Assembly (NCBI RefSeq): GCF_900109295.1
Contig: NZ_FOIZ01000002.1
Coordinates: 248,001-312,000 of the forward strand
Source of the DNA: Cognatiyoonia koreensis
GTDB lineage: Bacteria > Pseudomonadota > Alphaproteobacteria > Rhodobacterales > Rhodobacteraceae
Direction of reading: 5' to 3'
Length of the DNA stretch: 64,000 nucleotides
The notes beneath the pieces were generated by a model, which worked only from the letters and a program-made list of their open reading frames with translations, was not told the DNA's origin and did no database searches. Each line of letters starts with the position of its first letter. Position 1 is the first letter of the stretch. Below, one piece after another: positions 1 to 64,000 of this stretch. A program made the position numbers and the translations under genes.

Positions 1-170
1 CCAGCGCCCTTCTGGACAGCGAGGGTATAACCTTCTTTGAATTCGACGTAAACATGAGCGTCCTCGAAGGAAGCATAGGCATAATGCCGCGCCGCTTGAT
101 GGTCGCGGACCGTGATCTTTTCATGGCAGAAGCGGTCATGCGGGACGCCGAAATTGATCTTGGACGCTGA
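1..170 (+). CDS. DUF2007-type protein, C-terminal part (5' end outside window)
   Basis: The frame is open from the left edge to a TGA at 168-170 and gives about 55 residues. They include VNMSVLEGSIGI followed by PRRLMV, the typical end of the small DUF2007 family (putative signal-transducing or PII-like fold proteins of unknown function). The start lies outside the window. The gene overlaps the probable start of the downstream methyltransferase, which suggests co-transcription. Family assignment is by motif memory; no function is claimed. Confidence 0.7.
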   Translation, partial: SALLDSEGITFFEFDVNMSVLEGSIGIMPRRLMVADRDLFMAEAVMRDAEIDLGR

Positions 171-894
171 TCTCACGCACGACGCATTTCTTGGCGGGTT
201 GGTTCATATATGGCAGCCCAAGAAGGGGTATCGCGCCGGCACTGACCCCGTGATGCTGGCAGCCAGCGTGCCTGCGCAATCGGGCCAATCAGTACTGGAA
301 CTTGGCTGCGGTGCCGGAACCGCAGCGCTTTGCCTTCATACGCGTGTTGCCGGGTTGCGGCTTGTCGGGGTCGAGGTGCAAAGCCTTTATGCCACCCTTG
401 CTGCGCGTAACGCAGCAGGCACAAGCGCCGATATGCGCGTTATCACTTCAGACCTGCGCGATCTTCCTGCCGACCTACGGCAAGAACGGTTTGATCATGT
501 GATCATGAATCCACCCTATTTTGATCGTGCGAAAGGTGATGCCTCTGCAGATCAGGGGCGTGATCTTGCCCTTGGCGGCGACACGCCGTTGGCGGACTGG
601 CTTGGTGTCGGTATCAGGCGGGTCGGACCAAAAGGTTATTTGACTGTGATCCAAAAAATAGACCGACTACCGGATGTGATGGCAGCGATAAGGGGCCGAC
701 TTGGCAGTTTTGTGCTGCGTCCTATCGCTTCTACGCCGACATCTGCGGCCAATCTGTTTCTGTTGCGCGCACGACAGGAAGGGCACGCACCGATGCGAAT
801 TTGCCCGCCGCTTATTATGCATGATGGCAACCGGTATACGCCTGAGGTCGAAGCCATTTTGCGCAATGCCGCAGAACTGAGCATGGACCATTAA
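154..894 (+). CDS. TrmN6-like tRNA (adenine-N6) methyltransferase
   Basis: This is an SAM-dependent class I methyltransferase. The SAM-binding glycine loop LELGCGAG lies at about residues 48-55, and the N6-adenine signature NPPY starts at about residue 119. The N-terminal TxDAFLGG and WQPKKGYRAGTDP segments are characteristic of the YfiC/TrmN6 family, which methylates A37 of tRNA-Val1. The start is uncertain: TTG at 154 or 160 fits the family N-terminus, and GTG at 112 would add 14 residues. Both TTG starts overlap the DUF2007 stop. Exact tRNA specificity is inferred from family only. Confidence 0.8.
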   Translation: MILDADLTHDAFLGGLVHIWQPKKGYRAGTDPVMLAASVPAQSGQSVLELGCGAGTAALCLHTRVAGLRLVGVEVQSLYATLAARNAAGTSADMRVITSDLRDLPADLRQERFDHVIMNPPYFDRAKGDASADQGRDLALGGDTPLADWLGVGIRRVGPKGYLTVIQKIDRLPDVMAAIRGRLGSFVLRPIASTPTSAANLFLLRARQEGHAPMRICPPLIMHDGNRYTPEVEAILRNAAELSMDH

Positions 895-1009
895 TAGTTT
901 GGCAAGAAATACGCTCCATCGTGAATCGTACATATTTTGCTGCAGTGCGTCGTGACTTCGAAACCAAGATGTGCTGCACTCAGTTACACACACTCACAGG
1001 AGGACGACC

Positions 1010-1180
1010 ATGAACTTGAGTTCGCGTTTGCAGGAACTGAAGAAGAAACATGCACATCTATCTACTTCTGTTGAACAACTTCAACGTAGCCCCGCGACCG
1101 ACGACCTCGAGATCGCCAAGCTGAAAAAGCAGAAACTGGCGATCAAAGAAGAAATCAATCGGCTCAGCGTCTCCGCATAA
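1010..1180 (+). CDS. YdcH/DUF465 family small protein
   Basis: A 56-residue, highly charged helical protein (QELKKKHAHLS, then KLKKQKLAIKEEI) with the length and pattern of the DUF465/YdcH family. The family is widespread in proteobacteria, has no settled function and is probably coiled-coil. A perfect AGGAGG at 998-1003 sits 6 bases before the ATG and fixes the start. The gene is followed by a hairpin and converges on the lysR gene. Confidence 0.85.
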   Translation: MNLSSRLQELKKKHAHLSTSVEQLQRSPATDDLEIAKLKKQKLAIKEEINRLSVSA

Positions 1181-1190
1181 TGCCGAATAT

Positions 1191-1213
1191 GGCACTGGCC
1201 AGTGGCCAGTGCC
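1191..1213. terminator. Hairpin between convergent genes
   Basis: A perfect 10-bp inverted repeat (1191-1200 with 1204-1213, loop AGT) fills the gap between the YdcH-like gene and the convergent lysR gene, whose stop codon begins right after it. There is no strong T-tract, so terminator activity in either direction is inferred. Confidence 0.5.
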
Positions 1214-2155
1214 TCACACGATATCGGCAGCGTGGACCATTTTGCGTTCCGCGCGAAATTTGCCTGACTGACTGATTTCCTGCAGTACCCAGTCATGGAA
1301 TGCTGCGATCTTTGGTAAGGTTTCGTTCCCTTTTGGACAAACGAAGCGAAATTTGGGTGACACGATGATCCCGAGCTCAAACGGAGCGACGAGGCGCCCT
1401 GCCTCCATCGCACGCGCAGCAAGCGAAACCCGCCCCAAAACAACACCAGCCCCTGACATCGCCGCATCAAGCGCGTGATCGGCTTGCGAAAAGCGTGGGC
1501 CATGGCTCGTGTCAATATCGATTCCCTGCACTTTCGTCCAGTTTGCCCAACTACCTTCGTCACTGACCGATGACATCGACTCGTCGTGTACAAGGATCGC
1601 ATCTTTCAAGTCAGCGGGTTCTTTAATGTGTTCGGCCATTTGCGGCGTCATCATCGGTGTGACCCACTCTTCGATCAGCGGCTCTGCATGGAGGCTGTCA
1701 TCCGCTTCAAGGCCAAATCGGATCGCGACATCAACCTCGTCGCGATCAAAATCCGCAAGACGCAAACCTGCGACAAAGCGCAGTTCAATTTCAGGATGAG
1801 CCTGTGCAAAATCATACATCCGTGGCGCAAGCCATTTCGCAGTAAAGGCAGGTCCTGCCGTTACGGTAAGGATACCAGTGTCTTGTAAACGACGCACGTC
1901 GCGCCACGCTGACATCAATTTACCAAAAGCATCCCGTGTAGCAGGCGCAAGCATGCGTCCGGCTTCTGTAAGTTCCACAGCACGGTTCAGGCGTCGAAAC
2001 AGCGGATGCCCCAATTCCGACTCTAAAGATTTGATTTGATAGGACAAAGCTGCTGGCGTCACAAACAACTCATCAGCTGCTTTCGCGAAAGACATATGCC
2101 GTGCAGCGGCCTCGAACGCGCGCAATGACGTCAGGGAAGGGAGGCGATCAGGCAT
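1214..2155 (-). CDS. LysR-family transcriptional regulator (GcvA-like)
   Basis: A 313-residue regulator. The N-terminal winged HTH is seen in SLTSLRAFEAAARHMSFAKA followed by LFVTPAALSYQIKSLE, a classic LysR helix-turn-helix of the GcvA/AmpR branch. A substrate-binding domain (about residues 90-300) follows. The ATG at 2155 matches the usual MPDRLPSLTSLRAFE start; a TTG at 2161 is the alternative. It is divergent from a very short gene at 2273, a common arrangement of a LysR regulator with its target. The inducer and regulon cannot be told from sequence. Confidence 0.9.
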   Translation of the reverse strand: MPDRLPSLTSLRAFEAAARHMSFAKAADELFVTPAALSYQIKSLESELGHPLFRRLNRAVELTEAGRMLAPATRDAFGKLMSAWRDVRRLQDTGILTVTAGPAFTAKWLAPRMYDFAQAHPEIELRFVAGLRLADFDRDEVDVAIRFGLEADDSLHAEPLIEEWVTPMMTPQMAEHIKEPADLKDAILVHDESMSSVSDEGSWANWTKVQGIDIDTSHGPRFSQADHALDAAMSGAGVVLGRVSLAARAMEAGRLVAPFELGIIVSPKFRFVCPKGNETLPKIAAFHDWVLQEISQSGKFRAERKMVHAADIV

Positions 2156-2161
2156 AATCAA

Positions 2162-2176
2162 TTAAATACAGCTTAA
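2162..2176. promoter_or_regulatory. Candidate LysR box (T-N11-A dyad)
   Basis: TTAA-N7-TTAA lies directly upstream of the lysR start, in the 117-bp gap shared with the divergent small gene. It fits the loose T-N11-A LysR pattern, but such matches are common in AT-rich gaps. Confidence 0.25.
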
Positions 2177-2272
2177 CTGAAGCGGCAACAAGTCTCGTTT
2201 GTAGAATGACCGTGCAGAGAACATATGAAGTTCATCAAGCAAACATCGAACTGTCCAAAAAGGAACCCTCCC

Positions 2273-2383
2273 ATGTTCGAACATACTACCGATGCCAGAA
2301 TGCGCTACATGCTCCAACACGCACGCTCTGAAAGAGCCAAGGCCCTACGTGGAGCTTGGAACTGGATCAAAGGTCGCAAATAA
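2273..2383 (+). CDS. 36-residue basic small protein, unrecognised
   Basis: The frame runs from ATG 2273 to TAA 2381-2383 and encodes 36 residues: MFEHTTDARMRYMLQHARS, then a basic Arg/Lys/Trp-rich helix ending in WNWIKGRK. AAGGA at 2260-2264 lies 8 bases before the ATG. A strong terminator (2421-2455) follows within 40 bases, so a short monocistronic transcript is likely. It is divergent from lysR and could be its target. Size and Arg-rich character recall the tiny DUF1127-like stress proteins of Rhodobacteraceae, but I do not recognise the family. Confidence 0.5.
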   Translation: MFEHTTDARMRYMLQHARSERAKALRGAWNWIKGRK

Positions 2384-2420
2384 ACGCTCCGGTGGCACCT
2401 CCCGGTCACCGAACGTAAAA

Positions 2421-2455
2421 AGGGCCGCGCCTGATCAGCGCGGCCCTTTCTTTTT
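2421..2455. terminator. Strong bidirectional rho-independent terminator
   Basis: A 10-bp GC-rich stem (2421-2430 paired with 2438-2447, loop CTGATCA) is followed by a T-tract on the plus strand (2447-2455). An A-tract on the other side (2417-2421) gives a T-tract for the minus strand. It can therefore end both the small gene at 2273 and the phaA-phaB transcript. Confidence 0.85.
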
Positions 2456-2470
2456 GTCCAAACTGCGTTC

Positions 2471-3193
2471 TTAAACGAAGAATTGGGCACCATTTGCGGA
2501 AATCGTAGACCCGTTGATAAATCCGGCGTCATCGCCAGCAAGGAAAGACACGCATTTCGCGATTTCCTCCGGCTCACCCAGACGACCTGCAGGAATACCT
2601 GCAATGATCTTCTGACGGACCTCTTCGGGGATCGCCATAACCATTTCGGTTGCGATGTAGCCGGGGCAGACGGCGTTCGCTGTAATTCCCGCGCGCGCAC
2701 CTTCTTGGGCCAACGACTTTACGATGCCCAGATCGCCCGCTTTTGTCGCGGCGTAGTTGACCTGACCGAATTGGCCCTTCTGACCGTTGATCGAGGAGAT
2801 GACGATTACGCGACCAAATTTGCGCTCACGCATGCCAGGCCAAACCGGATGAACGGTGTTAAAAACGCCCGTCAGGTTGGTGTCGATGACTTCTTTCCAC
2901 TGTTGTGGCGTCATCTTGTGAAAAGGCGCATCGCGTGTGATGCCAGCATTGGCCACAACGACATCGATCGGGCCGAGGTCGGCTTCGACCTGTGCGATAC
3001 CGGCCTTGGATTCATCGTAGTCGCCGACATTCCACTTGTAGGTCTTGATTCCAGTCGCTTCGGTGAATTTAGCCGCAGCTTCATCATTGCCTGCGTATGT
3101 TGCGGCGACGGTCATCCCGTCGGCCTGCAATTTCTTTGAAATGGCTTCGCCGATTCCACGGCTTCCCCCGGTCACAAGTGCGACACGTCCCAT
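2471..3193 (-). CDS. phaB: Acetoacetyl-CoA reductase PhaB
   Basis: A 240-residue classical short-chain dehydrogenase that reduces acetoacetyl-CoA to (R)-3-hydroxybutyryl-CoA with NADPH, the second step of poly-3-hydroxybutyrate synthesis. Visible features are the Rossmann loop TGGSRGIG (8-15), NAG, the active-site Ser in VISSINGQKGQFGQ, YAATK, and PhaB-specific NAGITRD and CPGYIATEMV. It lies 66 bp downstream of phaA on the same strand, and the strong terminator just beyond its stop ends the pair. Confidence 0.96.
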   Translation of the reverse strand: MGRVALVTGGSRGIGEAISKKLQADGMTVAATYAGNDEAAAKFTEATGIKTYKWNVGDYDESKAGIAQVEADLGPIDVVVANAGITRDAPFHKMTPQQWKEVIDTNLTGVFNTVHPVWPGMRERKFGRVIVISSINGQKGQFGQVNYAATKAGDLGIVKSLAQEGARAGITANAVCPGYIATEMVMAIPEEVRQKIIAGIPAGRLGEPEEIAKCVSFLAGDDAGFINGSTISANGAQFFV

Positions 3194-3259
3194 AGTCTAT
3201 CCTCCAGAATTATTCAGGTATTGCATAGGCGACCCCGGTCGGGGTCACCTTGATTAAGA

Positions 3260-4435
3260 TCAGTCACGCTCGACGCAAAGTGCGACACCCATACCGCCGC
3301 CGATACACAAAGTAGCAAGGCCCTTTTTCGCGTCGCGACGAACCATTTCGAACAGCAGCGTGTTCAAAACCCGGCAACCGGATGCTCCGATTGGGTGACC
3401 AATGGCGATAGCACCACCGTTGACGTTCACGATGGCCGGATCCCAGCCCATGTCTTTGTTGACGGCACAGGCCTGTGCAGCAAAGGCTTCGTTGGCTTCG
3501 ATCAAATCAAGATCTTCGACCTTCCAACCTGCTTTATCGAGCGCTTTGCGCGATGCCATGACCGGACCAACACCCATGATTGCCGGATCAAGTCCTGCAG
3601 TTGCATAGGATGCAATGCGGGCCAAAGGCTGAATGCCGCGCTTTTCAGCATTTTCAGAGGACATCAGGAGCGTTGCGGCGGCACCGTCGTTCAGACCAGA
3701 CGCATTCGCAGCTGTGACGGAACCGTCCTTGGCGAAAGCAGGGCGCAGTTTCTGCATAGCTTCCATTGTCGCGCCGTGGCGGATGTATTCATCCTTGTCG
3801 ACAATGATATCCCCCTTACGGGTCTTAACAGTGTAGGCGACGATCTCATCATCGAACTTCCCGGCCTTCTGAGCAGCTTCGGCCTTGTTCTGCGAAGCGA
3901 CGGCAAATTCATCCTGTTGGTCACGGCTGATTTGCCACTTTTCAGCGACGTTCTCAGCGGTCTGACCCATATGATAGCCGTTGAATGCGTCCCAGAGTCC
4001 ATCACGGATCATCGTGTCGATGTAGGTCATATCGCCCATCTTCTGACCGGCACGCAGGTGCGCAGCGTGAGGGGACAGCGTCATGTTTTCCTGACCGCCA
4101 GCGATCACGACGTCGGCATCGCCAAGCTGAATGTGCTGCGCGCCCAGCGCGACAGCCCGCAGACCAGACCCGCAAACCTGGTTGATGCCCCAAGCGGCAC
4201 TTTCGATTGGCAGGCCGGCATTCACGTGGGCCTGACGGGCCGGGTTTTGGCCCTGTGCCGCGGTCAGCACCTGACCAAGGATTGTTTCACTCACTTCACC
4301 CTTTTCGATACCGGCACGTGCGACGACTTCTTCAAGAACGGCAGCGCCAAGGTCGTGGGCAGGTGTGTTGGCAAATGAACCACCAAAGCTGCCAACGGCA
4401 GTCCGGGCGGCAGAAGCGATTACAACGTTTGTCAT
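3260..4435 (-). CDS. phaA: Acetyl-CoA C-acetyltransferase (thiolase) PhaA
   Basis: A 391-residue biosynthetic thiolase that condenses two acetyl-CoA into acetoacetyl-CoA, feeding PhaB. The acyl-accepting Cys is in [10 protein letters not shown], the His in GHPIGASG, and the second catalytic Cys in CIGGGMG near the C-terminus. Length is typical of the family. It is the first gene of the phaA-phaB pair. PHA synthase and depolymerase genes are not in this window. Confidence 0.96.
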
Positions 4436-4609
4436 GTGGAACTCCTCCAGGTGCGTTTTTCATCACGGGGCCAGAGGGCAAATAAACATATGGACATCGG
4501 CCCCGGCAGGTCGTGTTGCACATGTCTTTAGGGGGTCGGTGCCCTTGGGGCAATGTGATTCCTTGACTTGCATCGCGGATATGCAGCGATTGCATTCCAA
4601 TCTGTCGGG

Positions 4610-5461
4610 TCAGCTAATCCGGAAACTCGGAATCCCAAAATGGTAGCCCTGCAGACAGTCAACACCGAGTGTCGCAAGATACGTCGCGTCTTCGGCTGTC
4701 TCCACACCATCGGCAACCGTGAACATCTCGAACTGCTGTGCCACGGTAATCAACGCCTCTGCCAGAACCTGGTTATCGGGATCGTTTGCGATACCGCGCA
4801 CAAAGGATTTGTCGATCTTTACCAGATCAAAAAAGAACTCTTTGAGATGGCGAAATGCTGTCATCCCTGCTCCGAAACCATCCAGCGCAAACGCGACCCC
4901 GCGCGGCTGCATTTCCTCCATGAATTGCGCCACGATTTCATGCAGCAGCATCACGGAAGTCTCGCTCATCTCAAAGATAAGCCTGTCGCCAAGCGATGCA
5001 CGTTCGTTCAATGCCGCATCAAGCACCCGTCGCCAGCGCCCGTCCCCCAGCGAACGCGCCGACACATTGACGGATAGCCGGATTCCCGGATGGTGGCGCA
5101 GTGTCTTGAGCGCCAGTTCAAGCGTGACGACGTCGACCTGCCGCCCCAGATCCATGTCTTCAATCACGGGCATAAAATGCGCAGCGGGAATGACCCGTCC
5201 TGCAGAATCCTTTACCCTGATCAACCCTTCATGAAATGCGGTCTTGCTATGATCCAGCGTGATTACAACCGGTTGAAACGCCAGTTGCGCCCGTCCCGCA
5301 GCCAACGCATCCTGTACGAGCGAGAGCACATCGGCATCGCGGCTGGCCATGGCGAAATACAAAGGATCAAGCATTGGCTGTTCAGCCACGACGTCCTTTG
5401 CCACACTCAGCCGATCTGATCGCAATGCTTTTATCATATCGCCAATTTGCGCCGCGCACAT
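4610..5461 (-). CDS. EAL-domain protein, probably inactive
   Basis: A 283-residue cytoplasmic EAL protein from ATG 5461. An ATG-less upstream extension to 5557 would overlap the divergent tag gene. EAL phosphodiesterases hydrolyse cyclic di-GMP. Here E78 (in EGL), N132, E164, D194, K215, E254 and Q271 are kept, but the second Asp of the metal-binding DDFG is Gly (DGFG, 194-197) and the Glu of AEGVE is Asp (251). Loss of that Asp usually abolishes catalysis. A c-di-GMP-binding or protein-binding role is inferred. There is no GGDEF, receiver or membrane domain. Confidence 0.85.
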   Translation of the reverse strand: MCAAQIGDMIKALRSDRLSVAKDVVAEQPMLDPLYFAMASRDADVLSLVQDALAAGRAQLAFQPVVITLDHSKTAFHEGLIRVKDSAGRVIPAAHFMPVIEDMDLGRQVDVVTLELALKTLRHHPGIRLSVNVSARSLGDGRWRRVLDAALNERASLGDRLIFEMSETSVMLLHEIVAQFMEEMQPRGVAFALDGFGAGMTAFRHLKEFFFDLVKIDKSFVRGIANDPDNQVLAEALITVAQQFEMFTVADGVETAEDATYLATLGVDCLQGYHFGIPSFRIS

Positions 5462-5503
5462 TAACGCCCCATGAAGGCGCGGCAGAGAAGAAGGACGGAA
5501 TTT

Positions 5504-6094
5504 ATGAAAACCCGCTGCAGTTGGGCTGGCCCGGATCCGATTTATCTTGATTATCACGACACTGATTGGGGCGTTCCGGAATACGACAGCCGCGCACTTT
5601 GGGAGAAACTGATACTTGACGGATTTCAGGCAGGGCTGTCGTGGATCACGATCCTGAAGAAACGGGAGAATTTTCGCGTCGCTTTTGAAGGGTTCGATCC
5701 GAACGTGATCGCCGAATGGGGCGAGGCAGAGGTGACAAGGCTGTTACAGAACCCCGGCATTATCCGACATCGCGGAAAGATCGAAGCAACCATTGGAAAT
5801 GCCCGCGCATGGCAAGTTGTCGAGCAGCGCGAAGGGTTCGATCGATTTCTCTGGAACTATGTTGACGGCAAACCCTTACAACCAAACCGAAAGACCATGG
5901 CAGACGTCCCAGCCGAAACTGAGTTGTCGAAGCAGATATCAAATGACCTCAAGAAAGCGGGGTTCAAATTTTGCGGACCGACGATTGTCTATGCGTTCAT
6001 GCAGGCCGTTGGAATGGTGAACGATCACATCGTCGATTGCCACTGCCATGCAGGACTTACCAGCGCGACAGGGCATCCTCGTCTTCGTCCTTAG
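5504..6094 (+). CDS. tag: DNA-3-methyladenine glycosylase I
   Basis: A 196-residue Tag enzyme that excises 3-methyladenine from alkylated DNA in base excision repair. The family start (TRCSWAGPD, YHDTDWGVP) and the C-terminal NDHIVDCHCH carry the zinc-binding Cys/His set, and the middle shows LILDGFQAGLSW and the helix-hairpin-helix-like region. ATG 5504 is preceded by AAGAAGGA; an ATG at 5471 is less family-like. Its 3' end overlaps the convergent moaE gene by 38 bp. Confidence 0.95.
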   Translation: MKTRCSWAGPDPIYLDYHDTDWGVPEYDSRALWEKLILDGFQAGLSWITILKKRENFRVAFEGFDPNVIAEWGEAEVTRLLQNPGIIRHRGKIEATIGNARAWQVVEQREGFDRFLWNYVDGKPLQPNRKTMADVPAETELSKQISNDLKKAGFKFCGPTIVYAFMQAVGMVNDHIVDCHCHAGLTSATGHPRLRP

Positions 6095-6500
6095 CTGCAA
6101 CCCAGCTTTCGCCGGATTTCGTGATTTCTTTCTTCCAGAAAGGTGCACGGGATTTGAGGTAATCCATCAGAAAATCCGCCGCTGCAAACGCGTCGGCCCG
6201 GTGTGCGGACGCGGTGACAACCATCATGATGGGGTCTTCCGGTCTTAATGGACCAAACCGGTGGATCACCAGCAGGTCAATCAGCGCCCAGCGCGCCTGA
6301 GCATCTTGCGCAATCGCTTCAATCGCCTGTGACGTCATGCCTGGGTAATGCTCAATCTCCATCTGCAGTAACCCGTCTGTGACGTCGCGAACGATGCCGG
6401 TAAAGCTGACAACGGCACCGGCATTTGCAAGCGAAGCCGTAAAGCGGTTCAGCTCTGCCCCGGCATCAAACGGATCTGCCTGCACCCGAACTTGCATCAT
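6057..6500 (-). CDS. moaE: Molybdopterin synthase catalytic subunit MoaE
   Basis: A 147-residue large subunit that, with thiocarboxylated MoaD, converts precursor Z (cPMP) to molybdopterin. Family segments are VVSFTGIVRD, IEHYPGM, IHRFGPLRPED and the catalytic-lysine stretch FWKKE. Its ATG overlaps the moaD stop (ATGATG), indicating translational coupling. It probably serves molybdoenzymes such as MsrP at 58 kb. Confidence 0.95.
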   Translation of the reverse strand: MMQVRVQADPFDAGAELNRFTASLANAGAVVSFTGIVRDVTDGLLQMEIEHYPGMTSQAIEAIAQDAQARWALIDLLVIHRFGPLRPEDPIMMVVTASAHRADAFAAADFLMDYLKSRAPFWKKEITKSGESWVAAKDEDEDALSRW

Positions 6501-6742
6501 CCGCCCGTCATGGGTGGAAAAAACGCGACCTCACGCACGCCCGCCAAGGGCGCATCGAAATTGGTCAGCTCCTGATCGACGGCAACCCGAAGTGCGGAAA
6601 CATCTTCGAACGCAAGCGCATAGCGTTCTTCCCGCTCCCTAAGCTCAGCCACAAGATCATTCACGGTCACAGCACGCGTCTGCACCGTTTCCTTCGGTAT
6701 CCCGATGCGTTCGCGCACCCATGCGAAATAGAGCACATCCAT
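6497..6742 (-). CDS. moaD: Molybdopterin synthase sulfur carrier subunit MoaD
   Basis: An 81-residue ubiquitin-fold sulfur carrier ending in the required Gly-Gly (PPMTGG), which is adenylated and thiocarboxylated to deliver sulfur to MoaE. The start is ATG 6742, which overlaps the pgsA stop (ATGA); frames opening further upstream run inside pgsA and are not needed. It is the middle gene of the coupled pgsA-moaD-moaE set. Confidence 0.93.
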   Translation of the reverse strand: MDVLYFAWVRERIGIPKETVQTRAVTVNDLVAELREREERYALAFEDVSALRVAVDQELTNFDAPLAGVREVAFFPPMTGG

Positions 6743-7407
6743 CACGTATCCTCGCGCAGATAGGGCTTGGATTTCTGGAAGTAATCCCAACCCGTGATCA
6801 ACGTCAGAATGGCGGCGATCCAGAGCACGATGATCCCGCCCCACCAGCTGATGTCCCAGCCAAGCTGTTTCCAACGCAGTCCAACCTCATCCGAAATTTC
6901 ACCCGACAGAATGCCATCGATAATAGTCGGATCCATCCCGATTGTCTGTTCGATCATATAGTGTTCGAAAGCACCCTTTGCGAACAGCAGCGAGATAGCG
7001 ACCATCTGAACAGTGGTTTTCCACTTGGCGAGGTTTGTCACCTTCAAAAGGCCGGCCGTTTCGCCAAGAAATTCCCGCAAGCCACTTACAAAGACTTCAC
7101 GGAAGACGATCAGCGTCGCTGGCAGCAGTATCCAAGGGTTCATGCCGGAGAACCCGGTGATGATCAGCAAAGCAATGACGACCATCGCCTTGTCCGCAAT
7201 CGGGTCAAGCATCGCACCCAGCTTGCTTTCCTGCTTCCACGCTCGCGCCAGATATCCATCCACGAAATCCGTGATTGCAGCGCTGATAAACAGGACCAAT
7301 GCGAACCAGTCGGCCCAGGGGCGCGTGAAATAGAGAAACATCACGGCAAGTCCGGGAGCGGCGATCAGACGAAGGATCGTCAGGATATTGGGGAGGTTGA
7401 AATTCAT
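6742..7407 (-). CDS. pgsA: CDP-diacylglycerol-glycerol-3-phosphate 3-phosphatidyltransferase
   Basis: A 221-residue integral membrane enzyme that makes phosphatidylglycerophosphate, the committed step to phosphatidylglycerol and cardiolipin. The CDP-alcohol phosphotransferase motif is complete: D50-G51-x2-A54-R55-x8-G64-x3-D68-x3-D72. Several hydrophobic helices follow. ATG 7407 has AGGA 7 bases upstream and the usual MNFNLPNILT start; ATG 7413 would add two residues. The stop overlaps moaD. Confidence 0.95.
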   Translation of the reverse strand: MNFNLPNILTILRLIAAPGLAVMFLYFTRPWADWFALVLFISAAITDFVDGYLARAWKQESKLGAMLDPIADKAMVVIALLIITGFSGMNPWILLPATLIVFREVFVSGLREFLGETAGLLKVTNLAKWKTTVQMVAISLLFAKGAFEHYMIEQTIGMDPTIIDGILSGEISDEVGLRWKQLGWDISWWGGIIVLWIAAILTLITGWDYFQKSKPYLREDT

Positions 7408-7453
7408 ACACATGTCCTATCGCGTCACCTGCACATGCACCATACCCTTCGCA

Positions 7454-8073
7454 TCAGGGAAGCTGCGCATCCAGATAGATCGCTTCCTCAAGATGTGCGT
7501 CAGACACGATGATGACCGTTCGGCTGACGCGGGGATTTTTTGCGCGGCAGAACAAATATGCCGACTTTTGCATCGGCTGGCACGGTGAAAACGTTCGGGC
7601 TTCCCGCTATAGGGGGAACCAACTCTGCATTCCCAAGCGCTGGCGCAATTTGAAGTCGTTCCGTAGATATTCCCACCAAGACACGCGTGTTCTGCGTTAC
7701 AACACTTCCGCTTGGTGCAGTGTAGATTTCAACTGTCAGTGTCGACGGACCAATTGGAAATAGACTGCGGGCCAGCGCAGCCGCCAGTAAAGTGCGAAAA
7801 TGGCCAAGGCCAACTTCGGCGTGTATCGTCGCTGCACAATACCGTCACGCGCCTGCCTAATTTTCCAAGGCGGTACAATTTCCCACCTCTGTAATCGCCA
7901 TGCACAGCGCGATATCCCCACCGGGTTCAAGTGATACTGTCTGCGTCGTGCCGAATGTCAGGTCCATCAGTGGAAGGCAACACTCTGAATGACATTGTAG
8001 TTGGACGTATAAAATACCAGATCGGCGCCGCAACGATGACAAGCGCCAGAGCAGCAAGCAGGAGTTTGCGCAT
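7454..8073 (-). pseudogene. Decayed exported-protein gene between uvrC and pgsA
   Basis: From ATG 8073, with GGA about 10 bases upstream and 16 bp after the uvrC stop, the minus strand reads a membrane or signal segment (MRKLLLAALALVIVAAPIWY). It stops at 7927-7929 in that frame. The next frame continues with protein-like sequence (LTFGTTQTVSLEPGGDIALC), is cut by TAG (7857-7859) and TGA (7845-7847), then stays open with coherent sequence (PIGPSTLTVEIYTAPSG, VFTVPADAKVGIFVLPR) to 7500. At an A6 run near 7540 the third frame continues with TVIIVSDAHLEEAIYLDAQLP to TGA 7454. Two frameshifts and two nonsense codons indicate a dead gene of about 200 codons. The family is unrecognised, and sequencing error could explain only the frameshifts. 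Confidence 0.55.
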
Positions 8074-8089
8074 GTGATACGTCCGTTTG

Positions 8090-9961
8090 TTAGCCGTTTT
8101 CGTGGAAATAGTCGTAGATCGTTTGCGCCATGTTGTCGGACACGCCTTCCACGGCCTTTAGATCCGCAAGGTTCGCCCGCGCAACTGCCTTGGCTGACCC
8201 GAAATGCGCCAGCAAGGCACGTTTACGGGTAGCCCCGACGCCTGGCACATCATCAAGAGGCGTCGCGCCGATCGCTTTCGTCCGTTTTGCCCGATGTGTA
8301 CCAATAGCAAAGCGATGCGCTTCATCGCGCATCCGCTGGATGAAGTAGAGGACAGGATCGTTGTGGCGTAACGCCATGACCGACTTGCCGGTGCGATGGA
8401 ATTCTTCCTTGCCAGCGTCGCGGTCTTCACCTTTGGCGACACCGACCATCGGCACGTCATCGACACCCAGTTCCGTCATGATCTGGCGAACGGCGCTGAC
8501 CTGCCCAGCACCACCGTCGATCAGCAAAAGATCGGGCCACACACCCGACTTGCGGTCAGGGTCTTCCTTAAGCAGGCGTTTGAAACGGCGGGTCAGCACT
8601 TCTTTCATCATTCCGAAGTCATCGCCCGGTGTCAGGTCATCACCGCGAATATTGAATTTACGATACTGGTTCTTTTCGAAACCTTCAGGCCCTGCGACGA
8701 TCATGGCACCGACGGCATGAGCACCTTGAATGTGGCTGTTGTCATAGACTTCAATGCGGGTAGGTGGTGCATCCAGATCAAAGGCCTGAGCAAGGCCTTT
8801 AAGCAACCGGCCTTGTGTCGCAGACTCCGACATCTTTCGGGCCAGGCTTTCGCGCGCGTTGCGCAACGCCCCGTTGACCAATTCCGCCTTTTCCCCACGC
8901 TGGGGCACAGTGATCTCGACCTTGCGACCTGCTTTCTCGCTCAATGCATCCGCCATGAGTTCGGGATCATCCAACCCATGACTGAGGATAATCGCGCGGG
9001 GCGGTTCGCGGTTTGCATAAAACTGCCCGACGAAGGCTTCCATCACCTCTGACCGGTCTTCGTCGCCACTGATCCTCGGGTAATAGTCATGGTTTCCCCA
9101 GTTTTGGTTGGCGCGGATAAAGAACACCTGCACGCACGCCTGCCCGCCATCAATATGCAAGGCGATAATGTCACCTTCAGCAACGGTCTGCGGGTTGATA
9201 CCTTGGGCCGATTGAACCTGTGTCAGCGCCTTGATCCGATCACGCAGTGCGGCCGCCCGTTCAAATTCCATCGCTGCCGACGCGTCCGACATCTGGGCTG
9301 CGAGGGCTTCCTGAATACCTTTGGTGCGCCCTGACAAGAACTTTTCCGCGTCAGCAACCGACTTGGCGTAGTCAGCTTCCGAAACCAAGCCAACACAGGG
9401 ACCTGAACAGCGTTTGATCTGGTATTGTAGGCAAGGTCTGGTGCGGGTCTCGAAGTCGGAGTCAGAACAGTTGCGCAACAGGAAGATGCGCTGCAACTGG
9501 TTCAAAGTGCGATTCACCGCGCCCGCACTTGCAAATGGGCCGTAATATCTGCCCGTTTCTTTTTTCGCACCACGATGCTTCTTGATTTGCGGAAAGGCAT
9601 GCGACTGCGAAACAAGTATGTTTGGAAAAGATTTGTCGTCGCGCAAAAGTACATTGTAGCGCGGTTTCAACTGCTTGATGAGGTTTTGCTCCAGCAGCAG
9701 CGCCTCCGTTTCTGTCTTCGTTGTCAGGAACATCATCGCGGCCGTTTCCTGAATCATCCGCGTAATTCGTGGCGAATGATTGCCGGGGCGGGCATAGTTA
9801 CTGACGCGGTTCTTGAGATTGCGCGCCTTACCGACGTAAAGCACGCGGCTTTCTGCATCCAGCATGCGGTAAACGCCCGGTGAACTGTCGAGCGTCCGCA
9901 AATAGCTTTGTATGCAGTCATACCCGCGCAAAGCGGTGTCCTGTTTTGACGATGGTGTCAC
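8090..9961 (-). CDS. uvrC: Excinuclease ABC subunit C
   Basis: The dual-incision nuclease of nucleotide excision repair. It has an N-terminal GIY-YIG domain ([20 protein letters not shown]), a Cys-rich region ([16 protein letters not shown]), a UVR motif ([11 protein letters not shown]), a C-terminal RNase H-like endonuclease ([11 protein letters not shown]), and a helix-hairpin-helix tail ([15 protein letters not shown]). GTG 9961 gives 623 residues, the usual family length. The frame stays open to an ATG at 10108, which would add 49 residues unlike UvrC, so I prefer the shorter form. The start is not settled. Confidence 0.93.
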
Positions 9962-10111
9962 GTCGGTCGCGCCTGTTATTCGATTCTGTTCTTGCTCTGC
10001 ACGATAACGCACAGGCGACAAGAGAAAAGGCATCCACGGAACTTGTGGATAACTTCGTGGGCAATTGCGCGCAACTCGCATTTTTCCGTTGTTTTTGAAG
10101 CCACTCATTAC

Positions 10112-10132
10112 AGTGCCTAATTTTTAGGCACT
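10112..10132. repeat. Perfect 9-bp inverted repeat upstream of uvrC
   Basis: AGTGCCTAA (10112-10120) and its exact complement TTAGGCACT (10124-10132) are separated by TTT, 4-24 bases upstream of the distal uvrC ATG at 10108. There is no T-tract, so it looks more like an operator than a terminator. The binding factor is unknown. Confidence 0.5.
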
Positions 10133-10252
10133 TACTTAATGCTCTGAAAAATATAGAGAATTTTTTTACCAAATGGCAAGTAACTGAAATCGTTAAGCTT
10201 TTGTAAACGGAAAGTGAACGCGCGTAAAAGCAGTGCACAAGTTGCCGTTTGG

Positions 10253-11032
10253 TCAATCAACTCCGACCACGTCGGGCGTCTCCCAAGCCAGGTGCTGACC
10301 GCCATCAATGGCCAACATCTGTCCCGTAACTGCCGGTGCATCAAGGAAGTAACCAAGTGCAGCCGTGATATCTTCCGGATTGGCCCCGCGTTTCAGAATT
10401 GTCGCTGCACGTTGGCTTGCGAACTGTTCTTCCGTCTGACTGGCCCCTTGCAGCGTTGGACCCGGACCGATGCCATTAACGCGGATCACTGGTGCGAGCG
10501 CCTGCGCCATTGTCTGCGTCATCGCCCAAAGGCCCATTTTTGCGATCGTGTAGCTGGTGTAGTCAGGGGTCAACTTGTGAATGCGCTGGTCGAGCATATT
10601 GACGATAAGACCGGATGCAACGGGCTCGCCTTGCGCATCTACGATTGGCTGCAAGCCTTGCGCCGCCATCGCTTGCGTCAAAACGAATGGCGCGCGCAGG
10701 TTGCTTTCCAGATGCCGGTCCCAGCTTTCGCGCGTTGCGGTGTCGAGCGTATCGCGCTCAAAGATAGACGCGTTATTCACGAGACAAGTGATCGGGCCAC
10801 CCAGTCGGTCTGCGGCCGCCACAAACAGATCGTGCGCCGCGCTTTCCATCAAGAGGTCTGCCTGCAACGTCACGGCCTTACGGCCAAGTCCCTGCAATTC
10901 GTTGACGACCTCCTGCGCACCGGTTCCGGATGACGCGTAATGGACAGCAACGTCAAATCCACGTGACCCAAGGTATAGCGCCATCGCACGACCCAATCGG
11001 GCCCCGCCACCTGTTACAAGCGCGCGGGTCAT
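10253..11032 (-). CDS. Short-chain dehydrogenase, pteridine reductase/FolM-like
   Basis: A 259-residue SDR from ATG 11032, which overlaps the upstream exchanger stop (ATGA). The cofactor loop is TGGGARLG, i.e. TGxxxRxG, with Arg where most SDRs have Gly. This variant is known from PTR1 and FolM (dihydromonapterin reductase) and prefers NADPH. NNASIFERD and YTIAK (catalytic Tyr/Lys) are present, and IGPGPTL is also PTR1-like. A pterin substrate is inferred from this motif only. The 5' region beyond ATG 11032 belongs to the exchanger gene. Confidence 0.85.
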   Translation of the reverse strand: MTRALVTGGGARLGRAMALYLGSRGFDVAVHYASSGTGAQEVVNELQGLGRKAVTLQADLLMESAAHDLFVAAADRLGGPITCLVNNASIFERDTLDTATRESWDRHLESNLRAPFVLTQAMAAQGLQPIVDAQGEPVASGLIVNMLDQRIHKLTPDYTSYTIAKMGLWAMTQTMAQALAPVIRVNGIGPGPTLQGASQTEEQFASQRAATILKRGANPEDITAALGYFLDAPAVTGQMLAIDGGQHLAWETPDVVGVD

Positions 11033-11973
11033 GTCAGCACGATCACGAGGTAGGCGACGTAACCGACTGACAGGACAACACCCCAGAAGCGTGTGATATC
11101 CATCTTGAAAAACACGAAGGGGATCAACAGCAGCGAAGAGGCCAACATGATCCACAGATCGAAACGCAACAGCCCCGGATCAACAGGAATCGTGCCGACA
11201 AGGCTTGCAACACCCATTATTCCAAGAAGGTTGAACATGTTCGAACCAATGACATTGCCCAGCGCAACATCAGCCTGCTTGCGCAGTGCGGCCATCACAG
11301 TTGTGGCCAGTTCTGGCAACGACGTTCCGATCGCAACCAGTGTAAGCCCGATCACTGTCTCGCTGATGCCAAAGTCACGCGCGATGTTGGTCGACCCATC
11401 AACAAGCAACTTCGCACCAAGTGGCAGGCCGATCAGGCCGATTACTAGAAAAAAGATGATCTGGCCCCAACCAAGACCGGGATCTGCACCTTCGATTTCC
11501 GCTTCATCCTCGTTAGCCTTGCGATGACGACGCGCCTCAATAAAGGCCCAGCCGAGCATGGCAGCCAGCGCCGACAGCAAGATGAGGCCGGACATCCAGT
11601 TCAGCACTCCGGTGAAACAAAGAGCCATGAACAGTACGGACGCCGCAATCATCTGCAGGTAGCTTTTATGGGTATTGCATTCGCTGGTGTGCATCGTCGC
11701 CAGCAGCGCCGGAACGCCAAGCACCAGTAGAACGTTTGCCGTGTTCGACCCGACAACATTACCAATCGCCAGCCCCGGAAATCCGTCGAGAATAGCTTGC
11801 ACAGAAATCAAAAGTTCTGGCGCCGATGTCCCGAAAGCCACGATCGTCAGGGAAACGATCAAAGCGGGCACGCCAAGTCGCAATGACATGTTCACCGCGC
11901 CGCGCACCAGAGAGTCACCTGCAAAAAGCAACATAACAAGGCCAAGCCCCGTCAAGAACCAATCCCAGAGCAA
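11029..11973 (-). CDS. Calcium/sodium antiporter (CaCA, YrbG-like)
   Basis: A 314-residue inner membrane cation exchanger with about ten hydrophobic helices in two inverted halves. Each half carries the alpha-repeat: VAFGTSAPELLIS and VAIGTSLPELATT, plus GNVVGSN and GNVIGSN. These Glu/Asn residues bind Na+/Ca2+ in the family. A charged cytoplasmic loop (EDEAEIEG) separates the halves. The start is probably the TTG at 11973, 3 bases after the stop of the small gene at 11977. It is translationally coupled to the SDR. Confidence 0.9.
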   Translation of the reverse strand: MLWDWFLTGLGLVMLLFAGDSLVRGAVNMSLRLGVPALIVSLTIVAFGTSAPELLISVQAILDGFPGLAIGNVVGSNTANVLLVLGVPALLATMHTSECNTHKSYLQMIAASVLFMALCFTGVLNWMSGLILLSALAAMLGWAFIEARRHRKANEDEAEIEGADPGLGWGQIIFFLVIGLIGLPLGAKLLVDGSTNIARDFGISETVIGLTLVAIGTSLPELATTVMAALRKQADVALGNVIGSNMFNLLGIMGVASLVGTIPVDPGLLRFDLWIMLASSLLLIPFVFFKMDITRFWGVVLSVGYVAYLVIVLT

Positions 11974-11976
11974 ACC

Positions 11977-12138
11977 CTATCCCCTTTCGCAGCGACAAGG
12001 ACCGTTTCCGATCCTGTAGCGTCCACATCGTTTGCACTTGGCTGCCGCCAGCCGATCCTGCCCGGGAAACCGAAACTTCCCAAAAATCGCAAGGACCGCG
12101 ATGAAAGCGAAAAAGAGACTGATGATCTTGATGAGCAT
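11977..12138 (-). CDS. 53-residue membrane protein with Cys-rich zinc-ribbon-like tail
   Basis: ATG 12138 to TAG 11977-11979. One N-terminal transmembrane helix (MLIKIISLFFAFIAVLAIFG) is followed by a basic tail with KCKRCGRYRIGNGPCRC, four Cys in CxxC and CxC pairs that could bind zinc. It starts one base after the S49 peptidase stop and ends 3 bases before the exchanger start, so it sits inside that operon. The tight packing and the Cys pattern are the evidence that it is real. Its function is unknown. Confidence 0.7.
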   Translation of the reverse strand: MLIKIISLFFAFIAVLAIFGKFRFPGQDRLAAAKCKRCGRYRIGNGPCRCERG

Positions 12139-12139
12139 A

Positions 12140-12934
12140 TCAGAGGCCGAACCGCGCGAATGCCGCCCGGTCCTCGACAGCGCTCATAGCGTCTGCGGCA
12201 AAGCGCGCACCGAACCTTTGGAGCAATGACTTGCGCTGACCGAACTTGCGGAACCGCACCTTGTCCCCGAACCGCGCTTTCATATGCGGAACAAGATGGT
12301 CGATGCCATCAGTCAGACCCTGCTCCAATGCCTTGCGTCCGACGAAAATCTCGCCGGTGAATAGGTCCGGATTGTCGACCAACTTGTCGGCGCGCCGTGA
12401 CTTGACATAGTCGATAAAGATCACGTGCAGGTCTTCGAGCCAGCCTTTCAGCCGCTTCACGTCCGCAGGATTTTCCTTTTTGAACGGGTCCAACATAGAC
12501 TTGGATTTACCGGCGGTGTGCACCCGACGTTCGACCCCGATCTTGGAAATAGCCTCCTGCAGACCAAACCCTGCAGAGATGACCCCGATCGAACCGACAA
12601 TCGATCCCTGATCCGTAAAGATTTCATCTGCTGCACATGCCAGCCAGTAACCGCCCGATGCCGCGACATCTTCGACGAAGGCGACGACGGGAACGTCCTT
12701 TTCCTCGGCCAGACGGCGAATGCGCGCGGCGATCAACGATGATTGGACTGCCGACCCGCCCGGACAATTGATTTGAAGCGCGACCGCTGCAGGTTTCCCC
12801 CGCGAAAATGCCTTTTCAAGAACGGGCGCAAGGCCAACGTCATCAAGTCCGTTCCCGCTATTGCTGATGCCGCCTTGTAGCCGCACGATATTGACCAGCG
12901 GTTCCGATTTTACGAATGGAATGAGATGTTTCAT
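12140..12934 (-). CDS. S49-family peptidase (SppA/SohB-like)
   Basis: A 264-residue serine protease of the signal-peptide-peptidase A clan. The nucleophile Ser lies in VAASGGYWLAC, the oxyanion/substrate region in INCPGGSAVQ, and GSIVGSIGVISA and the downstream Lys region (TAGKSKSMLDPFKKEN) complete the fold. There is no clear N-terminal transmembrane helix, unlike SohB or SppA, so it may be cytoplasmic or peripheral. It heads a compact operon with the zinc-ribbon peptide, exchanger and SDR. Confidence 0.88.
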   Translation of the reverse strand: MKHLIPFVKSEPLVNIVRLQGGISNSGNGLDDVGLAPVLEKAFSRGKPAAVALQINCPGGSAVQSSLIAARIRRLAEEKDVPVVAFVEDVAASGGYWLACAADEIFTDQGSIVGSIGVISAGFGLQEAISKIGVERRVHTAGKSKSMLDPFKKENPADVKRLKGWLEDLHVIFIDYVKSRRADKLVDNPDLFTGEIFVGRKALEQGLTDGIDHLVPHMKARFGDKVRFRKFGQRKSLLQRFGARFAADAMSAVEDRAAFARFGL

Positions 12935-12975
12935 CGGTATGATCTAGGCCCCGCGTGGCATTGCGACAAGGTTGC

Positions 12976-13737
12976 TTAGGCGCGAATACGCCAACCTGTG
13001 CGGAATATCCACCAGATGACCGTCATGCAAAGCAACGTGAAGAGTGAGATCGCACCGAGGGACAGCGCAATCGGCACATCAGCTGTGCCAAAGAATGACC
13101 AGCGGAACCCTGAAATCAGATAGACCACGGGATTGAACAACGTGATGTTTTGCCAGATCGGAGGCAGCATCGAGATCGAATAGAAACTGCCGCCCAGAAA
13201 GACCAAAGGCGTGATCACCAGCAGCGGGATCAGCTGAAGCTGTTCAAAATTCCCCGCCCAGATGCCGATGATGAAGCCCAGCAAGGCGAAGCTGAGGCAG
13301 GTCAGGAACAAGAAAGCAAACATCGCGAGCGGGTGAGCGATGGTGATATCCACAAAGAAGAACGACGTGATCAGAATGATCAATCCGATGAACATTGCCT
13401 TCGTGGCCGCCGCGCCGACATAGCCAATGGTGATTTCGAGAAAGTTCACCGGGGCTGACAGCAATTCGTAGATTGTTCCAATGAATTTCGGAAAGTAGAT
13501 TCCGAAAGAAGCGTTTGATGTGGCCTGCGTCATTACGGTCAACATGATCAAGCCCGGAACGATAAAAGCGCCGTAGCTGACTCCGTCAATCTCTTCGATC
13601 CGGCTGCCAATCGCCGTGCCGAACACGACAAAGTAAAGCGAAGTCGACAAGACGGGTGACACAAGGCTTTGCGTGATGGTGCGAAAAAACCGGGCCATCT
13701 CGAACCGGTAGATTGCGCCGACAGCGGTGAAATTCAT
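12976..13737 (-). CDS. ABC-2 type transporter permease
   Basis: A 253-residue permease with six hydrophobic helices. The first cytoplasmic stretch is [16 protein letters not shown], and the ABC-2 signature region ([20 protein letters not shown]; here [16 protein letters not shown]) precedes the last two helices. It forms an exporter with the ATPase encoded upstream, and the two genes overlap by 4 bp. Family members (YadH, NodJ) export lipids, drugs or polysaccharides. The substrate here is unknown. Confidence 0.9.
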
Positions 13738-14660
13738 GCGTCTTCCCTCACAAGTCCAACAAATATCTCTTCGAGACTGCTTTGCTGCGTTTCCATATCG
13801 ACCATTTTCAACCCAGCCCCCTGCAGGTCGTTCAGTAATGTCGTGATGCCGGTGCGTTCACCCTTCGTATCGTAGGTGTAGACCAGCGCAGCGCCATCAT
13901 CCGCAATTTCAAGCTGGTAAGATGCAAGAGCCGCCGGAATACTTGTGACCGGTGCATCCAGCTCGATGCGCAAGCGCTTTTGGCCCATTTGCACCATCAA
14001 GTCCGCCTTGTCCTGTATCAAAAGGATTTCGCCCTTGTTGATGACGCCAACACGGTCAGCAATCGCTTCGGCCTCTTCTATGTAGTGCGTGGTCAAGATG
14101 ATCGTCACACCCTGCTCTTTCAGCCGGGCGACAACGTTCCACATATCTTTGCGCAGTTCGACATCAACGCCGGCAGTCGGTTCGTCGAGGAACAGCACGC
14201 GAGGCTCATGGGACAGCGCCTTTGCAATCAGCACACGGCGCTTCATGCCCCCCGATAGGGTCATGATGCGGTTGTCCTTTTTGTCATAAAGCGACAAATC
14301 TTTCAGGATCTGGTCAAGCAGGGCATCATTACGTGGCTTGCCAAATAGGCCGCGCGAAAACTGCACCGTGCGCTTGACCGTCTCGAAAGGTTCAAGATTG
14401 ATTTCCTGCGGGACAAGGCCAATCAAAGCGCGCGCTTCCCGAAATTCAGAACGCGTATCGTACCCGCCGACCGTAATCTTGCCAGAAGTCGCAACTGTGA
14501 TCCCGCAAATCGTTGAAATCAATGTGGTCTTGCCCGCACCGTTTGGCCCTAACAGCGCAAGGATTTCACCCTCTTCGATTTCAAGATTGACGTTCTTGAG
14601 CGCTTCAAACCCGTCAGCATATGATTTGCGCAGATCTTGAACGGATACGATGGATGACAT
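13734..14660 (-). CDS. ABC transporter ATP-binding protein (YadG/NodI-like)
   Basis: A 308-residue ATPase. Walker A is GPNGAGKTT (about 38-46), the Q-loop lies in LVPQEINL, the signature is LSGGMKRR, Walker B is [12 protein letters not shown], and the H-loop is LTTHY. A C-terminal accessory domain of about 90 residues follows. It pairs with the overlapping ABC-2 permease as an export system. It is divergent from the T6SS operon that begins at 14813. Confidence 0.92.
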
Positions 14661-14812
14661 GGGAACCCTCAGACTTCTGCGCGGACCCTACTGCGCTGTT
14701 GCGGGAAGTAAAAGACACGGCCTCAAGCTGGACATCGTCACTTGACGCCTGCCGCCTGACTGACGAATGTGTCCGCACTGATTTCAGAACGAAATTCCGA
14801 CGGACGCCATTG

Positions 14813-15412
14813 ATGACGCCAAGTGATGCAGACGACCCTGCCGAAGACGAAAAGACCCGGCCGCCGGTCGTCACCACCCGTTACGAGACAGTGCGCGATC
14901 TATATGTCGCCATTCCGCAGATCGCAGAGCTGACGCAACAGCGCCCCCGCGAAGGGGAAGTAGCGCTGGAATACCTCTGGCGCTTGCGGTCATCGACGAC
15001 CCCCGAAGAGGCCATTACCTTCACCGCCTTCGCAATCCAGCCGAAACTTGCCATCTGGTGGGGGCATGAATGTCTGCGCGCTATGCCGGACGCGCTGTCA
15101 CAGCTGGACCGCCAGATGATGGAGCTGGTGGCGAACTGGATCGGACGTCCGGCAACCGATTTACGCCACGATGTTATGCGACAAGCTCTATATGCGCCTG
15201 CGCGCACACCAGGCGTGCACTTGGCGCTTGCAGTCGGTTGGTCTGGCGGATCAATTGCACCGAATGATACTGCAAGCGTGCCTCTGCACCGCGCACCCCG
15301 CGCAATTAACACCGGCATCCTGTCCTGCCTCGCCCGCGCCGACCTGTCGCGGCGCCCTGTATTCCTTGCCAAGTTTATCGACATGGCGGAATCGCTTTTC
15401 AAAGTTTATTAA
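14813..15412 (+). CDS. DUF6931 family protein, first gene of the T6SS operon
   Basis: About 199 residues with the sequence AELTQQRPREGE, LRSSTTPEEA and WWGHECLRAM that I associate with DUF6931 proteins of Rhodobacteraceae. These are alpha-helical and often sit next to T6SS genes; their function is unknown. ATG 14813 is preferred, but the frame is open further up and ATG 14654 would overlap the divergent ABC gene. It is followed 36 bp later by tagH on the same strand, so a T6SS role is likely but inferred. Confidence 0.75.
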   Translation: MTPSDADDPAEDEKTRPPVVTTRYETVRDLYVAIPQIAELTQQRPREGEVALEYLWRLRSSTTPEEAITFTAFAIQPKLAIWWGHECLRAMPDALSQLDRQMMELVANWIGRPATDLRHDVMRQALYAPARTPGVHLALAVGWSGGSIAPNDTASVPLHRAPRAINTGILSCLARADLSRRPVFLAKFIDMAESLFKVY

Positions 15413-15448
15413 TGTCAGGCGCTTAGCCTTTTCGCGGATTCTGCCTGA

Positions 15449-16723
15449 ATGACACTTACACTTCGGATCGAAAATTTTGACAGCTTGCCTGACGGTGGGC
15501 CGCTTTCGGTGACGTCGGATGGAAATGACCTGCAAGTGGGGCGATCTGCCTCTATGGACTGGTCGCTGCCTGATCCACAGCGTCACATTTCTGGTCATCA
15601 TTTCGATGTGAGCTTTCGCAACGGAAAATACTTCCTGACGGATGTCTCGACAAACGGTGTCTTCCTGGAAGGGCAGCGTCACCGAATAGAGGGTGCACAT
15701 GAACTGAAATCAGGTGAGCGGTTTCAGGTCGGCCATTATTTCATCACCGTCAGTCTGGGTGACGCAGCCGTCGCAGCCGCCGCGCCACCCCCGCAACAGG
15801 TTGAACCGCCGCAGCCGACACCGCCCGTCGTCGACGATAACAGCGACCCCTGGGCTATCGGAGGATCGCCTGCAGCGCCGATTGATCCGAACCCTCGGTC
15901 TGACCGGTCAGGTTTTGACGACTTCGCCAGTGACTTTATTAGCACGCCAACCGCACCGCAGCCTCAAGCCGCCCCAGCGACCGCTGCGCCGCAACCAGCC
16001 GCGGCACCCTCTCCCTTCGGCGGTTCAGGCTCGCCCTTTGACGGCGCGCCTGCGCCGGGGGCAGGTCCGGTATTGTCGCGAACACCGCCGACGGCACCTA
16101 CCGCGTTGCCAATTGCAACACCTCCACAAACGCCGGCACAGCCTGCAGGCGGTGACGCAGTGCTTAAGGCGTTCTGTGAAGGCGCAGGCCTCAGGATGCC
16201 GGCCGGTGCCACGACCGACCCCGAAGCATTTGCGCGTGAACTTGGCCGCACGTTGCGCGGTGCCAGCACTGAAGTCATGGCAATGTTGCAAGATCGCGCC
16301 GCAGCCAAGAAGTTCACAAAAGGGGGCGACCGTACCATGATGGGCGCTGCCCAGAACAACCCGCTGAAATTCCTGCCCGACGTGGATCAAGCGCTCGAAG
16401 TGATGTTCCTGCACCCCCGAGATGGCTTTATGTCCGGCGGTGATGGCCTGACTGACGCGCTGGCTGATGTACGCCAACATCAGGTGGCCGTGTTCGCTGC
16501 GATCCAGCCCGCCCTGATTAAGCTCATGTCGAAACTTGCACCCGAAGACATCGAAGAAGCGCTGGATGGCGGGCTTCTGTCTGGCGGCAAGCGTAAGGCA
16601 TGGGACGAATTCGTGCGTCGGTGGGACAAAATGACGACAAGCCATGAAAATGGAATGCTTGACGTATTCCTGTCGCATTTTGCTGAAAGTTACTCAAAAG
16701 CGACGAAAGGCAGCGGGCTCTAG
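15449..16723 (+). CDS. tagH: T6SS FHA-domain protein TagH
   Basis: A 424-residue cytoplasmic scaffold. The N-terminal FHA domain (about 1-105) shows VGRSASMDWSL, RHISGHHFDV and STNGVFLEG, the phosphothreonine-binding loops. A Pro/Ala-rich linker (about 110-230) leads to the C-terminal TagH domain (NPLKFLPD, FAESYSKA). In the threonine phosphorylation pathway, Fha binds proteins phosphorylated by PpkA and promotes T6SS assembly. PpkA, PppA and TagF are all encoded in this locus. The segment GGDRTMMGA resembles the phosphosite-like motifs of TssL. Confidence 0.92.
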   Translation: MTLTLRIENFDSLPDGGPLSVTSDGNDLQVGRSASMDWSLPDPQRHISGHHFDVSFRNGKYFLTDVSTNGVFLEGQRHRIEGAHELKSGERFQVGHYFITVSLGDAAVAAAAPPPQQVEPPQPTPPVVDDNSDPWAIGGSPAAPIDPNPRSDRSGFDDFASDFISTPTAPQPQAAPATAAPQPAAAPSPFGGSGSPFDGAPAPGAGPVLSRTPPTAPTALPIATPPQTPAQPAGGDAVLKAFCEGAGLRMPAGATTDPEAFARELGRTLRGASTEVMAMLQDRAAAKKFTKGGDRTMMGAAQNNPLKFLPDVDQALEVMFLHPRDGFMSGGDGLTDALADVRQHQVAVFAAIQPALIKLMSKLAPEDIEEALDGGLLSGGKRKAWDEFVRRWDKMTTSHENGMLDVFLSHFAESYSKATKGSGL

Positions 16724-16843
16724 GTCACAAGGTCATGAATACCATGCTTGACCAAAAAGGCTCTGCCTTGCAGGCTCACAACTTGAAATTGACAACAGGT
16801 GTGGGCGCGCCACCGGTAAATAATGCGTCGAAAGGATCATTGG

Positions 16844-18208
16844 ATGAGCTTTGACTGGCTAAAGGACCCCATTTCAGAAGACGCCCCCTGTGGCCCTGAT
16901 CTGGAAGCCACCGATGATGCACCGTTCGTTGATTATTACTTCGAAGCTGAATCCCGGATGCCCGAGCGATACTTCACGCCCGGCATCAAAGGCCCCGATG
17001 ACGACTTCATGCCCGGCGTGTCTTTCGATCCGGCAACGATCAAGCACGCCACCGAAAAAAAGACGATCACTGAACTTCTGAAGAAAAGCCGCGATCTGCG
17101 GCTGGTCTCTCTTCTGGCGCGCATGATGGTCCTTGCTGCACGCCTGCAGGATTTCGCGGATGCTGTGACAGCAATGGCTGATCTGCTGGAAACCTTCCCC
17201 GACAGGGTTCACCCGACCGACCAATCGGACCGGCGGTCGGCTATTGATGAACTTGGCAATAACGCTATCGTCGCAATCCCATTGCAGCACATCAACATCG
17301 CGGGTGCAGCCGAGGTGACCTATCGCAAATACCTTGCCGCGACAGGACAATCCGAACCACGTCAAGGCGAAGTCGGGCTCAACCCCGGCACAATGACATC
17401 AGAGCTGTCGTCACCAGGCAACAGCAAGGCCGTCGAAGCGGCGCATGCAGCGCTGAACCAGACAGCCAGCGCATTGAAGCGGATCAAGTCCGCCTGCATG
17501 CGGCTCGACAATCCGTTTACGCCAACACTTGGGCCAACGGAAAAGGCGATCGCCGACATTCAACGCTTGATCGCAGAATCCCGTACTGATCTGAAACCAT
17601 GGAGTGATGACAGCCCCTCGGCCGAGGCAGAGGATGATGAGGTCGGCAGTCACGCATCTAACACTTCGCCAATTGACGAAGCAGATAGCGCGAAACCAGC
17701 GGCGACTGCGCCAACTCCCGCGGCCGAACCGTTGGCCGGAGCCATTCCGAACCGTGCAGCAGCATTGCAGGCCTTAAATACCATCGAGGCGTTCATGGCG
17801 ACACATGAACCATCCTCGCCATCTTTATTGCTGATCACACAGGCCCGCCTGTTGGTCGGGAAACCGCTGGTCGAAGCGATTGAGACACTACTGCCCGAAC
17901 ACGCAAACAAGACGAAAATCACTCTCGGCGAGGGGACCGGGTTCGTGCTCTACATGGACCGGCTCAAGATGCTTGCTGGAGAGGCGGGGGGGCGCGCGCA
18001 ATCGTTGGAATCAGAAGACGCCGGAGCACCCCCAGAGATTACATCGCGTGTTAATATTGCACCAGTTTTGACGTCGATCGAGAGCTTCTTCCGCTCAAAG
18101 GAGCCAGCCAGCCCAATCCCGGTATTATTGTTTCGCGCGAGAACCCTTTTAGACAAGGACTTTACGTCGACTGTTTCCGATCTCATTCCGCCGGCGAATA
18201 ATGAATGA
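16844..18208 (+). CDS. tssA: T6SS protein TssA (ImpA)
   Basis: A 454-residue protein with the N-terminal ImpA domain (PISEDAPCGPDLEATDDA; EKKTITELLKKSRDLRLVSLL; FPDRVHP), which in TssA proteins caps the growing tail or baseplate. A Pro/Ala-rich linker and two C-terminal helical repeat units (each with EAFM/ESFF, EPSSPS/EPASPI and LL.ARLLV/LLFRARTLL) follow. This duplication looks like an internal repeat. ATG 16844 is preceded by GAAAGGA; an in-frame start at 16823 is less likely. Confidence 0.9.
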   Translation: MSFDWLKDPISEDAPCGPDLEATDDAPFVDYYFEAESRMPERYFTPGIKGPDDDFMPGVSFDPATIKHATEKKTITELLKKSRDLRLVSLLARMMVLAARLQDFADAVTAMADLLETFPDRVHPTDQSDRRSAIDELGNNAIVAIPLQHINIAGAAEVTYRKYLAATGQSEPRQGEVGLNPGTMTSELSSPGNSKAVEAAHAALNQTASALKRIKSACMRLDNPFTPTLGPTEKAIADIQRLIAESRTDLKPWSDDSPSAEAEDDEVGSHASNTSPIDEADSAKPAATAPTPAAEPLAGAIPNRAAALQALNTIEAFMATHEPSSPSLLLITQARLLVGKPLVEAIETLLPEHANKTKITLGEGTGFVLYMDRLKMLAGEAGGRAQSLESEDAGAPPEITSRVNIAPVLTSIESFFRSKEPASPIPVLLFRARTLLDKDFTSTVSDLIPPANNE

Positions 18209-18305
18209 CAACCAGAGGTATTGATGAATGATGGGAAACAACCGCATTAACGTTGACTTGCACCATATTTCCCGCTTCATTTACGTCGAGTTAAGGAGAA
18301 TTTAG

Positions 18306-18824
18306 ATGGCTTCAGATTCCGCAACAGGTTTTATCAAGCGCAACCGTCCACCGCGCGTGAACATCTCCTATGAAGACCCATATGACAGCGAAAAAATGGT
18401 GGAACTGCCATTTGTTATGGGCGTTCTTTCGGATCTGTCGGGCAACGCGTCCGAAGTGGATAAGCCACCTCTGGCGGAACGTGATTTCACCGATGTGACA
18501 GCCGGGACACTCGACAGCTACTTGGCTAGCGTCGCGCCCGGTCTGTCGTTCACAGCCGAAAACAAGCTTGATCCTGACTCTGGGTCGAAACTTGGCGTGA
18601 ACTTGAAATTTGAATCGATGGACGACTTTGGTCCGGCCCAGGTGGCCCGCCAGGTCCCGGCACTCGCCAAGCTACTTGAGGCCCGTGAACAGCTGGCAAA
18701 CCTGTCCCGCTACATGAACGGCAAGTCGAAAGCACAGGACCACTTGCGGGCCTTGCTTGACGATCCAGAACTGATGGCAGCACTTGCTGCGCGCAGCGCT
18801 GACGAGGACGAGGACGACGATTAA
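18306..18824 (+). CDS. tssB: T6SS contractile sheath small subunit TssB
   Basis: A 172-residue VipA/TssB protein that polymerises with TssC into the contractile sheath. It shows RPPRVNISYEDPYD, ELPFVMGVLSDLSG, RDFTDVTAG and the C-terminal helix [10 protein letters not shown]. The start has a good AAGGAGA upstream. It is immediately followed by tssC, as in nearly all T6SS loci. Confidence 0.97.
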   Translation: MASDSATGFIKRNRPPRVNISYEDPYDSEKMVELPFVMGVLSDLSGNASEVDKPPLAERDFTDVTAGTLDSYLASVAPGLSFTAENKLDPDSGSKLGVNLKFESMDDFGPAQVARQVPALAKLLEAREQLANLSRYMNGKSKAQDHLRALLDDPELMAALAARSADEDEDDD

Positions 18825-18880
18825 TTCGCAAGCTGGCACACAATCCGTGCGCCTCAACTTGATGGAAGAAAGAAACGCAC

Positions 18881-20371
18881 ATGGCAAATGAAGCACAAAC
18901 CGAAAGTCAGGTCTCAGAGGGGCTGAACGAGCTTGACGAATTCTCGGACATGCTCAAACAGACGATCAAGCCGCGCACGGAAGAGGCTGCAAAAGAAGTC
19001 GACTCTGCCGTTGTTGCGCTGGTCAAGGAAGCGATGAATGATCAGTCTGTCATTGCTGAAGACATCCTTGATACAATTGGCGCGATGCTCGCCAAAATCG
19101 ACAAGAAACTGACCGATCAGGTCAACGCGATCATCCACGCGCCCGAATTCCAGCAACTTGAAAGCAGCTGGCGCGGCCTTGCGTACACAGTGAATAATTC
19201 CGAAACAGACAGTTCTCTGCGCGTCAACGTCATGAACGTCTCCAAGGACGAACTGAAAAGCGAATTGCGCCGCTACCCCGGTGCCAAATGGGACAAGAGC
19301 CCGTTGTTCCAGAAAGTCTACGAACAGGAATTCGGCACAATGGGCGGCAAACCGTTTGGTGCCCTGATTGGCGACTATTACTTCGATCAGTCTACCGGAG
19401 ATGTCGGTCTGTTGCGCGACATGGCGAAAATCGCTGCCGCCGCACATGCACCGTTTTTGTCATCCGCGGCACCAGCCCTTTTGGGCATGGACAGCTGGAA
19501 CGAGATGGGCAACCCGGATGATCTGTCCGAAATCTTTGATACGCCTGACTATGCCGCATGGAATTCGCTGCGTGACTCCGAAAACTCGCGTTATGTCGGT
19601 CTGACCCTGCCGCGCGTGTTGTCGCGTGAACCCTACAGCCAGAATTCAAACTCTGTCGTTGAAGAGTTCAACTTCGAAGAAGAAACCGATGGGCACGACG
19701 GCGAGATGTATGCATGGATGAACGCCGCACACGCAATGGCGGTAAATATCAACCGCGCCCACAAGGAGCACGGCTGGACAGTACGGATCCGTGGTGTGCA
19801 ATCAGGTGGCGAGGTGATGAACCTGCCAACGCATACGTTCGACTCCGGTGATGGCAGTCAGGAAATGAAAATTCCGACGGAGGTTTCAATCACCGACCGT
19901 CGCGAGGGCGAGTTAAGCAAAGCCGGTCTGATCGGCCTGATACACCGCAAGCACACGGACAAGGCCGCATTCATCGGTGCCCAGTCCCTGTATCGCCCCA
20001 AAAAATACGTTGATGATTTGGCAACCGCCTCTGACAACATGTCGTCGCGCCTGCCCTACATCTTCGCTGTTTCCCGCTTCAGCCACTATTTGAAGTGCAT
20101 GGTGCGTGACAAAATCGGGCAAAGCCCCGATCGCGTCCAGTTGGAGAAAGACCTGCAATCGTGGGTTAACAAGTATGTCTCTGCAAACCCAGAAAGCGCG
20201 TCCGAAAAAGAGAAGGCCAAAAAGCCTTTGGCCGCGGCAAGTGTGCAGGTCATCGAAGACGAGGAGAACCCAGGCTATTACATGGGTAAGTTCTTCCTCA
20301 AACCGCACTTCCAAATGGAGGGCATGGATATTGGGATGAGCCTCGTATCCAAGCTGCCTAACGGCAAATAG
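18881..20371 (+). CDS. tssC: T6SS contractile sheath large subunit TssC
   Basis: A 496-residue VipB/TssC sheath protein. Diagnostic segments are LESSWRGLAYTVNNSET, FGALIGDYYFDQ, RYVGLTLPRVLSREPY and KFFLKPHFQMEGMDIGMSLV at the C-terminus. Length is typical. It forms the T6SS tail sheath with TssB, and ClpV (tssH) recycles the contracted sheath. Confidence 0.98.
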   Translation: MANEAQTESQVSEGLNELDEFSDMLKQTIKPRTEEAAKEVDSAVVALVKEAMNDQSVIAEDILDTIGAMLAKIDKKLTDQVNAIIHAPEFQQLESSWRGLAYTVNNSETDSSLRVNVMNVSKDELKSELRRYPGAKWDKSPLFQKVYEQEFGTMGGKPFGALIGDYYFDQSTGDVGLLRDMAKIAAAAHAPFLSSAAPALLGMDSWNEMGNPDDLSEIFDTPDYAAWNSLRDSENSRYVGLTLPRVLSREPYSQNSNSVVEEFNFEEETDGHDGEMYAWMNAAHAMAVNINRAHKEHGWTVRIRGVQSGGEVMNLPTHTFDSGDGSQEMKIPTEVSITDRREGELSKAGLIGLIHRKHTDKAAFIGAQSLYRPKKYVDDLATASDNMSSRLPYIFAVSRFSHYLKCMVRDKIGQSPDRVQLEKDLQSWVNKYVSANPESASEKEKAKKPLAAASVQVIEDEENPGYYMGKFFLKPHFQMEGMDIGMSLVSKLPNGK

Positions 20372-20442
20372 ATAATTAACCTAACCATCACGACCGGACC
20401 CCTCCCATAGTTTATTAATCCCGGTCACCCAAGGAGAAGCAA

Positions 20443-20940
20443 ATGGCTGTCGATATTTTTCTGAAACTTTCAAACGGCATCAAAGGTGAGTCCCAAGACG
20501 AGACACACACCGATGAAATCGATGTGCTGGCATGGAACTGGGGCCTGACCCAGTCCGGGACGACACACATCGGCGCTGGTGGTGGTGGCGGCAAAGTCAA
20601 CGTTCAGGATATTTCCCTGACAAAGTACGTTGACCTGGCCTCCAACGACCTGATCAAGCGCTGTACAAACGGTGAGCACATCGAAAACGGTGAATTGATC
20701 GTGCGCAAGTCTGGTGGTGCAGCACCCGTCGAGTATTTCCGGATCAAGATGGAAAACATCATGATCTCGTCCTACTCGACAGGCGGTTCCAAGGACGGTC
20801 TTGACCGCATCCAGGAGAACCTGACGCTGAACTTCCGCAAGTTCGAAATCACATACACACTGCAGGAAGCTTCCGGTGCAGCTGGTGCAGAAGCACTGGT
20901 CGGCTGGGACATCGCTCAGAACGCAGAGTGGAGCGCCTAA
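20443..20940 (+). CDS. hcp: T6SS inner tube protein Hcp (TssD)
   Basis: A 165-residue Hcp. It begins MAVDIFLKLSNGIKGES, has the family beta-barrel segments (IDVLAWNWG, VNVQDISLTKYVDLAS, MENIMISSY) and ends with AEWSA. It stacks as hexamers into the tube propelled by the sheath and is also secreted. A strong AAGGAGAAG sits 6 bases before the ATG. A stable hairpin follows the stop, which may favour accumulation of the hcp part of the transcript. Confidence 0.98.
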   Translation: MAVDIFLKLSNGIKGESQDETHTDEIDVLAWNWGLTQSGTTHIGAGGGGGKVNVQDISLTKYVDLASNDLIKRCTNGEHIENGELIVRKSGGAAPVEYFRIKMENIMISSYSTGGSKDGLDRIQENLTLNFRKFEITYTLQEASGAAGAEALVGWDIAQNAEWSA

Positions 20941-20973
20941 TTCGCAACCGCGAATTTCAGCTTTTACGCATTT

Positions 20974-20999
20974 GTTCGGGGCCCTCTGTGGCCCCGAAC
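20974..20999 (+). terminator. Intra-operon hairpin after hcp
   Basis: A perfect 10-bp GC-rich stem (20974-20983 with 20990-20999, loop CTCTGT) follows the hcp stop, preceded by a smaller TTCGC/GCGAA hairpin at 20941-20954. No T-tract follows, so it is more likely a partial attenuator or an mRNA-end stabiliser than a full terminator. Confidence 0.5.
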
Positions 21000-21058
21000 G
21001 TCCTTACAGTGCCACATTAGGGCATCGCACGACGAAATAGCTCGTACTGACAGGTAGC

Positions 21059-21646
21059 ATGGCCGGACCTTCACACAGGCAGGGATCAAAACGAAGCGAT
21101 CCGAAACAGGATCGCAAGCAGGTCTCGCTTATGCATGTGTTCCGCGCGGCCCGCCTTAAGAAAGACGCCACTTCAGACACGCAGAAACTGCAGGATGGTT
21201 CGCGCGAGGTGACGGAGCGCAGCAAAGAACGCCGGGTGGGAACAGACGAACAGACCCTGCGCCGCCACCTGACAGCCGACCTTGCCAGCCTGATGAACAC
21301 AATCAATCTGGATGCGGTCGTCGACCTTGAAGACACGCCTTACGTTGCCAAATCCATTATCAACTTTGGCTTTGGCGACATGAGCGAGGCCAACGATTCA
21401 CTCTACGCCCGCCAGCAAATTTCCAAGCTCATCCGCGACACCTTGATCCAACATGAACCGCGCTTGATTCCGGACTCCATCGAAATCACTGTCGAGGTAG
21501 ATGGGACAGATAAGGATCAGCGGATGTCATTCGAAATTCAGGCCGAAATGGTCGCGACACCCGTCGATTTGCCACTCAGCTTTGTCGCTGAGGTTGATAT
21601 GGGAGCAGGTAAATTGCAAATGACGCAGCTGCGGGTGCAGACATGA
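21059..21646 (+). CDS. tssE: T6SS baseplate protein TssE (gp25-like)
   Basis: A 195-residue protein with the gp25/TssE lysozyme-like fold: LRRHLTADLASLMNT, SIINFGFGDMSE and LIRDTLIQHEPRL. The family's conserved EPR motif is visible in HEPRL. The N-terminal 40 residues are basic and poorly conserved. It initiates sheath polymerisation on the baseplate. Its stop overlaps the tssF start (ATGA). Confidence 0.95.
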   Translation: MAGPSHRQGSKRSDPKQDRKQVSLMHVFRAARLKKDATSDTQKLQDGSREVTERSKERRVGTDEQTLRRHLTADLASLMNTINLDAVVDLEDTPYVAKSIINFGFGDMSEANDSLYARQQISKLIRDTLIQHEPRLIPDSIEITVEVDGTDKDQRMSFEIQAEMVATPVDLPLSFVAEVDMGAGKLQMTQLRVQT

Positions 21647-23580
21647 AACGCGCCTTCCGCGAGGCTTACAACCGCGAACTCGCATTGCTCTACGAACGCT
21701 CGCGCGAGTTTGCGCAGGACTATCCCGGTATCGCAGACCGACTTGGTGGCTTGGTTAAAGACAATCTTGACCCTGCGGTCGCAGGCTTACTTGAAGGCAC
21801 TGCCTTCATGGCGGCCCGAGTCCAGCTCAAGATGGAAGAAGAGTTTCGGACCTTCTCGACAGAACTGCTCAACCAGATCTTTCCAGATGCACTCGCCCCC
21901 ACCCCCAGCGTCATGCTGGTACAGGCCAACCCACCCTATGAAAACAAGGACCTCGTAGACGGTCTGCACTTTAAAAAGGGGGCGTATCTCGATGCCCGTT
22001 TTTCAGATGCAGACCAGCGTGTTTCTTGCCGCTTCAGGCTTTGCGCACCGCTTTCGATCTGGCCGTTGAAAATTTCTGATGCCAAATACCATGCGAGCCC
22101 CGCGCCATTTCTGGCGGCTGGCGAAACCGAAGTCGCCGAAGGCACAAAGGGCGGGCTTCATTTGACGATCATGCGACCCGATCTGACAGGTTCCGACAAA
22201 CCGGGCGGGCCGCTGAAGGATGTACAGGTAGACACCCTGCCGATCCACATGACTGGCGACATAATGGATGCTGTCGCGATCTACGAACAGGTGTTCTGCA
22301 GCCTCAAACGCGCATCCTTGCGTTACATCGACAAGAACGGCGATCCTGTCTTCATCCGGCTCGATCCCAAGTCCATCGAGCAAGTCGGTTTCGACGAAGG
22401 AAACCATCTCTTTCCTCACGATGGTCGGCTTTTCGACGGTTTCGCCCGCCTTCGGGAGGTCTTCGTCTTCCCCCGAAAGATCCTTGGCTTCCGCTTGACC
22501 GGTATGCGCAAGCACCTCGCGCGGATCGATAAGGGCGAAATGCAGCTATTTCTTGAATTTGGCGATGCGCCGTCCACACTGGCTTCTCGTGTGGGCAAGA
22601 AGGACTTTGGCCTTCATTGCGTGCCCGCGGTCAACCTGTTTGAAGAAAGCGCAAGCCAAATTCGGCTTGATGAAAAGCGTCACGAGTTTGTAGTCACGCC
22701 TGACAGCAGTCCGATGACGCACTATGAAATCTACCAGATCACGAATGTGCAAGCGCACTATGCCGGTGGGCAGACGACAGTGCCGGTCAATCCGCTTTAC
22801 GCCATGCCGAACGGAACCGTAAAGCCGCGTCAGTCGCTTTACTACACCACGCGGCGCAAGCCACGTCGGGCGACTCAGAAGGAACGCCGCTTTGGCACCA
22901 CCAATCGCTACACCGGAACGGAAACCTACATTTCGCTATTCGAACCGCTGAACGAGGAAAACGCAGAACCCGCGCAGCGTTTGCAGGTACGGACGTTGTG
23001 TTCCAATCGGCATCTGCCCGAATACTTGCCCATCGCGCAATCACGTGATGATTTCCACATGTGTGATGACATCAGCGTCAGCCTTGCTTGTGCCGCCGGT
23101 CCGACCCGCCCGCGCGAGGCGATGACGGAACTTGAAGTCAATGCAGCCCATCGCACCACCGCGGGAGACAATTACTGGCGGTTGATCAGTTATCTTTCAC
23201 TCAGCCACTTCAGTCTTGATGGCAAGGATCCGGTCGGCGCGGCAAATACGTTGCGCGAACTGCTATCACTTTTTGCTGACTTGTCAGATACCGTGACCGA
23301 AACACAGTTGCAGGGGATCAAGACCGTTGAAACCCGCCCGATCGTCCGTTCTATCCAGCGTGGAGACGGTTTCCACTCTGCACGCGGACTTGAAGTGCGC
23401 GTCACCATGGACGAAGCGGCATTCGAAGGGTCCGGAATAATCGTCATCGGTGCGGTTCTCGACCGCTTCCTTGCCGAATACGCCAGCGTGAACACATTCA
23501 CACAGACAATTGTCGCATCGACGACGCGCGGCGACATTGTCCGTTGGCCACCGCGCACCGGTACGGGGCCGCTTTTATGA
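21643..23580 (+). CDS. tssF: T6SS baseplate protein TssF
   Basis: A 645-residue baseplate subunit. Family landmarks are YNRELALLYERSREFAQDYP at the N-terminus, PGIADRLGG, EEEFRTFSTELLNQIFP, FKRA-like central segments, and YWRLISYLSLSH with GLEVRV near the C-terminus. It forms the TssK-F-G-E wedge. It overlaps tssE at its start and tssG at its stop by 4 bp each, which implies coupled translation. Confidence 0.96.
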   Translation: MKRAFREAYNRELALLYERSREFAQDYPGIADRLGGLVKDNLDPAVAGLLEGTAFMAARVQLKMEEEFRTFSTELLNQIFPDALAPTPSVMLVQANPPYENKDLVDGLHFKKGAYLDARFSDADQRVSCRFRLCAPLSIWPLKISDAKYHASPAPFLAAGETEVAEGTKGGLHLTIMRPDLTGSDKPGGPLKDVQVDTLPIHMTGDIMDAVAIYEQVFCSLKRASLRYIDKNGDPVFIRLDPKSIEQVGFDEGNHLFPHDGRLFDGFARLREVFVFPRKILGFRLTGMRKHLARIDKGEMQLFLEFGDAPSTLASRVGKKDFGLHCVPAVNLFEESASQIRLDEKRHEFVVTPDSSPMTHYEIYQITNVQAHYAGGQTTVPVNPLYAMPNGTVKPRQSLYYTTRRKPRRATQKERRFGTTNRYTGTETYISLFEPLNEENAEPAQRLQVRTLCSNRHLPEYLPIAQSRDDFHMCDDISVSLACAAGPTRPREAMTELEVNAAHRTTAGDNYWRLISYLSLSHFSLDGKDPVGAANTLRELLSLFADLSDTVTETQLQGIKTVETRPIVRSIQRGDGFHSARGLEVRVTMDEAAFEGSGIIVIGAVLDRFLAEYASVNTFTQTIVASTTRGDIVRWPPRTGTGPLL

Positions 23581-24572
23581 GTGAGAGACAACCCACGATT
23601 GGCGTCGGTTTTTTGGCGCGGATGCGCAAACTTGAACGGAAAGCGCAGACCAAGCCGCGCATTGGCAAGAACGTCTCGCTCAAAGAAGAAGTGCTCCGAC
23701 TTGGCCAAGATCCATTCCTAGCGTTCCCCGAAACCGACTTTTCGCATATTGGCACCGATAAGGACGGCAAACCCGAACTACGAAACCAATTAATTGGTTT
23801 TTTTGGACCTCATGGCGCGCTCCCGCTGAACACGACAGAGGAGGTTGCACGGTGGGTCAATGCTGGTGATCAGGCCTTTGTCCGCTTTACCGATATTTTC
23901 GCAACACGTTTTCAGGCGCTGTTCTTCCGGGCCTGGTCGGACGCACGCGCGATTACCCAGTTTGACCACAACGACGGCGACCGTTTTTCGCGATACATCG
24001 GCGCGATCATCGGCAAGGGTACACCTGCTTGGCAGAAACGGACGAAGGCCGTCGATGATACCAAGAGCCTTGCGATGGCTTCACTGGCAATGGGGCGGGT
24101 CAAAAGCCCGATGCGTCTGCAACAGATGCTGCGCTATGACCTTGCAAGCGACGTGCACGTCGAAGAACACGTGCCAACATGGATCAGTTTTGAAAGCGAC
24201 AGTCTGAACCGTCTCGGGTTGCGGGGCAGTACCCTGGGCCGAGACTGTATCGTCGGCAGTCGTGTTCAATCGGTGAATGAAAAGATTGCGATTCACATTC
24301 GCACGAAATCGCTGGCAGAATACCGGACCTACCTTCCGGGTGGCAGCGCGTACCTACGCCTGCGCGACATCGTGATCGAGTATCTGAACCAGTCCTTCGA
24401 AGTAGACGTCAAGCTGTCGTTGCCTGCCAACCAGATGGCCCCAGCGGTCATCGGCAAGTCTGCGGAACTTGGCTGGATGGCCAGCCTTACGCCCAACGAT
24501 GCCGCCAATGATCCCGAACTTGCCAAGAAATATCTTCCTGCTGCCAGTTACCAATTGACCGACGCAGCCTGA
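23577..24572 (+). CDS. tssG: T6SS baseplate protein TssG
   Basis: A 331-residue TssG (VasB). It shows VLRLGQDPFLAFPETDF, LIGFFGPHGALP, FTDIFATRFQALFFRAW and LPGGSAYLRL, all typical of the family. ATG 23577 overlaps the tssF stop (TTATGAG). Together with TssF and TssK it attaches the wedge to the membrane complex. Confidence 0.95.
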   Translation: MSERQPTIGVGFLARMRKLERKAQTKPRIGKNVSLKEEVLRLGQDPFLAFPETDFSHIGTDKDGKPELRNQLIGFFGPHGALPLNTTEEVARWVNAGDQAFVRFTDIFATRFQALFFRAWSDARAITQFDHNDGDRFSRYIGAIIGKGTPAWQKRTKAVDDTKSLAMASLAMGRVKSPMRLQQMLRYDLASDVHVEEHVPTWISFESDSLNRLGLRGSTLGRDCIVGSRVQSVNEKIAIHIRTKSLAEYRTYLPGGSAYLRLRDIVIEYLNQSFEVDVKLSLPANQMAPAVIGKSAELGWMASLTPNDAANDPELAKKYLPAASYQLTDAA

Positions 24573-24605
24573 CACCTTCGCATTCACTAACCGAAAGACA
24601 TCTCA

Positions 24606-27359
24606 ATGGCCGAAATCAATATCGAGAAATACGCCGGAAAAATGAATCGTGCCGGGTATGACGCGTTCCTGCAGGCCATGCGTTATGCGCGCGGAGAGAA
24701 GAACCGCAATGTCGAGATATCGCACTGGCTGTTTCACATCTTGTCCAACAAGAACTCTGATGTGTCCTGCACACTGAATGCACTTGGGATTGATCGCGGC
24801 AAGGCTCTGAAGGACGCAGATCAGGCCATGGCGCGGCTCGATAAAAACGTTACAGAAAGCCCCGGCATTTCCGAGGGGCTGAGCGCGACCCTGAACCACG
24901 CTTGGACCTATGCCACCCTGTTTTTTGGTGAAGCTCAGATCAGATCGGGCCACGCACTTCTGGCAATGCTCAATGATAAAAATCTCAAGCGCGAAGTAAC
25001 GCGCATCAGTGTGGAAATCGGCAGCATATCACCTGACCAACTAGGAAACGAAGCCCGCACGCTTTGGACCGAAAGCGAAGAAGAAGACATGCGTCCGATG
25101 GACGGCTCCGGCCTGTTTACAGGTGGCGGCAGTGGTCCGGCTGGTGAACCCTCCGCCTCTGCTTCGACCGCGTTGGGGCGGTTCTGCAAGGACATGACAG
25201 CAGCCGCACCGACGATGGACCGTATTGTTGGTCGTGACGATGAAATTCGCCAGATCGTTGATGTGTTGCTTCGCCGTCGCCAGAACAACCCCATCCTTAC
25301 CGGTGAGGCTGGCGTCGGCAAGACAGCCGTGGTCGAAGGTTTTGCCCAGCGTCTTGCCGCAGGTGACGTGCCACCGACACTGAAGGGCACAAAGCTCTAC
25401 GAAATGGACATTCAGGCCATGCAGGCCGGCGCGTCCATGAAAGGTGAATTCGAACAGCGCCTGAAATCCCTGATTGACGAAGTGCAAGCCAGCCCGACGC
25501 CAATCATTCTTTTCATCGACGAGGCGCACACACTTATCGGTGCAGGCGGTGCGCAAGGTACTGGCGATGCGGCAAATCTGCTGAAACCGGCCCTGGCGCG
25601 CGGCACCCTTCGAACCATCGGCGCGACGACACAATCTGAATACGCCAAATATTTCGAAAAAGACCCAGCCCTGACCCGCCGCTTCCAGCCTGTCATGGTA
25701 GACGAACCCGATGTCGAACGCTGCTGCTACATGCTGCGCGGAATTCTCGACCCAATGGAAGAACATCACAAAGTGCGCATCAGTGACGAGGCGATCGTGG
25801 CCGCCGTATCGTTGTCGCACCGTTATATCCCGGCGCGCCAATTGCCTGACAAGGCGGTCAGCCTGCTCGATACGGCCTGCGCCCGCGTCGCAATCAGCCA
25901 GTCAAGTATTCCGGCACGGCTGGCTGACCTAAAAGAAACGATCGCCGCACTCGAAGTCGAAATCGCATCGAAGACCGCTCAGCGCGACCTCGGTGAAGAA
26001 AACGAGGACCGGCTCGCAGAAGCCGAAGTCGAACTTGCCAAGACGCGCGAGGAACTGGTCGCATACGAAGAAAAATACGCAGCCGAGAAAGTAATCGTCG
26101 ACCGCATACTCGAATTGCGCAAAACGCTCGCCAAGGCCGAAGGGGAAGACGACGGTGCGGCTACTGAAATCGAAGAAAAGACCGCGGGAAGAGATACGGA
26201 CGGGGCCGCAGAGGCCGAGAACGCGCCACCACCGCCTGCCCCCGAAGCCACCCAGAACATCCCAACCGAACCGGACGCAATCCGCTCCGAAATGCTGGCT
26301 GAAATGGCCAAGTTGGAAGCCACCAGCCCCGACGATCGCATGGTTTATTCGCATGTGGACGAACAGGCCGTCGCCTCAATCATCTCCGATTGGACAGGCA
26401 TTCCTGCCGGGCGGATGATGACAGACGAACTTGAAGCGATTCTGACCCTGGCGGACCGCTTGAAAGAGCGCGTGATTGGTCAGGACCACGGTCTCAAGAT
26501 GATTGCCAAGCGTATTGAAACCTCGCGCGCGGGACTATCCAACCCGAACAAGCCGATTGGTGTATTCATGCTGGCAGGTCCATCCGGTGTGGGAAAAACC
26601 GAAACCGCGCTGGCCCTCGCGAACGAACTATATGGTGGCGAACAAAATATCATCACAATCAACATGTCCGAATTTCAGGAAGCCCATAGTGTCAGCCTGC
26701 TCAAAGGCGCACCTCCTGGGTACGTCGGTTATGGAGAAGGCGGGCGTCTGACCGAAGCGGTGCGACGCAAGCCCTACTCGGTCGTTTTGCTGGATGAGGT
26801 CGAAAAAGCGCATCCAGACATCCACGAAATTTTCTTTCAGGTCTTTGACAAAGGGATCATGGAAGATGGAAACGGCCGCCCGATCAACTTCAAGAACTGC
26901 CTGATCCTGCTGACCTCTAACGTCGGCACGGACGTCATCATGGAAATGGCAGAAAACGGTGACAAGGTTCCAGATATGGAAGAACTTGAAACCGCTATGA
27001 AGCCATTCCTGCAAGACGTCTTTCCGCCAGCTCTGTTGGGCCGGATCGTGACTATCCCATATTTCCCACTTGGCACCGAAGTGTTGGGCGGCATCACCAA
27101 GCTAAAAATCGGTTCCGTCGCCAAACGCTTGAAAGACGCGCATGGTGCCACGTTGACCTATGGCGACGACGTATTGAACCACATCGTCGAACAATGCCGC
27201 GATCCTGACAGCGGTGGTCGCATGATCGACAATATCATCACCAATTCGATTCTGCCTGACCTTTCACGCGAGGTGCTGGTCCGCATGGTCAAAGGCGATG
27301 AAATGCGCAAAGTCGAGATCGTCATCAAGGACGGAACGATCGCTTACGAATTTAGCTGA
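24606..27359 (+). CDS. tssH: T6SS ATPase TssH (ClpV)
   Basis: A 917-residue AAA+ disaggregase that unfolds contracted TssB/C sheath for reuse. The N-domain (1-150) is followed by NBD1 with Walker A GEAGVGKT (about 233-240), a coiled-coil M-domain ([14 protein letters not shown]), and NBD2 with Walker A GPSGVGKT (about 658-665). GPPGYVG, the pore loop seen in ClpB, appears as [13 protein letters not shown] roughly 50-residue acidic and Pro-rich stretch (about 512-562) between the M-domain and NBD2 looks like an insertion. It ends the rightward T6SS operon. Confidence 0.96.
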
Positions 27360-27441
27360 ACCCCTTTTAGCTAGAGGAATTCTTCGCCAAGAATGGCTTC
27401 GAGAATGCCGTCAAGGGCGCGTTTAAAATGGTGGTGCATCG

Positions 27442-29823
27442 CTAACCCAACTCTGCCAGAATTTCATCTACAGAGGCAATGAAACTACGCACTGTCGCCG
27501 TCATTGGCGGCGGGCGCGGTGCACTCGGTGCCCCCCCCGGTACGAAACCCGCTCCGCGCATTTTGCGCTGCGCCCACGCTTCGAGGTCCGAAATCCTATA
27601 GTTGCGTAGGAACGGGTTGGCGTTCACGACGTTCGCGCCCATCACGCTCAGCACAGTGGCATTGTCATCTGCGGACAGTGCTGTGCTGGCACCCGCCGGT
27701 CCAAGGAAGTGCGCAAGATACAATCGACCAGCATCGACATGATGGCCACGGGCCCGCAGGAAATTCTCATTTTCGCGGGCCAGATTCATGACCATCTGTC
27801 GCGACAAGGTCGGATCAGTGCGCAACGCCAGCAGATCGGTCCGGGACATCGTACTATGCAAGTCAGGTCGATAATCGCGCATCATACGCAACCATGTGCT
27901 TTCAATAAACTGACCCAGACCGGTGGCCGTGGAAAGCGGGTTCTTCGCGTTGGCATTGCCGGCACTTTCAACCTGGATAATCTGGTTGGTCAAAGCCTCG
28001 ACCGCGGCTGATGCCGTCAGACCGCCACCAGATGCGATCGTGACGACACCACCGTGACCGAGCAAGAACGGATCAATCGGTTCGCCATTTCTGCGAATTT
28101 CAAAGTGCAGATGCGGCCCAGTCGAACGCCCCGTCGTACCGACATATCCGATCACTTCGCCCGCGCGTACTGGTTTGCCGACTCGAGCCGCGTCAGCGAA
28201 TTTGCTCATATGGGCATAACGCGACTGAAGTCCGTTGGCATGGTTGATGTAGATGACATTACCATAACCGCCGCCATCCCCGATCACGGCGTATTTTCCA
28301 TCAAGCGCCGCGACGATCGGCGTGCCCGTGGGTGCGGCCCAGTCAACACCCGCATGCAAACGCACCTGCCGCAAGATCGGATGGTGGCGCGGACCAAATG
28401 GTGATGAGAGCGTGCCCGCAACAGGCGTCGTAAAGCCGCCACCGGTGCTTGCCGAATGCCCCTGAGGGCCAGTGGCCGAATAACAGCCGTAGTCAATGAT
28501 ATCGCCGACCTGTTCGGTACGTGGCGCGACATAGCACGGCATATTGCCCGACGGTCCCTTGATGCCCGTAAACACAATCTGAGACGGCCCAGCCTTTGCA
28601 TCTGGCGCATAAATGATTGTGACCTTATCGCCGGGCGCGGCAACAGCTTCGAGATCATAGGCCTGCGAAAGCATGACGATCATCTCGCCCACCAGCGTTG
28701 TCGGTATATCGTTGCGAATTGCAGCGCTATAGACGGCATCCAGCAGACGGAAATCCTGCGATTGGACGGCGTCCGGTACACTGGCAGATGCAAGTCGCGG
28801 CAGATCTGCTTCGATCCACGGATCGGAGGATACGGAAAACTGCGATACCCCGCTTTTTGCGACGCTTCCAACGTAGGCGTCAGGACCGTAGACCGAGATC
28901 TGCAAAAGCTCGCGCCGCGCTTCGGGGCCACGAAAACGCGCAGCAACGATGGTACGCGCCTTCAGCTTGTCCTCGGTCTGGATATCCGCAAGGGCTGGCA
29001 TGGCTTTGGCAATCCTCGCGGGTAACGTTTCATCCGGAAGACCGTTCGATGCGAGTACATCCGCAAGAGTGCGATCAGTCTCTAGGCGGACAACGACGTC
29101 TTCATAAATTGTCGTTCGGCTGGCTTCACTGCGGATAAGTGCGACAGAGGTGTTATTTTCGACCTTCGTTTCACGATATGTGGTGATCCCACCGTCGCTA
29201 TCCGCGCCCAGCGCTTCGCCAAGGGAATTATCCATGTCGTCAACAACAACGGTGTTGAGATCGGCGTCGGCATCGACATCTGTCAGGCGAGGTGTGGAGG
29301 GTACCGCTTCTATCGCTGCCGTGCGCTGTGCCTGAAAAAATGCGAAATCTTCGCGGCTTGATGGCAGCGCCGTAATTAATTGGCTTTCTTGGACAACCAG
29401 ATCTTCACGCAGAATGGCAAGACGCGTGCTTGTCGGCGGGCCGAACCGCGCCGGATCAAGGTTCGCGGGTCCGGTGATCTTCTGGACTTCGTCCGTTTCC
29501 TTTGACGCAAAGCGGAGGATCATTGGATCACCCGGAATATCGACGAACGGCGTGGCAAGTCGCACCGCAGGCACGTCCTGCCCGGTCTCCACCTGAACGA
29601 TCTGCTCATCCGCGCTTTCAACAGGGACAAGATCATTATCTGTCGAGAGGGTCGCGATGTCTTCGCCGCTGTTTCGGCCGTCCGGCCGCAGAAAAATCAC
29701 ACCCACAATGAATAGCAAGACAAGACATCCACCCGCAGCAGCGGCGATCTGCACGACCATGCGCTTTTGCTTGCGCTTTCTCGCGCGGTCTCTTGCGGCT
29801 TTGAATTGGGGATCAACCTGCAT
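27442..29823 (-). CDS. Membrane-anchored LytM (M23) endopeptidase and lytic transglycosylase fusion
   Basis: 793 residues. A short basic cytoplasmic N-terminus and one transmembrane helix (about 22-45) lead to a long periplasmic part. Residues 462-590 form a LytM domain with the zinc set intact: H490 and D494 (HAGVD), H538 (YAHM), and H571 and H573 (HLHFE). Residues about 610-720 form an SLT-like transglycosylase domain with E619 (VESAGN) and ATGLGQF (633-639). One protein could thus cut both peptide and glycan bonds of peptidoglycan. It is encoded within the T6SS locus, 8 bp after the caspase-like gene. A role in opening the wall for T6SS assembly is inferred by analogy with TagX and MltE. 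Confidence 0.85.
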   Translation of the reverse strand: MQVDPQFKAARDRARKRKQKRMVVQIAAAAGGCLVLLFIVGVIFLRPDGRNSGEDIATLSTDNDLVPVESADEQIVQVETGQDVPAVRLATPFVDIPGDPMILRFASKETDEVQKITGPANLDPARFGPPTSTRLAILREDLVVQESQLITALPSSREDFAFFQAQRTAAIEAVPSTPRLTDVDADADLNTVVVDDMDNSLGEALGADSDGGITTYRETKVENNTSVALIRSEASRTTIYEDVVVRLETDRTLADVLASNGLPDETLPARIAKAMPALADIQTEDKLKARTIVAARFRGPEARRELLQISVYGPDAYVGSVAKSGVSQFSVSSDPWIEADLPRLASASVPDAVQSQDFRLLDAVYSAAIRNDIPTTLVGEMIVMLSQAYDLEAVAAPGDKVTIIYAPDAKAGPSQIVFTGIKGPSGNMPCYVAPRTEQVGDIIDYGCYSATGPQGHSASTGGGFTTPVAGTLSSPFGPRHHPILRQVRLHAGVDWAAPTGTPIVAALDGKYAVIGDGGGYGNVIYINHANGLQSRYAHMSKFADAARVGKPVRAGEVIGYVGTTGRSTGPHLHFEIRRNGEPIDPFLLGHGGVVTIASGGGLTASAAVEALTNQIIQVESAGNANAKNPLSTATGLGQFIESTWLRMMRDYRPDLHSTMSRTDLLALRTDPTLSRQMVMNLARENENFLRARGHHVDAGRLYLAHFLGPAGASTALSADDNATVLSVMGANVVNANPFLRNYRISDLEAWAQRKMRGAGFVPGGAPSAPRPPPMTATVRSFIASVDEILAELG

Positions 29824-29831
29824 TGCAGGGC

Positions 29832-31385
29832 TTACCGGAAGACGCCTGTCGCGGTGCTACGGTTGATCGTACGCGACGGCGCGGGTGCAGCAGGTGCGGG
29901 CGCTGCTGGTGCTGGCGCTGACTGACGGCGCGGTGCTGCGGTTGTCGTCGTCGTGCGGCGCGGGGCTGCCGTCGAGTTTGTCTGACGCGGTGCCGGGGCA
30001 GCCACGACAACTGGCGGACAGACGATATCATCGCGCTGGAGAATTTGGCGGAAAGCAACAATCGTCGGCTCGAGGTTCGGCGGGGTTTCGTCGATTTCGT
30101 CATAATATCGACCCAACGCGCTGGACGATCCACCACCCCAACTACCGTCAATTCCGGCCGTATAACATTCCATACGTGCCAGCTCGGTTTGCAACGCGAT
30201 TACAAGCTCGGATGGTTGCGGATCGAAAGCCCCCGTTTCGATCAGACTTGCGAACAACGTCGGATCTTCGTCACGCATCGCGCGGCGCGCTTCGATATTT
30301 GTAAAGTCCAACTCCGAACCGGACAACGCCCCGCCGTCTTCTGTCACTGTGCCAAACGCGGCCTCAGTCGCGATTAGCCCCACGATGATGGATGGCGTCG
30401 GCAACCCGCCTACACCTGGGACGGCGCGATTTTCCACGCTGCGAACCGGATCGGCTGCAATCAGGGACACACCGTCCTGAACCTGTGTTGCATTGCTTGA
30501 AACTCGCGGAGCTACGACAGCCGCTGCCGCACGCACTGGCTGAACCGGGGCGGAAATGACGATTGTATCCTGCACCACCATCTGCGGAGAGGCCGCTAAT
30601 GCATTACCACCATCCCGATCGACCGCGATCCCAGCCTGCGTCCAAAGGGCGATCATCTGTGCTTGCGCATCGGGCGATAGCGTATCAAGCATCGCATAAT
30701 GTTCGGCCGTCAGCCGCATTTCGCTGGACGGTCTACGAAAGACGACCGTTTCAGCAAGTGTCGTACGAGTCCAAAGTGGTGCTGCATCTGGATCATCTTG
30801 CGCAAATGCCAGATCAAGAGCGAGTCCCGGAACGTCAAGCGCCCGAATGACATGGGATGCGATCGGCTCGACTGCAGTCGTGCAGGGCTCACCAGGCGAA
30901 ATAGAGGCCGCGAGGTAAGTTGAAGGCGGAATGCTGTCCGGCATTTCCCATGCGGCAGGCAGTGCCGATTCCGGATCACCCAATGCCGGAGAAGCCGTAC
31001 GGCAAAGGTCGAGAAAAACAAAACTTTTGCTGCCAGAGGCCGCTTCAAATCTCGTTTCCAGTTCAACGACAGTGCCGCCTGTGCTCGCGTAATAGACCAC
31101 AAGAGGTGCATCGACCGCGCGAGAAAGCGCAGAACTTACGACATCCGCAGGCGGGTTTTCAAGACGGCGCACATTATACCCCAGGCCAAACAGAGCTTCC
31201 GAAACGGCAAGTGCGTCTTCACGAACATCACGGGTCGCCCGCGCCGTCAGATCATCGAACGCACTGATAACCAATGCCTCTTTACGCTCGGCAGTCTGGG
31301 CCGCAGCGAAGCCGGGCCAGTAAAGCGAGGCAAAAGCTGCCATGGCAGCCGTCAATATGAGCGGCAAGAAATTCATTATGGTCAT
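29832..31385 (-). CDS. Exported caspase-fold protein lacking the catalytic His, with peptidoglycan-binding-like segment
   Basis: 517 residues with a signal peptide (about 1-29). A C14-type caspase fold follows: ALVISAFDD, DALAVSEALFGLGYNVRRLEN and FVFLDLCR, with C128 at the catalytic Cys position. The catalytic His motif (SGHG) is replaced by ASTGG at about 100-104, so protease activity is doubtful. Near the C-terminus IALQTELARMECYTAGIDGS then WGGGSSSAL (about 396-424) resembles a PG_binding_1 repeat. The tail is Ala/Pro/Thr-rich and ends GVFR. It lies between the DUF1036 gene and the LytM/SLT gene, so a structural or regulatory periplasmic role at the cell wall is inferred. Confidence 0.7.
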   Translation of the reverse strand: MTIMNFLPLILTAAMAAFASLYWPGFAAAQTAERKEALVISAFDDLTARATRDVREDALAVSEALFGLGYNVRRLENPPADVVSSALSRAVDAPLVVYYASTGGTVVELETRFEAASGSKSFVFLDLCRTASPALGDPESALPAAWEMPDSIPPSTYLAASISPGEPCTTAVEPIASHVIRALDVPGLALDLAFAQDDPDAAPLWTRTTLAETVVFRRPSSEMRLTAEHYAMLDTLSPDAQAQMIALWTQAGIAVDRDGGNALAASPQMVVQDTIVISAPVQPVRAAAAVVAPRVSSNATQVQDGVSLIAADPVRSVENRAVPGVGGLPTPSIIVGLIATEAAFGTVTEDGGALSGSELDFTNIEARRAMRDEDPTLFASLIETGAFDPQPSELVIALQTELARMECYTAGIDGSWGGGSSSALGRYYDEIDETPPNLEPTIVAFRQILQRDDIVCPPVVVAAPAPRQTNSTAAPRRTTTTTAAPRRQSAPAPAAPAPAAPAPSRTINRSTATGVFR

Positions 31386-31430
31386 CTTATAAATCTACCA
31401 AGCAAATGTAGCAAAACTTCGACACTCTGG

Positions 31431-31853
31431 CTACTGCGGTGCCTTCAAAAAGAGCGTCCACCGTTCCGTCTTGAGTGTGTCCACTTCTAGATAACTGGCC
31501 GTCAGGTGCCCGCGCGAAAGACAATTGGTTTCGCCCCGGATTTCAAATCTTGACGTTGCGATGCACATAGGCGTGGCCCCTTGCAAGATCTCCTTTCCGA
31601 AAACGTCTTGTGCAAAGACATAGACATAGCGGGCAGACAACACTTCCTTGATGACGTTTGCGCATTGGTTTGGACCGATTGTCCACCAGCCGCGGGTAAT
31701 GAACGTACCGCCTTCTGATTGTCCAACAGCCACGTTCACGACGTCAAACGTCTGATTACAGACAGCGAATTCTGCGCTGGCCCGTTGCGGACCTAAAAAA
31801 GCCAGCAAGAACAACGACGTGCGAAATAGATTCTGGATACGAAACGCAAACAT
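31431..31853 (-). CDS. DUF1036 family exported protein
   Basis: 140 residues from ATG 31853, with a hydrophobic signal segment ending PQRASA. The mature part shows FAVCNQTFDVVNVAVGQSEG, GWWTIGPNQCANV and YVYVFAQD, the conserved core of DUF1036, a small periplasmic or membrane-associated family of unknown function in alphaproteobacteria. Four conserved Cys suggest disulfides. An in-frame start at 31925 would add 24 residues ahead of the signal. It is the first leftward gene of the envelope module. Confidence 0.75.
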   Translation of the reverse strand: MFAFRIQNLFRTSLFLLAFLGPQRASAEFAVCNQTFDVVNVAVGQSEGGTFITRGWWTIGPNQCANVIKEVLSARYVYVFAQDVFGKEILQGATPMCIATSRFEIRGETNCLSRGHLTASYLEVDTLKTERWTLFLKAPQ

Positions 31854-31975
31854 GGGGCATTTTTGACGATAGATGATGGAAAACGCACCCCTTCTTGGTA
31901 GAAATTGCTGACTTATTTCAGCCACAAATGGTAATATCAGGCTACTTAATGGATTGAATAATTGGGGCTGGCAGG
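31854..31975. promoter_or_regulatory. Divergent promoter region of the envelope module
   Basis: This 122-bp gap separates the leftward set (DUF1036, caspase-like, LytM/SLT) from the rightward set (two exported proteins, ExbB, ExbD, ExbD, TonB-like). It must hold both promoters. It is AT-richer than its flanks, but I see no convincing -35/-10 pair or operator. Confidence 0.4.
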
Positions 31976-32410
31976 ATGAACACGCAAATTCAGTTTGTAC
32001 TTCAACGACTTGGTCTTATTGTGTTGACCGCGCTTCCGATGCAGGTCGCAGGTGAAGACCTGTCAGGATTTGGACAACCTTCTTTGGTTCTGTCCGATCA
32101 GTCGGGCCTTCCATTCTATCCGACGGACACGCACGTTTTTACCCCGAACGCCACAGACGCAAGCGTGATGTCGTTCGGACGCATTATGACAGTGACAGCA
32201 GACACAACCACCGCCGCACCGGTCCATTCATTGTCGCAATCCCGAAGCAAACCGGAAGCTGCAGTTGCGCTGCGGGCAACTGTGCTGCGCCGGTCCGAGC
32301 TTCTGGTGCAGCAACGTGCGCCGCTGCGCGCTCGCGCAGTTCAGTCTGTTCCGCGGGCCGTCCCTTCTTCCGATATCGGTGATAGCTGGTCGGTTGGTGT
32401 TTTCCGCTAA
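31976..32410 (+). CDS. 144-residue exported protein, unrecognised, ending GVFR
   Basis: An N-terminal signal peptide (LGLIVLTALPMQVAG) is followed by about 117 residues with no recognised domain. The second half is rich in Arg and Val (LRATVLRRSELLVQQRAPLR). It ends SWSVGVFR, and the neighbouring caspase-like protein ends TATGVFR. It is the first gene of the rightward envelope operon. The reading frame is supported by position, signal peptide and codon-periodic composition; function is unknown. Confidence 0.6.
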   Translation: MNTQIQFVLQRLGLIVLTALPMQVAGEDLSGFGQPSLVLSDQSGLPFYPTDTHVFTPNATDASVMSFGRIMTVTADTTTAAPVHSLSQSRSKPEAAVALRATVLRRSELLVQQRAPLRARAVQSVPRAVPSSDIGDSWSVGVFR

Positions 32411-32511
32411 GCGCACAGGTTGACACACTGCCGGCGTTTCTGCCCAATGCCCCTTGCAGGGTGCGGCTTCGTGCTGCAACCTCAGATGCGGGGCACGGGA
32501 AGGAAAGACCG

Positions 32512-32958
32512 ATGATGAACGTATCACGAATGACAGGTTTTGCAGCCGCATTGGCAATGTCGATGGCGGGCGTGACCACGGCAAGTGCGCAAGACGCAGC
32601 AGCCGAATTTTCACTTGAATTGAACAACGCAGCTGAAACGTCTGCCGGCGATTGCCGCCTGACTTTTGTTGCGTCCAATGGGTTAGGGCAGGATCTCGGC
32701 GATATCGCCTATGAAGTTGCCGTCTTCGACGGCTCCGGTATCGTTTCACGGATTCTCGTGCTTGAACTCGGGTCGCTGACCGAAGGAAAGACCAAAGTCC
32801 TGCAATTCGATCTGGCAGGCCAACCCTGCAGCAACACTTCCCGGATCATCGTGAACGCGGTCGCGGCATGCACGCTGGCAGATGGCACAGTCGCGGGCGA
32901 CCTCTGCCTTTCGGGCCTTGCCGCTGGGTCACGCGGTGCTATTCAGTTCGGCATCTAA
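32512..32958 (+). CDS. 148-residue exported protein with four cysteines, unrecognised
   Basis: ATG 32512 or 32515, with GGAAGGAAAGA just upstream. The signal peptide is GFAAALAMSMAGVTTASAQD. The mature part is a beta-rich, disulfide-capable domain: CRLTFVASNGLG, YEVAVFD, LVLELGSL, QFDLAGQPC, and the final Cys pair in AACTLADG and DLCLSGL. It looks like a small periplasmic Ig-like domain. It lies 26 bp before exbB, so it is probably part of the same energised module. The family is not recognised. Confidence 0.7.
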   Translation: MMNVSRMTGFAAALAMSMAGVTTASAQDAAAEFSLELNNAAETSAGDCRLTFVASNGLGQDLGDIAYEVAVFDGSGIVSRILVLELGSLTEGKTKVLQFDLAGQPCSNTSRIIVNAVAACTLADGTVAGDLCLSGLAAGSRGAIQFGI

Positions 32959-32984
32959 AGCGACCTTTATAATAGGACTATTTC

Positions 32985-33629
32985 ATGAATGCCCCCGATC
33001 TCTCTGCGCTGAATACGCCGACCTTGGCTGTATTTGCAGCACTCGCGATTATGTCGGCGATGGCAATCACCGTTGCCTTTCTGAAGATATTTCAATTCAC
33101 ACGTCTGGGTGTCGGGAAAACCAAGAAAGCTGACGCAGTGCTTGATCAATGGTTAAACCACCAGACCAGCGAAGCCATGCAGACAACAGTTCAGGGCAAG
33201 TCTGTGCTGATGCGCGTTCTTCATTCCGTGTTTTCAGCAATTCAGGCCCGCCCCGACGAGCCGAGTTTTGCAGAAGAACTTGGACGTCAGACCGCATTGG
33301 TCGAGATTGGCGCGATGACGCGGCGACTGCGCGTTCTCGACATGGTTATTCAGGCCGCCCCGATGCTTGGCCTCTTGGGAACGGTGATCGGTATGATCGA
33401 CGCTTTCAGCACGCTGGCTGCGTCCGACGGGGTCGTGGATCAGGCGCTTCTCGCGGGTGGCATCTGGACAGCGTTGACGACGACGGCAGCGGGCCTCGCA
33501 ATTGCGTTGGTCACTTACTTCGTTGCAACATGGCTCGAAGGGCGGGTCGAAAGCGAACGGCAGTCTATCGAAGCTGCGATGTCGGCTGCAATTCACGGTC
33601 GGATCGATACGCAAGCCAAGCAGGGCTAG
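32985..33629 (+). CDS. MotA/TolQ/ExbB-type proton channel protein
   Basis: A 214-residue inner membrane protein with three predicted transmembrane helices (about 13-33, 118-140 and 160-185). The conserved TolQ/ExbB core is visible: VIQAAPMLGLLGTVIGMIDAF and GGIWTALTTTAAGLAIAL, which line the proton path. Its family harnesses the proton motive force with ExbD-type partners. It is followed by two exbD-like genes and a TonB-like gene with gaps of 6, 1 and -4 bases, forming a complete energiser. Its location inside a T6SS locus is unusual. Confidence 0.9.
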   Translation: MNAPDLSALNTPTLAVFAALAIMSAMAITVAFLKIFQFTRLGVGKTKKADAVLDQWLNHQTSEAMQTTVQGKSVLMRVLHSVFSAIQARPDEPSFAEELGRQTALVEIGAMTRRLRVLDMVIQAAPMLGLLGTVIGMIDAFSTLAASDGVVDQALLAGGIWTALTTTAAGLAIALVTYFVATWLEGRVESERQSIEAAMSAAIHGRIDTQAKQG

Positions 33630-33635
33630 GCCATC

Positions 33636-34097
33636 ATGGCGCAATCGGACACACTTATCCTGCCGCGTCCCGCGGCCAAGGGTCATCGGTTTTCGCTGAC
33701 GCCTCTTGCGGATGCAATGTTCCAGCTACTTATCTTTTTCATGCTGTCATCAAGTCTTGCGCCCTACTCGCTACTCACTATCCGTAGCGGCCCCGAGCGC
33801 CAGCAAGCGGGTGAAATTGTACCTGGCGACGAAGCTGCCCCGGATGATACCGAAGTGCAGGCGCTTGGCGCGAACACGGTGCTTTGGACGCTGGAGCCTG
33901 AAAAAGTTACCATCGGCGGACAGACCTTTCCTTATGATGCGCTTTCAGCCATCGCCGAAGGGTTGGCACTGAACGACGATGCCGAAGTTATTATCATTTT
34001 GCGCAACCAAGCGCGGGTCCAAGACCTTGCGAGGGTACTCGAAGCTCTGACGGCGGCGGGTATTTCGGCCGTCCAGATCATTCAGGGACCAACCTGA
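33636..34097 (+). CDS. ExbD/TolR-like protein with the conserved Asp
   Basis: A 153-residue single-pass protein. The N-terminal transmembrane helix SLTPLADAMFQLLIFFML aligns with E. coli ExbD around its essential Asp25, and the Asp (D26, in LADAM) is retained. The periplasmic part has the ExbD/TolR pattern (VTIGGQTF, LNDDAEVIII, VLEALTAAGISAVQI). It is probably the functional proton-carrying partner of the ExbB-like protein encoded just upstream. Confidence 0.88.
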   Translation: MAQSDTLILPRPAAKGHRFSLTPLADAMFQLLIFFMLSSSLAPYSLLTIRSGPERQQAGEIVPGDEAAPDDTEVQALGANTVLWTLEPEKVTIGGQTFPYDALSAIAEGLALNDDAEVIIILRNQARVQDLARVLEALTAAGISAVQIIQGPT

Positions 34098-34098
34098 T

Positions 34099-34503
34099 AT
34101 GCGCACGTTGCCCCGTCCCCATCAGCCGGTTCAATTGGACACTTCGCTCGCGATCGTAAACATCGTCTTGTTGCTGATCCTGTTCTTTCTGGCAACGGGA
34201 CAATTGCTGAACCCACCGAAACAAGATGTGGATCTGGCGGAAACGTCAGAACTGCCCCTTGACGAATTGCCTTCACCAATCCTGATCATTACCGCAGACG
34301 GGTCGTGGGAACTTGACGGCGCACGCGTCGCGCCAGACTTGCTTGGGACAGCAGTCAACAACTTGCCCGAACCTGTCATCTTGCACGTCATGGTCAACCG
34401 CGAGGCACCAGCGTCCGCACTGATGGAAGTACTTGCGCAACCCGAATTGGCCGAAACAGAAATGCGGCTTGTGACTGTCAGACGCGTGGTCAGTGGCGAA
34501 TGA
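34099..34503 (+). CDS. Second ExbD-like protein, Asp replaced by Asn
   Basis: A 134-residue ExbD-like protein with a transmembrane helix (SLAIVNIVLLLILFFLA) and a short periplasmic domain. Without gaps, VNIVLLLILFFLATGQL aligns with the ExbD helix IDVMLVLLIIFMVAAPL, which puts Asn at the position of the proton-carrying Asp. It is therefore probably not a proton carrier itself, and may pair with the Asp-bearing ExbD as a heterodimer around one ExbB pentamer. It overlaps the TonB-like gene by 4 bp. Confidence 0.8.
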   Translation: MRTLPRPHQPVQLDTSLAIVNIVLLLILFFLATGQLLNPPKQDVDLAETSELPLDELPSPILIITADGSWELDGARVAPDLLGTAVNNLPEPVILHVMVNREAPASALMEVLAQPELAETEMRLVTVRRVVSGE

Positions 34504-35675
34504 TCCGTCGTATTCATCAATCCGGGGTTCTTGACTGGGGCGAAGCCGTCGGTGCGTCAGCCGTCGTGCATATTGCTGCTGCTGCTTTCATCTTCGATCT
34601 CTGGGGTGATCTCAGCCTGCGCCTGCCCGACCCTGAAGAAGCACCCCCCATTACCGTCACAAGCATCGTGCTGGGCAGCGATACAATAACAACAGCGACG
34701 AACCAGGGCGATGGCACAACTCCGCAATCTAATGACAATACCACCGAAACGCTGGCGAGCGCAGAACCTGAATCGCTTGAACCTGTGTCGCCCGGTAACG
34801 GCGACGAACCGGATGGATCAGAACCGGTCAGCGCCGAACCCATTGAACCGGTCGGGCCGGATGATGGCGCAGGCGCGGTCGAGCCCAGCATTCTGCGGCC
34901 TGCAGAAACAGGGATCAGCGTCGGCGGGGCCACTGTCGTCGGCGAAGGCACAGTCGCAGTTCAACCGGAACGCGTCGGGGCAATTGAACGTTTGCCCGTG
35001 ATAGACACGACGTCAAGCGCTGCTGCACCGGCTAACGACGGTAACGGCGGCGTCGAAGCTTCCGGCGAAATCAATGAGCTTATCAGGCGTATTCGCGCCC
35101 AGCTTGACGATCCCTGCCTGCTGGCAATCCCGCAACAAGGCGGATCAGGCACGCCGGAACTATTGATGCTGGGAAACACCGATACACAGATGCGGGCCTT
35201 CGCTGATACCGTCCTCACGGGCCTGACGCCCCGGCCCGCGGAACGCAGTATTCTGGTCGATGCCCGCCAATGTGCCGCGCTCAACTACGTTCGGCAAAGC
35301 GAAGCATATCCGGCCTTCCGCCTGACTCTCAGTCTTGATTCACAAATCATTGAAAGTGGTGAGAATCTGACCGGAACCATTGGCAACGTGGGCGGGCGGT
35401 ACGTGACGCTTATTCTGGTGGACGATAACGGTGTCGTGCAGGAACTTGGGGAGTATCTGACGTTCCGTGGCGGATTTGCACAATTCGATGTGCCGCTGAA
35501 CCGCGCCGGTCTTGTCCGTGACACAAGTCAGGTCTTGATGGCTTTTGCCAGCGCTGCGCGCCCTGCGACCGTCGATGCTGAAAACGGCCAACTTGCAGAA
35601 ACCTATTTTGCCTCGCTTCGGTCCGAACTGGGCACAGAAACACCGATGGTCATGGTGCCCTTCAACGTCCGTTAG
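34500..35675 (+). CDS. TonB-like transducer with a C-terminal domain shared with PpkA
   Basis: 391 residues. The N-terminal transmembrane helix (about 15-34) carries S20-x3-H24 (SAVVH), the TonB signature contacting ExbB/ExbD. An acidic Glu/Pro/Ser-rich periplasmic linker (about 45-130) follows, as TonB proteins have Pro-rich ones. The C-terminal domain (about 195-391) is not TonB_C: C206 and C258 are 52 residues apart, then FRLTLSLDSQIIESGENLTG and YVTLILVDDNGVVQELGEYL follow. The PpkA periplasmic domain matches it in order and in Cys spacing. It is convergent with ppkA, with stop codons overlapping by 3 bp. Confidence 0.8.
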   Translation: MIRRIHQSGVLDWGEAVGASAVVHIAAAAFIFDLWGDLSLRLPDPEEAPPITVTSIVLGSDTITTATNQGDGTTPQSNDNTTETLASAEPESLEPVSPGNGDEPDGSEPVSAEPIEPVGPDDGAGAVEPSILRPAETGISVGGATVVGEGTVAVQPERVGAIERLPVIDTTSSAAAPANDGNGGVEASGEINELIRRIRAQLDDPCLLAIPQQGGSGTPELLMLGNTDTQMRAFADTVLTGLTPRPAERSILVDARQCAALNYVRQSEAYPAFRLTLSLDSQIIESGENLTGTIGNVGGRYVTLILVDDNGVVQELGEYLTFRGGFAQFDVPLNRAGLVRDTSQVLMAFASAARPATVDAENGQLAETYFASLRSELGTETPMVMVPFNVR

Positions 35676-37681
35676 GGCGACAGCGAAAATACACCGATAC
35701 TCGCGCCTGCGTTCGATCCCCCGCGCCCGGCAATTTCGGCTTCGATCAATGGCAAAAGTGACGCAGCAGTCGTGCCGTCTGTTGCTGCGGCTGCCGCTAT
35801 CAAGGGGCTTTCACTCGCAATTGCAATCAAAAGCTGGGGCGTCGGCTCTGACCCTGCTTCAGCCTGCAATGCAAAACTGAAAGTCGCGCTACCGTCAGCT
35901 CCTTCGCTAAGACGGTCGGTCAGATTGTACACCCCGCCAGCGGCAGAAATGAGCGCCAGCCATGTCGTGCGCCCGCGCCGATCGCTCAACCGGCCCACAA
36001 TCGCGCCACCGCTGATCATTTCTGTATTGTCGAGTGTGAGAACTGGCGCAGGTCCGCCACGCGCACGCAAACTATCGGCCAGCGCCAAGGCCGGGCATTG
36101 TTCAGCTGTAATTTCCTGTGACTGTACAGTCGGGCGGGCACCAAAAGCCTCATCGTATCGATCCGCCAATCCGTCAAAGTCTGCTACGCTTTGCGACAAC
36201 GCACTGATGACGCCGCTGTTGGGTCCAGAAGCGATGCGTGTCACGTAGACACAGGGCTCTTCAGACCACGCCGCAAGGAATCCCTCGCGCGTCGATGTAT
36301 CCGGGCCTGAGACAGTTTCAGTAGGCTCGGTGGCCCCCGTGGGTGTTGCCGGCGGTGTCGTGGCATCCGCTCCGGCGAACATGCCGGTTGACCAGCCGTA
36401 GTAACTGCCACCTCCGACCAGAACGGCCAAAAGCGCGATCACCAGCCCAACTCTGCTTTTTGGTTCAGGATGCGGTTGCGAGGTGGGTGCGATGGTTTGC
36501 GGCGCAATGGTTGCAGGTGCCTGGGTGGTGCCAAATGGGCTGGCAGATGCACTGGTGCCCGTGACTTCAAGTGAACCCGAAAGCGTAGTTGCAGGTGCAC
36601 TGCGGCCAGGCGGCTGTCGCAAACCCGGAACAAGGGTCGCAGGCTGCAACGTTGCTGTCGTCTGTCCGGCAGGTGGTGGGGCCACGGTGGTCTGTGAAAC
36701 CGGCACATCCAAAAGGGCGACGACATCGGACATGCGCGCCGGGCGATCTGCAGGATCAGGCTGCAGCATTTTGGTCAGAATAAACTGCAGTTCGGGATCA
36801 ATACCGCTTAGATCAGGGACCGACTGGCGGGCATTCACAGCCTCGACAACGGATGTGCCCATGTCCAAAGGCTTGCCACGGGCCGCGGCAGCGATCAACA
36901 GGCCAAGGCCATAGATATCGGTACGCGGCCCGACCTCTCCGCCAAAATGCCCCAACTGTTCCGGCGAAATATACTTGAATTTCCCGGCAAGCTGGCCGTG
37001 CAAAGTGCTTTCTACATTGGTCTGGCTTTTCGCGATCCCGAAATCGATAAGAACGGCATCATCGATGGCACCACCGCGCAGGATCACGTTATCAGGGGAG
37101 AGATCGCGGTGAACGACTTCCATGCTGTGCGCACGGTCGAGACCTTTGGCGAGACGGCGGATCAGACCCTTACAGGCTTCGACGGAAAGCCCGCCCTTCT
37201 CTTGCATCTCTTCCGACAAAGAAACGCCGTCAATGAACTCCATGATCAGGCAAAAACGATCCAGATTGGTGTCTTTGACAAAGTTGTAATAGCGAACAAT
37301 GGCTTGGTCAGAGAGCTGACACAGCACCTTCGCCTCGCGCATGAACAAGGCCGCGACTTTTTCGTCGTTGGCAAGCGAGTTCAAAACGATCTTGATTGCG
37401 ACGGCATCGCCGGTAAATGCGTTCTCACCACGGAACACTTCGCCCATGCCACCGGCGCTGATCAGTTCCTTGATTTCGTAGTTGTTGTTAATCATCGTGC
37501 CCGGCGGAATTGGCACGGATTTTTCCTGCGATGGCGGCGGCGTCACATCAGGACGTGGTGCGGCGGGAACTTCCTCGGTGTCCTTGGGCAAAATGATCGT
37601 CTCGGGCTGCGCATCGGCCTCACGGGGCGCGATACGGGTGCGATCGTCTTCGGTGGGGTCCTTGTCTTCTCCCTCCGCCAT
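35672..37681 (-). CDS. ppkA: T6SS serine/threonine protein kinase PpkA
   Basis: A 669-residue transmembrane Hanks-type kinase. The kinase domain (about 68-325) is complete: Gly-loop SAGGMGEVF, K97 in VAIKIV, HRDLSPDN with D193, DFG 213-215 and SPEQ. A Pro/Thr-rich juxtamembrane segment, a transmembrane helix (412-430) and a periplasmic domain (about 465-669) with C477 and C529 follow. In T6SS, PpkA phosphorylates targets that FHA proteins bind. The periplasmic domain matches that of the TonB-like protein. The N-terminal DDRTRI resembles the phosphosite motifs of TssL. It is the last gene of the leftward operon. Confidence 0.93.
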   Translation of the reverse strand: MAEGEDKDPTEDDRTRIAPREADAQPETIILPKDTEEVPAAPRPDVTPPPSQEKSVPIPPGTMINNNYEIKELISAGGMGEVFRGENAFTGDAVAIKIVLNSLANDEKVAALFMREAKVLCQLSDQAIVRYYNFVKDTNLDRFCLIMEFIDGVSLSEEMQEKGGLSVEACKGLIRRLAKGLDRAHSMEVVHRDLSPDNVILRGGAIDDAVLIDFGIAKSQTNVESTLHGQLAGKFKYISPEQLGHFGGEVGPRTDIYGLGLLIAAAARGKPLDMGTSVVEAVNARQSVPDLSGIDPELQFILTKMLQPDPADRPARMSDVVALLDVPVSQTTVAPPPAGQTTATLQPATLVPGLRQPPGRSAPATTLSGSLEVTGTSASASPFGTTQAPATIAPQTIAPTSQPHPEPKSRVGLVIALLAVLVGGGSYYGWSTGMFAGADATTPPATPTGATEPTETVSGPDTSTREGFLAAWSEEPCVYVTRIASGPNSGVISALSQSVADFDGLADRYDEAFGARPTVQSQEITAEQCPALALADSLRARGGPAPVLTLDNTEMISGGAIVGRLSDRRGRTTWLALISAAGGVYNLTDRLSEGADGSATFSFALQAEAGSEPTPQLLIAIASESPLIAAAAATDGTTAASLLPLIEAEIAGRGGSNAGASIGVFSLSP

Positions 37682-38445
37682 CAGGGCACCTCGACCGCAT
37701 GTACGTCTTCACCGGCAAAGTGCACGACAACCGCCGTGACATTATCCTTGGCTCCGCGGTCCAACGTCATCTGTATCAAGGTTTCGCAAGCTGCATCCAT
37801 CGACGCAGCAGTGCTTAGGGTCTGGCGAATGTCATCATCCGAATTATGCTCGGTCAGCCCGTCCGAACACAAAAGAAAGACGTCTCCGGGTTGCAACTGG
37901 CCGGCAACGATATCGCACTGCGGTTTCGCGGAAACGCCGATCGCGCGGGTAATCACGTTGCGACGGGGCCATGAAACGGCCTCCTCCGGGGACATCAGGC
38001 CAGCATCCAAAAGGTCGTTTACCTCGGTATGGTCTTTGGTCTGCTGGACCAGCATGCCGTCACGCAAAAGATAGATGCGGCTATCACCAGACCAAATGCA
38101 CAGGTACTGGTCCTCATGGGCCAGAAGCCCAACAAGCGTGGCGCCCACGGTGCCACCACCCAGCGTCTGAGCATGTTCAACGATGCGAGTGTGAGCGCGG
38201 GACAGACGCTCCATAAATCTGGCCTGCAGATCCTCGGCAGAGATGGGAACACCGACAGAGGCGAGTTCCTCGGTGATGGTCTGGCTGGCATAGTCGCCCG
38301 CGTCATGACCGCCCATACCATCGGCAACGACCCATACACCGGATTCCGGACGGGTCAGAAAGCTGTCTTCGTTATGATCCCGCACGCGACCGGTATTGGT
38401 CTGACCGGCCGTCGCGATTGTGAAATAATCCGTTTGCACAGTCAT
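37681..38445 (-). CDS. pppA: T6SS PP2C-type protein phosphatase PppA
   Basis: A 254-residue PPM/PP2C phosphatase that reverses PpkA phosphorylation. Metal-binding Asp motifs are visible: RDHNEDSF, VVADGMGGHDAGDYAS, GDSRIYLLRDG, LCSDGLTEH and DNVTAVVV. It overlaps the ppkA start (TGATG-type junction) and follows tagF by 5 bp, giving the standard tagF-pppA-ppkA post-translational control set. Confidence 0.95.
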   Translation of the reverse strand: MTVQTDYFTIATAGQTNTGRVRDHNEDSFLTRPESGVWVVADGMGGHDAGDYASQTITEELASVGVPISAEDLQARFMERLSRAHTRIVEHAQTLGGGTVGATLVGLLAHEDQYLCIWSGDSRIYLLRDGMLVQQTKDHTEVNDLLDAGLMSPEEAVSWPRRNVITRAIGVSAKPQCDIVAGQLQPGDVFLLCSDGLTEHNSDDDIRQTLSTAASMDAACETLIQMTLDRGAKDNVTAVVVHFAGEDVHAVEVP

Positions 38446-38450
38446 CGGGG

Positions 38451-39179
38451 TTAGGCTTCCTTGTCTTCCGACGCCACAGTGAGGGGATACCCCATCAACC
38501 AGGCGATCACTTCCACATCAGGCCACCCCTGACAGACGTACACAGCAGAGCTTGTCGCATCCGCGCGCCAGACATATGACCGCCCGCGAATGGCATGGTC
38601 GCGGTCCGCGATGGCCGCATCCTGCCACAGCCGGGCGATATCGCCATCACTGCGTGCAGCCCAGAATCCATTTGTTCGGAGTTGAGTCTCTGCAGCATCA
38701 CTAAAATCGCTCACGGCGCTGGCAACGTGTGAACCAAGTTCCTTTGCGTCGCTTCCATCAGTGCGCACATAGCCATCCAGCGCCTGTTCCAGCGCCTCAA
38801 ACACGGATTGTGACTGGTCCTGCACTGGCGCGTGGACGGCACTACCTTCCAAGGCAGCGACCAAGGGAAAGCGTCGCCCGACCCTGTCGCGCGACGTGCG
38901 AACAACACCCAGAAATCCATGCCCCCCCGGTGTCAGATCGGGGCCGAACCAGAACCGCAGGCTTTGAGCCGTGTCAAAATTGCTTTCCCAAGCCTCTGCC
39001 CAGCCGATTTTGAGACTTGGCATGACGTGACCGAACCATTGTTCGAGCAATTCCACCAAAGGCGCTGAAATACCTGTTGAAACAAAATCGCCAAATTCCG
39101 GATGCTTTCCGAAGACACCAACGGATACTTGCGCTGTGTCCTGAACCTGATGTTCCATGGTGTCTGCGGCCACATTCAT
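38451..39179 (-). CDS. tagF: T6SS-associated protein TagF (DUF2094)
   Basis: A 242-residue TagF. The diagnostic N-terminus VGVFGKHPEFGDFVSTGIS and LLEQWFGHVMPSLK are present, as is WFGPDLTPGGHGFLGVVRTS. TagF represses T6SS post-translationally in Pseudomonas and Agrobacterium, in the latter together with PppA and Fha. ATG 39179 lies just after the tssM stop; ATG 39158 is an alternative. It is not fused to PppA here, unlike in Agrobacterium. Confidence 0.92.
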   Translation of the reverse strand: MNVAADTMEHQVQDTAQVSVGVFGKHPEFGDFVSTGISAPLVELLEQWFGHVMPSLKIGWAEAWESNFDTAQSLRFWFGPDLTPGGHGFLGVVRTSRDRVGRRFPLVAALEGSAVHAPVQDQSQSVFEALEQALDGYVRTDGSDAKELGSHVASAVSDFSDAAETQLRTNGFWAARSDGDIARLWQDAAIADRDHAIRGRSYVWRADATSSAVYVCQGWPDVEVIAWLMGYPLTVASEDKEA

Positions 39180-39183
39180 CGGA

Positions 39184-42100
39184 TCAATCCAAACTTTGCG
39201 GGCATTCAAACTCTGCCAGTTCCGGCATTGTGAAGGGGTTCGTCACCGCATCATACCCGATATCATAGGTGATAGAGCGCCCGCCTAGAACATACATGCG
39301 GCGGCTGACGTTACCAGATGCCCGCTGCGGATCACCGCTGCGGATGAACCGCGCCAGTGACCAGACGTTACCGCTATAGCCTTCTGCATCGGTGCGCCCG
39401 CTTGGCGGGGAAACCTGTAGCATGACCTGCCCGCTGTCATTGGGCCAGCTAATCGGAGTTGGCGGATCATTTGGCAAGGTTGGGATCGGCTTGCTGCCAA
39501 TAGTCAAAAGCGCTTGGCGGATCGACGAATGCGAAGACTGGTGCGTCAGGGACAAATCGACACGCGGACTGGTGCCGCCAGCGGCAAAGAACGCCTCGCG
39601 GATACGCAGCGCCCGTTCGAATTGGCGGAGCGCATTCGGAGATATCCTGTCTGCCAGAGAGCTTGATTCATCAATTGCCAACCCATCAGCCGTACGAATG
39701 ACGTGTCGCGCCAGATAGGTGGAGTAGAACGTATCCATGTCGCCACCGGGGCCGAAGAAATTGCCGAAGGCCGCAATGGACACTTCGCGATCGGTGTCGC
39801 GGAATGGGTAGTAAGCGGTGATGTTCTCGCGGCATGAGAACGTAATGTCATTTGCGAGAGCGCGGTTCATCTCGGCTAGCGTCGCGTCAGTCGCCTCTTC
39901 CTGAAAGTCATTATAGGCGTCGTCGATCATCTCCTGGATCTTCGCAGGATAGCGTGAGGTCTGGCCGATCAACGCACTCAACGCCTGCGGCATGAACTGT
40001 GCGGCCTGCTCGGGATTGGTTTCCGCAAGAGTGAGATATCCAAGGATTTCACCCAGCTTGTCCTGCAAAGCGTCCATCGCCGTGGCATCCATCGGACCGT
40101 CGAGCACTTCATACCATTTTTCAAACTGTGCCTCGATACGTTCCAGCGGGGCCGTCATGCCGCCACTTGACCCGTTCACACGAACCTGATCCTTGGCCTG
40201 ATTGGCCATCGCATCAAGCAACATGCGCTGCACGCCGGATGAGCGACTGCGGAAGCGCGATGCGATGGCACCGCCAACATCGGTTGCGACGCCTTCAGCA
40301 CCACCTTCACCACCACCGCCACCCAAAAGTGAAGAAGCATCCAAACCGTCCAATTCTTCCAGTTCGCGCGTCAAGCGTGTTTCGGCTTTCACCGCCTCGG
40401 CCAGACGCAACAAGGGCGAATTATCGCCGGCAGCAGCACCCAGTGCATCATAGCGCGGCTTATCGGCAGACAAGTTCGCGAGTTTGACGCTTGCAAACAT
40501 TTCATCCCACGCAGCGACGAAATCTCGGGTATAGCGCGAATGAAGTGCCTGATCCAAACCAGCCAGCTGCGCATCGAAATCAACGTCTGACGCTTGCTCA
40601 CCCAAAACCCATTTGTCTTCGACCAAACGGTCTCGCACGACATCCAATTGGTCAAAGAAAAAGCCCCAATAACCTTCGTAGGTATAAAGGGCAGGCACGC
40701 CGATCTCGGTCAGGTCACGTTCATCCGTCGTGATAAAGACCTTCACACTTTCAGATCCGGTGCGTTCAACGAGGTTGAAATCACTCATTCCTGAAGCCTT
40801 CGCCTTGTCGGAAATCAGGGCATAGGCCTGATCGGCAACGGACATGCGAACGATCGCGTCACGCGCGGTTTCGACCGCATTTTCGTCGATGGTGACGGAA
40901 ATCTCGCGCGTGTCATCGAGGTTTAACATCGCTTCAAGATGCCGACCAAGCTGTTCACGCTTTGTCAGCCCCTCGCGTCCCGTAAAGGTTTCGCGCCAAG
41001 TGTCATCGAACCAAGCAATGACAGCTTCGTTGTCTTCACGCTCGCCCTGACCGCCCAGCAGCATATACACTTTGAGCGCACGGTAGATTTCGGCCGGCTC
41101 GCCAGTGTTTCGGATTTCCTGCAGACGCCGTTCGACGTCTAGAAGCAGACGAGGCCGCAACATCTGTTCTAAAGCATCCGAATAAGCATTCGTAGTCGAC
41201 GCCTGCACGCGGTCGCGCTGGCTCAGGCCGAACCCCTCCCAGATCGTCGCCTCTGCTGTCGTACCATACCCGGCAGGCATGGTGCGCAGACGTTCAAGAT
41301 GGGGAAGGATGGGATCAAGATCGCGGTCTTCGATCTCGGTGCGCAGGATTTCCGTGTTGGCCTGGCGCGCATAGGTCTCGCCTTCGGTGCGGGCGGTATT
41401 CACCAGATCGCGGTTCAGCCAATAACTAAAGCCCAAGGCCGCCAGCACTCCAGCAGTTGTTATTCCAATAACAGACAATCCCAGACCACGCATGATCGCC
41501 TGACGGCGCACAGCACGCACATCATGGCTGACCCAGTCACGTTCTTCGAAAATGACACGCTTCAGCAGGTCATGAATGAAAAAGCTCTTGCCCTGCCCTG
41601 ACATGAAAGACGGCGCAAAGGCACCGGCGGCACCTTCGTTGCGAGCCATCGCACCCAGCACCTGATCAATTGGTGTGCCTTCTTGCGTCCCTGACGTGAA
41701 ATAGAACCCACGCAAAATGGCGTTGGACTTATAGCGGGTTGGCTCAAATACGCGACGCAGGAAATCGCTGACATTGTCGCGCAGCAATGCCATTTGACCC
41801 GGCAGTCCGAAAATCGCGACACGGCTGATGCCGTCTGGTTCTTCGCTCAGGCGGTCAATCACTTCGTCGGACAAACGGGACACAAGCTTGTCGAATTCGG
41901 TTGGCACACTTTCGTGCGTCTGCTCCTTGCGATCCTTGGTCTGGAAGGTCACGCCCCAGACGTTCTTGCGGCGGTTGATGTTGAAGCTCGAAAAGTATTC
42001 GCGGAATCCTGAAATCAGATCTGCTTTGGTGAACAGGACATAAACAGGGAAATCCACGCGCAGCGCCTCGTGGACTTCGGCAAGGCGGGCACGCACCGTT

Positions 42101-42804
42101 TCCGCGTGACGGGTGAGGCTCTCCTCCGTCCCGGTCATCATATCTTCGACCGAAAACGCTAGAATGATACCATTGATTGGCTGACTTGGTCTGGCTTTCT
42201 TCAGCAGTTCAAGGAACGATTTCCAGCTACTTTCATCGGCAGTCTTGTCACTGTCCTGAGTAGTGTAGCGGCCGGCAGTGTCGATCATCACCGCGTCTTC
42301 TGCAAACCACCAGTCGCAATAGCGGGTGCCCCCGAACCCTTCAACGACACCGTCATCGTCTTTCTGCGCCAGCGGAAACTCGATACCGGAATTCTGCAAA
42401 GCAGTTGTCTTACCAGCACCTGGAGGTCCGATAATGACGTACCAGGGCAGATCATAAAGATAAGCGCTGCCACCGGATTTCTTCAACGTCGCAAGGGCAG
42501 ATTGCATCCGTTCTGACAAAATCTTGCCATCGCCTTCGGGCTCTGCGGGGATCAGCGCATCTTCAAGTTCTTTCGCCTTCTTGCGGCGCGCACGCCACTT
42601 GAAGAACATCATGACCAGGATTGTGCCGATGATCAGGCCGATCAATGTGGTCCGCAGCCAGACCGTCGACAAAAAGCCGACACCGGTCATCGGCAAGCCG
42701 AACCAGATCGCGCAAATCAGACAGATAAGTCCGATAATGATTGCCGGAATGCGCATCCATGGACGCCACCGCATAAACCGGAGAAGGTAACGAAAGACGT
42801 TCAA
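39184..42804 (-). CDS. tssM: T6SS membrane complex protein TssM (IcmF)
   Basis: A 1206-residue inner membrane protein. Two N-terminal transmembrane helices and a cytoplasmic NTPase-like domain with Walker A GPPGAGKT (about 127-134) and DTAGRYTTQD are followed by a third transmembrane helix (GLSVIGITTAGVLAALGFSY) and a large periplasmic part with ImcF-related and DUF1215-like helices, ending in a beta-rich domain. It spans the envelope with TssL, and with TssJ where that exists. No tssJ is seen in this locus. It overlaps tssL by 4 bp. Confidence 0.96.
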   Translation of the reverse strand: MNVFRYLLRFMRWRPWMRIPAIIIGLICLICAIWFGLPMTGVGFLSTVWLRTTLIGLIIGTILVMMFFKWRARRKKAKELEDALIPAEPEGDGKILSERMQSALATLKKSGGSAYLYDLPWYVIIGPPGAGKTTALQNSGIEFPLAQKDDDGVVEGFGGTRYCDWWFAEDAVMIDTAGRYTTQDSDKTADESSWKSFLELLKKARPSQPINGIILAFSVEDMMTGTEESLTRHAETVRARLAEVHEALRVDFPVYVLFTKADLISGFREYFSSFNINRRKNVWGVTFQTKDRKEQTHESVPTEFDKLVSRLSDEVIDRLSEEPDGISRVAIFGLPGQMALLRDNVSDFLRRVFEPTRYKSNAILRGFYFTSGTQEGTPIDQVLGAMARNEGAAGAFAPSFMSGQGKSFFIHDLLKRVIFEERDWVSHDVRAVRRQAIMRGLGLSVIGITTAGVLAALGFSYWLNRDLVNTARTEGETYARQANTEILRTEIEDRDLDPILPHLERLRTMPAGYGTTAEATIWEGFGLSQRDRVQASTTNAYSDALEQMLRPRLLLDVERRLQEIRNTGEPAEIYRALKVYMLLGGQGEREDNEAVIAWFDDTWRETFTGREGLTKREQLGRHLEAMLNLDDTREISVTIDENAVETARDAIVRMSVADQAYALISDKAKASGMSDFNLVERTGSESVKVFITTDERDLTEIGVPALYTYEGYWGFFFDQLDVVRDRLVEDKWVLGEQASDVDFDAQLAGLDQALHSRYTRDFVAAWDEMFASVKLANLSADKPRYDALGAAAGDNSPLLRLAEAVKAETRLTRELEELDGLDASSLLGGGGGEGGAEGVATDVGGAIASRFRSRSSGVQRMLLDAMANQAKDQVRVNGSSGGMTAPLERIEAQFEKWYEVLDGPMDATAMDALQDKLGEILGYLTLAETNPEQAAQFMPQALSALIGQTSRYPAKIQEMIDDAYNDFQEEATDATLAEMNRALANDITFSCRENITAYYPFRDTDREVSIAAFGNFFGPGGDMDTFYSTYLARHVIRTADGLAIDESSSLADRISPNALRQFERALRIREAFFAAGGTSPRVDLSLTHQSSHSSIRQALLTIGSKPIPTLPNDPPTPISWPNDSGQVMLQVSPPSGRTDAEGYSGNVWSLARFIRSGDPQRASGNVSRRMYVLGGRSITYDIGYDAVTNPFTMPELAEFECPQSLD

Positions 42805-44327
42805 TACGTGCCCTCACGTGCTAGCAGAACTTCGACGCGACGATTTTGGGCGCGCCCCTCCGGGGTGCTATTGTCTCCGATCGGGCTGGCCTCGCCACGC
42901 CCTTCAATCGTGACCCTCTCCGCATCGCTCATGTATTCCAGCAGCTTGTTAGCCACGCTGGTGGCGCGGGCGTCCGAAAGCTCCTGATTGCTCTTGTAGC
43001 GGCCACGACCTGACATCGGGATATTATCGGTGAAACCCTGTACAAGGATCGGGCCGGGTTCGGAATCCAACACTGCAGCGATTTCACCGGCCAATGCTTC
43101 GAATTCCGGTTTCACTTCGGCGCTGCCAGTGCCGAACAACAAGGCGTTGCCGACGCGGACAAAGATGTAGTTGCCCTTTTCACCAACCTCGACGGAGCCA
43201 TTGGCGATTTGCTCTGACAACTTTCCGGAAATTCGATCGAGCTGCGTGGTATCAACGGGCGCGGTGAACTGTTCCACGACGACCGGACGGACAAGCGAAA
43301 TGCGGCTGGCGTTCGGATGCATCGTGTTGAAGTTCGAAACGACCTGTCCACCATCGCGCGCGATGAGCGTCGATAGCCCGGCGAAGGTGGCCACAACCAG
43401 CACGGCGGCGATGCTGGCAAATATCCAAAGCGGCAAGCCGCCGAATTTACGCTTTCCGGCCAGCGGAACAGCAGTCCAACTGACAGAGATATCTTCGTCA
43501 GGGCGTGGATGCACACGGCGCAGGGTCTCGTAGATTGCGGAACGTATGCGGGCCAACTCGACTGATCCATTTGGCAGCGTGCGATACTGGCCTTCAAAGC
43601 CCAGCGACAGACAGACCAGCATGAGTTCAAGCAAGTTGAAGCGTTGACCAGGAGCCTGCATCGCCTTCTCGGCTTCTTGGAAAAAGCCGACGCCGGAATC
43701 GCGCTTCTGGAAGAAGCGGGCCACCATTGAGTATTGGATCCAGACACCCTTGTCCGCCCCCGGCAGGTTCTGGACAATATCGTCTGCTGTGCCGCACAGC
43801 GCGTATTTGCCGACCTGCGCTTCATGGGGGTCGGCACCCGCTTGTACGGCGTTACGCTCGAACTGGTCAATCTCGCGTGTGACATGTTCCATCAGCGGAA
43901 CAGCCTGCATTTCAACCATGCCGGTGCGCAGACGCCCGAACAAGATCAGCAGGTTTGCGGCAGCCGCCAATAGCGGGTTTGACGGGCCACCTTTGCCCAG
44001 CCCCTTGGCGCGCAACGCTTCATTCAGCGAAATTTTCGGGCCGGACATCGGTGCAGCTTGCGGCTGGCTTTCTTGCGGAATCTGCGGGAAGAAGCCTTCT
44101 TGCTGGCCACCAGCAGGCCGCCCGATCGGGCTTTGTGGCGCTGGTGCAGGTTGTTGGACAGGACCGCCAAGCCACGTATTGCCAGTGCTCGGCTGAGCAG
44201 GACGCCCGAAGCCGCCAGGTTGCACAGGTGGCAGCGCTCCACCGATGACAGTACGGTCATTGTCCTGCGCAGGCGGTTTGACACCCGGCAGTTTTCCCCC
44301 AAAGACCGTCTTGTCGTCGTCTGACAT
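42801..44327 (-). CDS. tssL: T6SS membrane protein TssL with C-terminal OmpA domain
   Basis: A 508-residue DotU/IcmH protein. The cytoplasmic N-terminus holds two copies of an FHA-ligand-like motif, DDDKTVFGG (T7) and DNDRTVIGG (T26), then a Pro/Gln-rich stretch. The DotU helical domain shows NPLLAAAANLLILFGRLR and SVGLSLGFEG-like LVCLSLGFEGQYR. A single transmembrane helix precedes a periplasmic OmpA-like domain (LVQGFTDNIP, GRGEASPIGDN, RRVEVLL) that can bind peptidoglycan. In Agrobacterium, TssL phosphorylation recruits Fha, so T7 and T26 are natural candidates. Its ATG overlaps the tssK stop (TAATG). Confidence 0.95.
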   Translation of the reverse strand: MSDDDKTVFGGKLPGVKPPAQDNDRTVIGGALPPVQPGGFGRPAQPSTGNTWLGGPVQQPAPAPQSPIGRPAGGQQEGFFPQIPQESQPQAAPMSGPKISLNEALRAKGLGKGGPSNPLLAAAANLLILFGRLRTGMVEMQAVPLMEHVTREIDQFERNAVQAGADPHEAQVGKYALCGTADDIVQNLPGADKGVWIQYSMVARFFQKRDSGVGFFQEAEKAMQAPGQRFNLLELMLVCLSLGFEGQYRTLPNGSVELARIRSAIYETLRRVHPRPDEDISVSWTAVPLAGKRKFGGLPLWIFASIAAVLVVATFAGLSTLIARDGGQVVSNFNTMHPNASRISLVRPVVVEQFTAPVDTTQLDRISGKLSEQIANGSVEVGEKGNYIFVRVGNALLFGTGSAEVKPEFEALAGEIAAVLDSEPGPILVQGFTDNIPMSGRGRYKSNQELSDARATSVANKLLEYMSDAERVTIEGRGEASPIGDNSTPEGRAQNRRVEVLLAREGTY

Positions 44328-45658
44328 TACGCTTTCTCCGGTATGGCCCAAAGCTCCAGTTTCAACTCGGGCCAATCACCGGCAAAGTGCATGCCGATGG
44401 CCGGTGCAGTCGAAAACTCTTGCCACAGGGCCGTTTTCTTCTCGAGCAAGAAATACACATTCGAAGATACCACACGTATCTGACGCGGTGGATTAGGCAG
44501 ATGCACCAGACTGATACCGGGCAGGTTATTGTTCACGATTTCGGACATCCGCGTGTTTGGTCCGACCTTGCAAAGCTCCGGAAACTGCTGCTGCACCTGA
44601 GTGAGCGGCTTGCCTGTTGCCACTTCAATGACGAAGGTCGCATCGCGGAACAAGTTTCTGTCTGTGACCTCTGCCAGATAGGAATTCTGGCGAACCTGCT
44701 GCAGGTTAAGACGGACCGCACGGCCCACATCACGGCTCAGGAAGCGCTGGATGTCTTGCACGACTGGCGTGAAGGTTTCCTTGTGATCACCTTGGTCGTA
44801 CGGGGCGTATTCGCGCGCCATTCGCTCGGCGTTATCAAATGTCGCCAGCTCACCAGCCAAACCGATCAACTGCGTGTAAAGACGTTCTGGATGAACGGCG
44901 CGGCTATTGGCCAGGTGACGCAGGACCGTGATCTCTCGGTTCAAGGTCATCAGCATCAAATAGTCATTTGCCTGCATACCGCCACCAGAGGACGGGTCAG
45001 CCGCATATCGGGCAAGACTTCCCAGCTTGGCTTCAATCCAGCCGATGACGCGGGATAGATACCCTTCCACCACGGGATGAACCGCCAACACCAATGCAGG
45101 CGGCGGGACCGTATCGTCCAACGAAATCACACCATCACGCACTTCGTTGATGCGGGCAATCCGGAGGCACTGATAGCCCTTCTTGGGTGTCTTGCGCACG
45201 TCAAGTTCCAGACGTGGCACGGCGGTTTCGATCTGATGTTCCACGCGGCTACCCGCTGCGTTGTCTGCGACGGTATCGCTGGCCAAAACATAACGGGTGG
45301 TCGCCGCATCAGGACCAAGACCGACATCGCGGCCGTTCTGGCTCAGATCAGGAAGGGTCAGCCAGATATAGAGGCCCTTGGCGTCCTTGGGCACTTCGAC
45401 GGGTATTGGCAAATCAGCAGCATTCGGAGCATCGAATGGCGTACCGTCCGGCATGATACCAGTGACGGTACGCAATCCAAAACGACCTTGCTGGGCCATG
45501 TCACGATCAACAGTCATCTCTGATAGGCCCCAAGGGTATGGGGTAATCACTTCGGTGCGGGACTGGATCAGCTTTTCGAGGTAGCGATCACTCTGCTGCA
45601 AGTGCTGGGGCTGCATAAACAGCCCTTCTTTCCAAGCAACTTTGCTAAACCAAGACAT
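44327..45658 (-). CDS. tssK: T6SS baseplate-membrane linker TssK
   Basis: A 443-residue TssK (VasE). The family N-terminus KVAWKEGLFMQPQHLQQSDRY is clear, and the receptor-like C-terminal part includes SYLVHLPNPPRQ-like ISLVHLPNPPRQIRV and GMHFAGDWPELKLELWAI. It connects the TssF/G wedge to TssL/TssM. It is the first gene of the leftward operon tssK-tssL-tssM-tagF-pppA-ppkA, and the promoter must lie in the 100-bp gap to the autotransporter terminator. Confidence 0.96.
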   Translation of the reverse strand: MSWFSKVAWKEGLFMQPQHLQQSDRYLEKLIQSRTEVITPYPWGLSEMTVDRDMAQQGRFGLRTVTGIMPDGTPFDAPNAADLPIPVEVPKDAKGLYIWLTLPDLSQNGRDVGLGPDAATTRYVLASDTVADNAAGSRVEHQIETAVPRLELDVRKTPKKGYQCLRIARINEVRDGVISLDDTVPPPALVLAVHPVVEGYLSRVIGWIEAKLGSLARYAADPSSGGGMQANDYLMLMTLNREITVLRHLANSRAVHPERLYTQLIGLAGELATFDNAERMAREYAPYDQGDHKETFTPVVQDIQRFLSRDVGRAVRLNLQQVRQNSYLAEVTDRNLFRDATFVIEVATGKPLTQVQQQFPELCKVGPNTRMSEIVNNNLPGISLVHLPNPPRQIRVVSSNVYFLLEKKTALWQEFSTAPAIGMHFAGDWPELKLELWAIPEKA

Positions 45659-45701
45659 TGCTATCCTAACTTTTTAGATCGTCGGGTCATGGGATCGATA
45701 C

Positions 45702-45742
45702 CCTGTAAAAAGAGTGCGGCCTTGACCGCATGCGGTCAAGGC
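45702..45742 (-). terminator. Terminator of the autotransporter gene
   Basis: A perfect 24-bp palindrome (45719-45742) lies 20 bases downstream of the autotransporter stop. On the minus strand it is followed by a T-tract (complement of 45706-45711). It also separates this gene from the tssK promoter. Confidence 0.75.
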
Positions 45743-45761
45743 AACACACCGTTTTTCTTCA

Positions 45762-48700
45762 TCAGAACTGCAGGCGAATCTGCGCCGTCAGACCCCAGCT
45801 TTCCAGCTGGTCACTGACACGAACGTCGGCGCGCGCGCTGGCACTCAGCTGCTTGCCATTCACCGGGTTCCCGACATCCAGAATCTTGACGTAGTTCAGA
45901 CCGGCACTGAGTTCCGTATAGGCACCCAAGTTCTCGGTGGTGACCTCGAACCGGTTCAGACCATCGTCTGATACATAATTTGATACAGGATCATCCGCCA
46001 TTTCGTTGTAGTAAGTCGCCGTGACGAACTGGTTCAAAGCTGTTGTTCCGTCCTCACCGAACTTCGTGCGCGACAATGTTCCGCCCACAAAGACGACTTC
46101 GGAGGTAAAGTCCTCAATCTGCACAGTACCACCGTCATCAAAGGAAATCTCTTCAGGCGAAATCTGTGTATAGGCGAAACCGGCAACAGGCACAAAAGAC
46201 AGCTCCGTATTCGGAACCGACAGGGCATAGCTGAACGAACCACTGAATGTGCTGGAGTCACTGCCGAACGTGGTGTCGGTCAGAGCGAGGCTGCCAGTTG
46301 CATCGTTGTTTGCTTCAAAGTCGGTGGTTTCGATCCGGTACTGCAGTTCAGCCGCAAAACGATCACGCACCGCCGTCGCATAGATACCCGCATAGGTCTG
46401 GGTAAAATCGACGTTGGTTGTGGCGATAAGCGCATCGCTGGAACCAGTCTCGGAATTGGGGTCGAAGGCAAAGATCGGCTGGCTGGAAGACCCTTGGTTA
46501 ATACCGGCAATACCACCACCGGCGATGTCCCAGCCTTTGTAGAAGCCGTTGAAGCAGGCATAGTCACCGCCAACCTGGAAACCGTAGTAGTTAGCAGAAA
46601 TCTCGCTCTCAAACGAAACGTTACCCGCGGCATCGTTCACTTGGTCAATCCGGCCATTCGCATCAGCAGACCCGCCAATGGCACGCGCCCAGCCGCCAAA
46701 GCCACACGGATTCTCGTCGTCATATGCCAGTCCGTTGACGAACGGGCTGGAAGGACGGTTGATGACAGATCCGATCAGCGATTGCGACAGAACGACGCTT
46801 CCCGCCAGTGCACCAACACCCGGGTTCAACAGGTCAGTGACGACAAGATTGCCAGTGCTGTTATCACGCAAGATGGAATAGATTACAGCATCGCCGGGAT
46901 CGGTGACGTTGGTAGGTGAAAACGTAAAGCTGTTGTCCGCATCAGGATCGACGATGAGGATTGGAATATCCGCAAACTGTTGACCACCTTCAGCAATCAC
47001 GTTGAATGAAAACTCAAGATTGCCCGTTACTGGCGCGCCGGCTTCCGCGATAATATAATCGCTCTGGCCAAGGCCACCGGCCTCATCCTCCAGATTGATG
47101 TCCAGGATATATCGACCGCTACCAGACAGGCCGGTTCCACCGACCGTCAGCACGTTGTTCGTATTGCCGTCACCTGTCAGATCGACCAGGCCATTGTTCA
47201 CAAGGCCGCCCGAGAACGTCAGATCGGACTCACCTTCAACACCAATGTCGCCGCTATTATCAAGCGATCCAGAGAAAATGCCTCCATTGCTCTCGATGAC
47301 ACCATTGTTGATGATATCGCCCAACAACGTGCCCGCATTCACGATCCGACCGTCTACACCGTTCACAAAACCGTCTGCAGTGACAGTCGCACCTTCTTCA
47401 ACGTTCAGAGTGTTGGGGCTGTTGTTCTGGAACACCCCCTGGAACGTCAGAGTTCCGGTGTTGATTGTAATGGTCCCGTCATTGACAGAGTCACCGGTAA
47501 CAAAGGAATTGCCGTCACTGAACACGGTGCCCAAATTGGTCAGACTGCCATCCAGCGTTGCGCTGTCGAAGTTCACTTCGCCACCCAGTTCATTGACGAG
47601 GTCAGATGCAAGAGTTCCTTCAAGATTGACCTGGCCGCCAGATTCATTCGTAAGGCCGCCCGTAATTTCAGCAGCAGCAACCACGTTGTATTCGCCACCA
47701 TCTTCATTCGTAACGGCACCATTGGTCACACCATTGGCACGGTAAGCGCCTGAATTAGTTACGTTTCCTGTCAGTTCTCCGTTATGAAGTGCGCTGTCAT
47801 TGTTGCGCAGATCGCCGTCCAGCGTCGCAACCGTGCGGAGTACAAATGTACCGGAATTGTTGCGGATATCGCCTGTTGTGGCATCGCCAACGACGACACG
47901 CCCACCGTTATTGCGAATGCCATCACCAAAAGTGCCGCCATCAGCATCGATACGCCCATCCGACAGAACGACGCGTCCCGTCACTTCCGATCCCACTACG
48001 GTACGAGCACCAAGATCAGAAATCGCGACGTCACCATCAACGGTGCCTGCGATCAGCATCGAACCGCCATCATAGTCAACGTCGCCCTGAAGGATGCCTG
48101 CTGCTGAAACCAACAAATCTCCACCGTCGACGGTCAGCTCCTCCGTGTCGACGTTACCAGTGATTGATACAAGACCTGACTCAGCGTCGATACCGCCAGA
48201 GAACGATCCACCGCTCGCCGTCAGATCACCACCATCCACTGTGGTCTGGCCCGTGACCTCACCGCCAGTCTGCAGGAAATCGCCTCCAGTGATGGACAAT
48301 GTGTCGTTAATCGTAGCGTTGGAAACGGCACTACCTTCCTCGTTCGAAACGCTGCCGTTGATCGTTGCGCCAAGATCAAGGACGCCACCATCATTTTCGA
48401 TATCGCCCGTCATTGTTCCGGTCGTCTCGACAGTTCCGCCACCTGTCGCGCGTACGCGGTTTGAAAAGACACCCCGCGCGACAACAAGTGTACCGGACCC
48501 ACTCACATTGGTATCGGATGTGACGCGGGCCGCATCGCGGGCAGTTACGGTGCCGCCGGAAATGTCCATCGTTCCTGTCACACGACCGCGCAAGGATGTA
48601 TTTCCGGTTTCGTTTGCCAGCTGACCGTTCAGATCACCACCATCACGAATAAAGACACGGCCACCCTGATTGCGCACAACGGCAAAAACATCGCCGGACT

Positions 48701-51080
48701 GTGTGCTGCTGTCATTGATATAAATACGGCCGCCGCCGTCGATGTTTACGTCAGAGTTAAAAGTGCCGCCGCGCGCAACAAGTGCGCCGCCATTTACAGA
48801 TGTCTCACCATCGATTTCAGCACCGTCGAAAACGCGCGTGAGGCCACCTTCCTGCGTCAGTGTTTCCGTGATTTCGCCGGTGATGTCGGCCTCGCCGCCA
48901 TCGACACGCAATGCGCCGGTCAAGGTGCCGCGTAGGCGCATCGTTGCGTTGTCCGTGATAATGTCGCCGGCAACCTCACCCGCGGTTGCGATCGAAACGT
49001 CGGACCCATTCGCATTGATGTCACCGGTCAACAGACCTGTAATGCCGACTGAACCGCCGTCGGCGTCAAGCCCAGCTGTAAAAGTACCGTCCTCGACAAC
49101 AATGCGACCGTCATTCAGTGTGACAAGGCCTGTGACACTACCCGCGTCCTGCTCAAAACGTCCACCATCGACAGTCACAGTCCCGTTGACGACGTCGTTG
49201 TTTACGAATGTTCCGCTGTCATTGACCACATCGTCTGTCAGCTGCGCATTCACTGTCACGCGGGACCCTTGGTTAAAGACATCAAGGGTGGTTGCTTCGT
49301 TAATATTTACGTCACCGCCTTGAAACAGGACGCTTCCGGGACCGAATGTTCCACCTTCGGCATTCAACGTGCCGTCAGTCATTGTCACTACACCCGTGAT
49401 GCTTCCGCCGGTGAAATTGTTGATGACAGCGTCTGCACTGGTATTTGCGACCGCAGATTGAATATCACCACCGTTTTGAACATTGATCACAGTCTCTGCG
49501 TCATTGGTCAGGGCATCTGTCAGGTCACCGGTGACCTCGACAGTGCCAGCGTTCAAATCAAGGCCACCGCTGAACGTACCGCCATCAGCGATCACGGACC
49601 CTGCATCCAAGGTCACCAGTCCAGCGATGTCACCGCCAGTTGATGCGCCGACCGTGGCAGTGGTACCTGTGTTCATAACAGTACCTGTCAGCGTCGCACC
49701 GTTCGTGACGATAATGTCGGTCGAATTATCGTTCAGAAAATCTTCGGTCATGTTGGCATTGATGCTCAACGTACCATCGTTCAGCTGGATACCATTGCTA
49801 AACGTGCCGCCGTCCGCATTGACTGTGCCGCCGTTTAGGATGATTTCCTCCGCCACAGATCCAGTTGCGGCGACAGACAGACTGCCGGACTCGTTTGTAA
49901 AATCGCCCTGCAACTCCACACCGGCACCAACACGAATATCGCTGCCGTTGTTCGTATCGTTCAATATCTGCAGATCTTGCGTAACATTCACGTTGATCCG
50001 ACCACCATCTGCATCGATATCGTCGTCAAAGGTTCCGCCATCGGCGTTGATCGTACCACCGTCCAGATCGACGCGACCGGTGATGTTTGATCCTGCCGCA
50101 TTCGTCAGCACGCCACCATCCATGTCGATTTCGCCATCAATGGTTTCGTTGTTGATGACGGTACCGCCGTTCAGATCAATGTCGCCGGTCAGTGTGAAGG
50201 TGTCGTTGACCGTCAACGTGCCTTCTTCCATGTCGACGTCAGCCGACGTATTGGCGTTGATGTTCGCGACAGCGCCTGATCCGTCGACCAGAATATTGCT
50301 TTCGAATACACCGCCATTGGCGTTCAGCGTGCCGTTCTCGCGGACCCGCGCAATCTGTCGGATTTCGCCACCGGCATTATTGTCCAGTGTGCCGCCATCC
50401 TGAATGCGCAAACCACCGACAACCACGGCACCGTCATTGATGTTGACCTGCCCGCCAAAGACGCGCAGCGCCTCTTTCGTGCTGCCGTTCATGCTACCAC
50501 CGTCGGATTCCAGCGTGAACGTGCCACCGTAAACTTCAACATCGGTAAAGAAGTCCTCAAACGAGGTCAGTTCACCAGTGGCCCCGGCACCACGGTTGAT
50601 CGCGACAACCTCGTCGGTGGGATTGTTGAATCCGTCCACGGAACGCACATCCACATTCAGCGCCGCTGTTCCACTCAACACGTTGATCTCAAGATCAAAG
50701 CTATCGGAAACCATAATTTCCTGGTCACCGTCATCTTCGACGATTTCGAATTCGCCAGACGCTGCGTTGAATGTGATGGTCCGTCCGATCAGGTCCTCTT
50801 TCAGGGTTATCTGGGTACCATTGCTGTCAAAGGTAACATTGTCCCCATCATTGAACGACGTCAGACCGATCCCATCGAACCAGTTTTCTGTTTCTGGACC
50901 CGGACCATCCTCATCCCAGTCGGTCGAGACGCTGGTATCGATCGTCAGGTCCGCTTGGGCGAATGCCGTCGTCGCGCCCCCCAAGATCGTCGCTGTAACC
51001 AGCACCATGCTGATCGCAGTCGAGGAATTGAGCCGCGATTTGCGGGTGAGAGCCAGGCGCGAGGAGGGAACAGTGTGCAT
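45762..51080 (-). CDS. Giant autotransporter (type V secretion) with beta-helix repeats
   Basis: 1772 residues. An extended signal region (first about 42, ending TTAFAQ) is followed by an acidic passenger of about 1450 residues built from repeated beta-helix units of the form DGG-T-hydrophobic-N-ADGGTF. The C-terminal autotransporter barrel (about 1500-1772; YGFQVGGDY, DRFAAELQYRIETTDFEAN, LSFVPVAGFAYTQ) ends in Phe (QIRLQF), required for BAM insertion. It is probably a surface adhesin or matrix protein; no protease or lipase motif is visible. It lies beside the T6SS locus but has its own terminator. Low Cys and high Asp/Asn/Gly are typical of such passengers. Confidence 0.9.
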   Translation of the reverse strand: MHTVPSSRLALTRKSRLNSSTAISMVLVTATILGGATTAFAQADLTIDTSVSTDWDEDGPGPETENWFDGIGLTSFNDGDNVTFDSNGTQITLKEDLIGRTITFNAASGEFEIVEDDGDQEIMVSDSFDLEINVLSGTAALNVDVRSVDGFNNPTDEVVAINRGAGATGELTSFEDFFTDVEVYGGTFTLESDGGSMNGSTKEALRVFGGQVNINDGAVVVGGLRIQDGGTLDNNAGGEIRQIARVRENGTLNANGGVFESNILVDGSGAVANINANTSADVDMEEGTLTVNDTFTLTGDIDLNGGTVINNETIDGEIDMDGGVLTNAAGSNITGRVDLDGGTINADGGTFDDDIDADGGRINVNVTQDLQILNDTNNGSDIRVGAGVELQGDFTNESGSLSVAATGSVAEEIILNGGTVNADGGTFSNGIQLNDGTLSINANMTEDFLNDNSTDIIVTNGATLTGTVMNTGTTATVGASTGGDIAGLVTLDAGSVIADGGTFSGGLDLNAGTVEVTGDLTDALTNDAETVINVQNGGDIQSAVANTSADAVINNFTGGSITGVVTMTDGTLNAEGGTFGPGSVLFQGGDVNINEATTLDVFNQGSRVTVNAQLTDDVVNDSGTFVNNDVVNGTVTVDGGRFEQDAGSVTGLVTLNDGRIVVEDGTFTAGLDADGGSVGITGLLTGDINANGSDVSIATAGEVAGDIITDNATMRLRGTLTGALRVDGGEADITGEITETLTQEGGLTRVFDGAEIDGETSVNGGALVARGGTFNSDVNIDGGGRIYINDSSTQSGDVFAVVRNQGGRVFIRDGGDLNGQLANETGNTSLRGRVTGTMDISGGTVTARDAARVTSDTNVSGSGTLVVARGVFSNRVRATGGGTVETTGTMTGDIENDGGVLDLGATINGSVSNEEGSAVSNATINDTLSITGGDFLQTGGEVTGQTTVDGGDLTASGGSFSGGIDAESGLVSITGNVDTEELTVDGGDLLVSAAGILQGDVDYDGGSMLIAGTVDGDVAISDLGARTVVGSEVTGRVVLSDGRIDADGGTFGDGIRNNGGRVVVGDATTGDIRNNSGTFVLRTVATLDGDLRNNDSALHNGELTGNVTNSGAYRANGVTNGAVTNEDGGEYNVVAAAEITGGLTNESGGQVNLEGTLASDLVNELGGEVNFDSATLDGSLTNLGTVFSDGNSFVTGDSVNDGTITINTGTLTFQGVFQNNSPNTLNVEEGATVTADGFVNGVDGRIVNAGTLLGDIINNGVIESNGGIFSGSLDNSGDIGVEGESDLTFSGGLVNNGLVDLTGDGNTNNVLTVGGTGLSGSGRYILDINLEDEAGGLGQSDYIIAEAGAPVTGNLEFSFNVIAEGGQQFADIPILIVDPDADNSFTFSPTNVTDPGDAVIYSILRDNSTGNLVVTDLLNPGVGALAGSVVLSQSLIGSVINRPSSPFVNGLAYDDENPCGFGGWARAIGGSADANGRIDQVNDAAGNVSFESEISANYYGFQVGGDYACFNGFYKGWDIAGGGIAGINQGSSSQPIFAFDPNSETGSSDALIATTNVDFTQTYAGIYATAVRDRFAAELQYRIETTDFEANNDATGSLALTDTTFGSDSSTFSGSFSYALSVPNTELSFVPVAGFAYTQISPEEISFDDGGTVQIEDFTSEVVFVGGTLSRTKFGEDGTTALNQFVTATYYNEMADDPVSNYVSDDGLNRFEVTTENLGAYTELSAGLNYVKILDVGNPVNGKQLSASARADVRVSDQLESWGLTAQIRLQF
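47950..50400 (-). repeat. Degenerate beta-helix coding repeats in the autotransporter passenger
   Basis: At least ten related protein units recur, for example LNGGTVNADGGTF, LDGGTINADGGTF, MTDGTLNAEGGTF, LDAGSVIADGGTF and LSDGRIDADGGTF, each spaced by short loops with variable residues. The DNA repeats are degenerate, so this is an old protein repeat array. Recombination between units could change passenger length. Confidence 0.7.
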
Positions 51081-51295
51081 GATAAAAACCTGAAAGGAGG
51101 TAAATTTAGCAGCATCTTAGGAGTTAGCTAATCCATTGCAACCAAGACGTGCCCCGAGGTCACGCTGCCGTCTCGAAAAAGAGTGAACGTCGCTATTCTG
51201 CCGCAGACAGGCGGTTCCGGCGACTGAATTAGTGATTGGTCGCGGACAATCCTGTGTCGCTATAAGACATTGTTCGAAAACTGCCGGGCAAACAA

Positions 51296-51320
51296 CAAAA
51301 AACCGCCCCGAAGGGCGGCA
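51296..51320 (-). terminator. Rho-independent terminator of the rRNA operon
   Basis: On the minus strand a stem GCCGCCC/GGGCGGT with a TTCG loop (51303-51319) is followed by a T6 tract (complement of 51297-51302), 5 bases after the tRNA-fMet CCA end. Confidence 0.9.
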
Positions 51321-51324
51321 TTTT

Positions 51325-51401
<77 letters not shown>

Positions 51402-51471
51402 CCAAAAGCACACCTCATATCGTAGAATTTGAGGTGAAATCGTAAGAGAGATTACATGATGTTGCTCGTTA

Positions 51472-51588
51472 GGTGTGGCAGTGACTTACTCTCCCACGTC
51501 TTAAGACGCAGTACCATCAGCGCAGTGGCACTTAACGGCCGAGTTCGGGATGGGATCGGGTGTTTTGCTCACGCTATTACCACCACAC
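51472..51588 (-). rRNA. rrf: 5S ribosomal RNA
   Basis: About 117 nt with the conserved core CCCGATCCCATCCCGAACTC, and terminal GTGTGG/CCACAC pairing at the two ends. It lies between 23S and tRNA-fMet on the same strand. Ends are accurate to a few bases. Confidence 0.93.
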
Positions 51589-51671
51589 CAAAAGAACAAC
51601 ATCAGTTCCAAGTCGCGTACGACTGTAGTTGTGTATGTATCTTGACTTCAGTCCAGCTATTACTGGATCAA

Positions 51672-54505
<2,834 letters not shown>

Positions 54506-54507
54506 AT

Positions 54508-54853
54508 CCAGAAAAAGTCAGACTTTTTCAGCGGCCCCCCTTTTGTATAAGGTCAATGGGGCCATACCAAACAACATCCGAAGATGATGCTTGGCAAATC
54601 AAAATGCATACAATTGCTAAGTCAGCCGCTGGTTCGCAACTGACCTAGTTCGAACAGCATTACTGCTGTTCCGGTTAGTGTACTTGACTTGGAACAAAAT
54701 AGACTTCCGGGTCGAACCCGGCGGCTTATCCTTACGCGGACAGCCATCTATTCTGATGTTGTAATCTCTCTATACGATGTCAAACCTTCCGAAGAAGGTG
54801 TTTCGTCCGATTGGACGGCAAAACAGCGAACTGCTTAACGGTCAAATCGGAAA
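54508..54853 (-). other. Spacer between tRNA-Ala and 23S
   Basis: A non-coding spacer of 346 bp. It holds a perfect 8-bp hairpin (54652-54659 with 54664-54671, loop TTAC), a nearby GTCAG/CTGAC hairpin, and the outer strand of the 23S processing stem near 54530. No gene is seen. Confidence 0.7.
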
Positions 54854-54929
54854 TGGTGGAGCGTATCGGGATCGAACCGATGACCCCCTGCTTGCAAAGC
54901 AGGTGCTCTCCCAGCTGAGCTAACGCCCC
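54854..54929 (-). tRNA. tRNA-Ala (UGC)
   Basis: A 76-nt cloverleaf with encoded CCA and anticodon loop TTTGCAA. It lies in the rRNA spacer next to tRNA-Ile, the usual bacterial spacer pair. Confidence 0.96.
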
Positions 54930-54948
54930 AAACTTCCCGAAGGAATTG

Positions 54949-55025
<77 letters not shown>

Positions 55026-55178
55026 ATGACGGGTGGTAACCCGTGTTTGAAACTGAAGAGATATGAGGACGGCTCGGTCCGCAGGTCACTGCACGGAAAG
55101 CAGTGCCTGAATATGCCGGCTTTGTTTGCCGACTGCTAAGTTTTCCACGATCAAGAGCAAGCTCAAGATACTAGGAAA

Positions 55179-56650
<1,472 letters not shown>

Positions 56651-57239
56651 AAAGCATCTTGCGATGCTATCCTTGACGATTGAACCTCTGCACATCGTTC
56701 TCTCATGCGCCGGCTAGGACACATGATCGAACAGTCTCTGTTTGTTGTGCTTTGGTACCAAAGGTACCGAAAGCCGTACAAACAGTGAAGCTGACACTAG
56801 ATCATCGGGTTGCCCCTACTAGCGCGATATACAGACGTCGATCCATCGAATGAACCAAACCGCCCACATATCTCTTCAGATACTATCAATTTCAAACAGC
56901 GTTGAGGACAAAAGAGACTGGATGCGCCCTAACTTCTTTGGCGCGCCCCGCCCTAATACCTCTGATATTCTTATCCGCCTCGCTTCCCGTCTGTCCGCGT
57001 TTCCGCGTCTGTCTGGTCCGTCTGGCGTCCCGTTGGTGCTTGTTAGCGCCGCCGGTGAGGGGGGTTCTACGGTTAGTGACTGGTACCCGCAACCCCTTTT
57101 TTTCACAAAAATGCATTTTTTCCAAAAAACCTGATTTTGCTCATGTTTTTGGGGGGTTAGGGCAATTTATGTTCGCGGACCCTACGTCCGTATGCAACTT
57201 TCTTGTGCAGAAATTAAACAAGGAAAACAACATTTGGGG
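56651..57239 (-). promoter_or_regulatory. rRNA operon leader and promoter region
   Basis: There is no gene in this 589-bp stretch upstream of 16S. It contains the 16S processing-stem partner near the gene, a GGTACC-AAA-GGTACC repeat (near 56755-56770), short CGTCTGTC direct repeats (near 56985-57015) and T-rich and A-rich runs (57097-57150). Promoters for strong rRNA transcription must lie here or just upstream. I cannot assign exact -35/-10 boxes. Confidence 0.6.
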
Positions 57240-57456
57240 TTATCCACAAGTTTCCCCACAAGAGTCGCGCTGGATCAGCGTGACCAAAACGTAAATTTGC
57301 AGATGAATCGCGATGAATCAGTCCGATGAGTCGTGATTCACGTGTCCACAATCAGTGAATCGGCACTTTGACAGGGTCATTTTCAAAGGATTCTCTATCG
57401 TCCGACAGCGATTCACGCGCGCGCAGTCTCGGACTTGCGGTTTTTCGGGATGAATC
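57240..57456. promoter_or_regulatory. DnaA box plus dense GANTC (CcrM) cluster upstream of rrn
   Basis: A perfect DnaA box TTATCCACA lies at 57240-57248. Nine GANTC sites follow, starting at 57262, 57305, 57315, 57328, 57335, 57357, 57389, 57410 and 57452. About one per 256 bp is expected for random sequence of balanced composition. CcrM methylates GANTC in alphaproteobacteria, and GcrA and DnaA regulate cell-cycle genes. Control of the rRNA operon (or of msrQ's 3' end) by these is inferred. Confidence 0.55.
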
Positions 57457-58030
57457 GCATCGCGACAAGGCCGCAAATCACCGCGAGATAGATAATCGGC
57501 TCGATCTGAAAGCCTTTGACCAGCCAAAGATAGTGAATTGCCCCGAGAATCGCGGCCGGATATGTCAGCTTGTGCAGTTTGCGCCAAGCAGCAGCGCCCA
57601 ACTTACGCACGGACAGATTGTTCGATGTCACTGCAAGCGGCAACAACATCAGGAATGAGGCCATACCAACGGTCACATAGGGACGCTTCACAACTTCTTC
57701 CCATACGCGGGCTACACTCTGCACGTCGAGAATCGCGAAAACCAGGAAGTGGGCAAGCACCAGAAAAAAGGCGCTGACCCCAATCGCCCGGCGGAACCGC
57801 AGTAGGTTCAGACCGAACCAATTGCGCAAAGGGGTCACAAATAGCCCGACAACAATCAGCTTAAGCGCCATCTCCCCGTATGCGCGTTCCAGCACATTGA
57901 TAGGTTCGACGAGGTAAGCACCCTGTTGCGTGGCGGCTAGCCAGAACTGCCAACCAACATAAGCAGCGCAGACTATATATATAGTCCACGCTGGAACCTT
58001 GCGCAGACCGGTGTTGATGGCCGACACCAT
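57413..58030 (-). CDS. msrQ: Heme-binding membrane subunit MsrQ
   Basis: A 205-residue protein with six hydrophobic helices of the ferric-reductase-like transmembrane family. It shows TGxLALxxL-like segments, VTPLRNWFG, RRAIGVSAF, HKLTYPAAILGAIHYLW and heme-ligand His residues. It passes electrons from the quinone pool to MsrP. It starts 3 bases after the msrP stop, so the pair is one operon. Confidence 0.93.
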   Translation of the reverse strand: MVSAINTGLRKVPAWTIYIVCAAYVGWQFWLAATQQGAYLVEPINVLERAYGEMALKLIVVGLFVTPLRNWFGLNLLRFRRAIGVSAFFLVLAHFLVFAILDVQSVARVWEEVVKRPYVTVGMASFLMLLPLAVTSNNLSVRKLGAAAWRKLHKLTYPAAILGAIHYLWLVKGFQIEPIIYLAVICGLVAMRFIPKNRKSETARA

Positions 58031-58033
58031 GGT

Positions 58034-58933
58034 TTAGAAGTTTTCCCGCAGGTCCATGCCGTCATACAGGCTCGCGACCTCATCATAGCCATTGAACATC
58101 AGCGTGTCCTGACGGGATGCAAAGATCCCACCTCCGATGCGGCGTTCAGTGGCCTGTGACCAGCGTGGGTGATCTACTTCTGGGTTCACATTACTATAGA
58201 AGCCGTACTCGCGCGGGTTGGCCTTGTTCCAGCTGATCGGCGGCTCCTGATCGGTCAGTGAAATGCGGACGATCGATTTGATTGATTTGAAACCGTACTT
58301 CCAAGGCACCACCAGACGGATCGGAGCACCATTCTGGTTCGGAATAGGTTCGCCATAGATGCCGGTGGCCATCAGTGTGAGCGGATGCATGGCCTCGTCA
58401 ATGCGCAGACCTTCGACATAAGGGAAATCCAACACACGGCGCTGCACGCCAATCATGTTTTCCGGCTGGACCACGGTTTCAAACGCGACATACTTGGCTT
58501 CTGGCTTTACGCCGACCTTATTGAGGATATCGGCCAACTCGATCCCGTTCCACGGAATGACCATGGACCAAGCCTCAACACAGCGGAAACGATAGATACG
58601 GTCCTCGACAGTGAGACCGTCAAGCAGATCATCCAATGCGTAATCGCCAGGATTGTCGACTAGACCGTCGACCTTGATCGACCATGGCGAAGTGACAAGC
58701 GCACCGGCGTTGTCTGCCGGGTCGCTTTTGCCGGTTCCGAACTCGTAATAGTTATTGTAGCTGGTGATCTCTTCGAACGTGTTGGGTTCAAGGTCAGTCG
58801 CACCTTCAGCAATACCTGCAGCAGCAATCGCGCCAAGACCCATCGTGCCAGCCAGAATCTGGCGTCGGTTGAGATATGCCGCTTTCGGCGTCACATCCGC
58901 CACGGTCAGGTCGTTTGTCCAGCGATATGCCAT
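58034..58933 (-). CDS. msrP: Periplasmic methionine sulfoxide reductase catalytic subunit MsrP
   Basis: A 299-residue molybdoenzyme exported by Tat: the twin-arginine NRRQILAG is followed by a hydrophobic segment. The Mo-ligand Cys is in [10 protein letters not shown], the site in sulfite-oxidase-family MsrP. It repairs oxidised methionines in periplasmic proteins and needs molybdopterin, whose synthase is encoded at 6.1-6.7 kb. ATG 58933 gives [10 protein letters not shown], the family start; an ATG at 58954 adds seven residues. Confidence 0.95.
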
Positions 58934-59003
58934 TCGAGCGTCTCCAGTCTTCAATTCACTACTTACTTAGGGCCTCTATACAGAATGTGAATTGAAATGG
59001 GGC

Positions 59004-60503
59004 TCACGATGCCGCCAGTTCCTTGTAACGATCGTCAATGACATCAAGAGGAACAGAACTGCCATCGGCCTGCACGATGCGCACATGCTTGCGACGCATC
59101 AGGCGCGGTTCGGTGACGCCAACAGAATGGGCGATGATTTCCACCTCTTCAGTGATGCCTTGTGCATACCGGGCAATGCGCTTGTATTTCTCCTCGACAA
59201 CAAGGCCCTTCTGGAAACGAGGATTATGGGTCGTGATGCCAGTAGGGCATGTGTTCTTGTTGCACTTCAGGGCCTGAATACAGCCGAGGCTGAACATGAA
59301 TCCACGGGCCGACGTGACAAAATCGGCACCCGCACACATCGCCCAGGCAATATCGCCGGGATTCACCAGCTTCCCACTCGCAATCAGGCGGACACGTTCT
59401 TTCAAACCCGCCTCATTGCGCAACCGCGCGACATGCAGCAATGCCTCGCGGATGGATACGCCCACAAGGTCCATCAACGGCATAGGCGAAGCACCCGTGC
59501 CCCCCTCACCACCATCAAGTGTTATGAAGTCTGGCGCACACTCGGCTCCACGCTGCTGGATCAGCGCAAATAGCTCGGAAAATGACTCACCATTGCCATA
59601 AACCGTCTTGATCCCCGTCGGCAGGCCGCTGACCTCGCGGACATGGTCGACGAAATCCAGCAGATCGGAAAAATCATCGACCTCTTTGTGACGGTTTGGC
59701 GAATAGCTTGTCTGGCCTTCAGGGATGCCGCGGATATCGGCAATCTCCGGTGTGACCTTTGATCCCGGCAGAATGCCCCCCTTGCCGGGTTTTGCACCTT
59801 GGGCCAGCTTGATTTCAATCATCCTAACCTGCGGATTGTCGGCAAGCGCGCGCAGCTTGGCATCATCCAGATGCCCATAGGCGTCGCGTACACCGTATTT
59901 CGCTGTACCCATCTGGAAGACGATATCGCAACCACCTTCCAGATGATAAGGGCTCAGGCCACCCTCGCCCGTGTTCATCCAGATGCCAGCCTCCTTGCAG
60001 CCGCGGCTCAAGGCCTGCACGGCGGGTTTCGAAATCGCACCGTAACTCATTCCAGACAGATTGAAGATCGAGGTCGCAAGATAAGGTTTGCGTGCGTGTG
60101 GACCAATCTGCATCGGCTTGGTCTTTGCGGCCTGCTCGTCCAATGGGGGAAAGGCCGCATTGACGAAGATCGGTGTGCCGGGTGCCGAAAGGCTGCGGGT
60201 GGACCCAAAAGCGACAGTGTTGCTTTCGCCCTCGCCCGCGCGACGAACCCATTCACGCTGAGCCCGGTTGAACGGCAGTTCCTCGCGGTCCATCGCAAAG
60301 AAATACTGACGAAAGAATTCGCCAAGTTCAGTGAACAGATGGCGAAAGCGGCCAAGCACCGGATAATTGCGGCGGATCGCGTCGGCGCGCTGTGTCTTGT
60401 CGATAACGAACAGCACCACGACCGTCAGCGCGACAAGCCCGATAACGACAATAAAGAGAACGGCGAGTGCGGAAATGATATTGATCGTCAGATCTGAAAA
60501 CAT
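59004..60503 (-). CDS. FMN-binding glutamate-synthase-like family protein
   Basis: A 499-residue membrane-anchored protein: one N-terminal transmembrane helix (about 8-34) is followed by a GltB-type FMN/Fe-S domain (LSGMSYGAISKPA, GEGGLSPYH, KLAQGAKPGKGG, TLDGGEGGTGA, and the cysteine motif CIQALKCNKNTCPTGI that binds a 3Fe-4S cluster). It lacks the glutamine amidotransferase domain, so ammonia-dependent or different redox chemistry is likely. Orthologs are common, and the physiological role is not settled. Confidence 0.9.
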   Translation of the reverse strand: MFSDLTINIISALAVLFIVVIGLVALTVVVLFVIDKTQRADAIRRNYPVLGRFRHLFTELGEFFRQYFFAMDREELPFNRAQREWVRRAGEGESNTVAFGSTRSLSAPGTPIFVNAAFPPLDEQAAKTKPMQIGPHARKPYLATSIFNLSGMSYGAISKPAVQALSRGCKEAGIWMNTGEGGLSPYHLEGGCDIVFQMGTAKYGVRDAYGHLDDAKLRALADNPQVRMIEIKLAQGAKPGKGGILPGSKVTPEIADIRGIPEGQTSYSPNRHKEVDDFSDLLDFVDHVREVSGLPTGIKTVYGNGESFSELFALIQQRGAECAPDFITLDGGEGGTGASPMPLMDLVGVSIREALLHVARLRNEAGLKERVRLIASGKLVNPGDIAWAMCAGADFVTSARGFMFSLGCIQALKCNKNTCPTGITTHNPRFQKGLVVEEKYKRIARYAQGITEEVEIIAHSVGVTEPRLMRRKHVRIVQADGSSVPLDVIDDRYKELAAS

Positions 60504-60762
60504 TTGAATCTCCGCGGTACAACATAGGGTGCGCGCAGCAAACGACGGCGGGGGGACAGGGTCAAGTCACGCCTGTTTTCCACGCAAGATCATCACGGAG
60601 AATAACATAACTGTGACTGGAAACCGTATGTTGCGCTGGCTTAGGTTTTTGCAGTTTCCCGTCAAGTCATGTCGGCGAAATCCCCCTATGATCCAAGGAC
60701 AATGCGACCCGTAAGAACGGTAATGCCAATCATGGCAGATGCATCTTATGGGAGACCCACAT

Positions 60763-61239
60763 ATGCTTCGTAGAACATTTATTGCGGTTACAGCTGCATC
60801 CACAATGGCAACAGCAGCTTTCGCTGACGGCCACTCCATGGACATCGTGGATACAGCCGTTGAAGCCGGAACATTCACCACACTCGTCGCAGCTGTAGAA
60901 GCTGCCGGCCTCGTGGATACTTTGAAAGGCGAAGGCCCGTTCACAGTTTTCGCACCAACAGACGAGGCATTCGCAGCACTGCCGGAAGGTACAGTCGAAG
61001 GACTGCTGGCCGATCCGGAAGCACTCGCCGCGATCCTCACCTACCACGTTGTTGCGGGCAAAGTAATGTCGACAGACTTGTCTGACGGCATGACAGCGAC
61101 AACCGTGAACGGTGCGGACATCACCATCGGCACCGAAGGCGGTGTTACAGTGAACGAAGCCAACGTCACGACCGCAGACATCGAAGCATCGAACGGCGTA
61201 ATCCACGTCATCGATGCCGTGATCCTGCCAGCAAGCTAA
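60763..61239 (+). CDS. Secreted fasciclin (FAS1) domain protein
   Basis: A 158-residue exported protein: signal peptide ([17 protein letters not shown]) and a single FAS1 domain. It shows [47 protein letters not shown] and [13 protein letters not shown], the two conserved FAS1 boxes included. Such proteins mediate adhesion or cell-surface interaction. ATG 60763 has GGGAGA upstream. It is followed by a strong terminator, so it is monocistronic. Confidence 0.94.
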
Positions 61240-61250
61240 GAACGACTCTG

Positions 61251-61280
61251 GGGCGTCCTGATCAACAGGACGCCCTTTTT
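61251..61280 (+). terminator. Rho-independent terminator after the fasciclin gene
   Basis: A 10-bp stem (61251-61260 with 61266-61275, loop ATCAA) is followed directly by T5. Confidence 0.9.
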
Positions 61281-61361
61281 CTATCGACCGTCATAGGTCG
61301 AACAACAGTCCCCGTTCCGGCGACGACATAGGGAAATAACATCAAGCCAACCATTGCTTAA

Positions 61362-61845
61362 ATCGCTTCGGGCGAGGACTTCATTGACGCCAAAGGCGGT
61401 AGCGATTTTATCCATGCGGACTCGGTTGCAAACGTTGTACTTGCCGGTGACGGAAACGACCGCATCAGCGCAGGCGGCGGCGATGGCATCGTCAGGCGAA
61501 GGCGGTCGCGATCTGCTGCTAGGTCGGTCAAGACGAGACCCGATCGACGGTGGTGATGGCAATGACATGATCAACGTCGGTGCGGACAACGACCTTTTGT
61601 ATGGTTGCAATGATAACGACACTTTCGTCTTCACCGAAGGCAACCGGCGGGATGTCATCTATGACTTCGACCGACGCGACAATGATCAGATCGACCTCAG
61701 CGACTACAGGTTCGACAGCTTTGCAGATGTCGCGCATGACATCAGCGGCAATCGGCTCGTCACCCGCATCGATCGGGGCAACGACAAACTGGCCCTAGTC
61801 GGAACCGGCCCGCACCGGATTGGCAAGGATGATTTCATCCTCTGA
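61362..61845 (+). pseudogene. Truncated, frameshifted RTX (hemolysin-type calcium-binding) remnant
   Basis: After an in-frame TAA (61359-61361) the frame reads RTX-like repeats with no start codon: DFIDAKGGSDF and LAGDGNDRISAGGGDG. Near 61490 the frame shifts, and the next frame continues with EGGRDLLLG, IDGGDGNDMINVG, ADNDLLYG and the usual C-terminal block FVFTEGNRRDVIYDFD to QIDLSDY, ending at TGA 61845. RTX proteins are calcium-binding and exported by type I secretion. Loss of the 5' part and one frameshift make this a remnant of a larger gene. Confidence 0.7.
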
Positions 61846-61853
61846 CTCACATC

Positions 61854-61879
61854 GCTGGGCAGGTTTCGGCCTGCCCAGC
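61854..61879 (+). terminator. Hairpin after the RTX remnant
   Basis: A perfect 10-bp GC-rich stem (61854-61863 with 61870-61879, loop TTTCGG) lies 8 bases after the RTX stop. There is no T-tract, so it may be the old terminator of the RTX gene. Confidence 0.5.
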
Positions 61880-61944
61880 AATCTCTTGCGCAGATCAGTG
61901 TTTTGGACTGGCAGTCCGGCGGAAAATCATGATTGTCTGAACCC

Positions 61945-63072
61945 ATGAACATTGATCGTCGCCTTTTCACCCTGTCCCTCGCCAGTCTTGGTCTCAGCGC
62001 GTGCAGCAGTGGCGCGCAGACTGTCGGTCGGGCAGCGCTATCCGCTGATCTACAACCACAACCCAACCCGGCCTATGACGCCTGGGTTGCGAATTTTCGC
62101 AATCGTGTCAGCGGAATCTCTCCGGCGACGCTGAACGCGGCGTTTGCGAATGCAGGCTACCTGCCCGGGGTTATCACGCGCGACCGCAATCAGATCCAGA
62201 CACGGCGAACCCTCGAAGACTACCTTTCTATCGCTGTGTCCGATGATCGGGTTGCCAAGGGGCGTTCGGCCTATGCGCGCTACGCAAATATCCTGTCAGC
62301 GGTCCAATCACGGTATGGCGTTGACGCGCGGATTGTCTGCGCGATCTGGGGCGTAGAAAGCCAATATGGCGAGAAAAAAGGCGACATTCCCGTGATCTCC
62401 GCCACCTCAACGCTGGCCTTCGACGGACGGCGTGGCGCATTCTATGAAGACCAGCTCCGCGCGGCCCTGCGCATTCTTGAAAATGGCGATACGTCTGCGG
62501 ACCAGATGAAGGGCAGCTGGGCCGGAGCGATGGGACATACGCAATTCATCCCGACTTCGTATCAATCTTTTGCAGTCGATTTTACCGGCGACGGACGACG
62601 CGACATCTGGAGCGATGATCCAAGTGACAGCCTCGCTTCGACAGCAGCCTATCTTTCGCGCAACGGCTGGCAGAACGGTCTCGCTTGGGGATCCGAGGAA
62701 GGCACTGGCGGTCCAGCCGGGCGCATCGTCCAGCCGCAGGCAGGGGGCGCACGATTTGTGGTGACACGCAATTTCAACGTCATCAAAACCTATAACAACT
62801 CCGATTTCTACGCGATCGGTGTCGGGCATCTGGCAGACAGGATTGGCGGGGCCGGCCCGTTACGAGGCAGCTTCCCGCCTGATGAAAACGGACTGACCAA
62901 AGCTGACCGACAGGCACTGCAACGCGGTCTCGCGCGGCGCGGCTATGATGTCGGGTCAATCGACGGTGTGATTGGCGGCGGAACAGAACGGGCAATTCGC
63001 GCTTTCCAAACCCAACAGGGCCTGCCGATTACAGGTGTGCCATCGCGGGCATTGCTGGCAGCACTACAATAA
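61945..63072 (+). CDS. MltB-type lytic murein transglycosylase lipoprotein with peptidoglycan-binding domain
   Basis: 375 residues. A short Arg-rich start is followed by LASLGLSAC with a lipobox Cys. The family-3 lytic transglycosylase domain (about 45-290) has the catalytic Glu in AIWGVESQYGEKKG, then GSWAGAMGHTQFIPTSY and DSLASTAAYLSRNGW. A C-terminal PG_binding_1 repeat (YDVGSIDGVIGGGTERAIRA) completes it. It cleaves the MurNAc-GlcNAc bond to 1,6-anhydro products in the periplasm. It stands alone with its own terminator. Confidence 0.94.
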   Translation: MNIDRRLFTLSLASLGLSACSSGAQTVGRAALSADLQPQPNPAYDAWVANFRNRVSGISPATLNAAFANAGYLPGVITRDRNQIQTRRTLEDYLSIAVSDDRVAKGRSAYARYANILSAVQSRYGVDARIVCAIWGVESQYGEKKGDIPVISATSTLAFDGRRGAFYEDQLRAALRILENGDTSADQMKGSWAGAMGHTQFIPTSYQSFAVDFTGDGRRDIWSDDPSDSLASTAAYLSRNGWQNGLAWGSEEGTGGPAGRIVQPQAGGARFVVTRNFNVIKTYNNSDFYAIGVGHLADRIGGAGPLRGSFPPDENGLTKADRQALQRGLARRGYDVGSIDGVIGGGTERAIRAFQTQQGLPITGVPSRALLAALQ

Positions 63073-63075
63073 GAA

Positions 63076-63100
63076 AAGGGGCCCGGTCCGGGCCCCTTCC
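63076..63100. terminator. Terminator between convergent mltB-type and clpB genes
   Basis: A GGGGCCCGG/CCGGGCCCC stem (about 63077-63096) is flanked by AAGAAAA on one side and TTCCTTATT on the other, so it can serve both convergent genes. Confidence 0.75.
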
Positions 63101-63106
63101 TTATTG

Positions 63107-64000
63107 TTAGTGGACGACAGCATCATCCGGCCTTGGCCGCTCTGACGTGGACAAACGATCCCCCACGATCAGACCATCCGCACCGGCACTGACAGGTACC
63201 GTGGCCCCATCAAGTACTTCGCCGGCAAGGATCATCTCGGCCAGTTGGTCCTGCAAAGCACGCTGGATAACACGCTTCAGCGGTCTGGCACCAAAGACTG
63301 GATCATAGCCCTCATCAGCCAGCCAGGCTTTCGCGCTGTCATCAAGTTCAAGCGTGATGTTGCGGCCCGCCAAACGTTTGGCCAGACGACGCAGCTGTAT
63401 TTCCACGATTCCCGCCATGTCTTCACGGGCGAGCCGGTCAAATATGACAGTCTCGTCCAGACGGTTCAGGAATTCAGGCCGGAAATGGGCGCGCACGGCA
63501 TCCATGACATCCCGTTTCGCGTCCGATGCATCAGCCCCGTCAGGCAGCTGGCTCAATGCTTGCGCCCCCAGGTTCGAGGTCAGGATGATAAGCGTCTGCT
63601 TGAAGTCCACGGTGCGACCCTGACCGTCGGTCAGCACACCATCATCAAGAACCTGCAGCAGCACGTTGAACACATCCGGATGAGCCTTCTCAACCTCGTC
63701 GAACAGGACAACCTGATAAGGGCGACGCCGAACAGCTTCGGTCAGAACGCCACCTTCATCATACCCAACATACCCCGGAGGTGCACCGATCAATCGGGCA
63801 ACCGCGTGTTTCTCCATGAACTCCGACATATCGACGCGAACCATCGCGTTGTCATCGTCAAAGAGGTACTCGGCGACAGCTTTGGTTAACTCTGTCTTAC
63901 CAACACCGGTTGGTCCAAGAAACAGGAACGATCCCAAAGGGCGGTTCTCGTCGTTTAGGCCGGCACGTGCACGGCGAACTGCATTGGCCACGGATTTGAC
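63107..64000 (-). CDS. clpB: ClpB disaggregase, C-terminal part (runs past the window edge)
   Basis: The last about 297 residues of ClpB: NBD2 with Walker [11 protein letters not shown], pore loop [12 protein letters not shown], Walker [12 protein letters not shown], sensor LTSNLG, the arginine finger region [10 protein letters not shown] and the C-terminal D2-small domain [10 protein letters not shown]. ClpB resolubilises aggregated proteins with DnaK. The frame stays open at base 64000, so the N-terminal two-thirds lie to the right. It is distinct from the T6SS ClpV at 24.6 kb. Confidence 0.95.

Follow-up and report, generated by a model that had tools for sequence, protein, structure and literature searches.

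What acts on the type VI secretion system (T6SS) kinase PpkA at this Cognatiyoonia koreensis locus, and what does it mean that a TonB-like protein encoded beside it ends in a similar domain? In the available portions of the relevant papers, inputs to PpkA differ by lineage and act through its periplasmic domain, as for RtkS (PMC6082577) and TssW (PMC12607579), the TagQRST complex is restricted to Pseudomonas (PMC6082577), and the signal to which PpkA responds in other genera is an open question (PMC6082577). The gene set of the T6SS threonine phosphorylation pathway (PpkA, PppA and Fha) is complete in the T6SS locus of the window, that is, the whole 64,000-nucleotide stretch analysed here. PpkA (35672..37681, minus strand) is a Ser/Thr kinase of 669 aa (Pfam Pkinase, 2.7e-37, aa 68-315) with a transmembrane segment identified by eye and a periplasmic domain, P (aa 456-669; 35675..36316, minus strand). 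PppA, a PP2C-type phosphatase (37681..38445; PF00481, 1.5e-11), and TagF (38451..39209; PF09867, 7.2e-22) are encoded on the same strand, and Fha (15449..16723, plus strand; PF20232 and PF00498), given its role in the literature, is presumably the PpkA substrate.

The TonB-like protein (34500..35675, plus strand) comprises 391 aa, with an N-terminal transmembrane segment, a Pro/acid-rich linker and a head domain, T (aa 186-391; 35055..35672, plus strand). The N-terminal transmembrane segment of TonB is marked by a Ser-xxx-His motif, which is present here as S20-xxx-H24; H24 is kept in 77/78 relatives and S20 in 58/78. Three plus-strand genes encode the other motor subunits: an ExbB/TolQ-like protein (32985..33629; PF01618, 4e-25), ExbD1 (33636..34097; PF02472, 1.6e-12), which has a membrane Asp, D26, and ExbD2 (34099..34503; PF02472, 3.1e-7), which has none and carries N21 where it would stand, as do 76/78 relatives. 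T133, T166 and T167 of ExbB and D26 of ExbD1, which we take to be proton-path residues, were each found in 78/78 relatives. The motor formed by ExbB, ExbD1, ExbD2 and the TonB-like protein appears to be dedicated to this locus and, judging by the residues kept, is probably proton-driven.

The apparently exported protein peri165 (32461..32958, plus strand; export judged by eye, start uncertain) belongs to no Pfam family, and its relatives are also present in siderophore-type TonB operons. Genomes G149 and G232 have a second operon, of peri165, ExbB, two ExbD and a TonB with a canonical TonB_C head, adjoining a TonB-dependent receptor, and the TonB of the siderophore-type operons L232 and L233 matches both TonB_C and TonB_2. 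Since the siderophore-type operons of relatives combine the same gene order with a canonical TonB head, the head is what differs. When 73 T heads were compared with Pfam at E 10, neither TonB_C nor TonB_2 was among the families hit, and the window's TonB-like protein had no match in Pfam or NCBIfam at E 0.1. From its sequence, the protein looks like a TonB with its head exchanged for the PpkA sensor domain.

The TonB-like protein and PpkA end in domains that are homologous along their length. Local alignment of T and P gave a score of 104 (BLOSUM62, gaps 11/1), reached by 0/2000 shuffles of P (mean 34.1, s.d. 5.7), and the profiles matched over 196 columns with an hhalign E of 9.5e-25; a second profile comparison gave 2.2e-25. 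The first-pass annotation, made from the sequence alone, had noticed the same Cys spacing in both domains, the same order of segments after the Cys pair and convergent genes with overlapping stops. These observations were borne out: C206 and C258 of the TonB-like protein and C477 and C529 of PpkA are each 52 apart with Gln before each second Cys, the segments it quoted are those aligned, and the genes share 4 bases (35672-35675). It had understated the extent of the similarity, which covers about 200 residues and reaches both C-termini. A chance origin of the spacing was rejected by the shuffles and profile comparisons.

C206 and C258 are the only Cys residues of the TonB-like protein, and both positions are kept in 77/77 T domains of sufficient length (one further T domain is cut short, and L132 is too short) and in 54/54 P domains. 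A spacing of 52 occurs in 50/77 T domains and in 46/49 P domains with Gln before the second Cys; His or Met takes the place of this Gln in 5 P domains. Nine columns are at least 90% conserved in T, with no residue above 65% there in P, and P does not retain the T-conserved residues Y85, P86, D123, Q129 and T157. Since T-conserved residues vary in P, the comparison speaks against one identical binding site. Alignment A3 held 72/78 usable T domains, omitting L062, L064, L095, L097 and L125 (near-copies by eye) and L077 (short); L049 was omitted from alignments A1 and A2.

The predicted models match as well. AlphaFold models of T (pLDDT 92.8, pTM 0.88) and P (pLDDT 95.4, pTM 0.91) were confident and have their main elements in the same order; in T, an alpha/beta part carrying C206 and C258 is followed by an Ig-like sandwich. 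Searches of Pfam, NCBIfam and the sequences of solved structures returned no credible named family or solved structure for the domain. At E 10 the most widespread matches in Pfam were to RhlB, in 4/55 P domains, and to Lactamase_B_5 (best 0.0056) and to TusA, in 4/73 T domains. A BON-like N-terminal part was considered, and BON was not among the Pfam matches (E 10) of these 55 P and 73 T domains.

A P-type domain was found in the genomes of 77/79 TonB-like loci, and T without P was confined to two MAGs, 71 and 73% complete. The reverse combination, P without a T match, occurred in 6/295 genomes of the family, of which three have a listed completeness of 100%, in searches that scored the best 6 or 10 candidates per genome and for which absence is not proof. 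The co-occurrence that the first-pass annotation proposed to check held for T, which nearly always goes with P, and failed in the other direction, with PpkA keeping its domain in these six genomes, an outcome that the annotation had itself named as refuting its proposal. Strict mutual dependence is therefore rejected, and PpkA does not need the motor. A one-way dependence, in which T goes with P and not the reverse, is supported, and PpkA looks like a kinase for which the motor is an optional input. For L106 and L112, the kinase frames had no domain match in the cut loci, and the domain is present in their genomes. In the G273 draft (L220) the PpkA frame is split in two.

TssF was detected in 19/19 T genomes of the family sample, compared with 72/295 family genomes overall. 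PpkA is convergent to T in 52/79 loci, and in 47 of them no more than 120 bases lie between the two; being convergent, the two genes share no transcript. Loci without nearby tss genes had suggested that the cassette might work where no T6SS exists, an idea rejected on finding TssC in 14/16 unusual-context genomes searched, the two others being G309 (L112) and G704 (L104), the latter with TssM and TssL in the locus. A wider spread of the domain was likewise rejected, as it was found in 2/385 genomes of the class, both of the same family, when the best 8 candidates of each genome were scored.

We consider it somewhat probable that PpkA receives an additional input from the motor, by way of the T head, a copy of the kinase's periplasmic sensor domain. 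Proton motive force would drive the ExbB-ExbD-TonB-like motor, and the T head would engage the P domain, either directly or via a shared envelope partner. Engagement would bias the dimerisation of PpkA and the phosphorylation of Fha or TssL, and T6SS assembly would be licensed in this way. This reading draws on the homology, the predicted fold, the kept motor residues, the gene association and, as weak evidence, the T-P co-variation described below; a common pathway for motor and kinase, the direction in which one affects the other and physical contact between them are what we infer. Against it stand the six genomes with P and no T match, the T-conserved residues that vary in P and the fact that the convergent genes have no transcript in common.

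Two neighbouring genes are concrete candidates for the signal-carrying part. A small, apparently exported protein (31976..32410, plus strand) has the C-terminal tail SWSVGVFR (GVFR codons 32396-32407), and a caspase-like, apparently exported protein (29832..31385, minus strand; PF00656 at E 0.021, below cut-off) also ends in GVFR (29835-29846). The catalytic His of an active caspase (Peptidase_C14) is missing from the window protein, with Thr in its place; in alignments limited to frames of more than 380 aa, relatives kept the His in 16/51 and the Cys in 50/50 aligned, and one relative was without the catalytic Cys in a second alignment. A G[VIAL]F[RK] ending was found on 50/72 caspase-like frames and on another 34 frames located where the small protein is encoded, and a looser GVFR-type tail in 62/78 loci, with a variant seen by eye in six more. 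The window's genome has 4 places matching G-[VI]-F-R-stop (CGN Arg, TAA or TGA), two of them these genes, against 1 in the backward control. Matches to the pattern adjoin the cassette in six T genomes, and in six genomes lacking T they are not close to PpkA; genome-wide counts in this comparison were not far above the backward control. A strict partnership of the tails with T was rejected, as tail proteins with other endings occur in G121 (GVYN) and G273 (GIFQ), in which P is present and no motor was seen.

One version of such an input, which we judge unlikely, is that T and P bind the same C-terminal peptide, the GVFR tails acting as a C-terminal TonB box, and that the motor head T pulls or removes tails that otherwise hold or activate P. 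It would account for the recurrence of the tails on both the caspase-like and the small protein and for their persistence in G121 and G273. Tail endings also change together in three loci, where the small-protein tail ends in Gln and the caspase-like tails are also without Arg, but this is probably one event in related genomes; moreover, T and P differ at T-conserved positions, and the receptor could instead be peri165, DUF1036, M23 or T6SS parts. More doubtful still is a competition of T and P for the tails, such that loss of proton motive force or of an envelope link frees them to PpkA and switches the kinase; equally doubtful is its corollary, that a motor with a kinase-derived head would set the threshold of T6SS firing. 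A T-P heterodimer copied from an ancestral PpkA homodimer, with the motor pulling kinase dimers apart or into line, appears rather unlikely, but a little less so than shared peptide binding. Homology over the full domain and closely convergent genes are consistent with it, as is T-P co-variation: the partial distance correlation was 0.54 for T-P versus 0.28 for P and the kinase domain of the same chain (49 of 79 loci), and T-P ranked 2 of 36 pairs in a second analysis (32 of 79 loci), each analysis using the loci with all proteins needed. In the 32 loci DUF1036 and the kinase domain scored as high (0.46 vs 0.45), T-P came first in only 75/200 subsamples, and the correlation, confounded by shared ancestry and the fast rates of T and P, is weak evidence; P is, besides, kept without T. 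Shared peptide binding and the heterodimer are both special cases of the motor serving as a PpkA input.

The remaining explanations take the motor out of PpkA signalling. It is improbable, to about the same degree as shared peptide binding, that the motor energises another envelope task, for instance opening the peptidoglycan for the T6SS together with the M23 peptidase, the head only tethering it to the peptidoglycan or outer-membrane target of PpkA. An M23 peptidase with a weak SLT match and an N-terminal transmembrane segment by eye (27442..29823, minus strand; PF01551, 2.5e-33) is present in 52/79 loci, and in G004 the domain common to T and P is joined to a murein endopeptidase (Peptidase_M74, 2.4e-95). 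However, neither M23 nor the DUF1036 protein (31431..31925, minus strand; PF06282, 6.1e-33; 59/79 loci) was seen in the 10-kb flanks of many of the loci in which T and PpkA are both kept, whereas the P-type domain is almost always in the genome. Common ancestry only, the domain having been copied between proteins that are no longer in one pathway, seems less probable again. It fits the genomes with P and no T, but T without P appears only in two incomplete MAGs, and every T genome of the family sample has TssF.

If the motor is indeed an input to PpkA, an antibacterial weapon would be coupled to the proton motive force or to the integrity of the envelope, and TonB heads would be exchangeable, wiring the motor to signalling. 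The pairing of PpkA with a TonB-like protein was named in no title or abstract opening among those listed in searches of an open-access library; two genome or proteome papers (PMC7326052 and PMC5664417) contain all of 'type VI secretion', PpkA, ExbD and TonB. As far as the accessible text of PMC6082577 and PMC12607579 goes, TagQRST (Pseudomonas), RtkS (Serratia) and TssW (Acidovorax) act, or are proposed to act, on the PpkA periplasmic domain, and no proton-driven motor and no sharing of the domain of PpkA itself is described for any of them. The outer domain common to motor protein and kinase suggests a previously undescribed route of T6SS control.

The complex has in common with TonB-ExbB-ExbD its ExbB and ExbD subunits, the SxxxH of the TonB transmembrane segment and the periplasmic linker, and with the siderophore-type operons L232 and L233 it has peri165 and the gene order, L232 having a second peri165 copy. 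It differs in the head, which is no TonB_C or TonB_2 domain (Pfam, E 0.1) and is shared with PpkA, and in having one ExbD without the membrane Asp; no TonB-dependent receptor was found among the window genes scanned. Use of a MotAB/ExbBD-like motor outside nutrient uptake has a parallel in ZorAB of the Zorya defence system, which has a cytoplasmic tail and, unlike the present complex, no TonB head. In FecA-TonB-FecR, too, a TonB motor contributes to signalling towards an inner-membrane protein; the receptor's target there is an anti-sigma factor, whereas the partner in the present complex would be a Ser/Thr kinase.

The C-terminal head domain of the TonB-like protein (34500-35675, + strand; domain T) and the periplasmic domain of the T6SS kinase PpkA (35672-37681, - strand; domain P) had been paired in the first-pass annotation on the basis of cysteine spacing, and this pairing was borne out. 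C206 and C258 of the TonB-like protein and C477 and C529 of PpkA are each 52 residues apart, and Gln precedes the second Cys in both proteins. Local alignment of T with P scored 104, compared with a mean of 34.1 for shuffled sequences, none of which (0/2000) scored as high. Profile comparison by hhalign gave a probability of 99.7 (E 2.2e-25, 204 columns) using 19 T and 20 P sequences, and 99.6 (E 9.5e-25, 196 columns) using 73 and 55. AlphaFold models were confident for both T (pLDDT 92.8, pTM 0.88) and P (pLDDT 95.4, pTM 0.91), and in these models the main elements follow the same order, with both domains predicted to consist of an alpha/beta part containing both Cys residues and an Ig-like sandwich. 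Both the homology of T and P and their association are considered secure.

The shared domain is without a name. Pfam yielded no family match for the window's T and P except a chance-level one to DUF6284 (E 0.22), and at E 10 any one family hit at most 4 of the 55 P and at most 4 of the 73 T members; structure searches returned matches to the Ig-like part only. By profile, T or P was found in 25/295 genomes of the window's family and in 2/385 genomes of the class, both of the latter from the same family. Relatives carrying TonB-like loci are titled Rhodobacteraceae, Rhodobacterales or genera belonging to the Rhodobacteraceae. One genome, G004, has a T/P domain fused C-terminally to a Peptidase_M74 murein endopeptidase (L049, 7932-9992), and its PpkA has a divergent copy of the domain behind He_PIG domains.

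The TonB-like protein resembles TonB in its N-terminal part only, and no TonB_C domain was detected in it. Its transmembrane residues His24 and Ser20 are present in 77/78 and 58/78 relatives, respectively, while T133, T166 and T167 of ExbB and D26 of ExbD1 are found in all 78. Since ExbD2 (34099-34503) lacks an Asp where the invariant membrane Asp of ExbD1 is located, a mixed ExbD pair is suggested. The window's genome holds two other MotA/ExbB-family genes, so this motor is an additional one. Siderophore-type operons in relatives (L232, 8159-11857; L233, 7690-10562) have the order peri165-ExbB-ExbD-ExbD-TonB, with a canonical TonB head and a TonB-dependent receptor; peri165 is an apparently exported protein encoded in the window at 32461-32958 (+). 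Such a second operon, adjoining the receptor gene, is present in G149, where it contains two copies of peri165, and in G232, where a siderophore-interacting protein is also present; both TonB proteins matched TonB_C and TonB_2. The simplest reading is an exchange of heads on a siderophore-type motor.

Among 79 TonB-like loci, bounded at 10 kb or by contig ends, ExbB, ExbD1 and ExbD2 were each found in 78, peri165 in 74, a caspase-like gene in 68, DUF1036 in 59, PpkA in 56 and an M23 peptidase in 52. In 52 loci PpkA and T are convergently oriented; they are separated by no more than 120 bases in 47 and overlap by 4 bases in 12. In two more (L120, L134) a PpkA with domain P lies elsewhere within the locus. 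Whole-genome searches for the remaining 25 loci, scored on the P-type domain itself, identified a match in 23 and none in two metagenome-assembled genomes (MAGs), G316 and G317. Next to the window's T6SS is a large protein (45762-51080), autotransporter-like by eye and without a Pfam match; similar frames adjoin PppA-PpkA-TonB-like cassettes distant from other tss genes in L043, L045, L119, L130 and L133.

In the 295-genome family sample, T occurred in 19 genomes, P in 23 (22 typical, plus the divergent G004) and both in 17. TssF was found in all 19 T genomes and 22/23 P genomes, versus 72/295 overall. G166 and G147 have T and no P; both are MAGs (71 and 73% complete), and their T contigs correspond to L069 and L089. 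The co-occurrence thus held in one direction, T accompanying P and the T6SS; in the other, P was kept without a T match in G121, G247 and G131 (each 100% complete), G004 (97%), G028 (86%) and G273 (73%), so P does not require T. This second outcome is one that the first-pass annotation had set down as evidence against its proposal. A second TssC-like match was present in 11/16 genomes searched, inside open frames of 707-1655 aa (L214-L218 and others); where it shares a contig with the regular TssC, the two are some 12-15 kb apart.

The T6SS locus of G121 retains M23, the caspase-like gene, DUF1036 and peri165; the gene after peri165 resembles, by eye, a glycosidase, and the 20 kb examined there yielded neither ExbB nor ExbD nor TonB-like frames. 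In a tree built from 41 domains, each of the two types makes up one side of a branch (T and P, with supports of 95 and 86 by a quick method). P of the motor-less G121, G028 and G247 groups with P of the motor-bearing G026 and G175 (support 99). The simpler reading of this unrooted tree is that the motor was lost in the G121/G028/G247 lineage.

Only five columns are at least 90% conserved in both T and P: the Cys, the Gln-Cys and two Gly. Nine further columns are conserved to this level in T (Y85, P86, D123, V127, Q129, P147, G152, T157 and F185), whereas in P the commonest residue at each reaches no more than 65%, which suggests a T-specific surface. Across 49 loci, the T-P distance correlation (0.83) was the highest among the pairs compared, with P and the kinase domain of its own chain at 0.79; after removal of the TssM, PppA and ExbB signal these values were 0.54 and 0.28. 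With more controls (32 loci), T-P fell at 0.45, rank 2/36, behind DUF1036-kinase domain at 0.46, and came first in 75/200 subsamples. This co-variation is suggestive only.

Unexpectedly, two apparently exported proteins whose transcription units diverge, the caspase-like protein (29832-31385, -) and a small protein (31976-32410, +), have identical C-terminal residues, GVFR (codons 29835-29846, -, and 32396-32407, +). G-[VI]-F-R-stop, as written, occurs at four places in the window's genome, two of them these genes. Across loci, 50/72 caspase-like frames end in G[VIAL]F[RK]; among 13191 frames 35 others have this ending, and 34 of these occupy a single position, that of the small protein directly preceding peri165. 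A looser pattern finds the small-protein tail in 62/78 loci, typically as [W/Y/F]xxGV[F/Y]R, although chance may account for a few of these (L085, L114); 61 of the 62 have a signal-like N-terminus by a crude rule, and six further loci have variants by eye, such as WQTGIFQ and WSTGQYR. The three loci whose small tail ends in Gln have a caspase-like tail that is also without Arg, and in the 59 loci with both proteins 54 have Arg in both, 3 in neither and 2 are mixed. The caspase-like catalytic His is absent in most relatives (kept in 16/51) and the Cys retained; the C-terminal region, peptidoglycan-binding-like by eye, has two Cys in 51/51. In the motor-less G121 and G273 both catalytic residues are present, the caspase-like tails end in GSF and the small proteins in PWLIGVYN and PWQTGIFQ, respectively. 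If the tails share a receptor, it should persist without the motor; P, peri165, DUF1036 and T6SS parts are candidates.

Taken together, the motor and PpkA likely act in one pathway. Direct contact of T with P and binding of a shared ligand, both raised in the first-pass annotation, and docking of the tails are testable candidate readings. Titles and opening lines of abstracts in the open-access literature searched yielded no TonB-type motor linked to PpkA. Excerpts of published work indicate that PpkA inputs vary by lineage, with TagQRST in Pseudomonas, RtkS in Serratia, the latter binding the PpkA periplasmic domain (PMC6082577), and in Acidovorax the outer-membrane protein TssW, found to interact with PpkA (PMC12607579); that the Pseudomonas H1-T6SS is triggered by outer-membrane damage (PMC11881912); and that in Agrobacterium secretion is activated when Fha binds phosphothreonine of TssL (PMC3953482). 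The cassette is a variant TonB motor, with a T6SS kinase's sensor domain for its head.
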